Shown: piece by piece, positions 1 through 64,000 of the stretch
Layout: each line of letters begins with the position of its first letter
How positions within the stretch are numbered: the first letter of the stretch is position 1
Source of the DNA: Halocynthiibacter sp. SDUM655004
GTDB taxonomy: Bacteria > Pseudomonadota > Alphaproteobacteria > Rhodobacterales > Rhodobacteraceae
NCBI RefSeq assembly: GCF_026015885.1
Contig: NZ_JAPDUG010000001.1
Span: forward strand, 1,178,001 to 1,242,000
DNA length: 64,000 bases
Direction: 5' to 3'
Notes under the pieces: model-generated
Databases searched by the model: none
What the model saw: only the letters and a program-made list of their open reading frames with translations
What the model was told of the DNA's origin: nothing
Made by a program: the position numbers and the translations under genes

Positions 1-833
1 CCGTCTTTCCAGATCGACATGTTCACGTGCATACCTGTGCCGTTGTCGCCAGCGATTGGCTTTGGCATGAAGGTTGCCGATTTGCCGTAGGCGTGGGCAA
101 CGTTGTGCACAACGTATTTGTACTTCTGAAGGTGATCCGCTTGCTCTGTGAGCGAGCCGAAGATCAGGCCAAGCTCGTGCTGACAGGACGCAACCTCGTG
201 GTGGTGCTTGTCAACTTTCATGCCCATGCGCTTCATAGTGGAGAGCATTTCGGAGCGGATGTCCTGAGCGTCGTCGATTGGGTTAACAGGGAAGTAACCG
301 CCCTTAACGCCAGGACGATGGCCCATGTTGCCCATTTCATACTCGGTGTCTGTGTTCCAAGCTGCGTCTTGTGCGTCAACTTCGAAGGACACTTTGTTCA
401 TGGTGTTGGAGAAACGTACGTTGTCAAAGAGGAAGAATTCTGCCTCTGGGCCAAAGTAGGAAACGTCACCGATACCGGAGGACTTGAGGTAAGCTTCGGC
501 TTTCTCGGCTGTACCACGTGGGTCACGAGAGTAAGCTTCGCCTGTGTCCGGCTCAACGATGGAGCAGTGGATGCAGAGCGTTTTCTCGGCATAGAACGGA
601 TCCATATATACGGAGTTTGTGTCCGGGATCAGTTTCATGTCGGATTCGTTGATGGATTTCCAACCAGCGATGGAGGACCCGTCAAACATGAAGCCTTCTT
701 CGAGGAAGTCTTCGTCAACTTCGTCTGCAATAACAGTCACGTGCTGTAGTTTGCCGCGTGGGTCTGTGAAGCGAATGTCCACATAGTCCACGTCTTCGTC
801 CTTGATCAGTTTGAGAACGTCAGCTTTGCTCAT
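1..833 (-). CDS. glnA: Glutamine synthetase type I, N-terminal part (cut by window edge)
   Basis: Makes glutamine from glutamate, ammonium and ATP; dodecameric cytoplasmic enzyme at the entry of ammonium assimilation. The minus-strand reading frame stays open from ATG at 831-833 to position 1, giving about 277 residues. It starts MSKADVLKLIKDEDVDYVDI and contains the beta-grasp segment (DPRGKLQH, FDGSSIAGW) and the start of the catalytic domain with PEAEFF and HHHEVASCQHELG, where metal and glutamate ligands lie in the GSI family. The end, including the adenylylation site, is outside the window. It follows glnB by 57 bases on the same strand, the usual alphaproteobacterial glnBA operon, so it is probably co-transcribed and nitrogen-regulated. 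Confidence 0.97.
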   Translation of the reverse strand, partial: MSKADVLKLIKDEDVDYVDIRFTDPRGKLQHVTVIADEVDEDFLEEGFMFDGSSIAGWKSINESDMKLIPDTNSVYMDPFYAEKTLCIHCSIVEPDTGEAYSRDPRGTAEKAEAYLKSSGIGDVSYFGPEAEFFLFDNVRFSNTMNKVSFEVDAQDAAWNTDTEYEMGNMGHRPGVKGGYFPVNPIDDAQDIRSEMLSTMKRMGMKVDKHHHEVASCQHELGLIFGSLTEQADHLQKYKYVVHNVAHAYGKSATFMPKPIAGDNGTGMHVNMSIWKD

Positions 834-890
834 CTTGATCTCTTCCCTTTTATTTAGTGTTAGACTGGTGCCGATGACCGGCGGTGTTGC

Positions 891-1586
<696 letters not shown>

Positions 1587-3149
1587 ATGAGCCGAACCAC
1601 CATCTACATGACCGCCGCCGAGATGCGTGCCCTCGAAATTCGCGCCATGGAGAGCGGGGCTGTCACCGGTGCGGACCTAATGGAGCGGGCAGGGCGCGGC
1701 GTTGTGGATGCGACTTTTGCGCGTTGGCCTGCATTGGCAAAGACGCGGCATCGCGCGGTGGTTTTATGCGGGCCGGGGAATAACGGCGGAGATGGCTATG
1801 TCATTGCGCGCCTTTTGCATCATGCTGGATGGGGCGTGCGTGTTCTTAGTCTTGGAGACACAAAATCTCTCCCTGCTGACGCGAAGTTGAATGCACAGCG
1901 ATGGTCGGCGCTGGATCAGGACAGTGCGGCTACTGCGCCTTTGAATGCCGAAACGCTGGCTGATGCTTTGGGCGAAGGCTGTGACCTCGTGGTCGATGCG
2001 CTGTTCGGCTCTGGCTTAAATCGCCCAGTTTCTGGGCTGGCCTATATAGAGGGGTCGATTTCTGCGCTTGAGGCGCGCCCGATTGTGGTTGCTGTGGATG
2101 TGCCATCTGGTCTGTCCTCTGATACCGGAACATGCCTTGGTGAGCCCGTTGCCCCACTGCGGGCTGATCTCACCGTCACGTTCCATAGCCCATTTGTTGG
2201 CCATGTGCTTGTGGATGGGCCGGAAGTATGCGGCGCACTTGAGGTGGTTGATATCGGTTTGGCGCGCTTCGCAGAGCCTGTGGATGTTCGCGCGCAAACG
2301 CCGAACCCGAGCGGGCTAGCCAAACATCCCAATGCTCATAAATTCACTCACGGCCACGCGCTGGTGTTTTCGGGCGGCGCGGGGAAAACAGGCGCGGCAC
2401 GACTTGCGGCGCGTGGGGCGTTGCGGATCGGGGCGGGGCTTGTAACGCTCGGCTGCCCGCCGGATGCGCTTGCGGAATGCGCCGCGCAGGTCACCGCCAT
2501 CATGCTTCGGCCGCTCAATGATACCGAGGCTTTGCGGCAGACCTTGGATGATACGCGGATAAACGCGCTCTGCCTCGGTCCGAATTTCGGTCTATCGCCT
2601 GACCGCGCGGATTGGCTTATGGACGTGCTGGCCACAAAACGCGCCGCGGTTCTTGACGCCGATGCGTTGACACTTTTGGCTCGCCACGAAAAGCCATTTT
2701 CGAAGCTGCATGAGCAGATCGTCCTCACGCCACATATGGGCGAGTTTAAACGTCTGTTTCCCGAGATTTCCGCCGAACTTACTGAAAACAAGCTTTATTC
2801 CAAGCTGGACGCCACGCGCGATGCTGCCAAAACGGCGGGCTGTACTGTGTTGCTCAAGGGCGCGGCGACGGTGATCGCCAATGCCCAAGGGGACTGCCGG
2901 ATTGTGGCGTCCTGTTATGAGAATGCTGCTCCTTGGCTCGCAACAGCGGGCGCGGGGGATGTGCTCGCGGGCATGATAACAGGGCTTTTGGCGCGTGGGT
3001 TTGCGCCAATCGAAGCTGCCGAATCTGCCGCGCACCTTCATGCCGAATGCGCCCGCCGCTTTGGCCCCGGCCTTATCGCCGAAGACCTTCCCGAACAGCT
3101 GCCAGCCGTCTTGGCCGAACTTGAAAGCGCGTCGAAACGCTCGTCATGA
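1587..3149 (+). CDS. nnr: Bifunctional NAD(P)H-hydrate epimerase / ADP-dependent dehydratase
   Basis: Repairs hydrated NADH and NADPH: the N-terminal YjeF_N epimerase interconverts R and S forms and the C-terminal ribokinase-like domain dehydrates the S form with ADP. About 520 residues from the ATG at 1587, preceded by GGAGG; the frame is open 114 bases further upstream, but that part has no such signal. Seen: CGPGNNGGDGYVIARLL in the epimerase half (residues about 60-75), VDVPSG, then HKFTHGHALVFSGG starting the kinase-like half, and ATAGAGDVLAG near the C-terminus, the nucleotide-binding and catalytic loop. Fused length is normal for bacteria. Followed 91 bases later by tRNA-Leu. Confidence 0.93.
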   Translation: MSRTTIYMTAAEMRALEIRAMESGAVTGADLMERAGRGVVDATFARWPALAKTRHRAVVLCGPGNNGGDGYVIARLLHHAGWGVRVLSLGDTKSLPADAKLNAQRWSALDQDSAATAPLNAETLADALGEGCDLVVDALFGSGLNRPVSGLAYIEGSISALEARPIVVAVDVPSGLSSDTGTCLGEPVAPLRADLTVTFHSPFVGHVLVDGPEVCGALEVVDIGLARFAEPVDVRAQTPNPSGLAKHPNAHKFTHGHALVFSGGAGKTGAARLAARGALRIGAGLVTLGCPPDALAECAAQVTAIMLRPLNDTEALRQTLDDTRINALCLGPNFGLSPDRADWLMDVLATKRAAVLDADALTLLARHEKPFSKLHEQIVLTPHMGEFKRLFPEISAELTENKLYSKLDATRDAAKTAGCTVLLKGAATVIANAQGDCRIVASCYENAAPWLATAGAGDVLAGMITGLLARGFAPIEAAESAAHLHAECARRFGPGLIAEDLPEQLPAVLAELESASKRSS

Positions 3150-3240
3150 ATTTTTTTCGCATTTGCGCGAATTTTCCCCTCGCATCCCCGAAAATCCTGC
3201 GCTAGAAGGGCGCGGTTGACGGCGATTGCCGCAACAGGAT

Positions 3241-3325
3241 GCGGGTGTGGCGAAATTGGTAGACGCACCAGATTTAGGTTCTGGCGCCGCGAGGCGTGGG
3301 GGTTCAAGTCCCTCCACCCGCACCA
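3241..3325 (+). tRNA. tRNA-Leu (anticodon UAG)
   Basis: The 7-bp acceptor stem GCGGGTG (3241-3247) pairs with CACCCGC (3315-3321), followed by the encoded ACCA. The anticodon arm is CCAGA, loop TTTAGGT, TCTGG, with anticodon TAG at 3275-3277, reading CUA/CUN leucine codons. The long variable arm expected for tRNA-Leu (GCCGCGAGGC) and the T-loop GTTCAAGTC are visible. Confidence 0.97.
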
Positions 3326-3402
3326 CTAATTTTCTTCAGGAATAAAGCGGCGCGAGCTTCGGCTTTAAAGCTGCATGAAGTGCGCAAAAAACGCACACGG
3401 AA

Positions 3403-3798
3403 CTATGTAAGCGGTTCTGGTGCACCGTATTCGTTTGAGCCTTGGTCGCTCGGCTGAACATAGAAATAGATCAGAACAAGCACACCGATTAGCGGAATGA
3501 AGGCAATAAGAAGCCACCAGCCACTGCGCCCGATATCGTGCAAGCGTCGTGCGGCGACGGCGATATTCGGAAGGAACAACGCCAGCATTACGAGTATTGA
3601 GATGGGCTGGCCGGCTTCTGCTTGGAACGCGGTGAAGCCGAGCATCGGAGCAACAAGCGCGCCGTCGATGATCTGGGCAACGATGTTGATGCCGAATACT
3701 GCCAAGGCCCACCACCAGAATTCCGGTCGCGTGGCGCGCCCCGTGAAGGTTGCATATTTAGACAAGACCGTACGCGTTGCTTTGGATATATCCGACAT
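3403..3798 (-). CDS. DUF805 family membrane protein
   Basis: A 131-residue inner-membrane protein of unknown role. After a short cytoplasmic start the family signature FTGRATRPEFWWW appears, then three to four hydrophobic segments and the conserved ARRLHDIGRSGWW motif in the middle; the C-terminus is short and polar (YVQPSDQGSNEYG). The start is preceded by GAGG at proper spacing. It stands alone and is convergent with the tRNA gene. The DUF805 assignment rests on these motifs and is firm; the function is not known. Confidence 0.88.
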   Translation of the reverse strand: MSDISKATRTVLSKYATFTGRATRPEFWWWALAVFGINIVAQIIDGALVAPMLGFTAFQAEAGQPISILVMLALFLPNIAVAARRLHDIGRSGWWLLIAFIPLIGVLVLIYFYVQPSDQGSNEYGAPEPLT

Positions 3799-4126
3799 GT
3801 TTCACCTCAAATAATTCGTTTAAATTCAACCTATGTTGGTATTCGGCAATGGTAGTATGCCGTGATATCCCCGAGCGATCAATAATTGGAATTCCGCTCA
3901 GGACAGACACCAATAGGTTGAAAGAATTGTGTATTCTAGGCGGCCTGTCCCTGCCTCAAGGTGGCGCTTGTTATTTCGGCTAAAGAGGCCGTGTTTCATA
4001 CTCTAGTTATTGCCCTCACCAAAAAGCACAGGAAGCCAATCTCCGCGCTTGAACTCAGGTTGTTTTAGCTTCATTGGTAATCCTGTGAATTGTTTGATTG
4101 CGTCATTATGCAATCAGGAGGGGAAT
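3799..4126. other. Intergenic region without recognised gene
   Basis: Lies between the divergent DUF805 gene and the secreted hypothetical protein. Short open frames exist but lack ribosome binding sites and resemble nothing I know. It presumably carries both promoters. It looks AT-richer than its surroundings. Confidence 0.4.
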
Positions 4127-4654
4127 ATGCTGACGAAGTTCAAGGCAACCTGTGCTGCAGTTGTTACGACGCTCGCGTTCACTGCGCCTGTGCACTCTGA
4201 TCCGGGAGAAGTTACCAAATACCTGATGAATGAGCCCGCAACGGTTTTTGATCTCGGGTTGATCCGGTTGGAGTATTTTCTCACGAGCTATTACCCGCCG
4301 TTGGGAAGCACACTTTACGATTCGCGGAATGACAGGCTTACGATCCGTAAGGCCTTTGACGAAGTTTCCAGCAGCGACATTGCCGAGCAGACCTGCAAGG
4401 ATTGGCTGGAACGGGTCAGGAAAATTGGCGCAGTCGATCCATTGAGCGGAATGGTCGAACCGCCTTTTGAAAACTCGGTGTACTCGAATTTCTTCAAACA
4501 CATCTCGCAAAGAAACGATGACGCTCCCGAGGATTACCTCAAAAAATTTGACGAGATAATCCATCTAAAGTGCAACCACCTTCTAGACGATGGCACAATC
4601 CTTTCGATAGGTGCGCCTTTGCTGGGCGGCTCCTTCGTCATAAGCCGCTTATAG
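4127..4654 (+). CDS. Secreted hypothetical protein
   Basis: A 175-residue protein I do not recognise. The ATG at 4127 is preceded by AGGAGGGG and begins a good Sec signal peptide (MLTKFKATCAAVVTTLAFTAPVHS, cleavage probably after VHS), so the longer open frame from 4010 is rejected. The mature part has two cysteines (EQTCKDWLERV and HLKCNHLL) that could form a periplasmic disulfide, and is mostly helical with no repeats. It stands alone. Codon use and base composition look less GC-rich than the neighbours, fitting an accessory gene. Confidence 0.65.
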   Translation: MLTKFKATCAAVVTTLAFTAPVHSDPGEVTKYLMNEPATVFDLGLIRLEYFLTSYYPPLGSTLYDSRNDRLTIRKAFDEVSSSDIAEQTCKDWLERVRKIGAVDPLSGMVEPPFENSVYSNFFKHISQRNDDAPEDYLKKFDEIIHLKCNHLLDDGTILSIGAPLLGGSFVISRL

Positions 4655-4851
4655 GCTATAAGTTTAGGGCGCCTGATTGTGTGCTACGCACCTGAATTGA
4701 CCTGATTGTTCTGTTGATACAGGTATCTTCCCGCCAACCAAGACAAGTCGGCCCCTTTCTCCTTGCATCCTTGGGCTGCGAGCCCTAGAAGGGCGTCTGA
4801 TTTACAAGCCATCCGCCGCGTCCGAGCGGCCTATGATACATGAGGACAAAT

Positions 4852-6183
4852 ATGTCGGTCACAGAGACCCTGAACGAAGGCCTGAAGCGCGGTTACCAAA
4901 TCGTTATCCCTGCTGGCGATCTCGACGCGAAAGTAAACGAAAAGCTGAAAGAAGCTCAGCCAGAAGTCGAAATGAAAGGCTTCCGCAAGGGCAAGGTGCC
5001 TCTCGCTCTGCTGAAAAAGCAATTCGGCCAGCGCGTCATGGGCGAAGCCATTCAGGAAACGATTGATGGCGCCATGGGTAAGCATTTTGAAGAGTCCGGC
5101 GACCGCCCTGCGCTTCAGCCAGAAATCAAAATGACCAACGAAGACTGGAAAGAGGGCGACGACGTTGAAGTGTCTGTTGCTTACGAAGCTCTTCCAGAAA
5201 TTCCTGAAGTCGACCTCAAAGGCATCAAGCTCGAGAAGCTCGTGGCAAAAGCGGATGACGCTTCTGTTGCTGAAGCACTCGACAACCTTGCTGAGTCCGC
5301 ACAGAACTTCGAAGACCGCAAGAAGGGCACAAAGTCCAAATCTGGCGACCAAGTTGTTATCGACTTTGCTGGTAAGGTTGACGGCGAGCTGTTTGAAGGC
5401 GGTTCCGCAGAAGACTTCCCGCTCGTTCTGGGCTCCGGTTCGTTCATCCCTGGTTTCGAAGACCAGCTGATCGGCGCAAAAGCAGGCGACGAAGTTGCGG
5501 TTAACGTGACATTCCCTGCCGAGTACCAAGCTGAAAACCTCGCCGGTAAAGAAGCAGTTTTCGACTGTACAGTGAAAGCCGTTAAAGCTCCTGCAAAAGC
5601 AGAGCTGAACGATGAGCTGGCCAAGCAGTTCGGTGCAGAAGACCTCGAAGCTCTCAAGGGCCAAGTTAAAGAGCGTCTTGAAGCTGAATATGCGGGCGCT
5701 GCTCGTGCGGTACAGAAGCGTGCGCTTCTGGATGCGCTTGACGGTGTTGTTTCCTTCGAACTGCCACCTTCGCTGCTTGACGCGGAAGCTGGCCAGATCG
5801 CACACCAGCTGTGGCATGAGGAAAACCCTGACGTAGAGGGCCATGACCACCCAGAAATCGAAGCAACCGACGAGCACAAGAAGCTTGCCGAGCGCCGCGT
5901 GCGTCTTGGTCTGCTGCTTGCCGAGCTTGGCCAGAAAGCCGAGATCGAAGTCACAGACGCCGAGATGACACAAGCGATCATGAACCAAGCGCGCCAGTAC
6001 CCTGGTCAAGAGCGTCAGTTCTTTGAATTCGTTCAGCAAAACGCTCAAATGCAGCAGCAACTTCGTGCGCCGATCTTTGAAGACAAAGTTATCGACTATG
6101 TCTTTGAACTGGCTGACGTTTCCGAGAAAGAAGTCTCCAAAGAAGACCTCGAAAAAGCTGTTGAAGCGCTCGACGATATCTAA
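4852..6183 (+). CDS. tig: Trigger factor, ribosome-associated chaperone and prolyl isomerase
   Basis: Binds near the ribosome exit tunnel and protects nascent chains. 443 residues. The N-terminal ribosome-binding domain holds [18 protein letters not shown] with the GFRxGKxP signature near residue 43; an FKBP-like isomerase domain follows ([20 protein letters not shown], about residues 160-180), then the helical C-terminal substrate cradle. The start at 4852 ([10 protein letters not shown]) is chosen over the ATG at 4840 because GAGG lies just upstream of it. In many alphaproteobacteria tig is followed by clpP; here it is monocistronic and ends in a strong terminator. Confidence 0.97.
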
Positions 6184-6207
6184 GGTTTCTGACTTTTGCA
6201 GAAACGA

Positions 6208-6240
6208 GAAAGGGCTACCCGCGAGGGCAGCCCTTTTTTC
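6208..6240 (+). terminator. Rho-independent terminator of tig
   Basis: AAGGGCT (6210-6216) pairs with AGCCCTT (6229-6235), with inner CCC/GGG pairs and a following run of T. It begins about 25 bases after the tig stop. Confidence 0.85.
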
Positions 6241-6260
6241 TTTGTCTTAAGGCTTTGAGC

Positions 6261-6647
6261 CTAGAAAATCCCTTGAGCGATAATCATGATTGCGCCGCTG
6301 AGGAACAGATAGCCAAAGTCGATGGCCAAGGCCGCAGCTGACTTTTGCAGGAACGCCCCCGCAGACACCACATGCACCCCAACGGCGAGGATTGCAAAAA
6401 TTGCTGTAAAGAGCGCATCCGTCGTGGCCGTGATGCCGACCACGAGCGCCAGCAGGAACAGCGCCAGCGCTTGGGCAGCCATGGCAAACACGGGCGTGCC
6501 GCTGATTTTGCTCATGTCGAGTCCGGACCCTGCGGCCCATTTGGCGCCCATCACTTTGGGATGATACCAGATCGCCCCGAAAATAAAGGCCACGATCGCG
6601 CCCGCAAAGACGGCGAGCCAGTTGATTGCCATTGCTTCGTTTTCCAT
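6261..6647 (-). CDS. DUF1761 family membrane protein
   Basis: A 128-residue protein with four predicted transmembrane helices. The N-terminal INWLAVFAGAIVAFIFGAIWYHPKVMGAKW matches the DUF1761 family opening, including the IWY-P-K-W core. The start at 6647 has CGAGG upstream. It is the third gene after arsR and the SRPBCC gene, 10 bases after the latter, so the three form one operon. Function unknown; the grouping with ArsR and SRPBCC genes recurs in proteobacteria to my knowledge, suggesting response to some small ligand. Confidence 0.8.
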   Translation of the reverse strand: MENEAMAINWLAVFAGAIVAFIFGAIWYHPKVMGAKWAAGSGLDMSKISGTPVFAMAAQALALFLLALVVGITATTDALFTAIFAILAVGVHVVSAGAFLQKSAAALAIDFGYLFLSGAIMIIAQGIF

Positions 6648-6657
6648 AGAGACCTCG

Positions 6658-7095
6658 TTATTTTAGCACGTTTTCAAGCGTTTGAAGGATGAGGCCCCAA
6701 CCTTTTTCGTGGTTGTCACGGGCCTCTTCGTTGAGGAACTTCACATGGGTGAGGGTCACGTCGGTGCCGCCGTTCTTTTCAACGAAATCAAGCGTCACCT
6801 CGCTATCGTCAGGCGAATAGTTGCTCTGCCATGTAAAGACGATCCGGCTGTGTGGATCGAGCGCTTTGTAGGTACCAGTATGGGGCAGCTCGTTGTTGTC
6901 TGGTGTCAGCATGATGATTTCAAAGCCACCGCCGACCTTAGGGTCGGTCTTGCTGCGCGGTACGGTCACGCCTTCGCCTGGTGTCATGAATTTCATCAGC
7001 ATTTCAGGGTCCAGCCACGCATTATAGATCGCCTTGGCAGGGGCGTTGATGTGGCGGGAGGTGGTGAGAGAAAGTTCGTTCATTGTATCAGTCAT
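6658..7095 (-). CDS. SRPBCC (AHSA1-like) domain protein
   Basis: A 145-residue START-like ligand-binding fold protein. It starts MTDTMNELSLTTSRHINAPAKAIYNAWLDPEMLMKFMTP, the typical AHSA1 opening with the W-D-P-E motif, and ends with the amphipathic helix HEKGWGLILQTLENVLK. The start lies inside the end of arsR (8-base overlap), implying translational coupling. ArsR plus SRPBCC pairs are widespread; the ligand is unknown. Confidence 0.85.
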   Translation of the reverse strand: MTDTMNELSLTTSRHINAPAKAIYNAWLDPEMLMKFMTPGEGVTVPRSKTDPKVGGGFEIIMLTPDNNELPHTGTYKALDPHSRIVFTWQSNYSPDDSEVTLDFVEKNGGTDVTLTHVKFLNEEARDNHEKGWGLILQTLENVLK

Positions 7096-7435
7096 CGTCG
7101 GTTTCCTTTGTGAGCAGAGAGTCAAGTTTGTCCAAGCGAAGGTCCCAGATAGAACGAAGATTGTTAAACCATTGATCTATCAGGTTTATCGGCGCGAGAT
7201 TTGCCGAGATCAGGTGGGTGCGGCCGATTGTTTTGCGCTCCACCAATTTAGCGGTCTCCAAGATACGGATGTGTTTGCTCACCGAATTCAGCGAGAGATC
7301 AAAATTTGCCGCCAGATCCGTGACGCGCGTTGGCCCTTGCTGCACCAACATCGTGAGCAGGGCGCGACGCGTCGGATCGGACGCCGCTTTCAGGATCAAG
7401 GAGAGATCCTCATCTGTATCTTTATATTCAACCAT
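7088..7435 (-). CDS. ArsR-family transcriptional regulator
   Basis: A 115-residue winged-helix repressor. The helix-turn-helix spans roughly residues 25-70: LKAASDPTRRALLTML, VTDLAANFDLSLNSVSKHIRIL, then the wing LVERKTIGRTHLI. There are no ELCVCDL-type metal cysteines, so it is not a classical arsenic sensor; the C-terminal helix DQWFNNLRSIWDLRLDKLDSLL is the type found in regulators of SRPBCC genes. The start codon itself lies inside one of two palindromes (7425-7446 and 7464-7485), so autoregulation is likely. Confidence 0.9.
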   Translation of the reverse strand: MVEYKDTDEDLSLILKAASDPTRRALLTMLVQQGPTRVTDLAANFDLSLNSVSKHIRILETAKLVERKTIGRTHLISANLAPINLIDQWFNNLRSIWDLRLDKLDSLLTKETDDD

Positions 7436-7446
7436 ATGGGTTAATA
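7425..7446. promoter_or_regulatory. Candidate ArsR operator overlapping the arsR start codon
   Basis: TATTCAACC, ATAT, GGGTTAATA is a near-perfect inverted repeat covering the arsR ATG (7433-7435). It shares the half-site TATTCAACC with the palindrome 39 bases away. Confidence 0.55.
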
Positions 7447-7463
7447 TACACGGGCAACGCCAA

Positions 7464-7485
7464 TATTCAACCCTTTGGGTGAATA
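7464..7485. promoter_or_regulatory. Second candidate ArsR operator
   Basis: TATTCA, ACCCTTTGGG, TGAATA: outer arms pair perfectly and CCC/GGG extend them. Centre-to-centre distance from the first site is 39 bp. Located upstream of arsR, where its promoter should lie. Confidence 0.55.
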
Positions 7486-7677
7486 AAATGGGGCGTTGCT
7501 ATGTGCGAGAGGGTGGATTGGCCTGTAGAAGGTTGGAAATGCCAGTATTTACAAATGGATAGTCGTGCACGCCCAGCTTCACTAAAAGACATACCGAATG
7601 AAGAAATTGGCCATCTGATTGCATTTCTTGGGGTCGTTGCTTTATGGTCTGCGCATTATCCCAAAGGTATTTTCTCG

Positions 7678-8307
7678 ATGAATTGGTCCGTCATAATTAA
7701 AGATTTCATCACGATTTTCGCGGTGGTCGATCCTATCGGGTCAATTCCGATTTTTCTGTTCGCAACGGCGAGCATTCCTGCGGCGTTACATACTCGATTT
7801 GCAATACGGGCGGTCGTAATTGCCGCACTGGTTCTGTTTGGCTTCCTTGTCGGTGGGCAACTCATACTTGAGGCACTTGGCGTGAGATTAGGGGCGTTTC
7901 AGGTCGCGGGAGGGATCATCTTGTTCCTGTTTGCCATGACCATGATTTTTGGTGAGTCCAAGCCCGAGGCCGAGCAGCATGAAGCAGAGCGGGACCACCT
8001 ATCAGGCGCGGTTTTTCCATTGGCGATACCGTCGATTGCCTCTCCAGGGGCGATGCTTGGCGTTGTGGTTCTGACTGACAATCAGAGATTTTCCTTTTCA
8101 GAGCAGCTGGTTACAGCGGTTCTTTTGGCGCTTGTCCTGCTCGTCACCTTGGCCTTGCTGATACTGGCAAAGCAAATCCATCGGATCATCGGCGCAACGG
8201 GGGCAAATGTAATCAGCCGTGTTATGGGGATCATCTTGGCCACCATTGCCATCGATTCCGTGTTTAACGGAATGGATGTTCTGGGGATTATTACCCTAAA
8301 TTCGTGA
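7678..8307 (+). CDS. MarC family integral membrane protein
   Basis: A 209-residue inner-membrane protein with six hydrophobic segments. Family signatures include FITIFAVVDPIGSIPIF at the N-terminus, AFQVAGGIILFLFAMTMIFG in the middle and FPLAIPSIASPGAM after the cytoplasmic loop. The start at 7678 (MNWSVII) gives the normal family length; the open frame begins earlier at 7501, but that extension is not membrane-like. Once linked to multiple antibiotic resistance, the family's true transport role is unknown. Confidence 0.88.
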   Translation: MNWSVIIKDFITIFAVVDPIGSIPIFLFATASIPAALHTRFAIRAVVIAALVLFGFLVGGQLILEALGVRLGAFQVAGGIILFLFAMTMIFGESKPEAEQHEAERDHLSGAVFPLAIPSIASPGAMLGVVVLTDNQRFSFSEQLVTAVLLALVLLVTLALLILAKQIHRIIGATGANVISRVMGIILATIAIDSVFNGMDVLGIITLNS

Positions 8308-8371
8308 AGAACCGGTTTGCTAAATAGGGGTGGCGTCAGCGAAGCGCCTTTGATGAAAGACACGCAAGCCA

Positions 8372-8406
8372 TAGAAAAAGCCGCGCAGACTGAACTGCGC
8401 GGCTTT
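8372..8406 (-). terminator. Terminator of the rpsF-rpsR-rplI operon
   Basis: A perfect 12-bp stem, AAAGCCGCGCAG (8377-8388) with CTGCGCGGCTTT (8395-8406), loop ACTGAA, followed on the minus strand by TTTTCTAT. It may also end marC transcripts from the other side. Confidence 0.85.
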
Positions 8407-8429
8407 CAAATTCTGGTAAAGAGTGAAGC

Positions 8430-9062
8430 TTAAGCTTCTTTCTCTTCCTCTTCTGCAGCGTCTTCGGCTGGGGCTTCGTCGCCCGCAAGCTCGAGATCGT
8501 CTGCAGCAGCAGCACCGATATCGTCGAAGAGCTCGGAGATTTCGAATTCTGCTTCTGCTTCGGCTTCTGCGGCGAGTTCCTGAATGGATTTACCGGAAGC
8601 TTGAAGCTCGGCTTCTTCTTCGGAACGTGCAACGTTGAGTGAGATTGTCACAACAACTTCAGGGTGCAGTTTCACAGACATTGTGTGCAGGCCAAGCTCT
8701 TTGATCGGGTGATCGACAGAGATTTGCTTGCGGTCAACTGTGAAGCCACCAGCGGTTGCAACTTCGGCCGCGTCACGAGGTGTAACGGAACCGTAGAGCG
8801 AACCAGCGTCCGATGCAGAGCGAATCACGATGAACTGCTGTCCGTCGAGTTTTTCGCCGAGTGCTTCGGCCTCTTTGCGGGATTCAAGGTTGGTTGCTTC
8901 GAGCTGTGCCTTGCGTGCTTCGAAGGAAGCAACGTTTGCGTCAGACGCAGTCAGCGCTTTGCCTTGGGGCAGGAGGAAGTTGCGGGCATAGCCAGCTTTA
9001 ACATCCACAACATCGCCCATTTGGCCGAGCTTTGCGACGCGTTCAAGAAGGATAACTTGCAT
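8430..9062 (-). CDS. rplI: 50S ribosomal protein L9
   Basis: Binds domain V of 23S rRNA. The N-terminal domain [32 protein letters not shown] is unmistakable, followed by the long connecting helix and the C-terminal globular domain ending near residue 150. The remaining roughly 55-60 residues form a very acidic, alanine- and glutamate-rich tail (ending EEEEKEA), so the protein is 210 residues, far longer than the about 150 of E. coli. Third gene of the rpsF operon, 11 bases after rpsR. Confidence 0.97.
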
Positions 9063-9073
9063 GTGCTTTCTCC

Positions 9074-9301
9074 TTACTTAACGGCGTAGGGAAGCAGGGC
9101 GAGGAAACGGGCGCGCTTGATCGCACGGGCCAGCTCGCGCTGTTTCTTGGCCGAAACGGCAGTGATACGGGAAGGAACGATTTTGCCACGCTCAGAGATG
9201 TAGCGCTGCAGAAGACGTGTGTCTTTGTAATCGATCGCAGGAGCATTGTCGCCAGAGAACGGGCAAACTTTGCGGCGGCGGAAAAATGGTTTAGTAGCCA
9301 T
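9074..9301 (-). CDS. rpsR: 30S ribosomal protein S18
   Basis: A 75-residue small-subunit protein that binds 16S rRNA as a heterodimer with S6. Begins [18 protein letters not shown] and holds the basic core [25 protein letters not shown]. Fourteen bases after rpsF and eleven before rplI in the same operon. Confidence 0.98.
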
Positions 9302-9315
9302 GAGTTAGCCCTTTC

Positions 9316-9672
9316 TTACGCGCGTTCACGACGGCGCTCGGAGCGCTCTTCGCGTTTTTGCATTTGAACCGATGGTCCTTCGGCGTGCTCGTCAACCTTG
9401 ATGGTGAGAACGCGCATAACATCATCATGCAGGCGCATCAGGCGTTCCATTTCCTGAACAGCCGGTGCAGGGGCATCGGTGCGCAGGAAGGCATAGTGGC
9501 CCTTGCGGTTCTTGTTAACTTTGTAGGCCATGGTCTTCACGCCCCAGTATTCGCTGTCGACGGTCTTGCCGCCGTTGTCTGCGAGAACTGTTGTGAAGTG
9601 CTCAACAAGGCCTTCGGCTTGCGCGGTGGACAAGTCCTGACGCGCGATAAAGACATGCTCGTATAGTGGCAT
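9316..9672 (-). CDS. rpsF: 30S ribosomal protein S6
   Basis: A 118-residue protein that pairs with S18 on the platform of the 30S subunit. Begins MPLYEHVFIARQDLS and contains MAYKVNKNRKGHYAFL. The start at 9672 has GGAGAT upstream; the ATG at 9687 is rejected. The C-terminal tail is basic (QKREERSERRRERA). First gene of the rpsF-rpsR-rplI operon, with a clear promoter at 9775-9802. Confidence 0.97.
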   Translation of the reverse strand: MPLYEHVFIARQDLSTAQAEGLVEHFTTVLADNGGKTVDSEYWGVKTMAYKVNKNRKGHYAFLRTDAPAPAVQEMERLMRLHDDVMRVLTIKVDEHAEGPSVQMQKREERSERRRERA

Positions 9673-9740
9673 GCGATCTCCGTTCATAATAGGCGCATTT
9701 CAAAGACCGGGTTTACCCTTCTGCACCCGATCACGAGAGA

Positions 9741-9763
9741 CTGCGCTGTTGCAAAATGCGCAG
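9741..9763 (-). ncRNA. Hairpin in the rpsF leader (possible S6:S18 autoregulatory element)
   Basis: In the transcript leader between promoter and rpsF, CTGCGC pairs with GCGCAG across an 11-base loop, and a second small hairpin GGGTAAACCC lies nearer the gene. rpsF leaders bound by S6:S18 are known in several bacterial groups; I could not confirm the known consensus here, so this is only positional inference. Confidence 0.3.
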
Positions 9764-9774
9764 AAGGAAGCCGC

Positions 9775-9802
9775 CTTATAGCAGGGAACGGCGGGGATGC
9801 AA
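9775..9802 (-). promoter_or_regulatory. Sigma70-type promoter of rpsF operon
   Basis: On the minus strand TTGCAT (9797-9802) and TATAAG (9775-9780) are separated by 16 bases, a close match to -35 and -10 boxes. The predicted leader is roughly 95 nucleotides. Confidence 0.6.
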
Positions 9803-10027
9803 GAGCGCGGGGGAGCATGTTGAAAACAAGGTAGATACGGCGTGTGGGTGGGCGCATGGAAATGCGCGGTGAGGGGCCTTAACTTTTGCTCTCCTTTAGG
9901 GTGAAGGGATACACTTTTCGCGGTAAAACCGAAGAATTGCCCCATTTTCGCCCGTATTGAACGCGCAAATCATACTTAACGAAGCGGCAATAAATCCGGC
10001 AGGCCGCTCAGGTAGGAAGGACAGAGT
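9803..10027. other. Intergenic region between rpsF promoter and the 227-residue membrane protein gene
   Basis: No gene is visible here. The rightward gene should have its promoter in this stretch; I see no convincing pair of boxes. Confidence 0.4.
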
Positions 10028-10711
10028 ATGATGTTAGATCAAGCACGCGCCCGCGCACGTGCCTCGGCAGAAGCAACTGCCGAAGCCAAAGAGCAGGGAC
10101 AACTTCAGGAAACACAGCGTCTTGAGCGGCTGCCCTATATTACAATGTGCAAAGGTGGCTATGCGATCCAGATGCCAACGCGCGCGGGTTTCTGGGTGCG
10201 GCTCACACAGGGTGTTGCCACGCTGGTTGCTGTGTGTGCGTTTTCTTTTGCGGCCGGTATGTGGCTGATGCCTGGTTCCTCACAGGAAGCCGGTCTTGAG
10301 AGCTTCAAGATGATTGCAACGCTTTGTCTGTTGATGGTTGGCACGCTAGCGGTTTATTTCCTGAGCCAACGTCCGTTTTATCAGCTCCAGATTGACCAGA
10401 CCCGCCGCGAAGTGCGTGAAACTCTGTGTTCCCGTAACGGCAAAGAGCTTGTCCTGCGCCGCTGTGCCTTTGATGAGGTGTCCAGCATTTACCTGTCGCG
10501 CGACAAGGCGAAGGGCAAGGCGGGCAATGAGGCAACATTGATGATGCGCCATGCGGCCTATCCGATTGAGGTGCTGACCGAAGATGCTGATTATCTCAAG
10601 CTTCTGCGTGATCTGTTGGCGCGCGATGTGCTGGGTATGAATGTTACCGCGTCGCTTGGTGCGGTTACGACAGAGCGGTCGGCGGCTGTGGCGGCAAGCG
10701 TAGCGGCCTGA
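10028..10711 (+). CDS. Conserved hypothetical membrane protein
   Basis: A 227-residue protein of unknown function. Layout: an Ala/Arg/Glu-rich N-terminal helix (residues 1-40), a short soluble part, two close transmembrane helices (about 66-86 and 96-114), then a C-terminal cytoplasmic domain with FYQLQIDQTRREVRE, resembling the strand pattern of PH-like membrane domains. AGGAAGG precedes the ATG pair at 10028/10031. Divergent from the rpsF operon and upstream of fabD. I believe similar proteins occur in other Rhodobacterales but cannot verify it here. Confidence 0.7.
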   Translation: MMLDQARARARASAEATAEAKEQGQLQETQRLERLPYITMCKGGYAIQMPTRAGFWVRLTQGVATLVAVCAFSFAAGMWLMPGSSQEAGLESFKMIATLCLLMVGTLAVYFLSQRPFYQLQIDQTRREVRETLCSRNGKELVLRRCAFDEVSSIYLSRDKAKGKAGNEATLMMRHAAYPIEVLTEDADYLKLLRDLLARDVLGMNVTASLGAVTTERSAAVAASVAA

Positions 10712-10901
10712 TCGAGCGCAAAATTTGCATTGAAGTTTAGGGGCTGGTCAAAGGACCGGCCCTTCTCGTTTGAGGGAAGGGGCGTTTGCGGCGCCCTTAA
10801 AGCGGTGATTGCAAGAAATTACCGCCATTATCCGCGCCGCTCATGGACAGCCGCCCGCGCGCCATGTATTTGCTAGGAAAACAAAGAAAACAGGAGTCCG
10901 C

Positions 10902-11843
10902 ATGACGCGCGCATTTGTATTTCCCGGACAGGGTGCCCAAACGATCGGAATGGGCAAAGATCTGGCCGAGGCCTATCCAGTGGCCAAAGCCGTGTTTGAC
11001 GAGGTGGACGAGGCCCTTGGCGAGAAGCTGAGCAGCTTGATCTGGGAGGGTGATATCTCCGAACTTACGCTCACACAAAACGCACAACCCGCGCTTATGG
11101 CAACGTCGATTGCTGCCATGCGTGCGCTTGAGGTTGAGGGCGTGAAGATCACAGACGCAAGCTTCGTTGCGGGTCACAGCCTTGGTGAATATTCAGCGCT
11201 TGCGGCGGCGGGGTCGATCTCTGTGGCCGATACGGCGCGTTTGCTGCGTATTCGTGGCGAAGCGATGCAAAAAGCGGTTCCGGTTGGAGTTGGCGCGATG
11301 GCGGCTTTGTTGGGGCTGGACTTTGCAGCTGTTCAGGAGGTGGCCGCAGAGGCCGCACAAGGGCAGGTGTGTCAGGCGGCGAACGACAATGATCCCGGTC
11401 AGGTCGTGGTGTCAGGCCATAAAGAGGCCGTGGAGCGCGCCATTGAGATTGCCAAGGAACGCGGCGCACGGCGCGCGGTTCTATTGCCGGTAAGTGCCCC
11501 GTTCCATTGTTCACTGATGCAGCCTGCGGCGGATGCCATGGCAGAAGCACTGAGCAAAGTTGACGTGAACGCGCCTGCGGTGCCGCTTGTGGCAAACGTC
11601 CGTGCCGAAGCAGAAACAAGCGCGACCCTGATCCGCAACATGCTCGTGGAGCAGGTTACAGGTTCGGTACGCTGGCGCGAGAGCGTGGCCTATATGGCTG
11701 GGCAGGGTGTCACAGAGATTTGGGAGATCGGTGCGGGCAAGGCGCTTTCGGGCATGATCCGCCGTATCGAAAAATCCATCACATGCCGTGCTGTCGGCAC
11801 ACCCGATGACGTGGCTGCGGCTGTAGCGTCGCTTAAGGAATAG
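10902..11843 (+). CDS. fabD: Malonyl-CoA:ACP transacylase
   Basis: Loads malonyl groups onto acyl carrier protein for fatty acid elongation. 313 residues starting MTRAFVFPGQGAQ, with AGGAG before the ATG at 10902. Ser93 in GHSLGEYSA is the nucleophile; the partner histidine is in SAPFHCSLM near residue 200, and QNAQPAL near residue 60 forms the oxyanion region. It is followed eight bases later by fabG, so the two are co-transcribed. Confidence 0.97.
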   Translation: MTRAFVFPGQGAQTIGMGKDLAEAYPVAKAVFDEVDEALGEKLSSLIWEGDISELTLTQNAQPALMATSIAAMRALEVEGVKITDASFVAGHSLGEYSALAAAGSISVADTARLLRIRGEAMQKAVPVGVGAMAALLGLDFAAVQEVAAEAAQGQVCQAANDNDPGQVVVSGHKEAVERAIEIAKERGARRAVLLPVSAPFHCSLMQPAADAMAEALSKVDVNAPAVPLVANVRAEAETSATLIRNMLVEQVTGSVRWRESVAYMAGQGVTEIWEIGAGKALSGMIRRIEKSITCRAVGTPDDVAAAVASLKE

Positions 11844-11851
11844 AGGTTTAT

Positions 11852-12589
11852 ATGTTTGATTTGACAGGTAAAAAAGCGCTCGTCACTGGTGCATCCGGTG
11901 GCATTGGCGGCGCGATTGCCAAGGCCCTGCATGGCGCTGGCGCAACCGTTGGCCTCTCTGGTACTCGGGTTGAGCCGCTTGAGGCATTGGCCGCCGAGCT
12001 TGGCGAGCGGGCGCATGTTCTGCCCTGTAACCTCAGCGACGGCGAGGCGGTGGACGCATTGCCGAAGGCCGCGATCGAAGCGATGGGCGGGCTGGATATC
12101 CTTGTGAACAACGCAGGTATCACCCGCGACCAAATCTTCATGCGGATGTCGGATGAGGAATGGCAGTCGGTGATCGACGTGAACCTCACTTCAACAATGC
12201 GCCTCTGCCGTGGTGTGATGCGCCCGATGATGAAAGCCCGCTGGGGCCGGATCATCAACATCAGCTCGATTGTGGGGGCAACGGGCAATCCCGGTCAGGC
12301 AAACTATGCCGCATCCAAGGCGGGTATGGTCGGCATGACCAAATCCATCGCCTATGAGGTGGCGAGCCGTGGCATCACCGCCAACGCCGTCGCGCCGGGT
12401 TTCATTGCAACAGCGATGACAGACAAGCTCACTGATGAGCAAAAAGAAAAGATCAACGTGCAAATCCCCGCTTCGCGCATGGGCACCCCCGAAGAAATCG
12501 CCGCAGCGGTGCTTTATTTGGCCAGCCCTGAAGCAGGTTACGTGACAGGCTCCACCCTGCACGTCAACGGCGGCATGGCGATGCTTTAG
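11852..12589 (+). CDS. fabG: 3-oxoacyl-ACP reductase
   Basis: NADPH-dependent reduction step of fatty acid elongation; tetrameric SDR enzyme of 245 residues. Seen: cofactor loop TGASGGIG (residues 12-19), NNAG at 86-89, catalytic Ser139, Tyr152 and Lys156 in the SSIVG and YAASK motifs, and the C-terminal GSTLHVNGGMAML. Directly after fabD and before a strong terminator, which separates it from acpP-fabF. Confidence 0.97.
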   Translation: MFDLTGKKALVTGASGGIGGAIAKALHGAGATVGLSGTRVEPLEALAAELGERAHVLPCNLSDGEAVDALPKAAIEAMGGLDILVNNAGITRDQIFMRMSDEEWQSVIDVNLTSTMRLCRGVMRPMMKARWGRIINISSIVGATGNPGQANYAASKAGMVGMTKSIAYEVASRGITANAVAPGFIATAMTDKLTDEQKEKINVQIPASRMGTPEEIAAAVLYLASPEAGYVTGSTLHVNGGMAML

Positions 12590-12615
12590 GGCATTGAGCA
12601 TAATGTGAGTTTGAG

Positions 12616-12637
12616 AGGGGCCGCTTGGCCCCTTTTT
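12616..12637 (+). terminator. Terminator after fabG
   Basis: GGGGCC (12617-12622), loop GCTT, GGCCCC (12627-12632) followed by TTTTTT. The 17-base core AGGGGCCGCTTGGCCCC recurs exactly at 13850-13866. Confidence 0.85.
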
Positions 12638-12796
12638 TCGTGCTGCCTAAATATGTTAAGCGAGTGCGGCTTCGCTTGCTCCTAACTTGATGTGCAATAC
12701 TGTTTTTGAGTGCTAAATGTCGAGTATTGTCTTGCAACCGAAAGAGGGGCATCGGCATAGTCCAATAATCAGATGGGTAAGCTTTGTGGATGAGAC

Positions 12797-13549
12797 ATGT
12801 CTATTTCCGAAAGACCGTTAACTAGGCAAGATCGAGATACACTCAAGCCGTACTCAACCGCGAACGAAAAGCGAAGCACCTATCTGAATTTTGCGGGCCT
12901 CTTTTTCATCTTGTTTTTCACCATTTTTGTTGCGCTGGGTCTACTCTGTGATTTTACCGCGTGGATGTTCGCTTGGCCCGATTTCGAGGTCGTGAAGTGG
13001 TGGCTGTGTGGGGCTTCAGCAGTTCTATCTCTGGCGTATTCTGGGAATTGGGCGCTCCAAGAGCATAAGTACATCAAAGCGAGAACGGGTATTTCTGCAC
13101 TGGCTGATCAAGACTTGCAGAACGGCTTTGCCGCCATCGAACGCCTTGAAGTTGCGGCCGTTGTTGAGGTCGAAGAAGAAGAAGACGAAGGGGCCGGATT
13201 TCTATTAGAGTTACGAGATGGTCGAGTTCTATTTCTAGTTGGTCAAGACCTGGATTTCCATTCATTGCATGTGGAGCCGGATGCAGAGAACGAAGTTGCA
13301 GGCGACATATTCCCGAGTGACAAAGTGGATTTCGTTTACGCGCCGAAAAGCGGTGTCCGTTTGGATGTTATTGGAACGGGCAGCTACCTAAAACCAAGAT
13401 CCTGGGTCAAGCGACGAGTTGGTAGAACGCGTTCTAGTAGCCACGCTGATCCAATGCCGGACAGTTTCAACGACGGCCCGCTTGAGGACGTGTTAAAGCG
13501 TTACGGATTTGTCGAAGTGCCTGCCTCGGCGCGTCGAGAAAATGTATAG
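12797..13549 (+). CDS. Hypothetical two-helix membrane protein
   Basis: A 250-residue protein I do not recognise. After about 30 polar residues come two transmembrane helices (roughly 33-57 and 66-86); the rest is a soluble domain with a striking acidic stretch VEVEEEEDEGAG near residue 118, and strands such as FLLELRDGRVLFLVGQDLDF. The basic stretch SWVKRRVGRTRSS near residue 205 is followed by an acidic C-terminus. It lies inside the fab gene cluster, between fabG and acpP, flanked on both sides by the same 17-base hairpin, and is less GC-rich than neighbours. Probably acquired. Confidence 0.65.
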   Translation: MSISERPLTRQDRDTLKPYSTANEKRSTYLNFAGLFFILFFTIFVALGLLCDFTAWMFAWPDFEVVKWWLCGASAVLSLAYSGNWALQEHKYIKARTGISALADQDLQNGFAAIERLEVAAVVEVEEEEDEGAGFLLELRDGRVLFLVGQDLDFHSLHVEPDAENEVAGDIFPSDKVDFVYAPKSGVRLDVIGTGSYLKPRSWVKRRVGRTRSSSHADPMPDSFNDGPLEDVLKRYGFVEVPASARRENV

Positions 13550-13849
13550 TTCTCTTGACGCTTCGTTTGATTAGGCGTTGGTGATCTTGTTTTGAATTTT
13601 CTGTTTACACGTCAAGCCGACCCTAAAGACAAACCGCGCGTGAAGATCGTTTGGGGTCTGCGATAAGCCGATGTTGCGTGAATTGGGAATACGAGCTCCT
13701 AGAAAATACACTAGAGGCTCCAACTGCTGTTACACGTCTAATTGCCCTGCGCCCGAAACTATATCATCTCGGATTCTATGCTGCCGATACTGCTCAGGGA
13801 GTTGACAGCAGCGCGGCTCTTTCGGGGCTTGTACTTTTTACGAGGTGAA

Positions 13850-13866
13850 AGGGGCCGCTTGGCCCC
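13850..13866. repeat. Second copy of the fabG terminator hairpin
   Basis: AGGGGCCGCTTGGCCCC, identical to 12616-12632. Here it is followed by ATTTTGG rather than a T run on the plus strand and TTTCACC on the minus strand, so its strength as a terminator is doubtful. It lies 44 bases beyond the stop of the leftward DUF1254 gene. Confidence 0.75.
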
Positions 13867-13909
13867 ATTTTGGTGTGAAGTTCTTAAAGAGATTACCCTT
13901 CTACGAAGA

Positions 13910-14911
13910 TCACTGCGCTACCTTTTCGACATTGGGCAGGACGTAGGTGCGTTCCAAAACGGCATCGCCGGGCCGGTAAACTCGCATCAAGAAATTCCAT
14001 CCATCTCCAACATCGACGCGGTTTGCTTGCACGCCACAATCGGCCTCTGACCCAAAGTGGACCGTGAAGGTGCCATCCTCATTCAGCTCGACGTTTCTAT
14101 CGTTGACGATATTGTTGTCGCTCTCCATGAACCCGTCTGCCCCATAGACAGTGATCGACCAAAAGGCGTCATTAGGCGGGACGTCGTATTCTGCGGTATA
14201 GCAACCTTCAACTGCGCCAGGTCCGGAGTAGTTGATGTAAACGGCATCGAGTTCTGGGAAGAGACCCCAAGCGCCAGCAACGGCAAGATGGCGTGTCTCT
14301 TCGTTGACTTCGCCGCGAGGCCCCATCCAGTCGGGCTCGTATTGGTCGAACTTCTGAAATTCCACTTCATAGTCAGCGCGTAATGCGAGCATACTTTCAA
14401 CGTCCCATTGTGGCTCTGGGAACAAGTCATGGCTGGAAGCGTTTATGACAAACTCGTTTTGCATGCGGTTGACAAGGTCCACATCCGCGGGGTCTGAAGC
14501 GTCCATTATCTGTATCCGCATGATGAGTGATACGTATTTTGTATCGCCCGGAATGTCGTAGGTGCCAGGCTCATAAAACACGATTGGCGCGTAATGATCA
14601 TTATCGATCACCAGAATCGAGAAATACCGGTCATCGGGAAATTCTGGAATCGTGATGGTTGCGCCGCCTTCGGTATCAACGACCGCTGCCGCGTAAAGCG
14701 TGTCTCGATTCATGCGAACCACGGCCTGCGCATCGAGAGGTGTAGGTTTGCGGATATAGTAGAAGCGGTTAACGTCGCTTCCTGCATTTGCCTGAAATTG
14801 TGCAAATGCCATGTCGACTTCTGCGCGTATGTAGGTATCGGGCGTTACAACGTCCTCTGCAAAAGCAGCAGTGGAAACAGCAAATAGAGATAGAGTTAAA
14901 AATGCTCGCAT
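13910..14911 (-). CDS. Secreted DUF1254/DUF1214 domain protein
   Basis: A 333-residue periplasmic protein with a signal peptide (MRAFLTLSLFAVSTAAFA, cleavage before EDV). The N-terminal half has DUF1254 features (VRMNRDTLYAAAVVD, DRYFSILVIDNDHY), and the C-terminal half DUF1214 features (PNDAFWSITVYGADGFM, NWNFLMR-like GWNFLMRVYRPG). AGGAG lies seven bases before the start. Function unknown; homologues occur in marine bacteria. It is opposite in direction to the flanking fab genes, which supports insertion into that locus. Confidence 0.85.
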   Translation of the reverse strand: MRAFLTLSLFAVSTAAFAEDVVTPDTYIRAEVDMAFAQFQANAGSDVNRFYYIRKPTPLDAQAVVRMNRDTLYAAAVVDTEGGATITIPEFPDDRYFSILVIDNDHYAPIVFYEPGTYDIPGDTKYVSLIMRIQIMDASDPADVDLVNRMQNEFVINASSHDLFPEPQWDVESMLALRADYEVEFQKFDQYEPDWMGPRGEVNEETRHLAVAGAWGLFPELDAVYINYSGPGAVEGCYTAEYDVPPNDAFWSITVYGADGFMESDNNIVNDRNVELNEDGTFTVHFGSEADCGVQANRVDVGDGWNFLMRVYRPGDAVLERTYVLPNVEKVAQ

Positions 14912-15566
14912 CGGGCAACTCCTATTCCAAGCGATAAGACAAAGGCTCTTTGAAAACTGACTTACGGTGGCAGCGAATGGCGAACCGGTAAAGTAACAAA
15001 GCCGCTATTTGATGATCGGAAACTGTTTCTTGCTAAGCAAATGTGTTGGGCTTTGACGGCTATGTGTTTGCTTTCTCATGCTCTAGACTGGGAAAAATCT
15101 GCGCTCGGTACTGTGCGGAAGTGTCTTAATTGGTTCTAAGGCTTTCGGCCTTTGCTGAACTCCAAAGAGCCAATCACTGTGCCCAACCTCATCCTTTGTG
15201 CGGACCCGGTATTCCCGCACCCAACCCAATTGTTGCGTTTGATTCGAGTGGATTCTGGCAATTGACGTAGCGGAATTTATGGGAATGGGGAGTGGGGCGT
15301 TTGGTTTGGCCTGTTTCTGGTGCGGTTTGCGGTATCAAGTATCAGGGATACAACGATAAATGGAATGCGCACTTGATTACCCTGACCAAGGCCTTATCTT
15401 TCGGAAAGCGTTTGCCTATTCGTGTTGATATGCTAAAGGGGGCGCAGAATTGCCATCCGCGCAATTTGTGTTGGTGGATTTCCTGCAGTAGCAGGGCAGT
15501 GAATCGCCCATTTCGGGCAGGAAACAAACGGGTGGCAACACCCCGTCTAGAGAATGAGGAAATACT
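14912..15566. other. 655-base intergenic region upstream of acpP
   Basis: No convincing gene is present: the longest frames are out of context and lack ribosome binding sites. The acpP promoter must lie in the right part. The left 400 bases look like decayed or non-coding DNA belonging to the extra genes inside the fab cluster. I could not identify any repeat or RNA gene. Confidence 0.45.
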
Positions 15567-15800
15567 ATGAGCGACATCGCAGATCGCGTTAAGAAGATCG
15601 TCGTCGAGCACCTTGGCGTAGAAGAAGAGAAAGTTGTTGAAAACGCATCTTTCATCGACGATCTGGGCGCAGACAGCCTTGATACAGTTGAATTGGTTAT
15701 GGCGTTCGAAGAGGAATTCGGTATCGAAATCCCTGACGATGCAGCAGAAACAATTCAAACATTCGGCGACGCGGTGAAGTTCATCACCGAAGCTTCCTAA
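15567..15800 (+). CDS. acpP: Acyl carrier protein
   Basis: Carries the growing fatty acid on a 4'-phosphopantetheine arm. 77 residues, highly acidic, starting [17 protein letters not shown]; Ser37 in [10 protein letters not shown] is the prosthetic-group attachment site. AATGAGGAAATACT precedes the ATG. Followed by a terminator and then fabF, the standard order. Confidence 0.98.
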
Positions 15801-15822
15801 GCTTTTCGCAATAATTTTCGTA

Positions 15823-15846
15823 AGCGGCGTCCTTTCGGGCGCCGTT
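15823..15846 (+). terminator. Terminator or attenuator after acpP
   Basis: CGGCGTCC pairs with GGGCGCCG (one G-T wobble) across a short TTTC loop, followed by TTTT. It lies 23 bases after the acpP stop and may lower fabF expression relative to acpP. Confidence 0.65.
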
Positions 15847-16012
15847 TTGCGTTTGGGTGGGGTGTCTGGCGGGCTGAAGCGCGATTTTTGCCCGAAAAAC
15901 AGGTTGCTCGGCCATTTTGTGGCGATAAATCCGTTTTCAACGACATTTGCTTGCCCAAGCTATAGAAGGCACGGTAAAAAGCGTGGAAACGCAAAACAAG
16001 GCGGGGAAAAAT

Positions 16013-17275
16013 ATGCGTCGAGTGGTAATTACAGGTCTTGGAATGGTGACGCCTCTGGCAGATGGTGTCGAGGATACGTGGTCGCGGTTGCTGGACGGGC
16101 AATCGGGCGCGGGGACCATCACGCGGTTTGATCCGGAGCGTGTGACAACGAAATACGCCTGCGAGATCCCGTTGGGTGATGGCACTGACGGTACTTTCAA
16201 CCCAGACACCTATATGGATGCCAAAGACCGCCGCAAAGTAGATGATTTCATCCTTTACGGCATGGCCGCCGCCACGCAGGCTGTTGCGGATTCAGGTTGG
16301 GTTGCCGAGAGCGAAGACGACAAATGCCGCACCGGTGTGATGATCGGGTCTGGCATTGGCGGTTTGTCTTCGATTGCGGATACGGCGGTTTTGCTGGCTG
16401 AAAAGGGCCCGCGTCGGGTTTCGCCGTTCTTTATTCCGGGAGCGTTGATTAACCTCGTTTCGGGGCAAGTTAGCATCAAGTTTGGCTTCAAAGGGCCGAA
16501 TCATGCAGTTGTGACAGCATGCTCTACGGGTGCGCATGCGATCGGCGATGCAGCACGGCTTATTATGCTCGACGACGCAGACGTGATGATTGCAGGTGGC
16601 GCGGAGAGCCCGATTTCCGAGATCGGGATTGCTGGCTTTAACGCGTGTAAGGCGCTTTCCACGCAAAACGCGGATGATCCGACCAAGGCCAGCCGCCCTT
16701 ATGACAAAGACCGCGATGGCTTTGTTATGGGTGAGGGCGCAGGCGTTGTTGTTCTGGAGGAGTATGAACACGCAAAGGCGCGCGGCGCAAAGATTTACGC
16801 TGAGGTTCTTGGCTATGGCCTGTCGGGCGATGCGTATCACATCACCGCGCCGTCGAGCGATGGTGATGGTGGCTACCGTTCCATGGAAGCAGCAATCAAA
16901 CGTGCGGGTATCACGCCAGCGGATATCGACTATATCAACGCGCATGGCACCTCGACCATGGCTGATACAATCGAGCTAGGCGCTGTTGAGCGGCTCATGG
17001 GCGATGCCGCAGAGAAGGCCACTATGTCGTCCACCAAATCGGCGACAGGGCACCTTTTGGGCGCTGCTGGTGCGATAGAGGCGATCTTCTGTATTCTGGC
17101 GATCCGCGATCAGATCGCACCGCCGACGCTGAACCTTGATAACCCTGATGTAGAGCCGAAGCTCGATCTGGCGCCGCATAAAGCCGTGCAGCGCGAGATC
17201 AATGTGGCACTGTCCAATTCCTTCGGGTTTGGCGGCACCAACGCGAGTGTGATTTTCGGTAAGGTCGACAGCTGA
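16013..17275 (+). CDS. fabF: Beta-ketoacyl-ACP synthase II
   Basis: Condenses malonyl-ACP with acyl-ACP in fatty acid elongation. 420 residues from ATG 16013 (MRRVVITGLGMVTPL). Catalytic triad visible: Cys170 in TACSTGAH, His311 in NAHGTST, His347 in ATGHLLGAAG; C-terminal SNSFGFGGTNAS is the family signature. The open frame extends upstream to 15947, but that part is not homologous to the family. Overlaps mltG by one base. Confidence 0.97.
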   Translation: MRRVVITGLGMVTPLADGVEDTWSRLLDGQSGAGTITRFDPERVTTKYACEIPLGDGTDGTFNPDTYMDAKDRRKVDDFILYGMAAATQAVADSGWVAESEDDKCRTGVMIGSGIGGLSSIADTAVLLAEKGPRRVSPFFIPGALINLVSGQVSIKFGFKGPNHAVVTACSTGAHAIGDAARLIMLDDADVMIAGGAESPISEIGIAGFNACKALSTQNADDPTKASRPYDKDRDGFVMGEGAGVVVLEEYEHAKARGAKIYAEVLGYGLSGDAYHITAPSSDGDGGYRSMEAAIKRAGITPADIDYINAHGTSTMADTIELGAVERLMGDAAEKATMSSTKSATGHLLGAAGAIEAIFCILAIRDQIAPPTLNLDNPDVEPKLDLAPHKAVQREINVALSNSFGFGGTNASVIFGKVDS

Positions 17276-18432
17276 TGTGGCGAAATTTTACGTCAAGCGC
17301 TTTGACGTTCCTGCTTGTGCTTATGTTCTGCGCGGGCGGAATGTTGTTGTGGGCAAAGAACCAATATAGCGCCGAAGGGCCGCTTGAGCAGGCGATCTGT
17401 TTGCGGGTCGAGCAAGGCTCGACCATGGGCCGCGTTTCGACCAGTTTGGCCGAACAGGGCGCGATTTCGAGCGGGTATCTTTTTCGGGTGGGGGTGAACT
17501 ATTCCGATAAGGCCGCAGACCTTAAGGCGGGTAGTTTCCTTATTCCTGCGGGGGCTTCGATGGAAGGTATCGTTGACCTCGTAACTGGCGATGGTCGTTC
17601 GACATGCGGATCGGAAATTGTCTATCGAATCGGGGTGTTACGGAGCGAAGTTCAACTGCGTGATCTTGATCCGGAAACCAACCGTTTCGAAGAGAAGTTC
17701 AGCTTTGACCCGAATGCCGACGAGGTTCCGGCTGGCTTCACCGAGGCTGCGGAAAGTGGCGACCTCCGCTATCGTGTCGCACTCGCTGAGGGTGCTACGA
17801 GTTGGCAGGTGATCGAGGCGCTTAAAGCGGCGGATTTCCTGACTGGTGAGGTAACTGAGGTTCCTGCGGAAGGTACGCTCGCACCAGATAGCTATGAGCT
17901 TCGCAAGGGGGCGTCACGTGGCGAATTGGTCGAAGAGATGACACGTCGTCAGACAGCGATCCTTGACGAAGCTTGGCAGAACCGCGCTGATGGTTTGCCG
18001 CTTGAAACGAAGGAAGAAGCGCTCATTCTGGCCTCTATTGTCGAGAAAGAAACCGGCGTTGCCGAGGAGCGCAAACAAGTGGCGAGCGTATTCGTGAACC
18101 GCCTCAAGCAAGGTATGCGCCTTCAGACGGATCCGACAGTGATCTATGGCGTGACCGAAGGCAAAGGCGCGCTTGGCCGTGGTTTGCGGCAGAGTGAATT
18201 GCGGCGGGAAACACCTTGGAACACTTATGTGATCGACGGGCTTCCTGTAACACCGATTGCCAACCCAGGACGCGCAGCGATTGAGGCCGCGCTGAACCCA
18301 GACGACACGGAGTATTTGTTCTTTGTGGCGGATGGAACCGGTGGCCACGCCTTCGCAAAGACGCTAAGCGAGCATAACGATAATGTTGCGAAGTGGCGCA
18401 AAATCGAAGCGGAGCGCAACGCTTCGGAGTAA
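17275..18432 (+). CDS. mltG: Endolytic peptidoglycan transglycosylase MltG
   Basis: Membrane-anchored enzyme that cuts nascent glycan strands and sets their length. 385 residues: N-terminal transmembrane helix (about residues 7-26), LysM-like part, then the YceG catalytic domain with ILASIVEKETGVAEER (catalytic Glu in EKET) and LQTDPTVIYG, and the C-terminal PGRAAIEAALNP motif. Its ATG overlaps the fabF stop by one base, so it is translationally coupled; the fabF-mltG pair is common in proteobacteria. Confidence 0.94.
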   Translation: MWRNFTSSALTFLLVLMFCAGGMLLWAKNQYSAEGPLEQAICLRVEQGSTMGRVSTSLAEQGAISSGYLFRVGVNYSDKAADLKAGSFLIPAGASMEGIVDLVTGDGRSTCGSEIVYRIGVLRSEVQLRDLDPETNRFEEKFSFDPNADEVPAGFTEAAESGDLRYRVALAEGATSWQVIEALKAADFLTGEVTEVPAEGTLAPDSYELRKGASRGELVEEMTRRQTAILDEAWQNRADGLPLETKEEALILASIVEKETGVAEERKQVASVFVNRLKQGMRLQTDPTVIYGVTEGKGALGRGLRQSELRRETPWNTYVIDGLPVTPIANPGRAAIEAALNPDDTEYLFFVADGTGGHAFAKTLSEHNDNVAKWRKIEAERNASE

Positions 18433-18466
18433 CGCGCGAGCGCCTTTGAAAACGGAATGAAATCAG

Positions 18467-18500
18467 CGGCCTGTCCCGAAATTCGGGGCGGGCCGTTTTC
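18467..18500 (+). terminator. Terminator after mltG
   Basis: CGGCC...TCCCGAA pairs with TTCGGGG...GGCCG, followed by TTTTCGTTTTT. It isolates the fab genes from the GTA cluster. Confidence 0.75.
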
Positions 18501-18725
18501 GTTTTTGGCAAATGTAATTTGGCGAAAGTGTTAACGGAAATTGCATGTTGTGCAACGGGTGCGTGCGCAGGGGTGTTGCGCTCAAGCAATTGAAAACATT
18601 GATTTTTTGATATTTTTCGGGCATAGTGCATTCCTGAGCTAGAAGAGATGACACAGGTTTGAGAAGGGCGCGGGAAGCGCTGGAAATCTGCTCATTTCTC
18701 TCGTGCGGGCAAGCATGAGAGGCGG

Positions 18726-19079
18726 ATGATAGATCTTATGACATTGATCACACCCGATGAGGATAGAGGCAATTCGGCAGAGCTGCTTGGGATTGCAGAA
18801 AAACACTTTGAGCGCCTTGCGGGCGCTTTGGACAGGGCGGTTGTTGCCGTTGAGCAAGGCCAGCCCGAAACCGCGAAAGAGGCAAATGGCCTCGTGCGGG
18901 ATTTGAGTAAATCGCTTCAGTCCGTGATGGAAGAAAGGGTACGCGTTGAGAAACTCCGCAGGCAGAACGCCGGAATCGTTCACGACTTCGCCATCGACTT
19001 TGACAGCGCCCGATCTGAAATTCGGGGCCGGTTGGCTCGCCTCCGCGCCACAGTTGGCGCAGGAGGTGTTTCTGAATGA
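18726..19079 (+). CDS. GTA gp1, putative small terminase
   Basis: A 117-residue, largely helical protein. LRRQNAGIVHDFAIDFDSARSEIRGRLARL at the C-terminal third corresponds to the helix-turn-helix-like end of GTA small terminases, which recruit DNA to the large subunit. GAGAGG precedes the ATG. Its stop codon lies in the ATGA overlap region where the terminase large subunit begins in another frame. Position at the head of the cluster supports the call. Confidence 0.8.
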   Translation: MIDLMTLITPDEDRGNSAELLGIAEKHFERLAGALDRAVVAVEQGQPETAKEANGLVRDLSKSLQSVMEERVRVEKLRRQNAGIVHDFAIDFDSARSEIRGRLARLRATVGAGGVSE

Positions 19080-20361
19080 GTTAAGCGAGGGAGCGCTTTT
19101 GGCGCTGCCTTGGCTGTTTGAGTTCTGGGCGTTTCCGCATCAATTGCCGCCCGAGGGCGAGGATTGGCGCACATGGGTGATCATGGGCGGCCGTGGTGCG
19201 GGCAAGACGCGCGCAGGGGCGGAATGGGTGCGCTCTGAGGTTGAGGGGGCAAAGCCGCTGGATGCGGGGCGCTCGCGCCGTGTGGCGCTTGTTGGGGAAA
19301 CCATCGATCAGGTGCGTGAGGTCATGGTGTTTGGCGAGAGCGGGATATTGGCCTGTTCTCCGCCAGACCGCCGCCCTGAGTGGCAGGCAACGCGAAAGCG
19401 GCTGTTGTGGCCCAATGGGGCGACGGCGCAGATATTTTCTGCTCATGATCCAGAGAGCCTTCGGGGGCCGCAGTTTGATGCGGCGTGGGTGGATGAACTG
19501 GCCAAGTGGAAGCGGGCAGAGGAGACTTGGGATATGCTTCAGTTCGGCCTTCGGCTTGGGGATGTGCCGCGCCAATGCGTGACGACCACACCGCGCAATG
19601 TGCCTATTCTGAAGGGCATTCTTAGCAACTCGACCACGGTTGTAACCCAAGCACCAACGGAGGCGAACCGTGCGTATCTGGCGGAGAGTTTCCTTGAGGA
19701 GGTGCGCAACCGCTATGCGGGGACGCGGCTTGGGCGGCAGGAACTTGATGGCGAGCTGCTGGAAGATACGCAGGGCGCGCTTTGGACGCTGGGCTTGCTG
19801 GATCAGGCGCGGGTCGAGGAGGCGGGCACGTTGGGACGTGTTGTTGTGGCGGTTGATCCGCCTGTGACGGGGCATAAGGGCTCGGACGAATGCGGGATCG
19901 TTGTGGTGGGTGCAAACACCAAGGGCGCACCGAAGGACTGGCACGCGGTTGTGCTTGAGGATGCCACGGTAAGCGGGGCCACGCCGGATGAGTGGGCGCG
20001 AGCAGCGCTGGCGGCGATGGAACGGCATGAGGCGGATTGTCTTGTGGCCGAAGTTAATCAGGGCGGTGATCTGGTTGAGTCGGTGATCCGACAGGTTGAT
20101 GCGCTGGTGCCGTATAAGGCGGTGCGGGCGAGTAAGGGCAAGAGCGCACGGGCGGAACCCGTGGCGGCGCTCTATGCGCAGGGGCGGATCAAGCACCTTG
20201 GGGCGCTGAACGGGCTTGAGGACCAGATGTGCCGTATGACCCAGCAGGGGTACGAGGGCAAGGGAAGCCCCGACCGCGTAGATGCGCTGGTGTGGGCGGT
20301 GACGGAATTGTTGATCCAGCCCAACAGGGGCGCGCAACACCCCCGCGTACGCAGCCTTTAA
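19066..20361 (+). CDS. GTA large terminase subunit (packaging ATPase and nuclease)
   Basis: Motor that cuts and pumps host DNA into the capsid. Seen: Walker A GGRGAGKTRAG, Walker B region FDAAWVDELAKW, coupling motif TTTPRN, and the RNase H-like nuclease starting VVVAVDPPVTG, with VAEVNQGGD and DRVDALVWA at the end. About 430 residues, normal. The start is unclear: the homologous reading (LNELSEGALLALPW) has no ATG. Candidates are GTG at 19066, abutting AGGAG, or CTG at 19072, five bases after AGGAGG. The ATG at 19076 is in another frame and reads only ATG AGT TAA. Confidence 0.93.
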   Translation: MFLNELSEGALLALPWLFEFWAFPHQLPPEGEDWRTWVIMGGRGAGKTRAGAEWVRSEVEGAKPLDAGRSRRVALVGETIDQVREVMVFGESGILACSPPDRRPEWQATRKRLLWPNGATAQIFSAHDPESLRGPQFDAAWVDELAKWKRAEETWDMLQFGLRLGDVPRQCVTTTPRNVPILKGILSNSTTVVTQAPTEANRAYLAESFLEEVRNRYAGTRLGRQELDGELLEDTQGALWTLGLLDQARVEEAGTLGRVVVAVDPPVTGHKGSDECGIVVVGANTKGAPKDWHAVVLEDATVSGATPDEWARAALAAMERHEADCLVAEVNQGGDLVESVIRQVDALVPYKAVRASKGKSARAEPVAALYAQGRIKHLGALNGLEDQMCRMTQQGYEGKGSPDRVDALVWAVTELLIQPNRGAQHPRVRSL

Positions 20362-20507
20362 CGCATCTTTAGGCATTTCTGAGAAACTGAATTCAGCAAA
20401 GATCGAACGATATTTTCATTGATCGCCAAAGGGTTGCGCAGCGCGGCTTGGGTGATTGAGCGGGGATGGTTCGGGCAAAATTGGCGAAGACACAGGAGCT
20501 TCTTCAC

Positions 20508-21686
20508 ATGGTATTTGACTTTTTGAAACGCGGTGAGGCGGCGGCGCCTGTGATTGAGCAGAAGGCCTCTGCAACGGGACGCGTCTTGGCCTATAGCGGT
20601 TCGGGGCGAGTGGCGTGGAGCCCGCGCGATACGGTTTCGCTCACGAAAACGGGGTTTGCGAACAATCCGGTTGGGTTTCGTTCGGTCAAGCTGATTGCAG
20701 AAGCCGCAGCAGCCTTGCCATTGGTATTGCAGGATAAGGGGCAGCGCTTTGAAGTGCATCCCGTTCTGAGCCTGCTTGCAGAGCCGAATGCAGTTCAGGG
20801 GCGGGCAGAGCTTTTTGAAAGCCTGTTTGGCCAGCTCCTATTGACCGGAAACGGATATCTGGAGGCTGTTGCGACGGAGGAGGGCGCGCCGTTTGAGCTG
20901 CATGTCTTGCGGAGCGACCGAATGCGTATTGTGCCAGGTGAGGATGGCTGGCCCGCGGCGTATGAATATGCGGTGGGCAACCGTAAACATCGGTTTGATG
21001 CAAGCGGTGTGGTTAGCCCGATTTGCCACATCAAGAGCTTCCACCCGCAGGATGATCATTACGGTTTAAGCCCGATGCAGGCGGCGGCGAGTGCGCTGGA
21101 TGTGCATAACGCGGCGAGCCGGTGGAGCAAGGGGTTGCTGGATAATGCGGCGCGTCCGAGTGGTGCGATTGTTTACAACGGTCCAGACGGGCAGAGCATG
21201 AGCCATGACCAGTATGAGCGCCTACAGGACGAAATGGCGGCGTATCATCAGGGGGCGGCGAACGCGGGACGCCCGATGTTGCTTGAGGGCGGTTTGGATT
21301 GGAAGCCGATGGGGTTCTCGCCGAGCGATATGGAGTTCCAGAAAACCAAGGAGGCAGCGGCGCGAGAGATCGCGATTGCCTTTGGGGTGCCGCCGATGCT
21401 GCTCGGTATTCCGGGCGATGCGACTTACGCCAATTATCAAGAGGCCAACCGCGCGTTTTACCGATTGACGGTGGTGCCACTGGCAACGCGAGTGGCGGCG
21501 AGCGTGGGGGCTTGGCTGGCGCGGTACACGGGGGAGAAGCTGGATTTGCGCCCCGATCTTGATCAGGTGACGGCGCTTTCGGCGGAGCGGGATTCCCAAT
21601 GGCGGCGGGTTAGTGAGGCGACGTTCCTGACGCAGGCAGAGAAACGCGCGCTGCTTGGGCTTCCCAAACAGGCAGAGGAAGAATGA
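20508..21686 (+). CDS. GTA portal protein (HK97 family)
   Basis: Dodecameric ring at one capsid vertex through which DNA enters. 392 residues from ATG 20508 with AGGAG eight bases upstream; starts MVFDFLKRGE. Family motifs: NPVGFRSVKLIAEAAAALP, NGYLEAV, HIKSFHPQDDHYGLSPMQAA, SKGLLDNAARPSG, EIAIAFGVPPMLLGI and ANYQEANRAFY. The 146 bases before it hold no gene. Overlaps g3.5 by four bases. Confidence 0.95.
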   Translation: MVFDFLKRGEAAAPVIEQKASATGRVLAYSGSGRVAWSPRDTVSLTKTGFANNPVGFRSVKLIAEAAAALPLVLQDKGQRFEVHPVLSLLAEPNAVQGRAELFESLFGQLLLTGNGYLEAVATEEGAPFELHVLRSDRMRIVPGEDGWPAAYEYAVGNRKHRFDASGVVSPICHIKSFHPQDDHYGLSPMQAAASALDVHNAASRWSKGLLDNAARPSGAIVYNGPDGQSMSHDQYERLQDEMAAYHQGAANAGRPMLLEGGLDWKPMGFSPSDMEFQKTKEAAAREIAIAFGVPPMLLGIPGDATYANYQEANRAFYRLTVVPLATRVAASVGAWLARYTGEKLDLRPDLDQVTALSAERDSQWRRVSEATFLTQAEKRALLGLPKQAEEE

Positions 21687-21931
21687 GTGCGCCGAACCCA
21701 ACACCGAGCGGGTCCCGCTTTCTCTATGACAGTTTCGACGCCGCATCGGCCCGCATCGAGGCCAACGAGCGGGTGAGTAAGCTGCAGTTTGCAACTCTGG
21801 AGCAGCGGCTTGGGCGGATCGAAGTGATGATCGAGCGGCTTGAGCGACGTTTGTGGTTGGCGGTTTACGGGGTTGTGGGCGTGATCTTGGCGCAAGGCGT
21901 TGCTTCGCTCCTGGATATGGCGCCGAAATGA
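21683..21931 (+). CDS. GTA gp3.5 small protein
   Basis: An 82-residue protein between portal and protease, overlapping the portal stop by ATGA. A helix with heptad-like spacing (QRLGRIEVMIERLERRL) leads into one transmembrane segment (WLAVYGVVGVILAQGVASLL). A gene of this size and position is present in other roseobacter GTA clusters; its function is not established. Confidence 0.78.
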   Translation: MSAPNPTPSGSRFLYDSFDAASARIEANERVSKLQFATLEQRLGRIEVMIERLERRLWLAVYGVVGVILAQGVASLLDMAPK

Positions 21932-21942
21932 GGAAAGACAAT

Positions 21943-22512
21943 ATGAATTCAACGGATTATACAGCGGGCCTTGAGCAGAAATTCTGTCGGTTTGACGAGG
22001 GCGTTTCGGTCACGGATGGCACGCAGATCGAAGGCTATGCGAGCTTGTTTGGAGCTTGTGATCAGGGCGGCGATATTGTTGAGGCCGGGGCCTATGCAGC
22101 GTCGCTGGCACAGCTCTCCGCAAAGAAGCGCAGCGTAAAAATGCTTTGGCAACACGACCCTGCGCAACCCATCGGTATCTGGGACGAGGTGCGCGAGGAC
22201 GGCAAGGGGCTCTATGTGAAAGGGCGCCTGCTGACCGAGGTGGCGAAGGGCCGCGAGGCGGCGGAATTGATTGCGGCGGGGGCGATTGACGGGCTGTCGA
22301 TCGGATACCGCACGCGCAAAGCGACGAAGAACAAGAAGGGCCAGAGGCTCTTGACGGAACTGGAGCTTTGGGAGGTGTCGCTTGTGACATTCCCGATGCT
22401 GCCGGAGGCGCGGGTCGGGGCGAAGGGCGATAGCCTTGCGGCTGATGACTTGTTGCGTGACTTGGCAGGGGTCTTGAGCGACGCCCGCCACAAGCTGGCC
22501 CAAGGCATCTGA
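21943..22512 (+). CDS. GTA prohead maturation protease (HK97 type)
   Basis: Serine protease that trims the capsid protein after prohead assembly. 189 residues from ATG 21943 with AGGAAAG upstream; an in-frame ATG at 21928 is possible. Seen: IEGYASLFGACDQGGDIVEAGAY, MLWQHDP with the catalytic histidine, and DGLSIGYRTRK with the catalytic serine. Length and place before the capsid gene are typical. Confidence 0.93.
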   Translation: MNSTDYTAGLEQKFCRFDEGVSVTDGTQIEGYASLFGACDQGGDIVEAGAYAASLAQLSAKKRSVKMLWQHDPAQPIGIWDEVREDGKGLYVKGRLLTEVAKGREAAELIAAGAIDGLSIGYRTRKATKNKKGQRLLTELELWEVSLVTFPMLPEARVGAKGDSLAADDLLRDLAGVLSDARHKLAQGI

Positions 22513-22548
22513 AGCCAGCGATCTAACCTCTCTCTAAAGGATTAATCC

Positions 22549-23751
22549 ATGAGCAAAACCGAGACAAAGGCTCGGGCCGGGACAGCTGTGTCTGACGGTC
22601 TGTCGCCGGCCGCGGAGGTCAAGACCGCGCTGACCGGCTTCGTGAGCGATATCAAAACTTTAACAGACGAAACGAAATCAAAACTTCAACTACAGGAAGA
22701 GCGACTGACCATGCTGGAACGCAAACATATGACTGCCAAACGCCCCCAACTTTCGGCCACTGCCGAGGTGGAGGTTCCACATCAAAAGGCGTTTAACGCT
22801 TATCTGCGTGCCGGCGACGATGACGCGCTTCGTGGCCTTGCCGTTGAGGAAAAATCCATGAATACGGCCGTTGCTGGCGAGGGGGGTTATCTGGTGGACC
22901 CGAAGACCAGCGAAACGATCAAAGGTGTGCTTTATGCGACGGCGTCGATCCGTTCGATTGCGACCGTGGTTGAGGTTGAGGCCACGAGCTATGATGTTTT
23001 GGTGGATCACACCGAGGTCGGTACTGGCTGGGCAAGCGAAACAGGCTCTGTGACCGAGACAGCTACACCGAGCTTTGACCGCATTTCGATCCCGCTTCAC
23101 GAGCTTTCTGCGCTTCCCAAAGCAAGTCAGCGTCTGCTTGACGATGCGGCGTTTGATATCGAGGGCTGGCTCGCGGGCCGCATCGCGGACAAATTCGCGC
23201 GCGCAGAGGCAGCGGCCTTTGTGAATGGTGACGGCGTGGATAAGCCTACGGGCTTCCTGACGAAATCCATCGTGGCCAATGGCGCGTGGTCTTGGGGTAA
23301 CCTTGGCTATGTGGCGACGGGCGAGGATGGCGATTTTGCCAATATCAACGCCAGCGATGCAATTGTGGACCTCGTTTATGCGCTTGGTGCTGAATACCGC
23401 GCCAATGCGACATTCGTGATGAACTCCAAAACAGCTGGTGCCGTACGCAAAATGAAGGATGCCGATGGGCGTTTCTTGTGGAGCGACGGGCTTCAGGCGG
23501 GCGAACCTGCGCGTTTGATGGGCTATCCGGTGATGATTGCCGAGGACATGCCGGATATCGCCTCTGATGCGACAGCGATTGCCTTTGGTGACTTTTCCAA
23601 CGGGTACACCATTGCCGAGCGTCCGGACCTGCGGGTGTTGCGTGATCCGTTCTCTGCGAAACCAAACGTGCTGTTCTATGCCACCAAGCGCGTTGGCGGA
23701 GACGTGAGCGATTTTGCTGCGATCAAACTTCTGAAATTCGCCGTCAGCTAA
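22549..23751 (+). CDS. GTA major capsid protein (HK97 fold)
   Basis: Forms the icosahedral or slightly oblate shell. 400 residues: an N-terminal scaffold domain of about 100 residues, mostly coiled coil (SDIKTLTDETKSKLQLQEERLTMLE), expected to be removed by the protease, then the HK97 core starting near AVAGEGGYLVDPKTSETI. Further motifs: ALPKASQRLLDDAAFDIEGWL, VNGDGVDKPTGFL, ATFVMNSKTAGAVRKMKDADGRFLW and MGYPVMIAEDMP. Followed by the longest gap in the cluster, 183 bases, with an inverted repeat. Confidence 0.97.
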   Translation: MSKTETKARAGTAVSDGLSPAAEVKTALTGFVSDIKTLTDETKSKLQLQEERLTMLERKHMTAKRPQLSATAEVEVPHQKAFNAYLRAGDDDALRGLAVEEKSMNTAVAGEGGYLVDPKTSETIKGVLYATASIRSIATVVEVEATSYDVLVDHTEVGTGWASETGSVTETATPSFDRISIPLHELSALPKASQRLLDDAAFDIEGWLAGRIADKFARAEAAAFVNGDGVDKPTGFLTKSIVANGAWSWGNLGYVATGEDGDFANINASDAIVDLVYALGAEYRANATFVMNSKTAGAVRKMKDADGRFLWSDGLQAGEPARLMGYPVMIAEDMPDIASDATAIAFGDFSNGYTIAERPDLRVLRDPFSAKPNVLFYATKRVGGDVSDFAAIKLLKFAVS

Positions 23752-23786
23752 CCCTGATTGGCGAAGGCCCCGACATGGGGTCACAC

Positions 23787-23858
23787 CGGGCGCGTACCGT
23801 TGGTTCGTGTTGTCTAGCTGCTCCCCTCCGTCCGAGCGATGCGGCAGGTACGCGCCCG
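23787..23858 (+). ncRNA. Long-range stem-loop between capsid and adaptor genes
   Basis: CGGGCGCGTACC (23787-23798) and GGTACGCGCCCG (23847-23858) are perfect 12-base complements across 48 bases. In RNA they would form a very stable stem 36 bases after the capsid stop codon. The gap (23752-23934) has no plausible gene: frames crossing it lack a ribosome binding site. No T run follows, so it is not an ordinary terminator. It might protect the capsid mRNA 3' end or tune expression between capsid and tail genes. Confidence 0.55.
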
Positions 23859-23934
23859 AATTGCAGAGCCTTTGGCCCGTATGAGGCGGAGAGGCTGCGG
23901 CGGAGGCTAGTTTTACGGGAATTCGGAGTTTTCC

Positions 23935-24531
23935 ATGATGTTAATCGAGCAAACCACAGTGCCAGCGGCGGCGCTTCCGGTCGAGAAATTCAAAGAGCAT
24001 TTGCGCATGGGCTCCGGCTTTTCGGATGATGCGCTTCAGGACAGCATTCTCGAGACGTGCTTGCGCAGCGCGATGGCGGCGATTGAGGCGCGCACGGGCA
24101 AGGTTTTGATTGAGCGTGAGTTTCTATGGCAGCTGACAGGCTGGCGCGCGCTGAGTGAGCAGGCGTTGCCTGTGGCACCGGTTGGTGCGGTTTCGTCGCT
24201 GAAGACGCTGGACCGGCTGAGCAGCGCCACGGAGATTGATGCGGCGCGGTTTGTTTTGCAGCGCGACGCGCACCGCCCGAAGCTTTTGCCAACGGGTGCG
24301 TGCCTGCCGACGATCCCCCTGGGGGGGACGGCTGAGGTTGTGTTTACAGCAGGGTTTGGCGCCGATTGGAACGACATCCCCGCAGACCTTGCGCAAGCGG
24401 TCATGTTGGTGGCGGCGCAGTTCTATGAGCATCGGGGCGATATGCGCGCGCGGGGCGACACGCTTCCGGTTGGGGTGAACAGCTTGATCGCGCCGTATCG
24501 AACGGTTCGCATTCTTGGGGGGGCGGCGTGA
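23935..24531 (+). CDS. GTA head-tail adaptor (gp6-like connector)
   Basis: A 198-residue protein that docks beneath the portal. It begins MMLIEQTTVPAAALPVEKFKEHLRM, the usual opening of phi-E125 gp8/HK97 gp6-type connectors, followed by helical segments and the strand-rich part with AEVVFTAGFGADWNDIPADLAQAVMLVAAQFYEHRGD, a recognisable family end. CGGAG upstream of the start. Overlaps g7 by one to four bases. Confidence 0.9.
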   Translation: MMLIEQTTVPAAALPVEKFKEHLRMGSGFSDDALQDSILETCLRSAMAAIEARTGKVLIEREFLWQLTGWRALSEQALPVAPVGAVSSLKTLDRLSSATEIDAARFVLQRDAHRPKLLPTGACLPTIPLGGTAEVVFTAGFGADWNDIPADLAQAVMLVAAQFYEHRGDMRARGDTLPVGVNSLIAPYRTVRILGGAA

Positions 24532-24869
24532 TGGCGATACCCGAATTGAACAGGAAGCTGACCCTTGAGGCGCCTGTGCGCGTTGCTGATGGCGCGGGGG
24601 GGTATTCGGAGACATGGCAGGCACTAGGTACGCTCTGGGCCGCGATCAAGTTCAGCACAGGGCGCGAGAAGGCAGGTGATTTTGTCACCGTCTCTACCCA
24701 GAAATTGCGGATCACTGTGCGGGCCGCACCAGAGGGCAGCGCGAGCCGCCCGCATCCGGAGCAGCGGTTTACAGAGGGCGCGCGCGTTTATCGCATTTTG
24801 GCGGTCGCGGAGGCGGATAGCCAAGGGCGCTACTTGACCTGTACCGCGGAAGAAGAGGTGGTCTCATGA
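24531..24869 (+). CDS. GTA head closure / stopper protein
   Basis: A 112-residue beta-rich protein of the SPP1 gp16-like head-tail joining family. It starts MAIPELNRKLTLEAPVRVADGAGGYSETWQALGTLWA, the family's typical opening, and ends with RILAVAEADSQGRYLTCTAEEE. ATG at 24531 shares one base with the adaptor stop; GTG at 24528 would add one residue. Overlaps the next gene by four bases. Confidence 0.87.
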   Translation: MAIPELNRKLTLEAPVRVADGAGGYSETWQALGTLWAAIKFSTGREKAGDFVTVSTQKLRITVRAAPEGSASRPHPEQRFTEGARVYRILAVAEADSQGRYLTCTAEEEVVS

Positions 24870-25276
24870 GTTATGGCGTTTCGGCAGCGCTTCAGGGCGC
24901 TGTCTATCAAAAGCTGGCAGCGGATACGGCGCTTGGCGCGCTGGTGGGGGCTGCGATCTATGATCGTCCTCCGAGCGGGGCTTTACCGCCCACCTATGTG
25001 AGCCTTGGGCCAGAAGACGTGCGCAACCGTGCGGATAAAGACGGCTATGGCGCGCTGCATATGTTCACGGTTTCCGTTGTTACGGAGGCGGCAGGTTTCC
25101 AGAGCGCCAAGGAAGTGGCGGCGGCGATTTCGGACTGCTTGGTGGATGCGGACCTGACGCTTTCGCGCGGGCGGCTTGTGTATCTCAATTTTGATCGAGC
25201 GGTAGCGCGGCGCGTGGGCAAGGGCGAGACGCGCCGGATTGACCTGAAGTTCCGCGCTCGCGTGGAAGACAACTGA
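24866..25276 (+). CDS. GTA tail terminator protein (DUF3168)
   Basis: A 136-residue protein that caps the tail tube at the head end. DUF3168 features: MSYGVSAALQGAVYQKLAAD, IYDRPPSGALPPTYVSLG, HMFTVSVVTEAAGFQSAKEVAAAI. It begins within the ATGA overlap with the stopper gene and is followed 22 bases later by the tail tube gene. Confidence 0.9.
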   Translation: MSYGVSAALQGAVYQKLAADTALGALVGAAIYDRPPSGALPPTYVSLGPEDVRNRADKDGYGALHMFTVSVVTEAAGFQSAKEVAAAISDCLVDADLTLSRGRLVYLNFDRAVARRVGKGETRRIDLKFRARVEDN

Positions 25277-25298
25277 TTACTTTACTGGAGGATTTCTC

Positions 25299-25712
25299 AT
25301 GGGTGCCCAAAACGGCAAGGACCTACTTATCAAGCTCGACATGACCGGTGGCGGGCAATTTGAAACCATCGCGGGGCTGCGCGCAACGCGGATCAGCTTT
25401 AACGCGGAAACCGTGGATGTGACTTCGTTGGAAAGCCAGGGCGGGTGGCGCGAGCTTCTTTCGGGCGCAGGAGTGAAATCGGCATCTATCTCTGGCTCCG
25501 GTATCTTCAAGGACGAAAGTACGGATGAACGGGCGCGGCAGATATTCTTTGACGGCGAAACGCCACAGTTTCAGGTGATCATCCCCGATTTCGGCGTTGT
25601 TGAAGGCGCGTTTCAGGTGACCTCGATTGAATATGCGGGAAGCCACAACGGCGAGGCGACCTATGAGCTGGCGATGGCCTCTGCGGGCGCATTGCAGTTC
25701 ACCGCACTTTGA
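25299..25712 (+). CDS. GTA major tail protein
   Basis: Tail tube subunit of 137 residues, TP901-1 type. It starts MGAQNGKDLLIKLDM and shows AGLRATRISFNAETVDVTSLESQGGWRELLSGAGVKSASISGSG, the signature region of the family. GGAGG precedes the start. Overlaps the following chaperone gene region by the TGA/TTGA junction. Confidence 0.94.
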   Translation: MGAQNGKDLLIKLDMTGGGQFETIAGLRATRISFNAETVDVTSLESQGGWRELLSGAGVKSASISGSGIFKDESTDERARQIFFDGETPQFQVIIPDFGVVEGAFQVTSIEYAGSHNGEATYELAMASAGALQFTAL

Positions 25713-25720
25713 GGGCGCGG

Positions 25721-26041
25721 ATGATGGCGAACCCATTGGCAGGTGAGGTTGATCTGGTGATCGACGGAGAACGGCGCAGTTTGAAGCTGACCCTCGGTGC
25801 GTTGGCGGAGCTTGAGGCGTGTCTTGAGGCCGGAACGCTCATTGACCTTGTGGAACGGTTTGAGAGCGGAGGATTCTCTACGCGTGATGTCTTGGCGCTG
25901 ATTGTGGCGGGCTTGCGTGGCGGGGGGTGGCGCGGAACGGGCGCAGACCTGCTTGAGACCGAGATTGAGGGCGGCCCGATTGAGGCGGCGCGGGTGGCGG
26001 CGGTCTTGCTCGCGCGGGCGTTTACGGTTCCGAGCGCGTGA
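25721..26041 (+). CDS. GTA tail assembly chaperone, first part (Phage_TAC_11-like)
   Basis: A 106-residue protein starting MMANPLAGEVDLVIDGERRSLKLTLGALAELEACL, the typical GTA TAC opening. In tailed phages two such products prevent early polymerisation of tail proteins on the tape measure, often made by a frameshift; here they are two separate genes joined by a GTGA overlap. A TTG start at 25709 is possible, but GAGG sits before the ATG pair at 25721/25724. Confidence 0.85.
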   Translation: MMANPLAGEVDLVIDGERRSLKLTLGALAELEACLEAGTLIDLVERFESGGFSTRDVLALIVAGLRGGGWRGTGADLLETEIEGGPIEAARVAAVLLARAFTVPSA

Positions 26042-26247
26042 CTTTGGGGCCACAGGATGGGCGCAGCATGGACTGGCCTGCGCTGATGCGGGCCGGGATG
26101 CGCGGCCTAGGCATGACACCGCGCGATTTCTGGGCGCTCACACCAGCGGAGCTGATGCTGATGCTGGGCAGTGAGGACGCGGCGAAACCGCTTGGCCGAA
26201 GCCGGTTGGAAGAGTTGGCGCGGAAGTTCCCTGACACGGCTGGTTAG
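26038..26247 (+). CDS. GTA tail assembly chaperone, second part (DUF2376-like)
   Basis: A 69-residue protein that begins with GTG overlapping the previous stop (GTGA). It contains DWPALMRAGMRGLGMTPRDFWALTPAELMLMLG, the known second TAC product of GTA clusters, with conserved W-LTPAEL. Translational coupling via the overlap is likely. Confidence 0.83.
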   Translation: MTLGPQDGRSMDWPALMRAGMRGLGMTPRDFWALTPAELMLMLGSEDAAKPLGRSRLEELARKFPDTAG

Positions 26248-26279
26248 AAGGCTGAACGAATGTGGAAAAGGAAAATGGA

Positions 26280-26945
26280 ATGACCAAAGACGTTGATGGC
26301 ATTGGTGAATTTGACGACCGCGTGGAGGCGCTTGAGAACTCGCTGTCGGGCGCAAGCGCTATGTCGGCCACATTCGAGGCGGAACTCTTGCGGATGCGCG
26401 AAACGCTGAGTTCGACAGGGCTTGAGGTGTCGAGCCTGTCGAGCGGGATCGGCCGCGGATTGCGCCGCGCCTTTGATGGCTTGGTGTTTGACGGGATGAA
26501 GCTCTCGGATGCGCTGAACACAGTAGGGCGGTCGATGATCGACACAGCCTATGCGGCAGCGATCAAGCCGGTGACAAACCAACTTGGAGGGATCATTGCC
26601 AGCACGGTGAATGATGCTGTGGGGGGCGTTATGGGCTTTCAAAGCGGAGGCGCGTTTACGCAAGGCAAGGTGATGCCCTTTGCGAAAGGTGGGGTCATTT
26701 CAGGGCCGACAAACTTTCCGATGCGCGGCGGCATGGGCCTCATGGGTGAAGCAGGCCCCGAAGCGATTATGCCGCTTGCGCGTGGGGCCGATGGCAGCCT
26801 TGGCGTACGCACGCAGGGGGGCGGTAGGCCGGTCAATATCACGATGAACATTTCAACGCCTGATGTGCAGGGGTTCAAACGCAGTCAGGGGCAGATTGCG
26901 GCGCAGTTGAGCCGTGCGGTCGGGCGCGGTCAACGCAACGCTTAA
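26280..26945 (+). CDS. GTA tape measure protein (short, lambda type)
   Basis: Sets tail length. 221 residues from ATG 26280 with AAGGAAA upstream; a GTG at 26262 would add six residues. N-terminal half is helical and coiled (FDDRVEALENSLSGASAMSATFEAELLRMRETL); the C-terminal half carries the conserved GFQSGGAFTQGKVMPFAKGGVI, MGLMGEAGPEAIMPLARG and NITMNIST motifs of lambda-type tape measures. The small size agrees with the short tail of RcGTA-like particles. Confidence 0.9.
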   Translation: MTKDVDGIGEFDDRVEALENSLSGASAMSATFEAELLRMRETLSSTGLEVSSLSSGIGRGLRRAFDGLVFDGMKLSDALNTVGRSMIDTAYAAAIKPVTNQLGGIIASTVNDAVGGVMGFQSGGAFTQGKVMPFAKGGVISGPTNFPMRGGMGLMGEAGPEAIMPLARGADGSLGVRTQGGGRPVNITMNISTPDVQGFKRSQGQIAAQLSRAVGRGQRNA

Positions 26946-26957
26946 GGAGGGACGGAC

Positions 26958-27590
26958 ATGGGGTTTCACGAGGTAAGATTTCCGGCAACGCTGAGTTTTG
27001 GTTCCGTCGGTGGGCCAGAGCGGAAAACGGATGTTGTCACACTGGCCAACGGGTTTGAGGAGCGTAATACGCCCTGGGCCCATTCTCGTCGCCGCTATGA
27101 CGCGGGTGTCGGGATGCGCTCGCTGGATGACGTGGAGACGCTTTTAGCGTTTTTTGAAGCACGCCGCGGGCAGCTTTTCGGGTTTCGGTGGAAGGATTGG
27201 TCGGATTTCAAATCAGGTAAGGCTTCGGTCGAGCCGGATTACGAGGACCAGCGCATCGGTACAGGGGATGGGGAAACTGCGGTTTGGCAGCTGACCAAGA
27301 CTTATGCCTCGGGGACGCATGACTATGTGCGGCCAATCCATAAGCCCGTAGAGGGAACCGTTAAGATCGGTGTTCAGGGTGATCCATTGCAGGAGAGCGT
27401 GGACTATGAGGTAGACCATGCCACAGGGCAGGTGACCTTTAGCCATCCGCCGGACGTTGGCGTTACGATTACCGCTGGGTTCGAGTTTGACGTGCCTGTA
27501 CGGTTTGATGCCGATCATATCCACACTTCTGTTGCAAGTTTTCAGGCGGGTGACGTGCCAAACGTGCCGATCGTGGAGGTGCGGGTCTGA
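26958..27590 (+). CDS. GTA distal tail protein (DUF2460)
   Basis: A 210-residue baseplate ring protein. It starts MGFHEVRFPATLSFGSVGGPERKTDVVTLANGFEERNTPWAHSRRRYDAG and includes FFEARRGQLFGFRWKDWSDFKS, both DUF2460 hallmarks, then a galectin-like strand-rich end. GGAGG precedes the start; it shares one base with the hub gene. Confidence 0.95.
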   Translation: MGFHEVRFPATLSFGSVGGPERKTDVVTLANGFEERNTPWAHSRRRYDAGVGMRSLDDVETLLAFFEARRGQLFGFRWKDWSDFKSGKASVEPDYEDQRIGTGDGETAVWQLTKTYASGTHDYVRPIHKPVEGTVKIGVQGDPLQESVDYEVDHATGQVTFSHPPDVGVTITAGFEFDVPVRFDADHIHTSVASFQAGDVPNVPIVEVRV

Positions 27591-28498
27591 TGGGGATAGA
27601 TGCTGATTTTCTGGCGCATTTGAAGAGCGGCTACACGAGCGTATGTCGATGCTGGGCTGTTACGCGCACAGATGGGGTAAGGCTTGGGTTTACAGATCAT
27701 GACCGGACGCTTTCGTTTGAGGGGATTGAGTTCGTCGCCGAAACGGGGCTGACGGCGCGGGCTTTGCAGCAAACAACAGGGCTTGCGGTTGATAACAGCG
27801 AGGCCGTTGGGGCGCTTTGCAGTGATATGATCCGCGAGGAGGATATTGCTGCGGGCCGGTATGACGGGGCAGAGGTTCTGGCGTGGCTTGTGAACTGGCA
27901 GGACGTGAGCCAGCGGCATTTGCAGTTTCGGGGCACCCTTGGCGAGTTAACGCGCGGAGACGGCGCATTTCAGGCGGAACTGCGCGGGCTGACCGAAGCG
28001 TTGAACCAACCACAGGGACGGAGCTTTCAGAAGCCGTGCACCGCGGTGCTGGGAGATACGAATTGCAAGTTTTCGCTAAAGAAAACAGGCTTTGCGACTG
28101 AGCGAGAGATCGCTGAAGTTCTAGGCAACCGTGTTCTGCGATTCAACGGCATGAAGAGCTTTGATGATCGATGGTTCGAGCGTGGGCGGTTTGAGATCAT
28201 GAGTGGGGCCGGCGCTGGGCTTGTCGGGATTGTAAAAAATGATCGGCTGACAGATGCACACCGCGAAATCGAACTGTGGGAAGCGCCGCGCCTTGGACTC
28301 GCAGTTGGTGATGTGATCCGGTTTGAGGCCGGCTGTGACAAGCGGGTTGCGACCTGCAAGCACAAGTTCAACAACTACATCAATTTTCAAGGGTTTCCGC
28401 ATATCCCTGGCGAGGATTGGCTGATGTCTGTACCTCGGCGTGGTGGCCGGAATGACGGCGGGAGCCGCATTTCCGGCTCGGGCGGAGGTGCGGCATGA
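27590..28498 (+). CDS. GTA baseplate hub protein (DUF2163)
   Basis: A 302-residue protein. The N-terminal DUF2163 domain shows LKSGYTSVCRCWAVTRTDGVRLGFTDHDRTLSFEG and EVLAWLVNW. The C-terminal part has four cysteines in the pattern CTAVLGDTNCKFS and CDKRVATCKHKFNNYINFQGFPHIPGEDWL, the conserved end of the family; as I recall, structural work on RcGTA places an iron-sulfur cluster in the hub. Overlaps the peptidase gene by four bases. Confidence 0.95.
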   Translation: MGIDADFLAHLKSGYTSVCRCWAVTRTDGVRLGFTDHDRTLSFEGIEFVAETGLTARALQQTTGLAVDNSEAVGALCSDMIREEDIAAGRYDGAEVLAWLVNWQDVSQRHLQFRGTLGELTRGDGAFQAELRGLTEALNQPQGRSFQKPCTAVLGDTNCKFSLKKTGFATEREIAEVLGNRVLRFNGMKSFDDRWFERGRFEIMSGAGAGLVGIVKNDRLTDAHREIELWEAPRLGLAVGDVIRFEAGCDKRVATCKHKFNNYINFQGFPHIPGEDWLMSVPRRGGRNDGGSRISGSGGGAA

Positions 28499-28932
28499 GG
28501 AACGACATCCTGACCTCTGCGCGAGCGTGGATTGGCACGCCCTATGTGCATCAAGCTTCAACGAAACATGCGGGTGCGGATTGCCTTGGGCTGCTGCGCG
28601 GGGTCTGGCGCGAGGCGCTGGGCGTGGAGCCGGTTGCGGCGCCCAACTATACACCAGACTGGAGCGAGCCCACGGGCGAGGAGACACTTTGGTCGGCGGC
28701 GCGGGCTTATTTGAAGGAGAAGCCGCGCACAGATGCAGCAGCGGGCGATGTGCTCTTGTTTCGAATGCGCGCTGGATCAGTGGCCAAACACCTTGGCATT
28801 CAAGGCAAAACAGGTGAGGGCGCGACGTTTGTGCATGCCTACATGGGCCACGGTGTGGTGGAAAGTCCGCTTTCCCTGCCGTGGCAGCGCCGGATTGTGG
28901 CGCGGTTCGAATTTCCTGAGGAGGGCAAATAA
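28495..28932 (+). CDS. GTA NlpC/P60 cell-wall peptidase
   Basis: A 145-residue peptidase carried in the baseplate to open recipient peptidoglycan. Cys30 in HAGADCLGL, His99 in AKHLGI and His114 in FVHAYMGHGVVE fit the catalytic triad of the NlpC/P60 fold. Overlaps the hub gene by ATGA and the megatron gene by one base, so hub, peptidase and megatron are made together. Confidence 0.95.
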   Translation: MRNDILTSARAWIGTPYVHQASTKHAGADCLGLLRGVWREALGVEPVAAPNYTPDWSEPTGEETLWSAARAYLKEKPRTDAAAGDVLLFRMRAGSVAKHLGIQGKTGEGATFVHAYMGHGVVESPLSLPWQRRIVARFEFPEEGK

Positions 28933-31900
28933 TGGCGACGGTTGTACTTGCTGCTGTTGGATACAGTGTAGGGGCCTCCTTGGGTGGCGCGGCGTTTGGG
29001 ATTTCGTCGGCCATCATCGGGCGCGCGGTTGGCGCCACTGTGGGTCGAATGATCGACCAGCGATTGCTGGGTGGCGGCAGCCAGGCCGTGGAAACGGGCC
29101 GCGTGGACCGGTTCCGTTTGACGGGGGCAAGCGAAGGCGCGCCGATTCCGCAAATTTACGGAAGGATGCGAACCGCGGGGCAGGTGATCTGGGCCTCGGA
29201 GTTTAGTGAGCGCAAGAAGAAATCCGGTGGTGGCGGTGGCAAGGGCGGCCCAAAGGAGCCGGAGGTCACGAGCTATTCTTACTCGGTGAGTGCAGCGGTT
29301 GCGCTCTGCGAGGGAGAGATTTCAGGAATTGGACGTGTCTGGGCAGATGGGGTCGAGATTGCGCGGGATGATCTGAATATGCGGGTCTATTCGGGGAGTC
29401 AGGATCAGATGCCGGACCCGAAAATCGAAGCTGTAGAGGGGCAGGGCAATACGCCGGCCTATCGTGGCATCGCCTATGTGGTGTTTGAGAACCTGCAACT
29501 GGCGCAGTTTGGCAACCGTTTCCCACAGTTCAACTTCGAGGTTCTACGGCCTGCGCAGGTTGATCTGGAAACTGCGGAAGCCGATCCTGTTACGGCAGTA
29601 GAGGGGGTCGCGCTCATTCCTGGAACGGGTGAATATGCGCTAGCAACAACGCCGGTGCATTACAGCAGCGGTTTGGGCAAAAACCGTTCCGCGAACGTAA
29701 ATACACCATCTGGGAAAACCGATTTCGCAACGTCAATGGAAGCGCTGCGGGATGAAATGCCTAAAGTGAAATCGGTGTCGCTTGTTGTGTCGTGGTTTGG
29801 TGACGACTTGCGGATGAACAAATGCGAGATCCAGCCGAAGGTCGAGCAGAAGATACTGGACGGCACAACGATGCCTTGGCGTGTTTCTGGCGTGACACGG
29901 AGTGGTGCGCGGAAGGTTCCGAAGGAAGATGGGCGCTCCATTTATGGCGGGACACCGACGGATGCCTCTGTGGTCGAGGCTATTTCCGAGATGAACGATG
30001 GTGGGCAAGATGTTGTTTTCTATCCGTTTATCCTGATGGATCAGGAGAGCGGTAACGGGAAGATCGACCCATATACTGGCGCAGCAGACCAGCCGAAATT
30101 GCCGTGGCGCGGGCGGATTACGCTTTCCGTGGCACCGGGCCAGAGTGGCAGCCCCGATCAAACTGCGTCAGCCACAAGTGAAGTGGATGCGTTCTTTGGT
30201 ACAGCGCAAGTGGATGATTTTACGATCAACGGTACCAACGTGAATTATACCGGTCCGTCGGAATGGAGCTACCGTCGGTTCATCCTGCACTATGCGCATT
30301 TGTGTAAGGCTGCAGGCGGTGTTGCGGCGTTCTGCATCGGGTCGGAAATGCGTGGGCTGACGCAGGTGCGTGACGCGTCAAACGGGTTTCCGGCGGTTGA
30401 GAAACTTCGCCAGTTGGCAGCGGACGTAAGGGCTGTCTTGGGGCCGCAGTGCAAACTTAGTTATGCGGCAGATTGGAGCGAGTATTTCGGCTATCATCCG
30501 CAGGACGGATCAGGTGATGTTTACTTCCATCTTGATGCGCTTTGGGCAGATGCGAACATCGATTTCATCGGCATCGATAACTACATGCCGCTGTCGGATT
30601 GGCGCGACGGTGCGGATCATCAGGACGCCGGTTGGGGCTCGATTCACAATCTTGAATACCTGATGGCCAATATCGAAGGCGGTGAGGGGTATGACTGGTA
30701 TTATCATTCCAAAGCGGCCGAACGCGCACAAATCCGAACACCTATTGAGGATGGGGCCCACGGCGAAGATTGGGTTTGGCGATATAAGGATATTCGTGGC
30801 TGGTGGCAGAATAGGCACCACAATCGCATTGGCGGTGAGCGGCAGGCGCAAGCGACCGCTTGGGTGCCCGAAAGCAAGCCAGTGTGGTTTACCGAAATCG
30901 GCTGTGCTGCGGTTGATAAAGGTACGAACCAGCCCAACAAGTTTCTGGACCCGAAATCGAGCGAAAGCAGCTTGCCGAAATATTCTGACGGGACACGAGA
31001 TGACCTGATCCAGATGCAGTATTTGCGGGCGCTCTATGCGTATTGGCGGGATCCTGCGAATAATCCCGTGAGTGCCGAAACTGGTGTTCCGATGATTGAT
31101 ATGTCGCGTGCGCATGTTTGGGCGTGGGACGCGCGGCCATTTCCGTATTTTCCGAACAACGGAAATTTGTGGTCAGACGGTGGCAACTACGCACGAGGGC
31201 ATTGGCTCAACGGGCGGACGGTTGCACGATCTTTGGCGTCGGTCGTGGGCGAAATTTGTGAGCGTTCCGGCGTAACGGATTATGACACAAGCGCGCTTTA
31301 TGGCTTTGTGCGCGGCTATCAGGTTGCGGATGTGACCACGGCTCGTTCGGCGTTGCAGCCGCTGATGCTGGCCTATGGGTTTGAAGCGATCGAGCGTGAT
31401 GGCATGCTTGTTTTCAAGACTCGCGACGGGATCGCAGACGTAGAAATTCTGCCTGAACAGATGGCGGATTTGCCCGATCAGGATGCGGTTTTGCAGCGCA
31501 TGCGCGCGCCGACAGCGGAAACGGCGGGACGTATCCGGCTGGCGTTTGTGGAGAGCGACGGAGATTTCGAAGTCCGTGCTGCGGAGGCAATTCATCCGGA
31601 TGAGGTGACCTTTTCTGTGTCGCAATCCGAGTTGCCTCTGGCGCTTACGAAGGCAGAAGCGAGCACGATTGTAGAACGTTGGCTTGCCGAGAGCCGCGTT
31701 GCACGGGATGCGGTCCGGTTTGCGCTTCCGATGTCGGAGTTGGAGCTTGGGGCCGGCGATGTTGTTGCCCTGCCTGATGGGGAAGATTTTGCAAACTATC
31801 GTATTGATAACGTGGAGCAATCAGGTGCGCAGATCATCGACGCCGTTCGGGTTGAGAATGCGGTTTACACGGCGAGTGATGCGATCGAAGAGCCGACACC

Positions 31901-32858
31901 CCCGCGCAGTTTCACGCCGCCTGTTCCCGTTTTTGCGCAGTTCCTTGATCTGCCGTTATTGACGGGCGACGAAGCGCCACACGCGCCGCATCTGGCTGTT
32001 ACGGCGGAACCATGGCCAGGGTCTGTGGCGGTTTATAGTTCGGCGGAGTCCGATGACGCGGGCTATAGGCTCAATACACTGGTGAGCCAGCAGAGCGTGA
32101 TTGGGCAGACGGAGACACCCATGGTGGCGGCTCTGGCGGGTGTGCCTGATAACGGGGTGGCGCTGCGAGTGAAGCTTGCAACGGGGGAGCTTTCGTCTGC
32201 GACTTCGGATGCAGTTCTGAATGGCGCAAACCTTGCCGCGATTGGAGATGGCAACAGCGAGAATTGGGAGTTGTTCCAGTTCACAGAGGCCAGACTTGTG
32301 GCCGAAGACACATATGAGTTGTCGGGGCGGTTGCGCGGCCAGTTTGGGAGCGACGCGATTATGCCTGAGGTCTGGCCGGTTGGGAGCCTGTTTGTGCTTC
32401 TTGATGGGACTGCGGAGCAGATATCGCTTGCCACAAATGCAAGGGGGCTCGCGCGGAACTATCGGATTGGGCCAGCAACCCGTGGATATGATGATCCGAG
32501 CTATGAGCATAAGGTTGAGGCTTTTCAAGGGATTGGGTTGCGGCCCTATGCTCCGGTGCACTTAAAGGCGCAGGATGATGCAGGAGATCTGACCCTGAGT
32601 TGGATCAGGCGTGCGCGCGTGGAAGCAGACCAATGGAGTGGCTTTGACATCCCACTTGGCGAGGACAGTGAAAGCTATGTCGTTCGCGTACTCGAGGGCG
32701 AGGCCTTGCTGCGAGAGGCGACGGTTTCGACCCCAAGTTTCACCTATACAGCCGCGATGCAGGCAAGTGACGGCGGCGTGCCGGACGCATTCGAAGTCGC
32801 GCAAATCTCTCAGCGGTTCGGCGCGGGACCATTTAGAAGGAAAATGATCAATGACTAG
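28932..32858 (+). CDS. GTA megatron, large tail tip protein (TIM-barrel-like)
   Basis: Largest protein in the cluster, 1308 residues, the tip that contacts and penetrates the recipient envelope. N-terminus holds a hydrophobic Gly/Ala segment (VGASLGGAAFGISSAIIGRAVGA), then tail-tip strands with IPQIYGRMRTAGQVIWASEF. Residues about 430-760 form the GTA TIM-barrel-like domain (YADWSEYFGYHP, DFIGIDNYMPLSDWRDG, VWFTEIGCAAVDKG). The last 500 residues are phage tail_3-type beta domains. A GGGGKGG stretch near residue 100 may be a flexible loop. Frame is intact. Overlaps the DUF2793 gene by eight bases. Confidence 0.95.
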   Translation: MATVVLAAVGYSVGASLGGAAFGISSAIIGRAVGATVGRMIDQRLLGGGSQAVETGRVDRFRLTGASEGAPIPQIYGRMRTAGQVIWASEFSERKKKSGGGGGKGGPKEPEVTSYSYSVSAAVALCEGEISGIGRVWADGVEIARDDLNMRVYSGSQDQMPDPKIEAVEGQGNTPAYRGIAYVVFENLQLAQFGNRFPQFNFEVLRPAQVDLETAEADPVTAVEGVALIPGTGEYALATTPVHYSSGLGKNRSANVNTPSGKTDFATSMEALRDEMPKVKSVSLVVSWFGDDLRMNKCEIQPKVEQKILDGTTMPWRVSGVTRSGARKVPKEDGRSIYGGTPTDASVVEAISEMNDGGQDVVFYPFILMDQESGNGKIDPYTGAADQPKLPWRGRITLSVAPGQSGSPDQTASATSEVDAFFGTAQVDDFTINGTNVNYTGPSEWSYRRFILHYAHLCKAAGGVAAFCIGSEMRGLTQVRDASNGFPAVEKLRQLAADVRAVLGPQCKLSYAADWSEYFGYHPQDGSGDVYFHLDALWADANIDFIGIDNYMPLSDWRDGADHQDAGWGSIHNLEYLMANIEGGEGYDWYYHSKAAERAQIRTPIEDGAHGEDWVWRYKDIRGWWQNRHHNRIGGERQAQATAWVPESKPVWFTEIGCAAVDKGTNQPNKFLDPKSSESSLPKYSDGTRDDLIQMQYLRALYAYWRDPANNPVSAETGVPMIDMSRAHVWAWDARPFPYFPNNGNLWSDGGNYARGHWLNGRTVARSLASVVGEICERSGVTDYDTSALYGFVRGYQVADVTTARSALQPLMLAYGFEAIERDGMLVFKTRDGIADVEILPEQMADLPDQDAVLQRMRAPTAETAGRIRLAFVESDGDFEVRAAEAIHPDEVTFSVSQSELPLALTKAEASTIVERWLAESRVARDAVRFALPMSELELGAGDVVALPDGEDFANYRIDNVEQSGAQIIDAVRVENAVYTASDAIEEPTPPRSFTPPVPVFAQFLDLPLLTGDEAPHAPHLAVTAEPWPGSVAVYSSAESDDAGYRLNTLVSQQSVIGQTETPMVAALAGVPDNGVALRVKLATGELSSATSDAVLNGANLAAIGDGNSENWELFQFTEARLVAEDTYELSGRLRGQFGSDAIMPEVWPVGSLFVLLDGTAEQISLATNARGLARNYRIGPATRGYDDPSYEHKVEAFQGIGLRPYAPVHLKAQDDAGDLTLSWIRRARVEADQWSGFDIPLGEDSESYVVRVLEGEALLREATVSTPSFTYTAAMQASDGGVPDAFEVAQISQRFGAGPFRRKMIND

Positions 32859-33561
32859 CACAGCGAATTTTGCCCTGCCTTTGGTGCAACCAAGCCAGGC
32901 ACAGAAACATGTTACGGTTAACGAAGCGCTGGTGCGGCTCGACGGGCTTTCGCAGCTTGTCTTGGCCTCGGTCGACACGGTGACACCGCCGTTGGCGGCC
33001 GATGAGGGCGCTTGTTATGCCGTGCCGACAGGAGCTGTAAATGCTTGGGCCGGACAAGGAGGAAAGGTGGCAATTTTCTCCAATGGAGGCTGGATATTTG
33101 TGACACCCAAAACAGGGTGGCGCGGATGGGTCGAAGACATGAGCCGCGCGGTACATTTTGACGGCAGCAACTGGGTTCAGGGCGCTCTTGCGCAGAGCCC
33201 AAATGGCGCGGCTTCGGGCTTTCATGTGCTTGAAATTGATCACGTTTTGAATGCTGGCGCGACAGATAGCACCATTCCGTTCATTCCCGCTCATGCGATG
33301 GTGTTCGGAGTGTCGGGTGTTGTGACGGATGCGATTACGGGCACGCTGACCGATTGGAGCCTTGGAACGGTGAGTTCTGCTGCGCAATATGGCAGCGGGC
33401 TGGGGCTTTCGCAGGGATCATATGTAAAGGGAACGCTCTCGTATGCCAGCACGGAGTATGCGCCCAGTGGCTTGGTCTTGACGGCAAATGGCGGTGATTT
33501 TGCAGGGGGAACGGTGCGGCTGGCCGTGCATTATTATGCGCTAACCATACCGCAGCTTTGA
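32851..33561 (+). CDS. DUF2793 domain protein, GTA-associated
   Basis: A 236-residue protein whose first 90 residues are DUF2793: NFALPLVQPSQAQKHVTVNEALVRLDGLSQLVL, then AWAGQGGKVAIFSNGGWIFVTPKTGWRGWVED. The second half (from HVLEIDHVLN) is a beta-rich domain ending LAVHYYALTIPQL, reminiscent of GTA tail fibre or spike C-termini. It starts inside the megatron stop, so is co-translated with it. Probably a particle surface component, perhaps a fibre that binds capsule; that is inference. Confidence 0.85.
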   Translation: MTSTANFALPLVQPSQAQKHVTVNEALVRLDGLSQLVLASVDTVTPPLAADEGACYAVPTGAVNAWAGQGGKVAIFSNGGWIFVTPKTGWRGWVEDMSRAVHFDGSNWVQGALAQSPNGAASGFHVLEIDHVLNAGATDSTIPFIPAHAMVFGVSGVVTDAITGTLTDWSLGTVSSAAQYGSGLGLSQGSYVKGTLSYASTEYAPSGLVLTANGGDFAGGTVRLAVHYYALTIPQL

Positions 33562-33564
33562 CCG

Positions 33565-33891
33565 ATGCGCCCGTTCCTTCATGGTGATATCACGGCGCTT
33601 GCACGGGCGCTTGTTGCTCTGCCGCGAGCGGATTGGCCGCGCCGCGCGGTCGAGATTATGGCACAGGCCGAGGCAGCGGATATTTATCGCATAAGGACGG
33701 GACGGGCGCATCCGAATTGGGGCAATGGCAGCTTGATGGCGGCCGCAAATGCAACCGAGCAATTGCCAGAATCCGGACTTGAAGACAGGGTTTTCTGCGC
33801 GGCTTTGGCCTATGTTTTCGCGATGATTGCCACGCGGAACGGGCAAGAAACAAAGGCAGATCAAGCAAAAGTGAGGCCATTCCGTAACTGA
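33565..33891 (+). CDS. Small conserved GTA-adjacent protein
   Basis: A 108-residue protein beginning MRPFLHGDITALARALVALPRADWPRRAVEIMAQAEAADIYRIRTGRAHPNWGNGSL. This region with A-DWP, ADIYR and HP-WGNGSL is recognisable to me from the 3' end of other roseobacter GTA clusters, where its role is unknown. It follows the DUF2793 gene by three bases. Helical, soluble, no signal peptide. Last gene of the rightward GTA operon. Confidence 0.75.
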   Translation: MRPFLHGDITALARALVALPRADWPRRAVEIMAQAEAADIYRIRTGRAHPNWGNGSLMAAANATEQLPESGLEDRVFCAALAYVFAMIATRNGQETKADQAKVRPFRN

Positions 33892-33932
33892 ATGAGTGCT
33901 ATCACAGCTTTGCGATTGTCGGTTTCGTCCTA

Positions 33933-33948
33933 TCTACTATAAGGTAGA
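33933..33948. promoter_or_regulatory. Inverted repeat upstream of cysE
   Basis: TCTAC, TATAAG, GTAGA: 5-bp arms around a -10-like hexamer, 34 bases before the cysE start. A repressor bound here would cover the promoter. Short, so it may be chance. Confidence 0.3.
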
Positions 33949-33981
33949 CCTGACGAATTCAAAGCACGACGAGGGCACCCC

Positions 33982-34785
33982 ATGGCCGAAACACATAGCA
34001 AAATCCGCGAGCTTGACCCCGTATGGTCGCAGATCTGCACCGAGGCCGAGGAAGCCGTGCGCAAAGAGCCCTTGATGGGTGGCATGCTGCATGGATCGTT
34101 GTTGCATCACCCGTCACTTGAGCGGGCGCTGGCCTTCCGCATCTCGCTGAAGCTGGCATCGGCAGAGATGTCGGAGCAGATTTTGCGCGAAATCGCGGAT
34201 GAGGCCTACGACGATGATCCGTCACTTGCTACGGCGGCGCGTGCGGACCTCGTTGCGGTGAAGGATCGTGATCCGGCTTGTGACAAGTTCATTCAGCCGC
34301 TGCTCTATTTCAAAGGGTTTCAGGCGATGCAGGCCTATCGTGTGTCGCATTGGCTTTGGAAAAAGGAGCGCCACGACATGGCGCGGTTCTTCCAAATGCG
34401 GACTTCAGAGATGTTTGGCATTGATATCCACCCCGCCGCACGCGTGGGTAAGGGGATCATGATGGATCACGCCCATTCGATCGTGATCGGCTCAACTTCG
34501 GTTGTCGGTGATAACGTGTCGATCCTTCAGTCCGTCACACTTGGCGGGACAGGTAAGGAAGACGGTGATCGTCATCCGAAAATCGGCGATGGCGTGTTGA
34601 TCGGTGCGGGGGCCAAAGTTTTGGGCAACATCAAGGTTGGCCATTGCAGCCGCATTGCCGCAGGCTCTGTTGTGCTTCAAGAGGTGCCGCCTTGCACCAC
34701 AGTTGCGGGTGTTCCGGCAAAAGTGGTGGGCGAAGCAGGATGCGATCAGCCCGCGCAGAGCATGAATCAGGTTATCGAGAAGTAG
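33982..34785 (+). CDS. cysE: Serine O-acetyltransferase
   Basis: First step of cysteine synthesis: acetyl transfer from acetyl-CoA to serine. 267 residues. N-terminal helical domain (DPVWSQICTEAEEAVRKEPLMGGMLHGSLLHH), then LLYFKGFQAMQAYRVSHWLW and the left-handed beta helix with IDIHPAARVGKGIMMDHAHSIVIG, GDNVSILQSVTLGGTGK and RHPKIGDGVLIGAGAKVLGNI. His residues of the HPAA and DHAH motifs are catalytic in the family. Its end overlaps the convergent membrane protein gene by 14 bases. Confidence 0.96.
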   Translation: MAETHSKIRELDPVWSQICTEAEEAVRKEPLMGGMLHGSLLHHPSLERALAFRISLKLASAEMSEQILREIADEAYDDDPSLATAARADLVAVKDRDPACDKFIQPLLYFKGFQAMQAYRVSHWLWKKERHDMARFFQMRTSEMFGIDIHPAARVGKGIMMDHAHSIVIGSTSVVGDNVSILQSVTLGGTGKEDGDRHPKIGDGVLIGAGAKVLGNIKVGHCSRIAAGSVVLQEVPPCTTVAGVPAKVVGEAGCDQPAQSMNQVIEK

Positions 34786-35446
34786 CAGCGCCTTCAGATG
34801 GGTGCTGCAAGGCGTTTGCCGCGGTTGACGCGTCCATGCGTGGTTTCCAAAGCCTTTCGCATCCAAGCAGCAGTGCGCCACGTAAAAGCGCCATGAAACA
34901 CGTGAGTTCCAGAAGTTCTTCGAGGAACACACTTTTGATCATGCCGAAGTCACCCTTTTCAAAGATACCAGCAATGCCGAATATCAGGAACGCCGCATAG
35001 AAATGCAGAAGTGTGCGGCTCCGCAGGAGATCCTTGGTTTGTTGCCAGCGGGATTGGGTTGGTCGGAAATAGGCCCAGAGCGTGACCAGCAATAACCCTA
35101 CGACCAAAGCGGCAACGACATATTTAACGCCATCTACCACTTGCGGCTCAAACCCGAAGACTTTGCCAAATGACAACTCGCGAGCCGCGCCTGCGAAGAG
35201 GAAAGCGGTCATGAAAATGGCATAGGCTTGAATGGCTCGGTAGGGGGCTCCGAAGTTAATCAAAGCGCGCAGCAAATAGGTGAGCGCGCCACAGAGAATG
35301 ACAAATACCTGTGCGTTCTCAAGTACGCCGTTTTCTTTGCTCAGGTTTGCGCCGTTTAAATGCAGGATGATGAAAACCGCAATCGCGCCGAGCATCAAAG
35401 CATCGGCGAGCTTATGCGTGAAAAGTCTGGACGTTCTTTTGGGCAT
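34772..35446 (-). CDS. Hypothetical multi-helix membrane protein
   Basis: A 224-residue protein I do not recognise, with about six hydrophobic helices (first at residues 12-30, last around 185-203). Charged motifs inside the membrane parts, such as AARELSFGKVFG and FLEELLELTCFMALLRG, may be functional. The C-terminal 20 residues are polar and are encoded across the 3' end of cysE on the opposite strand. No strong ribosome binding site. Convergent with cysE and on the same strand as pdhC downstream. Confidence 0.65.
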   Translation of the reverse strand: MPKRTSRLFTHKLADALMLGAIAVFIILHLNGANLSKENGVLENAQVFVILCGALTYLLRALINFGAPYRAIQAYAIFMTAFLFAGAARELSFGKVFGFEPQVVDGVKYVVAALVVGLLLVTLWAYFRPTQSRWQQTKDLLRSRTLLHFYAAFLIFGIAGIFEKGDFGMIKSVFLEELLELTCFMALLRGALLLGCERLWKPRMDASTAANALQHPSEGAATSR

Positions 35447-35545
35447 TTAGAGTACACCGTCGCTTTCGGGTATCGGAAATCTGGCGGGTAGTCTTAACCC
35501 TATTGGATTGCAATAGGTATTTGAAGGGTGCGGCAAGGGCGCGCA

Positions 35546-35578
35546 TAGAAAAACGGCGCAGAATCTCTTCTGCGCCGT
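35546..35578 (-). terminator. Terminator of the pdh operon
   Basis: ACGGCGCAGAA (35553-35563), loop TCTC, TTCTGCGCCGT (35568-35578): perfect 11-bp stem followed on the minus strand by TTTTTCTATG. Confidence 0.85.
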
Positions 35579-35605
35579 AGCATTTCAGGTTGGTCGCGTT
35601 GTTGG

Positions 35606-36904
35606 TTAGGCCAACATCGCCACTGGATTTTCGAGGTTATCGACAATCGCGTTGAGCAGGTTCGCACCAACAGCGCCGTCGATCACGCGGTGGTCGACAG
35701 ACATCGTTACCGACATCACCGTAGCGACGGCCAGTTCGCCATCTTCGCCGACGACGGGTTGTTTCTTGCCAGCGCCCACGGCGAGAATGCCGGCGTGGGG
35801 CGGGTTCACGATGGCGTCGAAATTGTCGATGCCGAACATCCCGAGGTTGGAGATTGCGAAAGAACCACCTTGGTATTCATGCGGCGCGAGTTTGCGGTCG
35901 CGGGCGCGGGAGGCGAGGTCTTTCATCTGGGTGGACAGCGCAGAAAGCGATTTCATGTCGGCGTCTTCAAGGACCGGCGTAAAGAGCCCGCCTTCGATGG
36001 CCACGGCCACGGCCACATCGCTCGACTTCATCTGAAGCACGCGGTCGCCCGCCCAGACAGCGTTGGCTTCTGGCACCTGCTGTAGCGCGTTGGCAACGGC
36101 TTTGATGATGAAATCATTCACCGACAGCTTCACGCCACGGCCTTCAAGCTGCTTGTTGAGCTGGCTGCGGAACTTGAGCAGCGCGTCGAGCTTGATATCA
36201 CGGCGCAGATAGAAATGCGGGATGGTCTGCTTGGCCTCTGCAAGGCGCGCAGCGATTGTCTTGCGCATCCCATCGAGCTTGACCTCTTCAAAGTCGCGGC
36301 TCTCGTACATTTTGGCCACGGCATCTGCGCTCGGACCGGATGGCGCTGCGGCGGCTTTGGCGGGTGCCTCGGCTGCTTTTGAAGCGGCTTTCGGTGCTGC
36401 GGTTGCGTTTTCAACGTCGGCTTTGACGATGCGACCCTTGGGGCCGGAGCCTTTGATATCAGTGAGGTCGAGACCTTTGTCAGCGGCAATGCGGCGCGCC
36501 AGAGGCGATGCAAAGATGCGCTCACCCGATGCGGCCTGTGGTGCGGCAGGCGCGGGCTTTGCAGAAGGTGCCTCAGCAGCGGCGGGGGCTTCTTCTGACT
36601 TGGCTTCGGCAGGCGCGGCCGCAGGGGCAGCGCTTGTTTCGCCAATGTCGTCAGCACTCTCGCCATCCTCGAGGAACACAGCAATCACGGAGTTTACCGC
36701 AACTGCTTCTGTGCCTTCTTCAACGAGGATTTTGCCAACAACACCCTCGTCAACAGCTTCGAACTCCATCGTCGCCTTGTCTGTTTCGATCTCGGCAATC
36801 AGATCGCCGGAGCTTACTGTGTCGCCCTCTTTAACGAGCCATTTTGCGAGCGTGCCTTCCTCCATCGTTGGGGAAAGCGCGGGCATGAGAATTTCAATAG
36901 GCAT
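35606..36904 (-). CDS. pdhC: Pyruvate dehydrogenase E2, dihydrolipoamide acetyltransferase
   Basis: Transfers the acetyl group from lipoamide to CoA; core of the complex. 432 residues: one lipoyl domain (residues 1-80, lipoyl Lys43 in [10 protein letters not shown]), an Ala/Pro/Glu-rich linker, the peripheral subunit-binding domain ([35 protein letters not shown]), a second Ala/Pro linker, and the catalytic domain ending with DHRVIDG (His405). Start preceded by AAGGAGAT. Last gene of the pdhA-VOC-pdhB-pdhC operon; the E3 gene is not in the window. Confidence 0.97.
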
Positions 36905-36917
36905 ATCCGGTATCTCC

Positions 36918-38294
36918 TTAGCGATAGGTCACTTGCTTGACGGCGGCGATAACTTCGTCGGTCGTGACAAGCGCAAGTTTTTCGAGGTTGGCGGCGTAAG
37001 GCATCGGAACGTCTTTGCCGGTGCAGTTCACAACAGGCGCATCAAGGTAATCAAATGCGCGTTCCATGATCGTTGCCGACAGGTGGTTGCCGATGGCGCC
37101 TACGGGGAACCCTTCTTCGACTGTCACGCAACGGTTTGTTTTCATGACAGATTTCAGGATGGTGTCGTAATCGAGCGGGCGCAGGGTCCGTAGATCGATC
37201 ACCTCGGCAGAGATGCCTTCTTCGGCCAGCTTGTCAGCGGCTTCGAGCGCATATGTCATGCCGATGCCGAATGACACGATGGTCACGTCAGAGCCTTCGC
37301 GCCAGATTTTCGCCTTGCCGAATGGAACGGTGTAATCCTCTAGAACCGGCACGTCGAATGTCTTGCCGTAGAGAATTTCGTTTTCAAGGAAAATCACTGG
37401 GTTGTTGTCGCGGATCGCGGTTTTCATCAGACCCTTGGCGTCAGCAGCGGAGTAGGGCATCACCACCTTGAGGCCGGGGATATGCGCATACCATGCGGCG
37501 TAACACTGGCTGTGCTGCGCGCCAACGCGGGCAGCGGCACCGTTGGGTCCACGGAAGACCATGGGCGCGCCCATTTGCCCGCCGGACATATAGAGCGTTT
37601 TACCCGCAGAGTTCAGGATCTGGTCAATCGCCTGCATGGCGAAGTTAAACGTCATGAACTCGACAATCGGACGCAAGCCAGCGAATGACGCACCCGTTGC
37701 GATCCCGGCAAAGCCGTGTTCGGTAATTGGTGTGTCAATCACGCGCTTGGAGCCAAACTCATCCAGCATGCCCTGAGAAATCTTATAGGCACCTTGGTAC
37801 TCGGCCACTTCCTCACCCATGAGGAAAACGGTTTCGTCGCGGCGCATCTCTTCGGCCATTGCGTCCCGCAGGGCTTCGCGCACTGTGGTCGGGCGCATCT
37901 CTGTGCCTTCTGGGATTTCCGGCTCATCCGGTACAACGATCTCTACAGGTGCAGCGGCTTGTGCAGGGGCAGGGGCTTCCGATGGAGCTTCTGCGGCGGT
38001 TTCTTCCGAAGCGGCGGGTGCTGACGACGTTACAGCAGCGTCTGCGTCTTCGCCTTCTTCAAGAAGCACGGCGATGGCGGTGTTTACAGCAACGCCTTCG
38101 GAGCCTTCTTCAACGAGGATTTTGCCAAGGATGCCTTCATCCACGGCTTCAAACTCCATGGTGGCCTTGTCGGTTTCGATCTCGGCCATGACCATGCCAG
38201 CCTCAATGGTGTCACCCTCTTTGACGAGCCATTTTGCAAGCGTGCCTTCCTCCATAGTGGGGGAAAGCGCGGGCATAAGAATTTCTGTTGCCAT
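36918..38294 (-). CDS. pdhB: Pyruvate dehydrogenase E1 beta with N-terminal lipoyl domain
   Basis: Forms the alpha2beta2 thiamine-dependent decarboxylase with PdhA. 458 residues because of an extra N-terminal lipoyl domain (residues 1-80, Lys43 in [10 protein letters not shown]) and an Ala/Pro/Glu linker before the beta domain, which starts near [18 protein letters not shown]. Further motifs: [51 protein letters not shown]. The extra lipoyl domain is known from alphaproteobacteria and is very similar to that of PdhC here. Thirteen bases before pdhC. Confidence 0.96.
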
Positions 38295-38295
38295 A

Positions 38296-38685
38296 TCAGT
38301 TGTCTCCTTCCGCCGGGGTTATCATCCCCACGATGTTTCCTTGCCCATCTTCGACATAGGCTGCCCGGCCAATACCGGGATAATCGGTTGGTGGCAGGGC
38401 TTCGTCCCCGCCGTTTTTAAGCGCCCAAGCATAGCTGGCGTCGCAATCCGCAACCTCGAAGGTCATGGTGCCGCCGCGCACAGGCGCGCCTTTTTCTGGC
38501 GTGTCGCCCATGCGTGCCATCAGGCCGCCGGTCACACCCTTGTCCATGCCAATATCGGCGCCTTCGATGAGGTGATACCCCATCTCCTCGCCGCCAGTCA
38601 TGGGCGCGAACGACCAGCCAAAAAGGCCGGTATAGAAGGCTTTTGCCGCCTCTACGTCCGCTGCATGGATTTCGAAATGCGGCAT
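38296..38685 (-). CDS. VOC family (glyoxalase/bleomycin resistance-like) protein
   Basis: A 129-residue protein with two beta-alpha-beta-beta-beta modules: [29 protein letters not shown] and [53 protein letters not shown]. Candidate metal ligands are His3 and the acidic residues of the second module. It is wedged between pdhA (3-base gap) and pdhB (1-base gap), so is certainly in the pdh operon. Substrate unknown; the location suggests repair or detoxification of a keto-acid side product, but that is inference. Confidence 0.88.
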
Positions 38686-38688
38686 GCC

Positions 38689-39684
38689 CTAGGCCTCCGC
38701 ATAGATATCTGTGTAAAGCTCGTCGAGCGCGGGTTCGGGGCTTTCCTTGGCGAATTCTGCCGCGTCGTTAACGGTGGCTTTGATCTCTTTGTCGATCGCC
38801 TTGAGGTCTTCCTCTGTCGCGTGTTTGCCAGTCAACAGCATATCGCGAACCTGCTCGATACAGTCACGCTCTTCGCGCATCTTCTGTACTTCTTCGCGGG
38901 TACGGTATTTTGCAGGGTCAGACATGGAGTGACCGCGGTACCGGTATGTTTTCACTTCGAGGATATAAGGGCCTTCGCCGCTGCGACAGTGGGCGATAGC
39001 CTTTTCCGCCGCTTCCTTCACCGCAAGAACGTCCATACCGTCCACAGCTTCACCAGGAATAGAGAAGCCTGCGCCACGTGTATAAAGCTCAGGAGAGGAG
39101 GAGGCACGCTGAAGGCTTGTGCCCATGGCGTATTGGTTGTTCTCGATCACAAACACAACGGGCAGCTTCCAGAGGCTTGCCATGTTGAATGTTTCGTAAA
39201 CCTGTCCTTGGTTGGCAGCGCCGTCGCCAAAATAAGCGAAAGAAACGCGGTCGTTGCCGAGGTATTTGTCGGCAAAGGCTAGGCCCGCACCAATCGGAAC
39301 CTGTGCACCAACGATGCCGTGGCCGCCATAGAAGTTCTTCTCTTTGGAGAACATGTGCATGGAGCCGCCTTTACCTTTGGAATAGCCGCCTTCACGACCG
39401 GTAAGCTCGGCCATCACGCCTTTGGGGTCCATGCCACAGGCCAGCATATGGCCGTGGTCACGATAAGATGTGACGCGCTTGTCGCCGTCTTCGGTGGCGG
39501 CCTCGATGCCAACCACAACCGCTTCTTGGCCGATATACAGGTGACAGAAGCCGCCAATGAGGCCCATGCCGTAGAGCTGACCGGCCTTTTCTTCGAATCG
39601 GCGGATCAGGAGCATTTCCTTGTAGTAGGAAAGCAATTCATCCTTGGAAACGTTTGGTTTCTTTGATGTTTTTTTAGCGGCCAT
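38689..39684 (-). CDS. pdhA: Pyruvate dehydrogenase E1 alpha
   Basis: Binds thiamine diphosphate and decarboxylates pyruvate. 331 residues: MLLIRRFEEKAGQLYGMGLIGGFCHLYIGQEAV, HMFSKEKNFYGGHGIVGAQ, the ThDP motif GDGAANQGQVYETFNMASLWKLPVVFVIENN, and YRYRGHSMSDPAKYRT at the phosphorylation-loop region. GGAGGAG precedes the start. First gene of the pdh operon, 40 bases from a perfect palindrome (39725-39744). Confidence 0.97.
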   Translation of the reverse strand: MAAKKTSKKPNVSKDELLSYYKEMLLIRRFEEKAGQLYGMGLIGGFCHLYIGQEAVVVGIEAATEDGDKRVTSYRDHGHMLACGMDPKGVMAELTGREGGYSKGKGGSMHMFSKEKNFYGGHGIVGAQVPIGAGLAFADKYLGNDRVSFAYFGDGAANQGQVYETFNMASLWKLPVVFVIENNQYAMGTSLQRASSSPELYTRGAGFSIPGEAVDGMDVLAVKEAAEKAIAHCRSGEGPYILEVKTYRYRGHSMSDPAKYRTREEVQKMREERDCIEQVRDMLLTGKHATEEDLKAIDKEIKATVNDAAEFAKESPEPALDELYTDIYAEA

Positions 39685-39724
39685 AGGAGGCTCCTCCGTC
39701 GCGTAACTTCTTTCGAAATCTCAG

Positions 39725-39744
39725 ATAGTTTAGTATTAAACTAT
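39725..39744. promoter_or_regulatory. Perfect palindrome upstream of pdhA, candidate operator
   Basis: ATAGTTTA, GTAT, TAAACTAT: both 8-base arms are exact reverse complements. It lies 40 bases upstream of the pdhA start, where it would overlap the promoter. Such AT-rich palindromes are typical of MarR- or GntR-like dimers. No regulator gene lies next to the operon. Confidence 0.55.
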
Positions 39745-39845
39745 TTGGAAGCGAAAATCTACAGGCGCGACAATCTAAAGTGCCGCAGGGGCAGCTTTGG
39801 GTGAAAATCAAGGGAAAGCGCGGCGCGAATTACCGCGCCAGCGGG

Positions 39846-40148
39846 TTAGCGAACGACGATTTCGTCGCTGCGAATGAGGCCGAGCACGGAGCGGGCCTGT
39901 TCATCCAGAAGGTCAAGATCAAGATAGCTGTCAGAGAGGCGGCGGGTCTTGTTTTCCATCACCGCAACCTGACGCGAAATCTCGGCAAGCTCCGCCTTGA
40001 GCGCTTCGGCTTCAGCGGTGATCTGCACACGGTTGAAAATACCATAGTCACCCTGCACAGCGGCAAAGGTGAAATAGACCGCAAGTCCGGTTGCGCCGAT
40101 GCTATAGGCCCAGACTCCCAGAAGGGATTTGCGCTTTGGTTGACTCAT
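39846..40148 (-). CDS. ftsB: Septum formation initiator family protein (FtsB/DivIC-like)
   Basis: A 100-residue bitopic divisome protein. After a short basic N-terminus (MSQPKRKSLLG) comes one transmembrane helix (VWAYSIGATGLAVYFTFAAV), then GDYGIFNRVQITAEAEALKAELAEISRQVAVMENKTRRL, a periplasmic coiled coil with heptad spacing, and LDLDLLDEQARSVLGLIRSDEIVV, the conserved end. The start at 40148 has GAGG upstream; the longer frame from 40202 is rejected. Lies between fba and pdhA on the same strand, the usual place in Rhodobacterales. Confidence 0.88.
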   Translation of the reverse strand: MSQPKRKSLLGVWAYSIGATGLAVYFTFAAVQGDYGIFNRVQITAEAEALKAELAEISRQVAVMENKTRRLSDSYLDLDLLDEQARSVLGLIRSDEIVVR

Positions 40149-40274
40149 GCTTGCCTCGTTGTGCCGCCCTCTTTTGGGGTGGTCCCAGCGACTATGCCAC
40201 ATGTGATTCGTCGTGTGAATCCCTTGATTCGACTATTGTGAAGTTTTTTTCACAGCTGAGATGGGGTGTGACGC

Positions 40275-40303
40275 AAAAGGCCCGCATGGGGTTGCGGGCC
40301 TTA
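40275..40303 (-). terminator. Terminator of fba
   Basis: AAGGCCCGCA (40277-40286) and TGCGGGCCTT (40293-40302) make a 10-bp stem with loop TGGGGT, followed on the minus strand by TTTTGCG. It lies just beyond the fba stop. Confidence 0.8.
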
Positions 40304-40326
40304 AGTTTGTCGAAAGGGTAAGGGGG

Positions 40327-41256
40327 TTATTCCTTGCCCTTATAGATGTTTACGAGCTTGCCGAGCATCGCCAGCGCATCTTCGCGCTCGCGTTGGAAGC
40401 TGTTGCGTCCGATGATCGAGCCGTTGCCGCCGCCGTCACGGATGGCGCGGGCGTCATCATAGACACTGTCGGCGCCTTTCTTTGCGCCGCCGGAAAAGAC
40501 GACGATCCGACGGCCCGCAAAAGCTGCGTCCATACAATTGCTGACGCGCGCGGCTTGGGTTGCGATGTCGATCTTCTCGTCTTCATAGACCTTCTTGGCT
40601 TCGGGCAGGGAGAGATGATCTGTCGAGAGTTTGATCTTGATGATATGCGCGCCAAGGAGTGCCGCGATTTGCGCAGCATATGCGGCGATGTCGATCGCAG
40701 TTTCGCCGTTTTTGTCCAATGCTTCGCCGCGTGGATAGGACCAGATAACGGTTGCGATGCCCTTGGACGCCGCTTCTTCGCGCATGGCGGAGATTTCTTC
40801 GAACATCTCGAGCCCTGCGGAGGAGCCAGGATAGATCGTGAAGCCAATAGCCGATGCGCCGATGCGCAGCGCATCATCAACGCTCGCGGTGATCGCTTGG
40901 TCTTTGGCGGCCTCAGACGGGATCAGCGAGTTGGCGGAGTTGGCCTTGAGGATTGTTGGGATTTGACCCGCGTAGGTGTCCGCTCCGGCTTCGAGCATGC
41001 CAAGCGGCGCGGCAAAGGCGTTGAGCCCCGCATCAATCGCCAGTTGGTAGTGGTAATGCGGGTCATAGGCCGCCGGATTTGGTGCAAAGCTGCGGGCAGG
41101 GCCGTGTTCAAAACCTTGGTCAACAGGCAGGATAATCATCTTGCCGGTGCCGCCGAGTTTGCCGTTCATCAGGATGCGGCAGAGGTTTGCCTTAACACCC
41201 GGAGTTTCGCCTTCGTAGTTGGCTAGAATTTTTTGAACAATGCGCGTCGCTCTCAT
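40327..41256 (-). CDS. fba: Fructose-bisphosphate aldolase, class I (DhnA/FbaB type)
   Basis: Interconverts fructose 1,6-bisphosphate with the two triose phosphates. 309 residues. Features: MIILPVDQGFEHGPARSFAPNPAAYDP, GFTIYPGS, IWSYPRGEAL and HIIKIKLSTDHLSL, where the lysine of KIKL is the expected Schiff-base residue, and VVFSGGAKKG near the C-terminus for phosphate binding. AGAGG precedes the start. pgk lies just upstream on the same strand but with its own terminator, so fba has its own promoter, with two operator-like sites at 41331-41363. Confidence 0.94.
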   Translation of the reverse strand: MRATRIVQKILANYEGETPGVKANLCRILMNGKLGGTGKMIILPVDQGFEHGPARSFAPNPAAYDPHYHYQLAIDAGLNAFAAPLGMLEAGADTYAGQIPTILKANSANSLIPSEAAKDQAITASVDDALRIGASAIGFTIYPGSSAGLEMFEEISAMREEAASKGIATVIWSYPRGEALDKNGETAIDIAAYAAQIAALLGAHIIKIKLSTDHLSLPEAKKVYEDEKIDIATQAARVSNCMDAAFAGRRIVVFSGGAKKGADSVYDDARAIRDGGGNGSIIGRNSFQREREDALAMLGKLVNIYKGKE

Positions 41257-41330
41257 GGAATGATCCTCTTGGAGATTACAAATCGGGCCTGAGACTACCC
41301 CATACAGGGCTGGAACCGAGTTGCAATGCT

Positions 41331-41363
41331 GATAGCGTTAACAGGGTGCATGGTTGCGCTAAC
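41331..41363. promoter_or_regulatory. Two LacI-type operator candidates upstream of fba
   Basis: GATAGCGTTAAC (41331-41342) and GGTTGCGCTAAC (41352-41363) share the core GTTA-GCG-TTAAC/GCTAAC with centres 21 bp apart, two helical turns. A matching GTTAGCGTTAAC lies upstream of eno (49884-49895). The LacI-family regulator CceR, known to control lower glycolysis in Rhodobacter, is a candidate; I cannot confirm its consensus. Confidence 0.45.
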
Positions 41364-41440
41364 AGATTATTTTCATTCGCTAAAAATAGAGTTTGGGCGG
41401 AATTGTTTCCCTTTTTCAGGGGCGTCAGAGGGCATAGAAA

Positions 41441-41468
41441 AAGGGCGCGCATACCGATCCGCGCCCTT
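41441..41468 (-). terminator. Terminator of pgk
   Basis: AAGGGCGCG (41441-41449) pairs with CGCGCCCTT (41460-41468); the minus strand continues TTTTTCTATG. It lies about 30 bases after the pgk stop. Confidence 0.8.
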
Positions 41469-41498
41469 GCAAAAAATCTGGTGGTCGCTCGAGGGCGT

Positions 41499-42677
41499 TT
41501 ATCCCTCCAGAGCCGCAACTCCGGGGAGGGTTTTGCCTTCCATCCACTCTAGGAACGCGCCGCCGGCGGTTGAGATATAGGTGAAGTCCTTCGCCGCGTC
41601 GGCTTTGTTAAGCGCAGCAACCGTATCACCACCGCCCGCAACAGAGATCAGCTTGCCTGCGCGAGAGAGTTCAGCAGCCTGTTTGGCGGCGGCATTGGTG
41701 GCCGCGTCGAAGGGCTGGATTTCAAATGCACCGAGCGGGCCGTTCCAGATCAGGGTTTTGCTGTTGGCAAGCGCCTCTGCAATGGTGGCGACTGTTTCTG
41801 GACCTGCATCCAAAATCATCGCATCCGCAGGGCAGGCATCCGCTGCAACCGTTTCGTTGGCGGCATTGGCGGCAAACTCGCGGGCCACAACCACATCGCT
41901 TGGCAGGATCACATTGCAATTAGCCGCTTTCGCTTTGGCGAGGATATCGCGGGCGGTGTCTGTCATCTCGTGTTCGGCAAGGGATTTGCCGACGTCGATG
42001 CCTTGGGCCGCAAGGAAGGTGTTGGCCATGCCGCCGCCAATCACAAGGTGATCGACCTTTTCAACGAGGTTGCCGAGCAACTCGAGCTTGGTGGAGACTT
42101 TAGCTCCGCCGACAACCGCCATTACAGGGCGTTTTGGTGTGCCGAGCGCGCCTTCGAGCGCGGAAAGCTCGGCCTGCATCAAACGGCCCGCGCAGGCAGG
42201 AAGCAAGCGGGCGAGGGCTTCGGTTGAGGCGTGGGCGCGGTGCGCCGCGGAAAAGGCGTCGTTGCAATAGATATCACCCAGCGTTGCCAAGCGGGCGGCA
42301 AACTCTGGGTCGTTCTTTTCTTCGCCGGGGTTGAAACGCAGATTCTCAAGCAAGAGCACTTCGCCCTCGGCAAGAGCATCAACGGCTGCACCATAGTTGC
42401 CATCCGCGAATTTGACTTCGCAGCCAAGCGCCTTTGAAAGTGCGGGCACAACAACGCGCAGGCTCATCTCGGGAACCACTTTACCCTTGGGGCGGCCGAA
42501 ATGCGCCATCAGGATCGGTTTGCCGCCAGCGGCCAGAATATCGCGCACGGTGGGCAAAATCCGTTGAATCCGCGTGTCGTCGGTCACAACACCGTCAGCG
42601 ACGGGCACGTTCACGTCTACCCGCGTCAGAACGCGTTTTCCGGCCAATTGCATATCATCGAGGGTTTTCCAGGCCAT
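41499..42677 (-). CDS. pgk: Phosphoglycerate kinase
   Basis: Transfers phosphate between 1,3-bisphosphoglycerate and ADP. 392 residues. Motifs: [68 protein letters not shown], and near the C-terminus [13 protein letters not shown] and [18 protein letters not shown] lies before the start. It is divergent from the cyclophilin genes. Confidence 0.97.
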
Positions 42678-42806
42678 GAGAGGCTCCTGTTTGTGCTTCG
42701 GTTGCCCCTTTCACACAGCAAAGCTCCGCCAAGGTCAACCATTTCCCCTTTTCCTTTGGGCATAGGGCGCATAAGTTCAGGCCGATTGGATAAAAAGGAG
42801 GCCAAA

Positions 42807-43313
42807 ATGGCTGATTACAAAGATCCCGAAAACACGCTGCTTCTTGAACTCAAGGACGGCACAGTCGTGATCGAGCTACTTCCGGATGTTGCTCCCAAGC
42901 ATGTTGAGCGCATCAAGGAGCTTGCTCGTGCTGGCGCATATGACAATGTTGCGTTCCACCGCGTGATCCCGGGTTTCATGGCGCAAACAGGCGACGTGGC
43001 CAACGGCAACATGGAAAACAACTTCAACCTGCACCGCGCAGGGACAGGCGGCTCTGATCTGCCTGATCTTCCGGCTGAATTCTCCAAAGTGCCACATAGC
43101 CGCGGTTCGCTTGGTGCGGCGCGGTCGCAAAACCCGAACTCCGCAAACAGCCAGTTCTTTATCAACTTTACCGACAACAACTTCCTCAATGGTCAGTACA
43201 CTGTCTACGGTCAGGTCACGTCGGGCATGGAGCATGTGGACGCGATTCAGGCGGGCGAGCCTCCGGCAAACCCTGATCGCATGATCTCCATGAAGGTGGC
43301 CGCAGATGCGTAG
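42807..43313 (+). CDS. Peptidyl-prolyl cis-trans isomerase, cyclophilin type, cytoplasmic
   Basis: A 168-residue proline isomerase. Active-site motifs: NVAFHRVIPGFMAQTGD, GAARSQNPNSANSQFFINF and NGQYTVYGQVTSGMEHVDAI. AAGGAGG precedes the ATG at 42807, and no signal peptide is present. Its last eight bases overlap the next gene, a second cyclophilin. The pair looks like a tandem duplication. Confidence 0.95.
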   Translation: MADYKDPENTLLLELKDGTVVIELLPDVAPKHVERIKELARAGAYDNVAFHRVIPGFMAQTGDVANGNMENNFNLHRAGTGGSDLPDLPAEFSKVPHSRGSLGAARSQNPNSANSQFFINFTDNNFLNGQYTVYGQVTSGMEHVDAIQAGEPPANPDRMISMKVAADA

Positions 43314-43920
43314 CGACACGCTGATCATCTCGGCGCTGTCGATCGTTGGGGCAGGGGTTCTGGGCGGATGGATGTTCATGAACTCCGCCGCACAGGCACA
43401 ATCCACCCCGATGGAAGACGGACCCGGCCCGAACCTTGTGATCGAAGTGGGCGGCGAAACCGAAGGGACGATCGTCATTGATCTGCGCCCTGATCTTGCG
43501 CCGAACCACGTAGAGCGTTTCACAACGCTGGCCAACGATGGCGCCTATGACAACGTGGTGTTCCACCGCGTGATCGACGGCTTCATGGCGCAGACCGGTG
43601 ACGTTCAATTCGGTAAAACAGGCGGAGACACCCGCCGCGCCGGTATGGGCGGCAGTGAGCTTCCTGATGTGAAGGCCGAGTTTTCCGATGCGGATTTCCA
43701 GCGTGGTATCGTCGGTGTTGCGCGGTCGCAAAATCCGGATTCCGCCAACAGCCAGTTCTTCATCATGTTCGCACCGGCCCCGCATCTGAACGGGCAATAT
43801 ACGGTTGTTGGCCATGTGGTTGAAGGCATGGATGTTGTTGATGCAATCAAAAAGGGCGATGGCCCGAACGGCGCGGTAAGTGATCCTGACTTCATGAAGT
43901 CGGTTACAGTCGTCGAATAA
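43306..43920 (+). CDS. Peptidyl-prolyl cis-trans isomerase, cyclophilin type, exported
   Basis: A 204-residue protein with an N-terminal hydrophobic segment and AQA site (LIISALSIVGAGVLGGWMFMNSAAQA), so secreted to the periplasm or anchored. The cyclophilin domain has NVVFHRVIDGFMAQTGD, GVARSQNPDSANSQFFIMF and NGQYTVVGHVVEGMDVVDAI, closely matching its upstream neighbour. It overlaps that gene by eight bases and is probably translationally coupled. Confidence 0.93.
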   Translation: MRSDTLIISALSIVGAGVLGGWMFMNSAAQAQSTPMEDGPGPNLVIEVGGETEGTIVIDLRPDLAPNHVERFTTLANDGAYDNVVFHRVIDGFMAQTGDVQFGKTGGDTRRAGMGGSELPDVKAEFSDADFQRGIVGVARSQNPDSANSQFFIMFAPAPHLNGQYTVVGHVVEGMDVVDAIKKGDGPNGAVSDPDFMKSVTVVE

Positions 43921-44123
43921 GAATATTGGGGCGCAGACGCGGTTTTGCGCCCCATTCCCGCAAATTTCCAAAATTTCCGCTGGATTATGCTGAGTTTTGC
44001 GAGGTTTAGGCGCGCGATCCCAGATTAGCCCAAAATTTCATTCGGTTAACAGCCTGTCACTCCTGCGTGACATGGGCTGGTAACTCGGAAAAGAGGCTGC
44101 CACCTTACGCTTGGAGGTGGATT

Positions 44124-45107
44124 ATGCCCTTAAGACCCCTGTTGCTTTCACTCACGGCATCCGTGGCGTTGCTAATGCCACAGGTCGCATCCTCAAACCC
44201 TGCTCTATGGGAACGAGAATGGCCCCAGACGGATTTTAACAACACTTCGGTTTCTGATTGGGGCGAAATCCTCTCTGGCGGGCCGCCCAAAGACGGGATA
44301 CCGGCTTTGAGCGACCCGCGCTTCCTTAACGCAAGTGACGAGACCCGCATCCATGATCGTGAGCCGGTGATTACGGTCGAGATCAAAGTGCAGGAACCGC
44401 GTGCCTATCCGATCCGTTATTTGATGTGGCATGAGATCGTAAACGATCAGATCGGCGGAACACCCGTCGCGGTGACGTTTTGTCCGCTTTGCAATTCTGG
44501 CCTCGTGTTTGATCGACGTGTGAATGGCGAGCTTCGGACGTTTGGCGTTTCGGGCAAGCTGCGCAATTCCGACATGGTGATGTATGACCGCGAGACCGAG
44601 AGCTGGTGGCAACAAGCCGTCGGGCAGGGGATTGTGGGCGCGCATACCGGCGACACGCTGACTCAATTGCCGGCTTGGATGGAAAGCTGGGCCGAGTATA
44701 CGGCGCGCAATCCCGAGGGGCTGGTGATGGATGAGCCGAACTGGTCTAGGGCCTATGGTCAGAACCCCTATCAGAATTATGACAGCTCGCGACGCCCCTT
44801 CCTCTATCGCGGTGAAAACCCGCCCCATGATATTCCACCGTTGATGCGTGTTGTTCGGGTTGGTTCGCAGGCATGGCCAATGGAGCGATTGGCAAAAGCG
44901 GGCGAGATTACCGAAAGCGGTGTGCGGATCAACTGGACCTCTGGCCAAGCGAGTGCTTTGGACAAGGCAAACATTGGCGCGTCAAAGGATGTGGGGACGA
45001 TCCGTGTTTATGATGCCGAGAGTGGCGCGAATGTGCCGCATGACGTGATGTTTGCCTTCGCGTTTCACGCGTTCTGGCCGGATGGCACATGGATGTTAGG
45101 CAAGTGA
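44124..45107 (+). CDS. Secreted DUF3179 domain protein
   Basis: A 327-residue protein with a signal peptide (MPLRPLLLSLTASVALLMPQVASS). The DUF3179 core holds IRYLMWHEIVNDQIGGTPVAVTFCPLCNSGLVFDRRVNG, a CPLC motif, then GKLRNSDMVMYDRETESWWQQ. The start at 44124 has GGAGG upstream; the frame from 44067 is rejected. The family is periplasmic and of unknown function; the CPLC pair suggests metal binding or a redox role. Confidence 0.9.
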   Translation: MPLRPLLLSLTASVALLMPQVASSNPALWEREWPQTDFNNTSVSDWGEILSGGPPKDGIPALSDPRFLNASDETRIHDREPVITVEIKVQEPRAYPIRYLMWHEIVNDQIGGTPVAVTFCPLCNSGLVFDRRVNGELRTFGVSGKLRNSDMVMYDRETESWWQQAVGQGIVGAHTGDTLTQLPAWMESWAEYTARNPEGLVMDEPNWSRAYGQNPYQNYDSSRRPFLYRGENPPHDIPPLMRVVRVGSQAWPMERLAKAGEITESGVRINWTSGQASALDKANIGASKDVGTIRVYDAESGANVPHDVMFAFAFHAFWPDGTWMLGK

Positions 45108-45141
45108 TGCGGGGGCATTAGCTGTGCGCCACCTCAATAAA

Positions 45142-45169
45142 AAACGCCCGCTCAAAATGGCGGGCGTTT
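45142..45169. terminator. Bidirectional terminator between DUF3179 gene and tyrS
   Basis: AAACGCCCG (45142-45150) and CGGGCGTTT (45161-45169) form a 9-bp stem; T-rich runs lie on both sides (GTTTTGTTTTT on plus, TTTTTTATT on minus). Confidence 0.82.
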
Positions 45170-45191
45170 CGTTTTGTTTTTAAGTTATAAA

Positions 45192-46445
45192 TCAGCCGAC
45201 GAGTGTAACCAATGCGTGGCGTTTTTTGCCTGCTGAGAGCTTGAGTGGCTCAGCCAATGCATCGGCGTCGATCATCAAGCCCGGTGTGGTGAGGGATTCG
45301 TCATTCACCTTCGCGCCGTTCTCTGCAATGAGCCGTTTTGCCTCTTTGCCAGACTTCACCAGCCCCGATTTCACCAGAAGCTGCACGATGGAAATGCCCT
45401 CGCCAAGCTCTTCGGATGTGAGCGAGAAGGTGGGAAGATCCGCGCCAATCCCGCCTTTTTCAAAGACTTCACGCGCCGTTGCTTCGGCGGCTGCGGCGGC
45501 GTCTGCACCGTGGGCCAGCGCAGTGACCTCATTGGCCAGGCGGATTTTTGCGTCGTTGATTTCTGAGCCTTCAAGCGCGCCGAGGCGTTCGCATTCCTCG
45601 ATCGGAAGCTCGGTGTAGAGCTTCAGGAAGCGGCCCACGTCAGCGTCTGTCGTGTTGCGCCAGAACTGCCAGAACTCATAAGGGCTGCGCATGTCGGGGT
45701 TGAGCCAGACAGCGCCGTCTTGGGATTTGCCCATCTTCTTGCCATCGCTTGTGGTGAGCAGGGGCGAGGTAAGGCCGAAAATCTGATTGTCGAGCACGCG
45801 GCGGGTAAGGTCGATACCATTCACGATATTGCCCCACTGGTCGCTGCCGCCCATTTGAAGGAGACAGCCGTAGCGGCGATTTAGCTCAAGGAAATCATAG
45901 GCTTGCAGGATCATGTAGTTGAACTCAAGGAAGCTCAACGATTGCTCGCGATCCAGCCGCGATTTCACGCTTTCAAAGGCCAGCATCCGGTTCACAGAGA
46001 AGTGGCGGCCAATGTCACGCAGGAAATCGAGGTAGTTGAGATCATCAAGCCACTCGGCGTTGTTGACCATTTCGGCGTCATTTGTGCCGTCGCCGAAAGT
46101 GACATAAGAGGAGAAAACCTTCTTGATGCCTTCGATATTCTCGTCAATTTGTTCAGGGCCAAGCAGCGGGCGTTCGTCCGCGCGGAACGAAGGGTCACCC
46201 ACTTTGGTGGTGCCGCCGCCCATCAGGACAATAGGTTTGTGGCCGGTCTTTTGAAGCCAGCGCAGCATCATGATCTGGATCAGGCTGCCCACGTGCAAGG
46301 ATTTCGCCGTGGCATCAAACCCGATATAGGCCGGTACGATGCCTTCGATCAGCGCCTCGTCGAGCGCTTGATAATCGGTGCAGTCGGCCAGAAAGCCGCG
46401 TTCGATCATCACACGCATAAACTCTGATTTTGGGTGGTAGGTCAT
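45192..46445 (-). CDS. tyrS: Tyrosyl-tRNA synthetase
   Basis: Charges tRNA-Tyr. About 417 residues. Class I motifs: [22 protein letters not shown] (the HIGH-like element, HVG) and [16 protein letters not shown] (KMSKS-like KMGKS); [11 protein letters not shown] binds tyrosine. A C-terminal S4-like RNA-binding domain follows ([29 protein letters not shown]). The start is uncertain: ATG at 46445 ([13 protein letters not shown]) or 46460; neither has a good ribosome binding site. Divergent from anmK. Confidence 0.96.
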
Positions 46446-46513
46446 CGTAAATTGGTCCATTCTAACGGTTAACGCCACAGGGTATAATGCGGCGATAGCA
46501 AAAGGGAAAGTGG

Positions 46514-47638
46514 ATGTTGAAATCAGGACCGGTCTGGGCGATTGGAACGATGTCGGGCACCTCGCTTGACGGTGTGGATGCGGCAGCGATCCAGACGGAC
46601 GGCGAGAGAATTTATGAATTCGGCGAAAGCGCCTATCATCCTTATTCCAGCGAAGAGCGAGCCCCGATCGCGGCCGCGCTTGGATTGTGGCCAGGTGATG
46701 CGCGGGTTGAAGAAGCCGCAGAAGTCATTGAAACGGTTCACGCGACGCTTTTGAGCCAGTTTGAGCGCCCTGCGTTGATCGGATTCCACGGCCAGACATT
46801 GGCCCATGATCCGCGCGGCCGCGGCACCCATCAGGCAGGAAACGGGCGGGTGCTGGCCGAGGTTCTGGATTGCCCCGTGGTTTGGGATTTCCGCAGCACA
46901 GATGTTGAAATGGGCGGAGAAGGCGCGCCGCTTGCGCCGTTTTTCCACTTTGCCTGCGCTAAGTTCATGGAAGCAGAGGGGCCGGTTGTGTTCCTCAATC
47001 TCGGTGGGGTTGGCAATATGACATGGGTGGACCCGAGCGCGACAACGCCTGACGAAGAGGGCGCGTTGTTGGCCTTTGATACAGGGCCAGCCAATGCACC
47101 TATCAACGATTTGATGCTGTCGCGTCGTGGAGAGTCCATGGACAAAGACGGCGCTCTGGCCGCCGATGGCGATGTGGACGAAGCCTTGGTCGAGCAGTTT
47201 CTGGAAGAGCCGTATTTCTATCGTATGCCACCCAAGTCGCTGGACCGAGACAGCTTTCCGGACATTGCCGATTGGGTTGGGCATATGGAAGATGCCGATG
47301 CAGTGGCGACGGTTACCGCGATGGTTGCGGCGAGCGCGGCAAAGGGGCTTGAGCATTGCCCAAGCCCGCCCACAGGCGTTCTGGTCTGTGGCGGTGGGCG
47401 CAAAAACCCGACCTTGATGGCGATGTTGTCGGTTTTGATGGATTGCCCCGTGGCGCCGATCGAGAACGCGGGCTTTGACGGGGATATGCTGGAGGCGCAG
47501 GCCTTTGGCTTCCTTGGTGTGCGTGTTGCGCGGGGACTGACTACATCCTGCCCTGGAACAACGGGGGTGCGCGCCCCAGTCGGCGGCGGCACAGTCAGCG
47601 AGCCAACAGGAGCATTGGCACAAAGCGGTACAAGCTGA
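46514..47638 (+). CDS. anmK: Anhydro-N-acetylmuramic acid kinase
   Basis: Recycles peptidoglycan by opening and phosphorylating 1,6-anhydroMurNAc. 374 residues starting [24 protein letters not shown], with [10 protein letters not shown] as ATP-binding signature; further [54 protein letters not shown] and [22 protein letters not shown] precedes the start. Divergent from tyrS with a 68-base gap holding both promoters. Confidence 0.96.
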
Positions 47639-47693
47639 TAGAAGGCAAGATGGAATAGAGCCAAAATTGATGTGATTTCATAAAGGATTAGGT

Positions 47694-48410
47694 ATGAGCC
47701 GACGAATTTCGACCTTGCTTGCCGGCTGTGCCGGTTTACTTGCACCCGTAGGCGCGATGGCCGCGGATTGGCAATTCGAAGTGACGCCGTACCTTTGGCT
47801 ACCGACGTTGAGTTCTGATCTTGATATCGGCCCGAACCCGCCGGTCGGGGGCTCTGGCTCGTTTCTTGATATTCTCGACGGTGCCTTCATGATTACAGGT
47901 GAAGCGCGCAAGGATGAGTGGTCCTTGGTTGGCGATTTTATCTACCTCGACATGTCGAATGACGTGGCAAAAACAAGCTTTGGGGCGCTTGCCGAATGGG
48001 GCCTTGGCGGCACCATGACAACGGTTGGCGCGGGGTATGCCTTCTATAATTCACCAGCGCTGCGGCTTGAAGCGACGGGCGCATTGCGATTTTGGGACGT
48101 GAAGCTAGAGACGCGGGTCTTTCGATTTCGCGCTGAGGCGAACCGCGAATGGGTCGATCCGCTCGTTGGGTTGCGGTTTGAAGCGCCTATCGGAGACAAT
48201 TTCGAAGTATCCGGCATGGCGAATGTCGGTGGATTTGGCGGAACAACCGAAAAGCAGTGGGAAGCCCTCGCGCAGATCGATTGGAACATCACAGACCATC
48301 TGTCGCTCGCTGCGGGGTATCGTCATCTCTTCGTCGATCTGGACGACAAGGGCCTCGTGATGGACCTGACCTTGAGCGGCCCCTATGCAGCGCTTGGATT
48401 TAAGTTCTAG
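47694..48410 (+). CDS. Predicted outer-membrane beta-barrel protein
   Basis: A 238-residue protein with a signal peptide ending MAA (cleaved before DWQFEVTPYLWLP). The mature part alternates polar and hydrophobic residues in short strands and ends PYAALGFKF, with the terminal Phe expected for outer-membrane barrels. The start WQFEVTPYLWLPTLSSDL resembles a family of uncharacterised bacterial porin-like proteins. AAGGA precedes the start. Monocistronic, between anmK and a bidirectional terminator. Ligand or role unknown. Confidence 0.75.
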   Translation: MSRRISTLLAGCAGLLAPVGAMAADWQFEVTPYLWLPTLSSDLDIGPNPPVGGSGSFLDILDGAFMITGEARKDEWSLVGDFIYLDMSNDVAKTSFGALAEWGLGGTMTTVGAGYAFYNSPALRLEATGALRFWDVKLETRVFRFRAEANREWVDPLVGLRFEAPIGDNFEVSGMANVGGFGGTTEKQWEALAQIDWNITDHLSLAAGYRHLFVDLDDKGLVMDLTLSGPYAALGFKF

Positions 48411-48451
48411 GCAGCAATAATTATTGCGCCAACAAGCTGCTTTAAAAAGGA

Positions 48452-48477
48452 AAAGCCCCCGCAAATGCGAGGGCTTT
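48452..48477. terminator. Bidirectional terminator between barrel gene and eno
   Basis: AAAGCCCCCGC (48452-48462) and GCGAGGGCTTT (48467-48477) pair with one mismatch around AAAT; T runs lie on both strands. Confidence 0.78.
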
Positions 48478-48501
48478 ACTGTTTTTAGATGATCTATTCG
48501 A

Positions 48502-49895
<1,394 letters not shown>

Positions 49896-49916
49896 AGTAT
49901 TGCGACAGTCCGCAGC

Positions 49917-50330
49917 TCAAGGTTTGCGCAGCGGAACGCCATAGAGTTCGAGCCGATGGCCCTTGAGTTTGTAACCGAGTTTCTCGGCGATCTTTTCCTG
50001 AAGCGCCTCGATCTCCTCGTCGACGAATTCGATGACTTCGCCGGAGTTCATATCAATAAGGTGGTCGTGATGGTCACGGTCGGCGGTTTCGTAACGCGCG
50101 CGGCCATCGCCGAATTCGTGCTTAGCGAGGATACCCGACTCTTCAAACAGTTTCACGGTGCGATAGACCGTGGCAATCGAGATTTTAGGATCAAGCGCCA
50201 CAGCGCGGGCATAAAGCTCTTCTACGTCGGGGTGGTCTTCGGACTCTTCGAGCACGCCAGCAATTACACGGCGTTGGTCCGTTAGGCGCAGGCCCTGAGC
50301 TTCGCAGCGGGAAATAATGGTATCGCTCAT
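49917..50330 (-). CDS. Fur-family metal-responsive regulator (Fur/Mur)
   Basis: A 137-residue winged-helix regulator. N-terminal DNA-binding part: GLRLTDQRRVIAGVLEESEDHPDVEELY, KISIATVYRTVKLFEESGIL. The dimer domain has HEFGDGRARYE and DHHDHLIDMNSGEVIEFVDEEIEALQEKIAEKLGY, with the HHDH metal site; the structural zinc CxxC motifs of E. coli Fur are absent, as in alphaproteobacterial Fur/Mur proteins, several of which respond to manganese. Start has GAGGAT upstream. Confidence 0.93.
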   Translation of the reverse strand: MSDTIISRCEAQGLRLTDQRRVIAGVLEESEDHPDVEELYARAVALDPKISIATVYRTVKLFEESGILAKHEFGDGRARYETADRDHHDHLIDMNSGEVIEFVDEEIEALQEKIAEKLGYKLKGHRLELYGVPLRKP

Positions 50331-50409
50331 CTGATCCTCGGATTTATTGCGCGTGTCTTACGGGATGTTGTTGATGGTTTCCAGTGATTTCCTATGGGTG
50401 AGGTGGCTG

Positions 50410-50949
50410 TTACGCGGAGGCAAGGGCAAGGATCGCCTCGACGCTGCGCAGGTTGCGGGCGGTGGTGGGCACACCGATCAAACGCTCCGCAGCGGCCATC
50501 AGCTTGGACCGGCCAATGCCAGATGGGGCAAGCAAATAGGCACAACGGTCGGTGAGTGCGAATTGCTCATCCTCTGCGCGCAAACTCTCGATCTTGGCGA
50601 GGTCAGGGGCGGGGGGCTCAGCAGCGAGGAAGAGGAAATGCAGGGTCTTCGGGTCCACATCCGTTGAGAAGGGGCAGGCGTCGATGGTGGATCGAAGCTC
50701 TGCTTCTGAGAGTATCAGGATCTCGGGCGTGAGTTCGAATTCCGTTTCGATCAGCGCGGCAAGTCGCGATTTTACATCTGTCGCGCTTTCTTCATGCGTG
50801 GAGAAAGTGAGGTTGCCGCTTTGGATATAGCTTTTCGGGTCGTGAAACCCGCCTTCGGCCATTGCAGCGCAAAGCGGTTTCATCGGCAGTTTGTTGTGCC
50901 CGCCAACATTGATGCCGCGTAAGAGAACGATCCACTTGTTAATGCTCAT
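50410..50949 (-). CDS. DUF1697 family protein
   Basis: A 179-residue cytoplasmic protein. It starts MSINKWIVLLRGINVGGHNKLPMKPLCAAMAEGGFHDPKSYIQSGNLTFST, the DUF1697 hallmark, followed by two ferredoxin-like modules and the C-terminal GRSKLMAAAERLIGVPTTARNLRSVEAIL. Function unknown. It is on the same strand as fur (80-base gap), so may be co-transcribed. Confidence 0.9.
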   Translation of the reverse strand: MSINKWIVLLRGINVGGHNKLPMKPLCAAMAEGGFHDPKSYIQSGNLTFSTHEESATDVKSRLAALIETEFELTPEILILSEAELRSTIDACPFSTDVDPKTLHFLFLAAEPPAPDLAKIESLRAEDEQFALTDRCAYLLAPSGIGRSKLMAAAERLIGVPTTARNLRSVEAILALASA

Positions 50950-51235
50950 GTTATGCCTGCTTTAAATAAGCCTCTGTCGAATACGAGTTTGTCTTGCTTA
51001 GCATAGGCCGCACGCTTTCGCGTGAAATTCTGTGAGCTGTATGTGCTGGAGGCAAATCGAGGCGCGAGAAACGCGTGAGCGAAGTCAAAATCACCGCTTC
51101 GGGGACTGCTTCAAAAACAGTCAAACGGCTTAGAAAGCGGCAAATCCTTCACAAGCCTGTGAGACTCCGCTTGCGCCGCACCGTCACGGGGCGCTTGCAA
51201 TTGTCATTCCTTTGGAGCGCGCGTAAACGCATGGT

Positions 51236-51562
51236 ATGAGCGTTCTTCGAAGTTGCCTGTTTGCGGTCCTTGCTGTGCTCCTCCTTCCTTGGGGGGCTTA
51301 TGGTGCAACGTATCCATCGGCGCCGCACGCTGCGGTATCGGAGTATGCGGATCCAATTCAGCCAACCGCTTTCGTTTCCGCCAAGAAGAAATGCCGTATC
51401 GCGACCCTACCTGGCTCGCCGTGTGGCCCGGACATCATGGTGCGAGAAATTTCGATGACATTCTCGACGCCAGAGCCCGTATATGGCGCGCATTTCAGGG
51501 ATGTTTGGCGTGGAGCGAGCCTCGCGCATGCTCCGCCGCGAGACCCTCCACGGTTTTCGTAA
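51236..51562 (+). CDS. Small secreted hypothetical protein
   Basis: A possible 108-residue protein beginning MSVLRSCLFAVLAVLLLPWGAYGATYPS, an excellent signal peptide. The mature part contains CRIATLPGSPCGPD, a two-cysteine loop, and is rich in Pro and Ala. The coding evidence is only moderate: no clear ribosome binding site, and the same region is open in several frames. It precedes the L,D-transpeptidase gene by about 50 bases. Confidence 0.5.
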   Translation: MSVLRSCLFAVLAVLLLPWGAYGATYPSAPHAAVSEYADPIQPTAFVSAKKKCRIATLPGSPCGPDIMVREISMTFSTPEPVYGAHFRDVWRGASLAHAPPRDPPRFS

Positions 51563-51613
51563 CCCGTACGGCGCAGCAGCGTCACTTCTGTAACGAAAAC
51601 ATGGACATACCCA

Positions 51614-52312
51614 GTGCTAACACGTCGAAAATTCATCGCCCTTGGCGCGGTGTCAGGCCTTGCTGCTTGTACCCAGCCAGAGGCAGCCATCACCACGCCG
51701 GTCGAACCCGTCGCGCCCGTGTATCCTCCGCTTCCCGAGTTTTATGGGGCCATAACGGATGAGCCGTTTCCGATACCGGCGGTTGAGGAGGGATCATTGG
51801 CGCCGGAGTATTGGCGTCAAGAAGTAGATAACCCTTGGGGCAAGCATCCGCGCGGAACCATTATTATCAATCCGGATGCAGCACAGCTTTATTTCATCGA
51901 ATCCGATGACCGCGCCATTCGCTATGGCGTGAGTGTCGGGGCGGCGGGATTTGATTGGCAGGGGAAGGCGAGGCTGCAGTTCTGGCGCGAGTGGCCGCGT
52001 TGGAATGTGCCCGAAGCGATGATCGAGCGACAACCGGAATACGAACCTTACTCGGTTGCAAATGGCGGTATGGACCCGGGGCCAGGAAATCCGCTCGGTG
52101 CGCGGGCTTTGTACTTGTTTCAAAATGGGGTTGATACGCTCTATCGCATACATGGAGATGCGGACCCGTGGGAGTTGGGAAAGGCCGTGTCTTCGGGCTG
52201 TATTCGCATGCTAAATCAGGACGTTATCGACCTTCAAGATCGCGCTGTTCATGGGGCGGACGTGATTGTATTACCCTCAATGAAGCCATCGGGTTTGACG
52301 GAGATTTACTGA
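51614..52312 (+). CDS. L,D-transpeptidase (YkuD domain), lipoprotein-like
   Basis: Forms 3-3 cross-links or attaches proteins to peptidoglycan. 232 residues, probably from GTG 51614. The N-terminus MLTRRKFIALGAVSGLAAC has a twin-arginine-like RRKF and a lipobox with Cys19. A Pro-rich spacer follows, then the YkuD domain with IHGDADPWELGKAVSSGCIRM: His180 and nucleophile Cys196. The family name ErfK/YbiS/YcfS/YnhG applies. Confidence 0.9.
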   Translation: MLTRRKFIALGAVSGLAACTQPEAAITTPVEPVAPVYPPLPEFYGAITDEPFPIPAVEEGSLAPEYWRQEVDNPWGKHPRGTIIINPDAAQLYFIESDDRAIRYGVSVGAAGFDWQGKARLQFWREWPRWNVPEAMIERQPEYEPYSVANGGMDPGPGNPLGARALYLFQNGVDTLYRIHGDADPWELGKAVSSGCIRMLNQDVIDLQDRAVHGADVIVLPSMKPSGLTEIY

Positions 52313-52383
52313 TCTCGGAGAAGAGTAAAGTAAGCGTGCGGGGTTGTGCTTAGGGTTTCACATCACCGCCGTAAGCGTGCTGG

Positions 52384-53082
52384 CTAGACGTAGGGCGTCC
52401 GTTGTGGGCGGAGTGTGAATTCCGTGACACAGGTCGTGTTGGGGAGCGCGATCGCCGTCGAGATCATGTGTGATATGTCCTCAAGCTGAATCATCTTGGA
52501 GCGGTCTTTGCCTTTGTCGTTCACAGCTGGCGTATTGACAAATCCGGGATGAACCAGCGTAACACGCACCCCGTCCTCGCGGACCTCCTCAAACAGGGCT
52601 TTGGCAAATCCGACCTGCGCATGGCGCAGAGAACAGTGGATCGAGTGGTTTTTCCACCCAAGCCATGACGTCGGGCCGCATATATAAACAATCGCGCCCT
52701 CTGTGGCTTTGATCGAGGGTAGGACATGCGCCGTTATCCGGATTGTTGCACGCAGCACTTGATCAATAGAGTTGTCCCAATCTTCAAAGCGATCCGTCGA
52801 AACCAATCCATAGGAGAATTTCGCGGCGCAATGAACCAGTGCATCCAGCTTTCCGCTTTGAGTTGCCCATTCTGCAAGCGCGGCAACATCATCCATATCG
52901 CCCATCTCTGCGGTGAAATAGCTGCCGCTGCCCCCCGCGTCTTTAACCAGATCGAGCGTTTCTTTTAGGGCGTCTTCCCGTCGTCCGTGTGCGAGTATGT
53001 TCCAGCCTTCCGAGGCAAGTTTAATCGCGGTTCCGCGGCCAATTCCACTTGAAGCGCCAGTTATTAATGCTGTTTTAGTCAT
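52384..53082 (-). CDS. Short-chain dehydrogenase/reductase
   Basis: A 232-residue oxidoreductase of unknown substrate. Cofactor motif TGASSGIGRG near the N-terminus and the HGRR stretch imply NADP preference. The usual YxxxK is unclear: the region IVYICGPTSWLGWKNHSIHCSLRHAQVGFAKAL has Ser-Ile-His-Cys-Ser where YxxxK is expected, so the enzyme may be atypical. GGAGG precedes the ATG pair at 53085/53082; the longer frame to 53154 is rejected. Confidence 0.8.
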   Translation of the reverse strand: MTKTALITGASSGIGRGTAIKLASEGWNILAHGRREDALKETLDLVKDAGGSGSYFTAEMGDMDDVAALAEWATQSGKLDALVHCAAKFSYGLVSTDRFEDWDNSIDQVLRATIRITAHVLPSIKATEGAIVYICGPTSWLGWKNHSIHCSLRHAQVGFAKALFEEVREDGVRVTLVHPGFVNTPAVNDKGKDRSKMIQLEDISHMISTAIALPNTTCVTEFTLRPQRTPYV

Positions 53083-53175
53083 CATGTACCCTCCCACTTC
53101 CAAGCCAAGAGAATAGCATAAATTGCGATACTTTTCGACGATGGAGGTCTGCAAACACGGTGCGAAGCAATCTCA

Positions 53176-53204
53176 TCAAAAAAGGGCGCCGTAGTGACGC
53201 CCTT
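53176..53204 (-). terminator. Terminator of the M20 dipeptidase gene
   Basis: AAGGGCG (53182-53188) pairs with CGCCCTT (53198-53204); the minus strand continues TTTTTTGATG. It lies 26 bases after the stop of the dipeptidase gene. Confidence 0.75.
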
Positions 53205-53229
53205 GATGGTAGGTTTTAGCGATGGCGCA

Positions 53230-54606
53230 TTAGGCCAGTTCGGCCAAAACGCGTGCCCAGCTCCGGATGCCTTTGTGGAAGCATTCCAGATCGTATTTCT
53301 CGTTCGGGGAGTGAAGCTGGTCGTCGTCCTTGCCGAAACCGATGAGCATCGCGTCCATATCGAGGATGGTTTTGAAATGCCCAGCAATCGGGATTGAGCC
53401 GCCGCAGCCAACGAATGCCGCAGGGCGGGGCCACTCATCAGATAGCGCTTTTTGCGCCGCTTTGAATGCCGGATTTGATGTTACCATTTCACCTGCAGGA
53501 GAGGCGCCGTGTGGTTTGAACGTCACCGTACAATCTTCGGGCAGGCGGCTTTCCACGAAAGTGCGGAAGTTTTCGCGGATGGCGAACGGGTCTTGGCCGC
53601 TTACAAGGCGGAAGCTAATCTTGGCGGTGGCTTGTGCGGGGAGCACAGTTTTAAACCCGTCGCCCGTATAGCCCGCCTCAATGCCGTTCACTTCGCAAGT
53701 CGGACGCGACCAGATCATTTCAAGTGGTGTGCGGTCTTGTTCCCCTGCGGGAACCGAGAGGCCAACTTCGCCAAGGAATTGCGAGGCATCAAAGCCGAGC
53801 GCGTCCCATTGCGCTTTGATGTCATCCGGAAGCTCGGCTACATCGTCATAGAAATGCGGCACCTGAATGCGGCCTGTTTCATCGTGCAGATCGGCAATGA
53901 TTTTGGCCAAAACGCGCGTCGGGTTGATTGAAATACCCCCATACATGCCGGAATGCAGGTCTTTGCTTGGGCCGTGGATGGTGATTTCCTCGCCCAGAAG
54001 GCCGCGCAGACGGGTGACAATCGCTGGGGTTTCTTCGCCAAACAGCCCAGTATCGCAAATGAGCGCGATATCGGTTTTCAGCTCGGCAGCGTTCTCTTGC
54101 ATGAAGGGCACAAGAGAAGGGGAGCCGCTTTCTTCTTCGCCTTCAAAAAAGAATGAGACTTTGACCGGCAGTTTTCCGTGAACCTTGAGCCACGCGCGGC
54201 AGGCTTCGACGAAGGTCATCAACTGGCCCTTGTCATCGGATGTGCCGCGTCCGCGTAGGACTTTGCCTTTTGGCGTGTCCTCAAGCGCGGGTTCAAACGG
54301 CGGGTTATCCCAGAGCTCGAGCGGATCAACCGGTTGCACGTCGTAGTGACCGTAAAACAGCACATGTGGCGCGTCATCTGGGCCTTCGCCATGGGCAACC
54401 ACCATCGGATGGCCGGGGGTTGGGCGCTTGCTGGCCTCAAATCCGAGGTCTGAAAGCTCTTTGACCAGCCAATCCGCGGCCTTATCGCAGTCTTCTTTAT
54501 AGGCCGGATCGGTGGAGATCGAAGGGATGCGCAGCAGGTCGAACAGCCGTTCGGTGGCTGTGTCGAGGTCTTGGTCAATCTGGTCTAGGACGGGCGCGAG
54601 TGTCAT
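53230..54606 (-). CDS. M20 family metallopeptidase (dipeptidase)
   Basis: A 458-residue zinc dipeptidase of the ArgE/DapE/CNDP type. Metal motif VLFYGHYDVQPVDPLELW (His and Asp), RGTSDDKGQ, FFFEGEEESGSPSL with catalytic Glu pair, then the lid domain, and PAFVGCGGSIPIAGHFKTIL at the end. Cytoplasmic, no signal peptide. Upstream lies a nested palindrome (54689-54704). Confidence 0.93.
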   Translation of the reverse strand: MTLAPVLDQIDQDLDTATERLFDLLRIPSISTDPAYKEDCDKAADWLVKELSDLGFEASKRPTPGHPMVVAHGEGPDDAPHVLFYGHYDVQPVDPLELWDNPPFEPALEDTPKGKVLRGRGTSDDKGQLMTFVEACRAWLKVHGKLPVKVSFFFEGEEESGSPSLVPFMQENAAELKTDIALICDTGLFGEETPAIVTRLRGLLGEEITIHGPSKDLHSGMYGGISINPTRVLAKIIADLHDETGRIQVPHFYDDVAELPDDIKAQWDALGFDASQFLGEVGLSVPAGEQDRTPLEMIWSRPTCEVNGIEAGYTGDGFKTVLPAQATAKISFRLVSGQDPFAIRENFRTFVESRLPEDCTVTFKPHGASPAGEMVTSNPAFKAAQKALSDEWPRPAAFVGCGGSIPIAGHFKTILDMDAMLIGFGKDDDQLHSPNEKYDLECFHKGIRSWARVLAELA

Positions 54607-54688
54607 ATAATATCCGTGTGTTTTTGATGGTTTACCGCTGAAATCTACGCGCGTTTTCGAGCGTTGGATGGGCTGCGGTGTATGGTCT

Positions 54689-54704
54689 ACGGTAGCTGTA
54701 CCGT
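54689..54704. promoter_or_regulatory. Palindrome upstream of M20 dipeptidase gene
   Basis: ACGGTA, GCTG, TACCGT: perfect 6-bp arms, 83 bases upstream of the dipeptidase start. Flanked by TATGG (54681-54685) and CCATA (54712-54716). Resembles GntR-type operators. Confidence 0.4.
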
Positions 54705-54815
54705 ATCATTGCCATAGGCAGGCGCAAGCCGACTTGCCGTAACGTTGCGCAAAAGGCCGGTTCCCGCTCGTGAAAAATTCGATATATAGCTCCGCGGCAG
54801 CGGAAATCACGCGCT

Positions 54816-54829
54816 TTGATTTAACTCAA
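54816..54829. promoter_or_regulatory. FNR-type box upstream of hemA
   Basis: TTGAT-TTAA-CTCAA matches the FNR/FnrL consensus TTGAT-N4-ATCAA at nine of ten fixed positions. It lies 157 bases before the hemA start. Oxygen-dependent hemA control by FnrL is known in Rhodobacter. Confidence 0.65.
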
Positions 54830-54985
54830 AGTCAAAGCTAGAATGATTCCATAAATATCGCCTCAAGCAATTGATACAGGTCGCGTCATTTTGTAACGTA
54901 GCTTGTGAACAAGTTCTTCCGTAGGAAGAGCAGAAACCGAAGAATGCACACGCGCGTGTGTTCACTAGGCAGTTTGGAGAGCGCC

Positions 54986-56209
54986 TTGGACTATAAAGCA
55001 AAGATCGACCTCGCGTTGAACAATCTGCACGAAGAAGGGCGCTACCGCACATTCATCGACATTGAACGCAAGAACGGCGCGTTTCCGCATGCTGTCTGGA
55101 CCCGTCCGGATGGGCAGGAGCAGAATATTACCGTGTGGTGCGGCAATGATTACCTCGGCATGGGGCAGCATCCGGTTGTTCTTGAGGCGATGCATGAAGC
55201 GATTGACGCAACGGGCGCGGGCTCCGGCGGCACACGCAACATCTCTGGCACAACGGTGTACCACAAACGCCTTGAGGCCGAGCTTGCCGATCTTCACCAG
55301 AAAGAAGGCGCGCTCCTGTTCACCAGCGCCTATATCGCCAATGACGCGACGCTTTCGACGCTGCCAAAGCTCTTCCCTGGTCTGATTATCTATTCCGATG
55401 CGCTCAACCATGCGTCGATGATCGAGGGCGTGCGCCGCAACGGTGGCGCGAAACGGATTTTCCGTCACAATGACGTTGAACATCTGCGTGAGTTGCTTGA
55501 AGCGGATCCGTCTGATGCGCCGAAACTGATTGCGTTTGAATCGGTTTATTCGATGGACGGTGACTTTGGCCCGATCGAGCAAATCCTTGATCTTGCCGAT
55601 GAATTCAATGCGCTTACCTATATCGACGAAGTGCATGCCGTGGGTATGTATGGTCCACGCGGCGCCGGTGTTGCCGAGCGCGACGGGTTGATGGGCCGTA
55701 TCGACATCATCAACGGCACGCTTGCCAAAGCATACGGAGTCATGGGCGGGTATATCGCTGCGGACGCCAAGCTCTGTGACGCGATCCGCTCCTATGCACC
55801 CGGTTTCATCTTTACTACTTCGCTCGCACCGACGATTGCGGCGGGGGCGGCGGCCTCGGTTCGGCATCTGAAAACCGATCAGGCCCTGCGCGAGGCGCAC
55901 CAGACACAGGCGCGCATCCTCAAGACCCGCCTCAAGGGGCTTGGCCTGCCGATTATTGATCACGGCAGCCACATTGTTCCTGTGCACGTGGGCAACCCTG
56001 TGAAATGCAAGATGATCTCGGATCGTCTGCTGGAAGATCACGGGATCTATGTGCAGCCAATCAATTTCCCAACCGTTCCACGCGGCACAGAGCGGCTCCG
56101 CTTTACGCCGTCGCCCGTTCACGGACCGCGTGAAATGGATGCACTTGTGCATGGTTTGGACGATCTTTGGTCACATTGTGCGCTTAATCGTGCCGAACTC
56201 GCTGGTTAA
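54986..56209 (+). CDS. hemA: 5-Aminolevulinate synthase
   Basis: Condenses glycine and succinyl-CoA, first step of haem synthesis by the Shemin route. 407 residues from a TTG start at 54986 ([28 protein letters not shown]), preceded by GGAGA; upstream ATG-like extensions from 54905 are not homologous to known HemA. Motifs: [31 protein letters not shown], and PLP lysine 248 in NGTLAKAYG. Length and lysine position agree with Rhodobacter HemA. An FNR-type box lies upstream. Confidence 0.96.
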
Positions 56210-56342
56210 CATCATCTTTGGTGCAGAATCGTTTGCACTATGTTAGAGTTGTCCTAAGAAGCTGGCTAAGTCAGGGTCACAGGCGAATCGACCCGATTTT
56301 GAACCAGCTATTGGGGGCAATAGTGAAACTCGGGGCAGTGCT

Positions 56343-57509
56343 ATGATTAGGCGCATTATATCTCCGCAACCAGTCGAGGACGAAGGACCGCAAGGTTTTG
56401 ACTCCTATGAAATTCGCTTGGGCGATATCATGCGGGGTGAGCGGGCGACCATGGGCAAAAGCCTATTGGATGTTCAGCGCGAGCTTAAAGTCAAAGCCAC
56501 CTACATTGCCGCCATCGAAAACGCCGATCCTCACGCCTTTGAAACTGCCGGTTTTATCGCTGGTTACGTTCGCTCTTATGCGCGCTATCTGGGCATGGAT
56601 CCAGATGAGACTTATCGCCAGTTTTGCACCGAATCCAACTTCGAGAATGTGCATGGCATGGCCGCTGGCAGCAAAGCCACTGCCAAACCAGAACGCAGCC
56701 GAAAAACAACCTCAGACAAGCGTGATCCGTTTATTGAGCCGAATGTAAGTTTCGTGCCGCGCGGTGAGGCGCTGTTGTCGAAGGTACAGCCAAGCGCGAT
56801 TGGCTCTGTTGCCGTATTGCTCGCTTTGATCGCGGGTGTCGGCTACGGCGGCTACACTGTTTTGCAACAAATCCAGCGCGTGCAATTTGCCCCAGTGGCC
56901 GACGCGAGCGGATTTGATGACCTCGCAACAAGCACAGAATTTGCGGCTGATGTCCTTCCACAAGAGACGGGGGGCATTTCGGCCGAGGCGCTGGATCGTC
57001 TCTATCGCCCCGAAGCTCTTGAAGTTCCCGTTCTCGTGGCGCGCGATGGACCGATTGCAACGATCGACCCTTTCGCCGGATACGAACGCCCGTCTACGCA
57101 AGTTGCAGAAGCCGTCGCCACATCCCTCGAAGAGCCGATGTCTGATGTGCAGGTTGTGGCCAGTGCCGCACCAGAGCTGAAAGTCTTTGCTGTGCGCCCT
57201 GCGTGGGTTCGGATCAGCGCTGCGGACGGCACTGTCATTTTCGAGAAAATTCTTGATGCCGGCGAAGAGTTCGTCGTGCCACAGACCGAAGAAGCTCCAA
57301 CTTTGCGGGCCGGTAATTCGGGCGCCGTCTATTTTGGCGTAAACGGTGAAACCTATGGCCCAGCTGGCGACCCAGGACAGGTTGTGTCCGAGGTGGCGCT
57401 GTCTGATGCGGCCCTGAGCGAAAGCTACACAGTCGCCGATCTCACCAAAGACACCGACCTTGCCGCTCATATGGCGGTCGTCGCGCAGGCGGATTTGCCC
57501 GAAGAATAG
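56343..57509 (+). CDS. RodZ-like helix-turn-helix membrane protein
   Basis: A 388-residue cell-shape protein. N-terminal HTH_25 domain (LGDIMRGERATMGKSLLDVQRELKVKATYIAAIENADPHAFE, residues about 25-90), a linker, one transmembrane helix (SAIGSVAVLLALIAGVGYGGYTVL, near 145-165), an Ala/Pro/Glu-rich periplasmic stretch, and a C-terminal DUF4115 beta domain (FAVRPAWVRISAADGTVIFEKIL...GNSGAVYFGVNGETYG). RodZ ties MreB to the membrane in rods. Upstream of ispG, as in many alphaproteobacteria, here with ridA between. Confidence 0.9.
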   Translation: MIRRIISPQPVEDEGPQGFDSYEIRLGDIMRGERATMGKSLLDVQRELKVKATYIAAIENADPHAFETAGFIAGYVRSYARYLGMDPDETYRQFCTESNFENVHGMAAGSKATAKPERSRKTTSDKRDPFIEPNVSFVPRGEALLSKVQPSAIGSVAVLLALIAGVGYGGYTVLQQIQRVQFAPVADASGFDDLATSTEFAADVLPQETGGISAEALDRLYRPEALEVPVLVARDGPIATIDPFAGYERPSTQVAEAVATSLEEPMSDVQVVASAAPELKVFAVRPAWVRISAADGTVIFEKILDAGEEFVVPQTEEAPTLRAGNSGAVYFGVNGETYGPAGDPGQVVSEVALSDAALSESYTVADLTKDTDLAAHMAVVAQADLPEE

Positions 57510-57534
57510 ACGGCAAAAGTTAGCTATCTCTTGC

Positions 57535-57563
57535 AAGGCGCTGTGTTTCACGGCGCCTTTTTT
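57535..57563 (+). terminator. Terminator after the RodZ-like gene
   Basis: AAGGCGCTGTG (57535-57545), triloop TTT, CACGGCGCCTT (57549-57559) with one G-T pair, then TTTT. Confidence 0.82.
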
Positions 57564-57635
57564 GCATTTAGCAAGCGGTCGTGGGTGAGAGGTGTGCTAG
57601 GCTGTTTTCTTTCAAAGCAATGAGAGGATGGCCGA

Positions 57636-58031
57636 ATGCCAGCTGAACGCAAATTGATTTCGAATGGCAATCCCATGGAAAAGATCGTCGGGTTTAGCCG
57701 CGCGGTTCGGGTTGGCCCTTTTATTGCGGTGGGTGGCACGGCCCCAGTTGACAGCGATGGGAAAACTGTTGGCGTTGGGGATGTACGCGCCCAGACCAAG
57801 CAATGCTTTGAAATCATCAAAGCCGCGCTCGAAGACGCGGGATCTGGATTGTCTGACATCGTGCGCACCCGCGTTATTTTGACTGACATCGACAATTGGA
57901 AAGAGGCGATTGAAGCGCGGAAGGAATATTGTCTCGACGCGCGGCCCGTTGATACCATCATGGCCATCAACAGGTTCGTTAATCCCGAATGGTTGGTTGA
58001 GATCGAAGTCGACGCCTATGTTCAAAGCTAG
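57636..58031 (+). CDS. RidA family protein (enamine/imine deaminase-like)
   Basis: A 131-residue trimeric protein of the YjgF/YER057c/UK114 family. It starts MPAERKLISNGNPMEKIVGFSRAVRVGPFIAVGGTAPVDSDGK and contains RTRVILTDIDNWKEAIEARKEYC. The arginine in DIVRTRVILTD corresponds to the catalytic Arg of RidA. GAGAGGATGG precedes the start. Canonical RidA degrades reactive 2-aminoacrylate; subgroup unknown. Confidence 0.9.
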   Translation: MPAERKLISNGNPMEKIVGFSRAVRVGPFIAVGGTAPVDSDGKTVGVGDVRAQTKQCFEIIKAALEDAGSGLSDIVRTRVILTDIDNWKEAIEARKEYCLDARPVDTIMAINRFVNPEWLVEIEVDAYVQS

Positions 58032-58166
58032 GGGTAGGCGGCGAGAGGCTTTGATCAGGTGAAGGAAGAGAAGTTAGCCGAAGCCAGCCTCTCTTGAAAT
58101 CCATGTTGCCCCCGCGCCCATGAAACCCTATCTATCCCTCAACGGACCTTACTTCGGAGAGACCGG

Positions 58167-59297
58167 ATGTCGCTCAATCACATCAGACCTTGGCGTAATA
58201 TTCACCGGCGCAAGTCGCGCCAGATTATGGTGGGGAATGTCGCCGTCGGAGGCGATGCGCCGATTTCGGTCCAGACCATGACCAACACGCTGACGACAGA
58301 CGCCAGCGCTACGATCAAACAGGTTCTGGCCTGTGCGGATGCGGGCGCGGATATTGTTCGGGTTTCGACACCGGATGCGGAAAGTACCCGCGCGCTCAAG
58401 GAAATTGTGGCGGAAAGCCCCGTGCCGATCGTGGCCGACATTCACTTCCACTACAAACGCGCGATTGAGGCTGCCGAAGCAGGGGCGGCTTGCTTGCGGA
58501 TCAATCCGGGCAATATCGGGGACGCAAAACGCGTGCGCGAAGTGGTGCAGGCGGCAAAAGACCACGGCTGCTCAATTCGTATCGGTGTGAATGCGGGGAG
58601 CCTTGAGAAGCACCTGCTTGATAAATACGCCGAACCATGCCCCGAGGCGATGGTGGAAAGCGGTCTTGATCATATCAAACTGCTACAGGACAACGATTTT
58701 CACGAGTTCAAAATCTCGGTCAAAGCCAGCGATGTGTTCCTGTCTGCGGCGGCCTATCAGGCGCTGGCAGAGGAAACAGACGCGCCGATCCACCTTGGCA
58801 TCACCGAGGCGGGCGGGCTTATGGCGGGGACGATCAAATCGTCCATCGGCCTTGGCAATCTCCTGTGGATGGGGATTGGTGACACAATGCGCGTGAGCCT
58901 TTCGGCGGATCCCGTCGAAGAGGTTAAGGTTGGGTATGAAATCCTGAAATCACTCGGGCTGCGCCATCGCGGCGTAACGATCATTTCCTGCCCATCCTGC
59001 GCGCGGCAAGGGTTTGACGTGATCAAAACCGTTGAGAAGCTTGAGGACCGTCTGGCGCATATTTCCACCAGCTTGAGCTTGTCGATCATCGGCTGTGTGG
59101 TTAACGGGCCGGGCGAAGCGCTGATGACGGATGTGGGCTTTACCGGCGGCGGAGCCGGAAGCGGAATGGTCTATCTTGCAGGCAAACAGAGCCACAAGAT
59201 GAGCAACGATCAGATGATCGACCACATCGTCGAGCAGGTCGAAGCCAAAGCCGCCGCAATCGAGGCCGAGAAGGCCGCGAGCGAAGCCGCAGAATAG
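58167..59297 (+). CDS. ispG: 4-Hydroxy-3-methylbut-2-en-1-yl diphosphate synthase
   Basis: Iron-sulfur enzyme of the MEP isoprenoid pathway (GcpE). 376 residues: TIM barrel starting [40 protein letters not shown] and [30 protein letters not shown], then the C-terminal 4Fe-4S domain with [12 protein letters not shown] and [12 protein letters not shown] holding three cysteine ligands and the conserved Glu. GGAGAG precedes the start. Confidence 0.97.
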
Positions 59298-59303
59298 CTT
59301 ATC

Positions 59304-60662
59304 CTAACGTTTGCGTCCCTTTCTCGGGGCGTTTTTCGCAATAAAGACGATGTCTTGCGCCTTGCGTGATCCAGCGGAGCCGCCAGGTAGCTGGCCAAGC
59401 GCGCGGTTCGCGTGGAGGGCCGCGTCGTCAAACCGCCCGAGCAGCGCATAGCGTTCTGCTGTTACCAAAGACGCCATCCCGTTGTTGCCGTTCTTGGCGT
59501 AGGCCACGGCCAGATCACGGAGCATGCGCGGGTCATTGGCATCGCGTCCTGCAGCTTTGACAAGCACGTCCAGCGCTTTTTTGTTGCTGTCGCGCGTGTC
59601 GAGCGCCAAGAGCGAGCGGCCATATCCAGCGAGGATCAGCGCATTGCGCGGCGCGAGAGATACGGCCTTGGCATAGGCATTGGTTGCGGCGCTGTATTGG
59701 CGGGATTCATAGAGAATTTGGGCGCGCAGTTCCTGGTAATAGGGGTCATTCGGGCGCATGGCGACAACCGCATTAATCGCGGCTGCAGCTTTGTCTCCTT
59801 GGGCAAGGCGGTGATATCCGATGGCGCGGCGCAATTGTGCCAGTTCCGAAGTGTCGCCGTTTTTGGCCTTGCGCAGAACGGATTTTGGATTGCGCACAAA
59901 GGCTTCAAGTTTGATTTTCGCGCGGGTGAACCAATAGTCCGCTTCTGCCTGTGGTTTGGTCTTACCTTCATAGGCGGCGGCAAACCCTTTGGCCGCGCGC
60001 AAGCGGTCACGGCTGAGCGGGTGGCTACGGGCATAGGCATCTTGACGGTTGAGCGCGAGGCTCTCTTGCCCTGCGAAAATATCCAGCACATCAATAATGC
60101 CGTTCGGGTCAATGCCCGCGCGCGCCATATAGCGGAAGCTGGCTTGGTCGGCGCTGGCTTCTTCGGCGCGGGTATGACCAAGCAGACCCCGCCGCGCAGA
60201 GCCCGCCGTTCCCGCCGCAACCGCAAGCCCAACATCCCCACGACCAGAAGCCGCGGCCGCAGCAGCACCGAGCAGCAGGCCAAGCTTTGCAAGGCTACTT
60301 GCGCCGCCAGCGTTCACGGCGCGGCGGGTGATATGGCCGTTGGCAATATGGGCGGCTTCATGGGCAATCACGCCTTGAAGTTCGGCGGCGCGCTTCATTT
60401 TGAGGATCATGCCCGTGTGAATAAAAATGTGGCGCCGATCAATCACAAAGGCGTTCATCGAGGAATCATTGATCATGATGATCTTGACGTGCCCTGGATT
60501 GAGCCCCGCCGCGCTGAGTACCGGTTCGGCCAGTTTGCCAAGGGCGTGTTCGATATCGGGATCGCGGATAATCCCCTGTGCAAACAGGGTTTGCGGCACC
60601 AGCAAGAGCCAGCACAGCACGAGAATTGCGCGTCGAAACGGGGATTGCCTGCGTGTCTGCAT
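59304..60662 (-). CDS. M48 family metalloprotease with TPR repeats (BepA-like)
   Basis: A 452-residue periplasmic protease. Signal peptide (LVLCWLLLVPQTLFAQG), then the M48 domain with zinc motif HEAAH (residues 101-105) and the downstream glutamate in HTRAEEASADQASFRYM; the C-terminal half has TPR-like helices (AIGYHRLAQGDKAAAAINAVVAMRPND, YSAATNAYAKAVSLAPRNALIL). This architecture is that of BepA/YfgC, which controls outer-membrane protein and LPS assembly. AAAGGTCA lies before the start. Confidence 0.94.
   Translation of the reverse strand: MQTRRQSPFRRAILVLCWLLLVPQTLFAQGIIRDPDIEHALGKLAEPVLSAAGLNPGHVKIIMINDSSMNAFVIDRRHIFIHTGMILKMKRAAELQGVIAHEAAHIANGHITRRAVNAGGASSLAKLGLLLGAAAAAASGRGDVGLAVAAGTAGSARRGLLGHTRAEEASADQASFRYMARAGIDPNGIIDVLDIFAGQESLALNRQDAYARSHPLSRDRLRAAKGFAAAYEGKTKPQAEADYWFTRAKIKLEAFVRNPKSVLRKAKNGDTSELAQLRRAIGYHRLAQGDKAAAAINAVVAMRPNDPYYQELRAQILYESRQYSAATNAYAKAVSLAPRNALILAGYGRSLLALDTRDSNKKALDVLVKAAGRDANDPRMLRDLAVAYAKNGNNGMASLVTAERYALLGRFDDAALHANRALGQLPGGSAGSRKAQDIVFIAKNAPRKGRKR
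59311..59337 (+). terminator. Terminator of ispG overlapping the end of the M48 gene
   Basis: CGTCCC pairs with GGGGCG around TTTCTC (one G-T pair), followed by TTTTT. The hairpin lies within the last codons (KGRKR) of the convergent protease gene. Confidence 0.55.
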
Positions 60663-60720
60663 TGACCTTTTCTTTCTCTACTGGGACAAAGCCCTAGGTT
60701 GGGAGCATAGGAAAGATTTG

Positions 60721-61887
60721 ATGCAGGTTTCAAGGCGTTCACAGGTTGATCCCTTTATTGTTATGGATGTGATGGAAGCCGCCGCCAAGGCAGAGGCCAG
60801 CGGGCGGCATATCATCCATATGGAAGTCGGCCAGCCCAGCACGCCTGCGCCTGTCGGTGCGCGCGCGGCATTGGCGTCCGCGATGGAAGAGGGGGCGCTT
60901 GGCTATACGGTCGCGCTTGGCCTGCCGGAATTGCGACGTGGCATCGCGGACCTGTACCAACGCTGGTACGGGCTGACGATTTCGCCAGAGCGGATTGTGG
61001 TGACGGCGGGGTCTTCGGCGGCTTTTCTTTTGGCGTTTACGGCGCTGTTTGATGCGAAGGACCGCGTGGGCCTCGGCTTGCCGGGCTATCCGTCGTACCG
61101 CCAGATCTTGCGCGCGCTGAGCCTGCAAGATGTGGGGATCGAAACCGCAGCCGCAAATCGGTTTCAGCCGGTGCCGAGCGATCTTGAAGGACAGAACCTT
61201 GATGGTTTGATCGTCGCCAGCCCCGCCAACCCGAGCGGAACAATGCTCTCGCGTGACGCGCTGGCCGATTTGATCCAAGCCTGCGACGCCAATGGCACGA
61301 AGTTCATTTCCGACGAGATTTACCACGGCATTCAATACGAAGGCCGCGCGATTTCAGCGCTTGAGATTTCCGATGATGTCTATGTCATCAATTCCTTCTC
61401 CAAGTATTTCTCGATGACAGGATGGCGCATCGGCTGGATGGTGGTCCCCGAAGATCATGTGCGCACAGTCGAGCGATTGGCGCAGAACATGTTCATCTGT
61501 GCGCCTCATGCCGCACAGGTCGCGGCTCTTGGCGCGCTGTCTTGCGAGGCGGAAACAGAGGCAAATCTTGAAGTTTATAAGGCCAATCGCGCTCTGATGC
61601 TTGAAGAGCTGCCAAAGGCCGGATTTACCCGCATCGCACCGCCTGATGGAGCGTTTTATATTTACGCGGATGTATCAGAGTATACCGACGACAGCCTCGC
61701 ATTCGCTTCTGAAATCCTTGACGAAGCAGGCGTTGCGGTGACACCGGGCCTTGATTTTGATGCCGGGCGCGGTGGGCAGTGGCTCCGCTTTTCCTATGCG
61801 CGGTCCACGGCAGATATGGCCGAAGGGATCAAGCGGCTTGCGGCTTATATGGCAAAACGCTTCCCCGATCACGAGGTCGGCGCATGA
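60721..61887 (+). CDS. Class I/II PLP-dependent aminotransferase
   Basis: A 388-residue aminotransferase of the AspC/AlaA-like fold-type I family. ATG at 60721 has AGGAAAG upstream. Motifs: HIIHMEVGQPSTPAPVGARAAL, YTVALGLPELRRGIADLY, GLPGYPSYRQIL, VASPANPSGTMLSRDAL, SDEIYHGIQYE and the PLP lysine in INSFSKYFSMTGWRIGWMV. Substrate is not clear from sequence. Overlaps the amidase gene by ATGA. Confidence 0.92.
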   Translation: MQVSRRSQVDPFIVMDVMEAAAKAEASGRHIIHMEVGQPSTPAPVGARAALASAMEEGALGYTVALGLPELRRGIADLYQRWYGLTISPERIVVTAGSSAAFLLAFTALFDAKDRVGLGLPGYPSYRQILRALSLQDVGIETAAANRFQPVPSDLEGQNLDGLIVASPANPSGTMLSRDALADLIQACDANGTKFISDEIYHGIQYEGRAISALEISDDVYVINSFSKYFSMTGWRIGWMVVPEDHVRTVERLAQNMFICAPHAAQVAALGALSCEAETEANLEVYKANRALMLEELPKAGFTRIAPPDGAFYIYADVSEYTDDSLAFASEILDEAGVAVTPGLDFDAGRGGQWLRFSYARSTADMAEGIKRLAAYMAKRFPDHEVGA

Positions 61888-63119
61888 GGCGATTTGCAGG
61901 GGTTATCGTTGCGCTTTGGGCGTCTTTCGCCGCAACAGCGGGCAGTGCACAGGATTTTAACGCGCTCGCCACGGTCGAGCCCGAAACCGCAAGAGTGACG
62001 GACACTGGCGCGGGGCTTTCGGTTTCGTTGACCCTAAGCCAGCCGGTGCCTTATCGGGTGTTCACTCTCGCGGACCCAATGCGCCTCGTGGTGGATTTCA
62101 ACGAGGTGGATTGGCGCGGCATTGATGCGGATACGGTGATCACAGGAAATAACGCAGAGGCCGTGCGGCTTGGCGCGTTCAAGGCTGGCTGGTCACGGAT
62201 GGTGGTTGATTTGGCGGCACCCTTTGTAGTGGATGAAGCCGGAATGACCATCGGCGACAACCGCGAGAGTCGATTTATTGTTGCGCTTGTTCCTGCGAGC
62301 GAGGAGGCGTTTCGCGCGGCATCTGGCGCGCCCGAAGGGGCGACCTACACGCGCAAAGGTGTTGAAGGGCTGAACGCGCCAGTGCGGCGGCAAACGGGCG
62401 AACGTGATCTGATTATTGTGCTTGATCCCGGACACGGAGGCATTGATCCGGGGGCAGAGGCCGGAACCAAAGACGCGCCTGTGCGGGAATCTGATCTGAT
62501 GTTGCTTTTTGCGCGCGAGCTTAAGGAAATGCTGCTGCGCGATGGTGGCTATCAGGTTGTACTGACGCGTGAAGACGATGTGTTTGTGCCGTTGGAAACG
62601 CGGGTCACTGTTGCGCGGGCGGCCAAGGCGGATGTATTCATTTCGATCCACGCGGACGCGCTTGCCGAGGGGCGGGCAACGGGGGCGACGATCTATACCC
62701 TGTCGGAAAAAGCCAGTGACTTGGCCTCGCAGAAGCTCGCCGAACGCCACGACCGCGCAGACCTTCTGGCGGGTGTTGATCTGTCGGATCAAGGCGATGA
62801 CATTGCCACAGTTCTGATGGACCTTGCCCGAATGGAAACAGCGCCGCGTTCAGATAGTCTTGCGGATGAACTTGTGATCTCGTTGAAGGACGAACTCGGA
62901 AAAATGTATAAAAAACCGCGACTTGAAGCGGGTTTCTCAGTTCTGAAGGCGCCGGATATTCCATCGGTTCTGGTCGAGCTTGGCTTTCTGTCAAATCCGA
63001 ACGACCTTGCCGATATTCAAACTCCCGAATGGCGCGAAAAAGCGCAGCGCGGCATACTCGCGGCGCTCAATGCATGGCGGGTGAAGGATGCGGCGCAGGC
63101 GCAACTGCTGCGCCAGTAA
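61884..63119 (+). CDS. amiC: N-acetylmuramoyl-L-alanine amidase (AmiC type)
   Basis: Periplasmic zinc amidase that splits septal peptidoglycan. 411 residues: signal peptide (MRRFAGVIVALWASFAATAGSAQD), an AMIN domain (about residues 30-135), a linker, and the Amidase_3 domain with IIVLDPGHGGIDPGAEAG, FISIHADAL and VLVELGFLSNPND, which together supply the zinc ligands and catalytic Glu. The start overlaps the aminotransferase stop by four bases. The next rightward gene, a PBP1A-like one, fits a cell-wall locus. Confidence 0.96.
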   Translation: MRRFAGVIVALWASFAATAGSAQDFNALATVEPETARVTDTGAGLSVSLTLSQPVPYRVFTLADPMRLVVDFNEVDWRGIDADTVITGNNAEAVRLGAFKAGWSRMVVDLAAPFVVDEAGMTIGDNRESRFIVALVPASEEAFRAASGAPEGATYTRKGVEGLNAPVRRQTGERDLIIVLDPGHGGIDPGAEAGTKDAPVRESDLMLLFARELKEMLLRDGGYQVVLTREDDVFVPLETRVTVARAAKADVFISIHADALAEGRATGATIYTLSEKASDLASQKLAERHDRADLLAGVDLSDQGDDIATVLMDLARMETAPRSDSLADELVISLKDELGKMYKKPRLEAGFSVLKAPDIPSVLVELGFLSNPNDLADIQTPEWREKAQRGILAALNAWRVKDAAQAQLLRQ

Positions 63120-63138
63120 CCAGATTGGGCGGTGGCGC

Positions 63139-63738
63139 TTAACCTTTGCGCCGCCGTGCCAACCATACCGAATGCCCCGCGCAATCAGGGTCTTCGGGAA
63201 CGAAATCAACAACGTCAAACCCAGCTTCGTCAAAGAGCTTATGATAGTCTTCGGGATTGAGGGACGCATGATAAATTGGTGCGCCTTCGACTTCGCCGAT
63301 TGCTTCGCCGGCACTTGGGCCAGTGGTAACCAAAAGCGGCGCGCCGGGCGCGGCATGTGCGGCAAAGACAGGGAACATAGCGCGCTGGTCTTCAACGCTA
63401 AGATGAAAGAAACTGTTCCACGCGATGAGCCCATCAAATTCTTTTCCAAGGTCCAGCCCGCGCATATCGGCGTGGTGGACGGTCGCACCCGGAACATTCT
63501 CTGCAAAGAGTGCCACCATGCTCGCGGCGCCATCAACACCGGTGACCTCGCGGTTCCGTTCACGGATATAGCGGGCAATTGGCAAGCCGCCGCCGCAGCC
63601 AATATCAAGGATGTCGCGTCCCGGCGCATGGGCCAGAAAGCGATCCAGCCAGCGGCGCTCAAACAGGGTTTTGTTGCGCCGTGCGGCATAGGCAGGGCCG
63701 TGGGTTTCGTAGGTATCTAGAATATCTTCTGGTCGCAT
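63139..63738 (-). CDS. Class I SAM-dependent methyltransferase
   Basis: A 199-residue methyltransferase. Motif I DILDIGCGGGLPIARYI, motif II EVTGVDGAASMVALF, and motif IV DGLIAWNSFFHLSVEDQRAM are clear; substrate unknown. ATG at 63736-63738 (MRPEDILDTYETHGPAYAARR) is the family-like start; the frame is open to 63987 but that part is not conserved-looking. Convergent with amiC. Confidence 0.9.
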   Translation of the reverse strand: MRPEDILDTYETHGPAYAARRNKTLFERRWLDRFLAHAPGRDILDIGCGGGLPIARYIRERNREVTGVDGAASMVALFAENVPGATVHHADMRGLDLGKEFDGLIAWNSFFHLSVEDQRAMFPVFAAHAAPGAPLLVTTGPSAGEAIGEVEGAPIYHASLNPEDYHKLFDEAGFDVVDFVPEDPDCAGHSVWLARRRKG

Positions 63739-63878
63739 AGGTCTAGGTGACCTGTTTCCACCGGCCGTGCAAGCGCCAATATCCGAGGTGGCGGCAATCT
63801 GCCGAAAGGCTTTTGACCCTCCTGCACTGGGTATATATAGAGAAGTGTAATTCTTTTGGGGGCCAGCAGTGCTACGGG

Positions 63879-64000
63879 CTATTCTAAACTTTTTCGGCGG
63901 TATCTTTACCTTCCTTGTGCTTGGGATCGTTATGGCCGGTCTGACGATCGGGGGCATCTTTTGGATGTTCTCTCGAGACCTGCCCAATACAGAGACTTTG
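63879..64000 (+). CDS. Penicillin-binding protein 1A, N-terminal fragment (cut by window edge)
   Basis: GTG at 63879 opens a frame to the window end, reading MLRAILNFFGGIFTFLVLG followed by IVMAGLTIGGIFWMFSRDLPNTETL: short cytoplasmic stretch, a transmembrane anchor, and the DLPN(T/S)ETL signature that precedes the transglycosylase domain of class A PBPs. GGGG lies shortly upstream. Gene order amiC-mrcA is common in alphaproteobacteria. Confidence 0.85.

Follow-up and report, generated by a model that had tools for sequence, protein, structure and literature searches.

A conserved structured RNA at the capsid-adaptor junction of Rhodobacteraceae GTA clusters

Comparison among related loci shows that the gap between g5 and g6, the capsid and adaptor genes of GTA clusters found in Rhodobacteraceae, encodes a conserved structured RNA, which has the same sense as the GTA genes and is tied to the capsid-adaptor junction. 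The conserved element is a hairpin, denominated P2, made of covarying helices closed by a nearly invariant loop. That P2 is a functional structured RNA is, from the comparative evidence given below, almost certain.

The g5-g6 gap and its hairpins

The window, i.e. the whole 64,000-nt stretch of Halocynthiibacter sp. SDUM655004 DNA that was analysed, hosts a GTA cluster of the RcGTA type, with head and tail genes in order and nine proteins having Pfam matches. These are the terminase, the portal, the prohead protease, the HK97-type capsid protein g5, the connector/adaptor g6, the head completion, tail completion and tail tube proteins, and the GTA_TIM protein. The gap separating g5 and g6 (23752-23934) spans exactly 183 bases from the g5 stop to the g6 ATG, and is the longest untranslated one among g3-g15, as reported in the preliminary description; an apparent 220-bp hole located 3' of g10 contains a 69-aa ORF (26038-26247). 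The T run said to be missing is indeed lacking. No terminator-like or sigma-70-like promoter sites were found in the interval 23500-24200, and the gap does not feature a stem followed by a T run, as Rho-independent terminators do.

The features of the region are listed in Table 1. A perfect 12-base inverted repeat with 48 bases between the arms had been noticed earlier; it has been confirmed, and corresponds to the outer helix of P2. In the P2 core, a bulge separates this 12-bp helix from an inner one of 8 bp, which is closed by a nearly invariant 24-nt apical loop. The fold predicted for the isolated 183-nt sequence is at chance level (-72.9 kcal/mol, z -0.05, 92 of 200 shuffles being equally good), and the case therefore rests on the comparison among relatives. 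The structured RNA candidate initially proposed included also complementary AGCCT (23867-23871) and AGGCT (23892-23896 and 23904-23908) stretches. The stem is strongly supported by covariation; the AGCCT/AGGCT pair, not seen by eye in the tails of other loci, does not appear to be conserved.

Table 1. Position of genes, hairpins and sequence motifs at the capsid-adaptor junction of the window
Feature	Position	Strand	Evidence
g5, GTA major capsid protein, 400 aa	22549..23751	+	Pfam Phage_capsid, E 1.9e-93
P1 hairpin, GGCCCC-gacat-GGGGUC, directly 3' of the g5 stop	23766..23782	+	single-sequence fold
P2 conserved hairpin, model R1	23787..23859	+	R1, 82.2 bits, E 5.9e-13 (R1 was built from 60 rows, this copy included)
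P2 outer helix, 5' arm, pairs with 23847-23858	23787..23798	+	inverted repeat, covariation
P2 inner helix, 5' arm, pairs with 23837-23844	23805..23812	+	covariation
P2 apical loop UCUAGCUGCUCCCCUCCGUCCGAG, best conserved part	23813..23836	+	mean column identity 0.93, 24 columns
P2 inner helix, 3' arm	23837..23844	+	covariation
P2 outer helix, 3' arm	23847..23858	+	inverted repeat, covariation
G-rich stretch GGCGGAGG, loop-complementary	23899..23906	+	pairing only suggestive; in relatives, G-rich box about -29 to -23 before g6
g6 Shine-Dalgarno-like CGGAG	23924..23928	+	read from the sequence
g6, head-tail adaptor	23935..24531	+	Pfam Phage_connect_1, E 3.6e-5, above its cut-off

Covariation, strand and conservation of the loop

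By using the capsid protein, loci were fetched from 29 further Rhodobacteraceae genomes, and from 80 of 586 places encoding a relative. The 110 loci (L002-L111), the window's own included, were anchored by g5 and g6; some of them derive from the same or near-identical genomes (for example, L012 and L059). Gap length is 119-216 nt in 100 loci, 67-87 nt in four (L014, L064, L092, L109) and 364-448 nt in six (L027, L071, L079, L081, L094, L111). The g5-g6 gaps of relatives feature the loop motif UCUAGCUGCUCCCCUCCGUCCGAG atop a stem in which letters change.

MAFFT, with no structure given as a guide, was used to align sixty hairpins, among which that of the window, and two helices were found by RNAalifold in the alignment (A1). 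The rows are 60 of 87 distinct hairpins, and were hand-picked from the 79 that passed length and motif filters. In the 20-pair structure 96.2% of A1 cells are paired, and both sides change in 18 of the 20 pairs (143 cells), figures biased towards structure because the outer boundaries of the rows were placed by predicted pairing. Covariation is 0.504, versus 0.269 in shuffled alignments, and none of 500 shuffles was as high on any of five measures; pairing drops to 30-54% once one side is slid. The second set (A2) comes from at least 80 viral-collection contigs (IMG/VR) fetched by the loop pattern alone, the stem being unused in the choice. All the 80 contigs listed match R1, the covariance model built from A1, at E < 1e-5. 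In the 74 distinct rows of A2, 96.0% of the cells are paired, 19 of 20 pairs are doubly changed and no shuffle out of 500 does as well, although the alignment, being fitted to R1, also leans towards structure. Double changes involve 8/8 pairs of the inner helix in A1, and 7/8 in A2. Covariation of the stem, on which the preliminary description had staked its candidate, is therefore present in the 60 loci as well as in the 80 loop-fetched contigs.

R1 was found at E 0.01 in 52 of 72 loci scored, 22 of which are model members, and hence in 30 of 50 non-members. The 38 remaining loci being model members, the element is present in 90 of the 110 loci. Whole gaps of 104 Rhodobacteraceae loci have a mean folding z of -1.8. 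The P1 region, taken as the 55 nt that follow the g5 stop, has in the same number of loci a mean z of -2.0, and is below -1 in 79% of them, the sequence being variable. In the window the P1 region folds no better than shuffles (z +1.3).

G·U or U·G pairs occupy 172 A1 stem cells, versus 6 occupied by A·C or C·A. Since these figures would be reversed if the opposite strand were the functional one, the element is read as an RNA of the same sense as the GTA genes. Scores of R1 on the reverse strand are far lower: 24.3 vs 80.0 bits in L007, 23.6 vs 79.6 in L008, 23.6 vs 75.0 in L003. Compensatory changes beyond controls, and tolerance of G·U but not of A·C, both mark functional structured RNAs, and both are found here.

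The conserved apical loop is the main point absent from the earlier reading. Mean column identity in A1 is 0.928 in the loop (24 columns) and 0.775 in the stems. For the final 280 capsid codons of the same 60 loci, identity at third codon positions is 0.645, and the best of 808 windows of 24 nt attains 0.915, below the value of the loop; the contrast is overstated, as rows were chosen by motif and loop conservation is thereby inflated. As the loop exceeds any capsid window, strong selection is acting on it where it is kept.

Distribution of the element and gene content of the junction

A single R1 match up to E 1 was found in the window, and a single one in the whole genome, in which also the loop pattern (with at most 3 mismatches) occurs once. 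R1 matches were identified in 73 of 149 Rhodobacteraceae genomes, the window's own included, for a total of 74. All 74 share the strand of a GTA-type capsid match and follow it at a distance of 37-85 nt; none of the 149 genomes has the RNA without the capsid. In a class-wide sample, R1 was found by strict filters, with at most 16 candidates scored per genome, in 2 of 289 genomes, both Rhodobacteraceae; a capsid relative at E 1e-30 is present in 69 of the 289.

R1 is not universal. By strict filters, no match was found in 40 of 113 capsid-bearing Rhodobacteraceae genomes (118 genomes with a capsid match, minus the fragments or weak relatives G036, G061, G070, G092 and G144). Of the 40 R1-less gaps 37 were inspected, the other three being L010, L014 and L027. 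Fourteen measure only 58-113 nt, and the element is therefore dispensable in places. The rest includes 17 gaps of 128-182 nt, five of 277-480 nt, and one without a g6 match. A degenerate version of P2 is retained, by eye, in L307, L319, L330 and L335, all from the R1-less set. The P1 region has z values of -2.3 to -4.6 in six loci that lack P2 (L014, L037, L064, L065, L092, L109). G013, which belongs to the same genus as the window, has neither a capsid nor an R1 match, which suggests that its GTA cluster was lost. One locus of the class-wide set, L254, encodes a capsid 54% identical and features a 114-nt gap with a GC-rich hairpin, P2-like by eye, which has a pyrimidine-rich loop, CCUGUCCCCUCCCUCCC, and no R1 match.

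Among the matches listed in the viral collection, 79 of 80 have the RNA between g5 and g6; in the other, L206, the RNA follows g5 and the contig then ends. In at least 80 IMG/VR contigs (L133-L212) the motif follows a GTA-like capsid gene, and 79 of those listed also have a g6 match; GTA loci are thus counted there as viruses. As all the 80 listed contigs follow a GTA capsid gene, R1 could be used as a marker of Rhodobacteraceae GTA clusters. A DNA search of phages gave no match, and one of plasmids retrieved two Mesorhizobium records and nothing else, the 25-base match (E 0.5) falling within an integrase annotation. A search with the capsid found phage relatives below 60% identity only.

An extra small ORF is located between g5 and g6 in L094 (4273-4554) and L111 (3734-4051) and, by eye, also in L027. 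The extra ORF matches Pfam Gp77 (podophage fiber-tail adaptor) with E values of 7e-18 in L094 and 2e-15 in L111. Gaps of 418-448 nt were found in L071, L079 and L081, and a weak P2-like hairpin is kept in L071, L079 and L111. Outside Rhodobacteraceae, 13 of the 28 class loci inspected by eye (L254-L281) carry an ORF that separates the capsid gene from the one that follows. The ORF behind the L256 capsid (1052-1471, minus strand) corresponds to phrog_5707 (E 1.5e-37), the function of which is not annotated. Since many capsid loci outside Rhodobacteraceae thus have a different ORF behind the capsid, the junction is read as a place of gene gain or loss. An ancestral extra gene was also considered as the origin of the gap on account of the 13 ORFs, and discarded, as a link to P2 was not established.

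Proposed role, alternative readings and known systems

In RcGTA, according to the available part of PMC7296036, g6 is a dodecamer and the capsid is a T=3 lattice without five hexamers. The number of capsid subunits per particle can be computed as 180-30-5, one pentamer being replaced by the portal, or about 145, versus 12 adaptors. Deletion of the hairpin stabilising the 3' end of pufBA mRNA shifts the reaction-centre to LHI ratio, as described in the accessible sections of PMC10253847 and PMC6238624. Because of the unequal demand in RcGTA and of the puf precedent, P1 and P2 are held to be a segment boundary that favours the capsid: on balance, they probably work in cis between the two cistrons, to the benefit of an abundant capsid over a scarce adaptor and tail. 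Assuming that g5 and g6 lie on one polycistronic GTA message, the GC-rich P1 and P2 would shield the capsid segment from 3'-5' decay by capping its 3' side, and would separate capsid expression from that of g6, resulting in a large excess of capsid over adaptor and tail. The apical loop of P2 would be a recognition site, because a plain decay barrier needs no fixed loop. Docking of a protein is one possibility, and pairing with the g6 leader a less likely one; by pairing with the G-rich box and the SD sequence of the leader, the loop would damp adaptor translation. We infer these decay, translation and docking roles. The functions first suggested for the gap, as stabiliser, processing site or expression divider, fit its position and anatomy.

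In the literature searched, GTA control is exerted at the level of transcription (CtrA, GafA, GafYZ). With a conserved RNA between capsid and adaptor genes, a further layer would act after transcription, and the way in which a single cluster produces capsid in about twelvefold excess over adaptor becomes open to testing.

Pairing of the loop to the g6 leader was evaluated in several ways. In 168 distinct gaps the region upstream of g6 features a G-rich box (-29 to -23), a U-rich tract (-15 to -13) and CGGAG (-12 to -8). GGAG precedes g6 in 103 of 110 loci, and is preceded in turn by C or T in 95 of the 103; the own-genome background for C or T before GGAG is 40/102, as estimated by a crude ORF caller (464 kb, 321 ORFs). 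The loop is complementary to both G-box and SD. In 80 loci, its pairing with the stretch from P2 to the SD beats that obtained with dinucleotide-shuffled tails (0/200) or shuffled loops (1/200), and the mean energy of the duplex between loop and g6 leader is -12.9 (90 loci), versus -8.8 for random coding windows. The reversed loop pairs with g6 tails nearly alike (15.48 vs 15.53), and tails swapped among loci attain the same pairing in 46 of 500 trials. Leaders of g7 pair with the loop more strongly than those of g6 (-16.5; g6 is stronger in 11 of 54 loci), and leaders of g8 about as strongly (-12.6; g6 is stronger in 39 of 85). C or T is found before GGAG also in g9 (tail tube) leaders, in 65 of 71 from L002-L111, as in g6. 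On account of swapped tails, reversed loop, g7 and g8 leaders and the g9 nucleotide, loop-leader pairing is kept only as a possibility, and it seems doubtful that it represents the main action of the loop.

Protein sites usually look like this, with an invariant loop carried by a stem that varies and covaries. A putative protein (GTA-encoded, such as capsid or adaptor, or a host RNA-binding protein) might thus read the loop and switch g6 and downstream genes, as in a head-tail feedback, and the occurrence of R1 matches one per GTA capsid gene, 74 out of 74 at the capsid-adaptor junction, accords with such an operator. It is nonetheless an unlikely explanation, there being in the window's genome no second copy that points to a shared regulator. 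The narrower version, by which P2 would be the operator for capsid or adaptor, as structural proteins of the GTA, or for a dedicated regulator, and head assembly would feed back on the synthesis of neck and tail, appears improbable; if true, it would be a case of post-transcriptional assembly control in a domesticated phage.

P2 might alternatively be excised from the GTA message as a trans-acting sRNA, the C-rich, anti-SD-like loop of which blocks the ribosome sites of other mRNAs. The loop has CUCCCCUCCG, near the CCUCCUCCC of the anti-SD loops of cuckoo/CcsR RNAs described in the available text of PMC3927594, and Rhodobacter is known to produce UTR-derived sRNAs through maturation by RNase E, according to the portion of PMC8625941 at hand. 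Against a source of sRNA stand the lack of terminator-like sites and of Rfam matches, and the fact that nothing complementary to the 24-base loop pattern within 3 mismatches occurs in the window's genome; moreover, cis elements, more typically than sRNA sources, are strictly tied to a single junction. This makes the sRNA reading a rather remote one. Prospects are equally poor for a transcriptional checkpoint, at which the hairpins would pause or terminate RNA polymerase and a GTA activator would allow passage. GafZ of Caulobacter anti-terminates in such a way across GC-rich repeats of the CcGTA cluster, but the Caulobacter site is located 3' of the first gene of the cluster (both from the accessible part of PMC11150451). 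The gap has no T run or terminator-like site, and termination needs no invariant loop. Last, a DNA-level signal (protein, packaging or recombination site) merely resembling an RNA, which inverted repeat and GTA context may evoke, is hardly credible and has been rejected, as the prevalence of G·U over A·C cells and the strand-asymmetric R1 scores denote an RNA in gene sense.

The preliminary description knew of no account of the element, and this agrees with Rfam scans and with the open-licence literature. Rfam 15 gave no match at gathering score in the interval 19000-36000, nor up to E 10 in the interval 23700-24000. No description of an RNA element at g5-g6 was found among the open-licence articles listed by literature searches. 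The words terminator, intergenic, stem-loop and RNA structure are absent from PMC9638019, terminator and intergenic from PMC6363796, intergenic from the available part of PMC7296036, and capsid from PMC2864571, a survey of 104 RNA motifs.

Three known systems resemble the capsid-favouring boundary proposed for P1 and P2. CcGTA terGTA is, as P2, a GC-rich inverted-repeat element hosted in a GTA cluster; it differs in being made of three 150-bp direct repeats, located 3' of the first gene of the Caulobacter cluster (available part of PMC11150451). Cuckoo/CcsR RNAs share with P2 conserved C-rich, anti-SD-like loops, variable stems, and residence in alphaproteobacteria. They are trans sRNAs featuring two to four hairpins with CCUCCUCCC loops, in the available part of PMC3927594, whereas P2 is one two-helix hairpin within an operon, and its loop is longer and different. 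Tandem hairpins carrying CCUCCUCCC were not found in the gap, which has one conserved hairpin with CUCCCCUCCG. Rhodobacter puf offers a likeness in position and anatomy. A stable hairpin is found directly behind the highly demanded cistron in Rhodobacteraceae GTA loci, P1 being weak in the window. The function of the puf hairpin has been shown experimentally, whereas we infer that of P2, which in addition has a long, near-invariant apical loop. In both pufA-pufL and the GTA gap, within the same bacterial family, a hairpin separates a gene in excess demand from genes in lesser demand, and for both a segmental control of the mRNA has been proposed.
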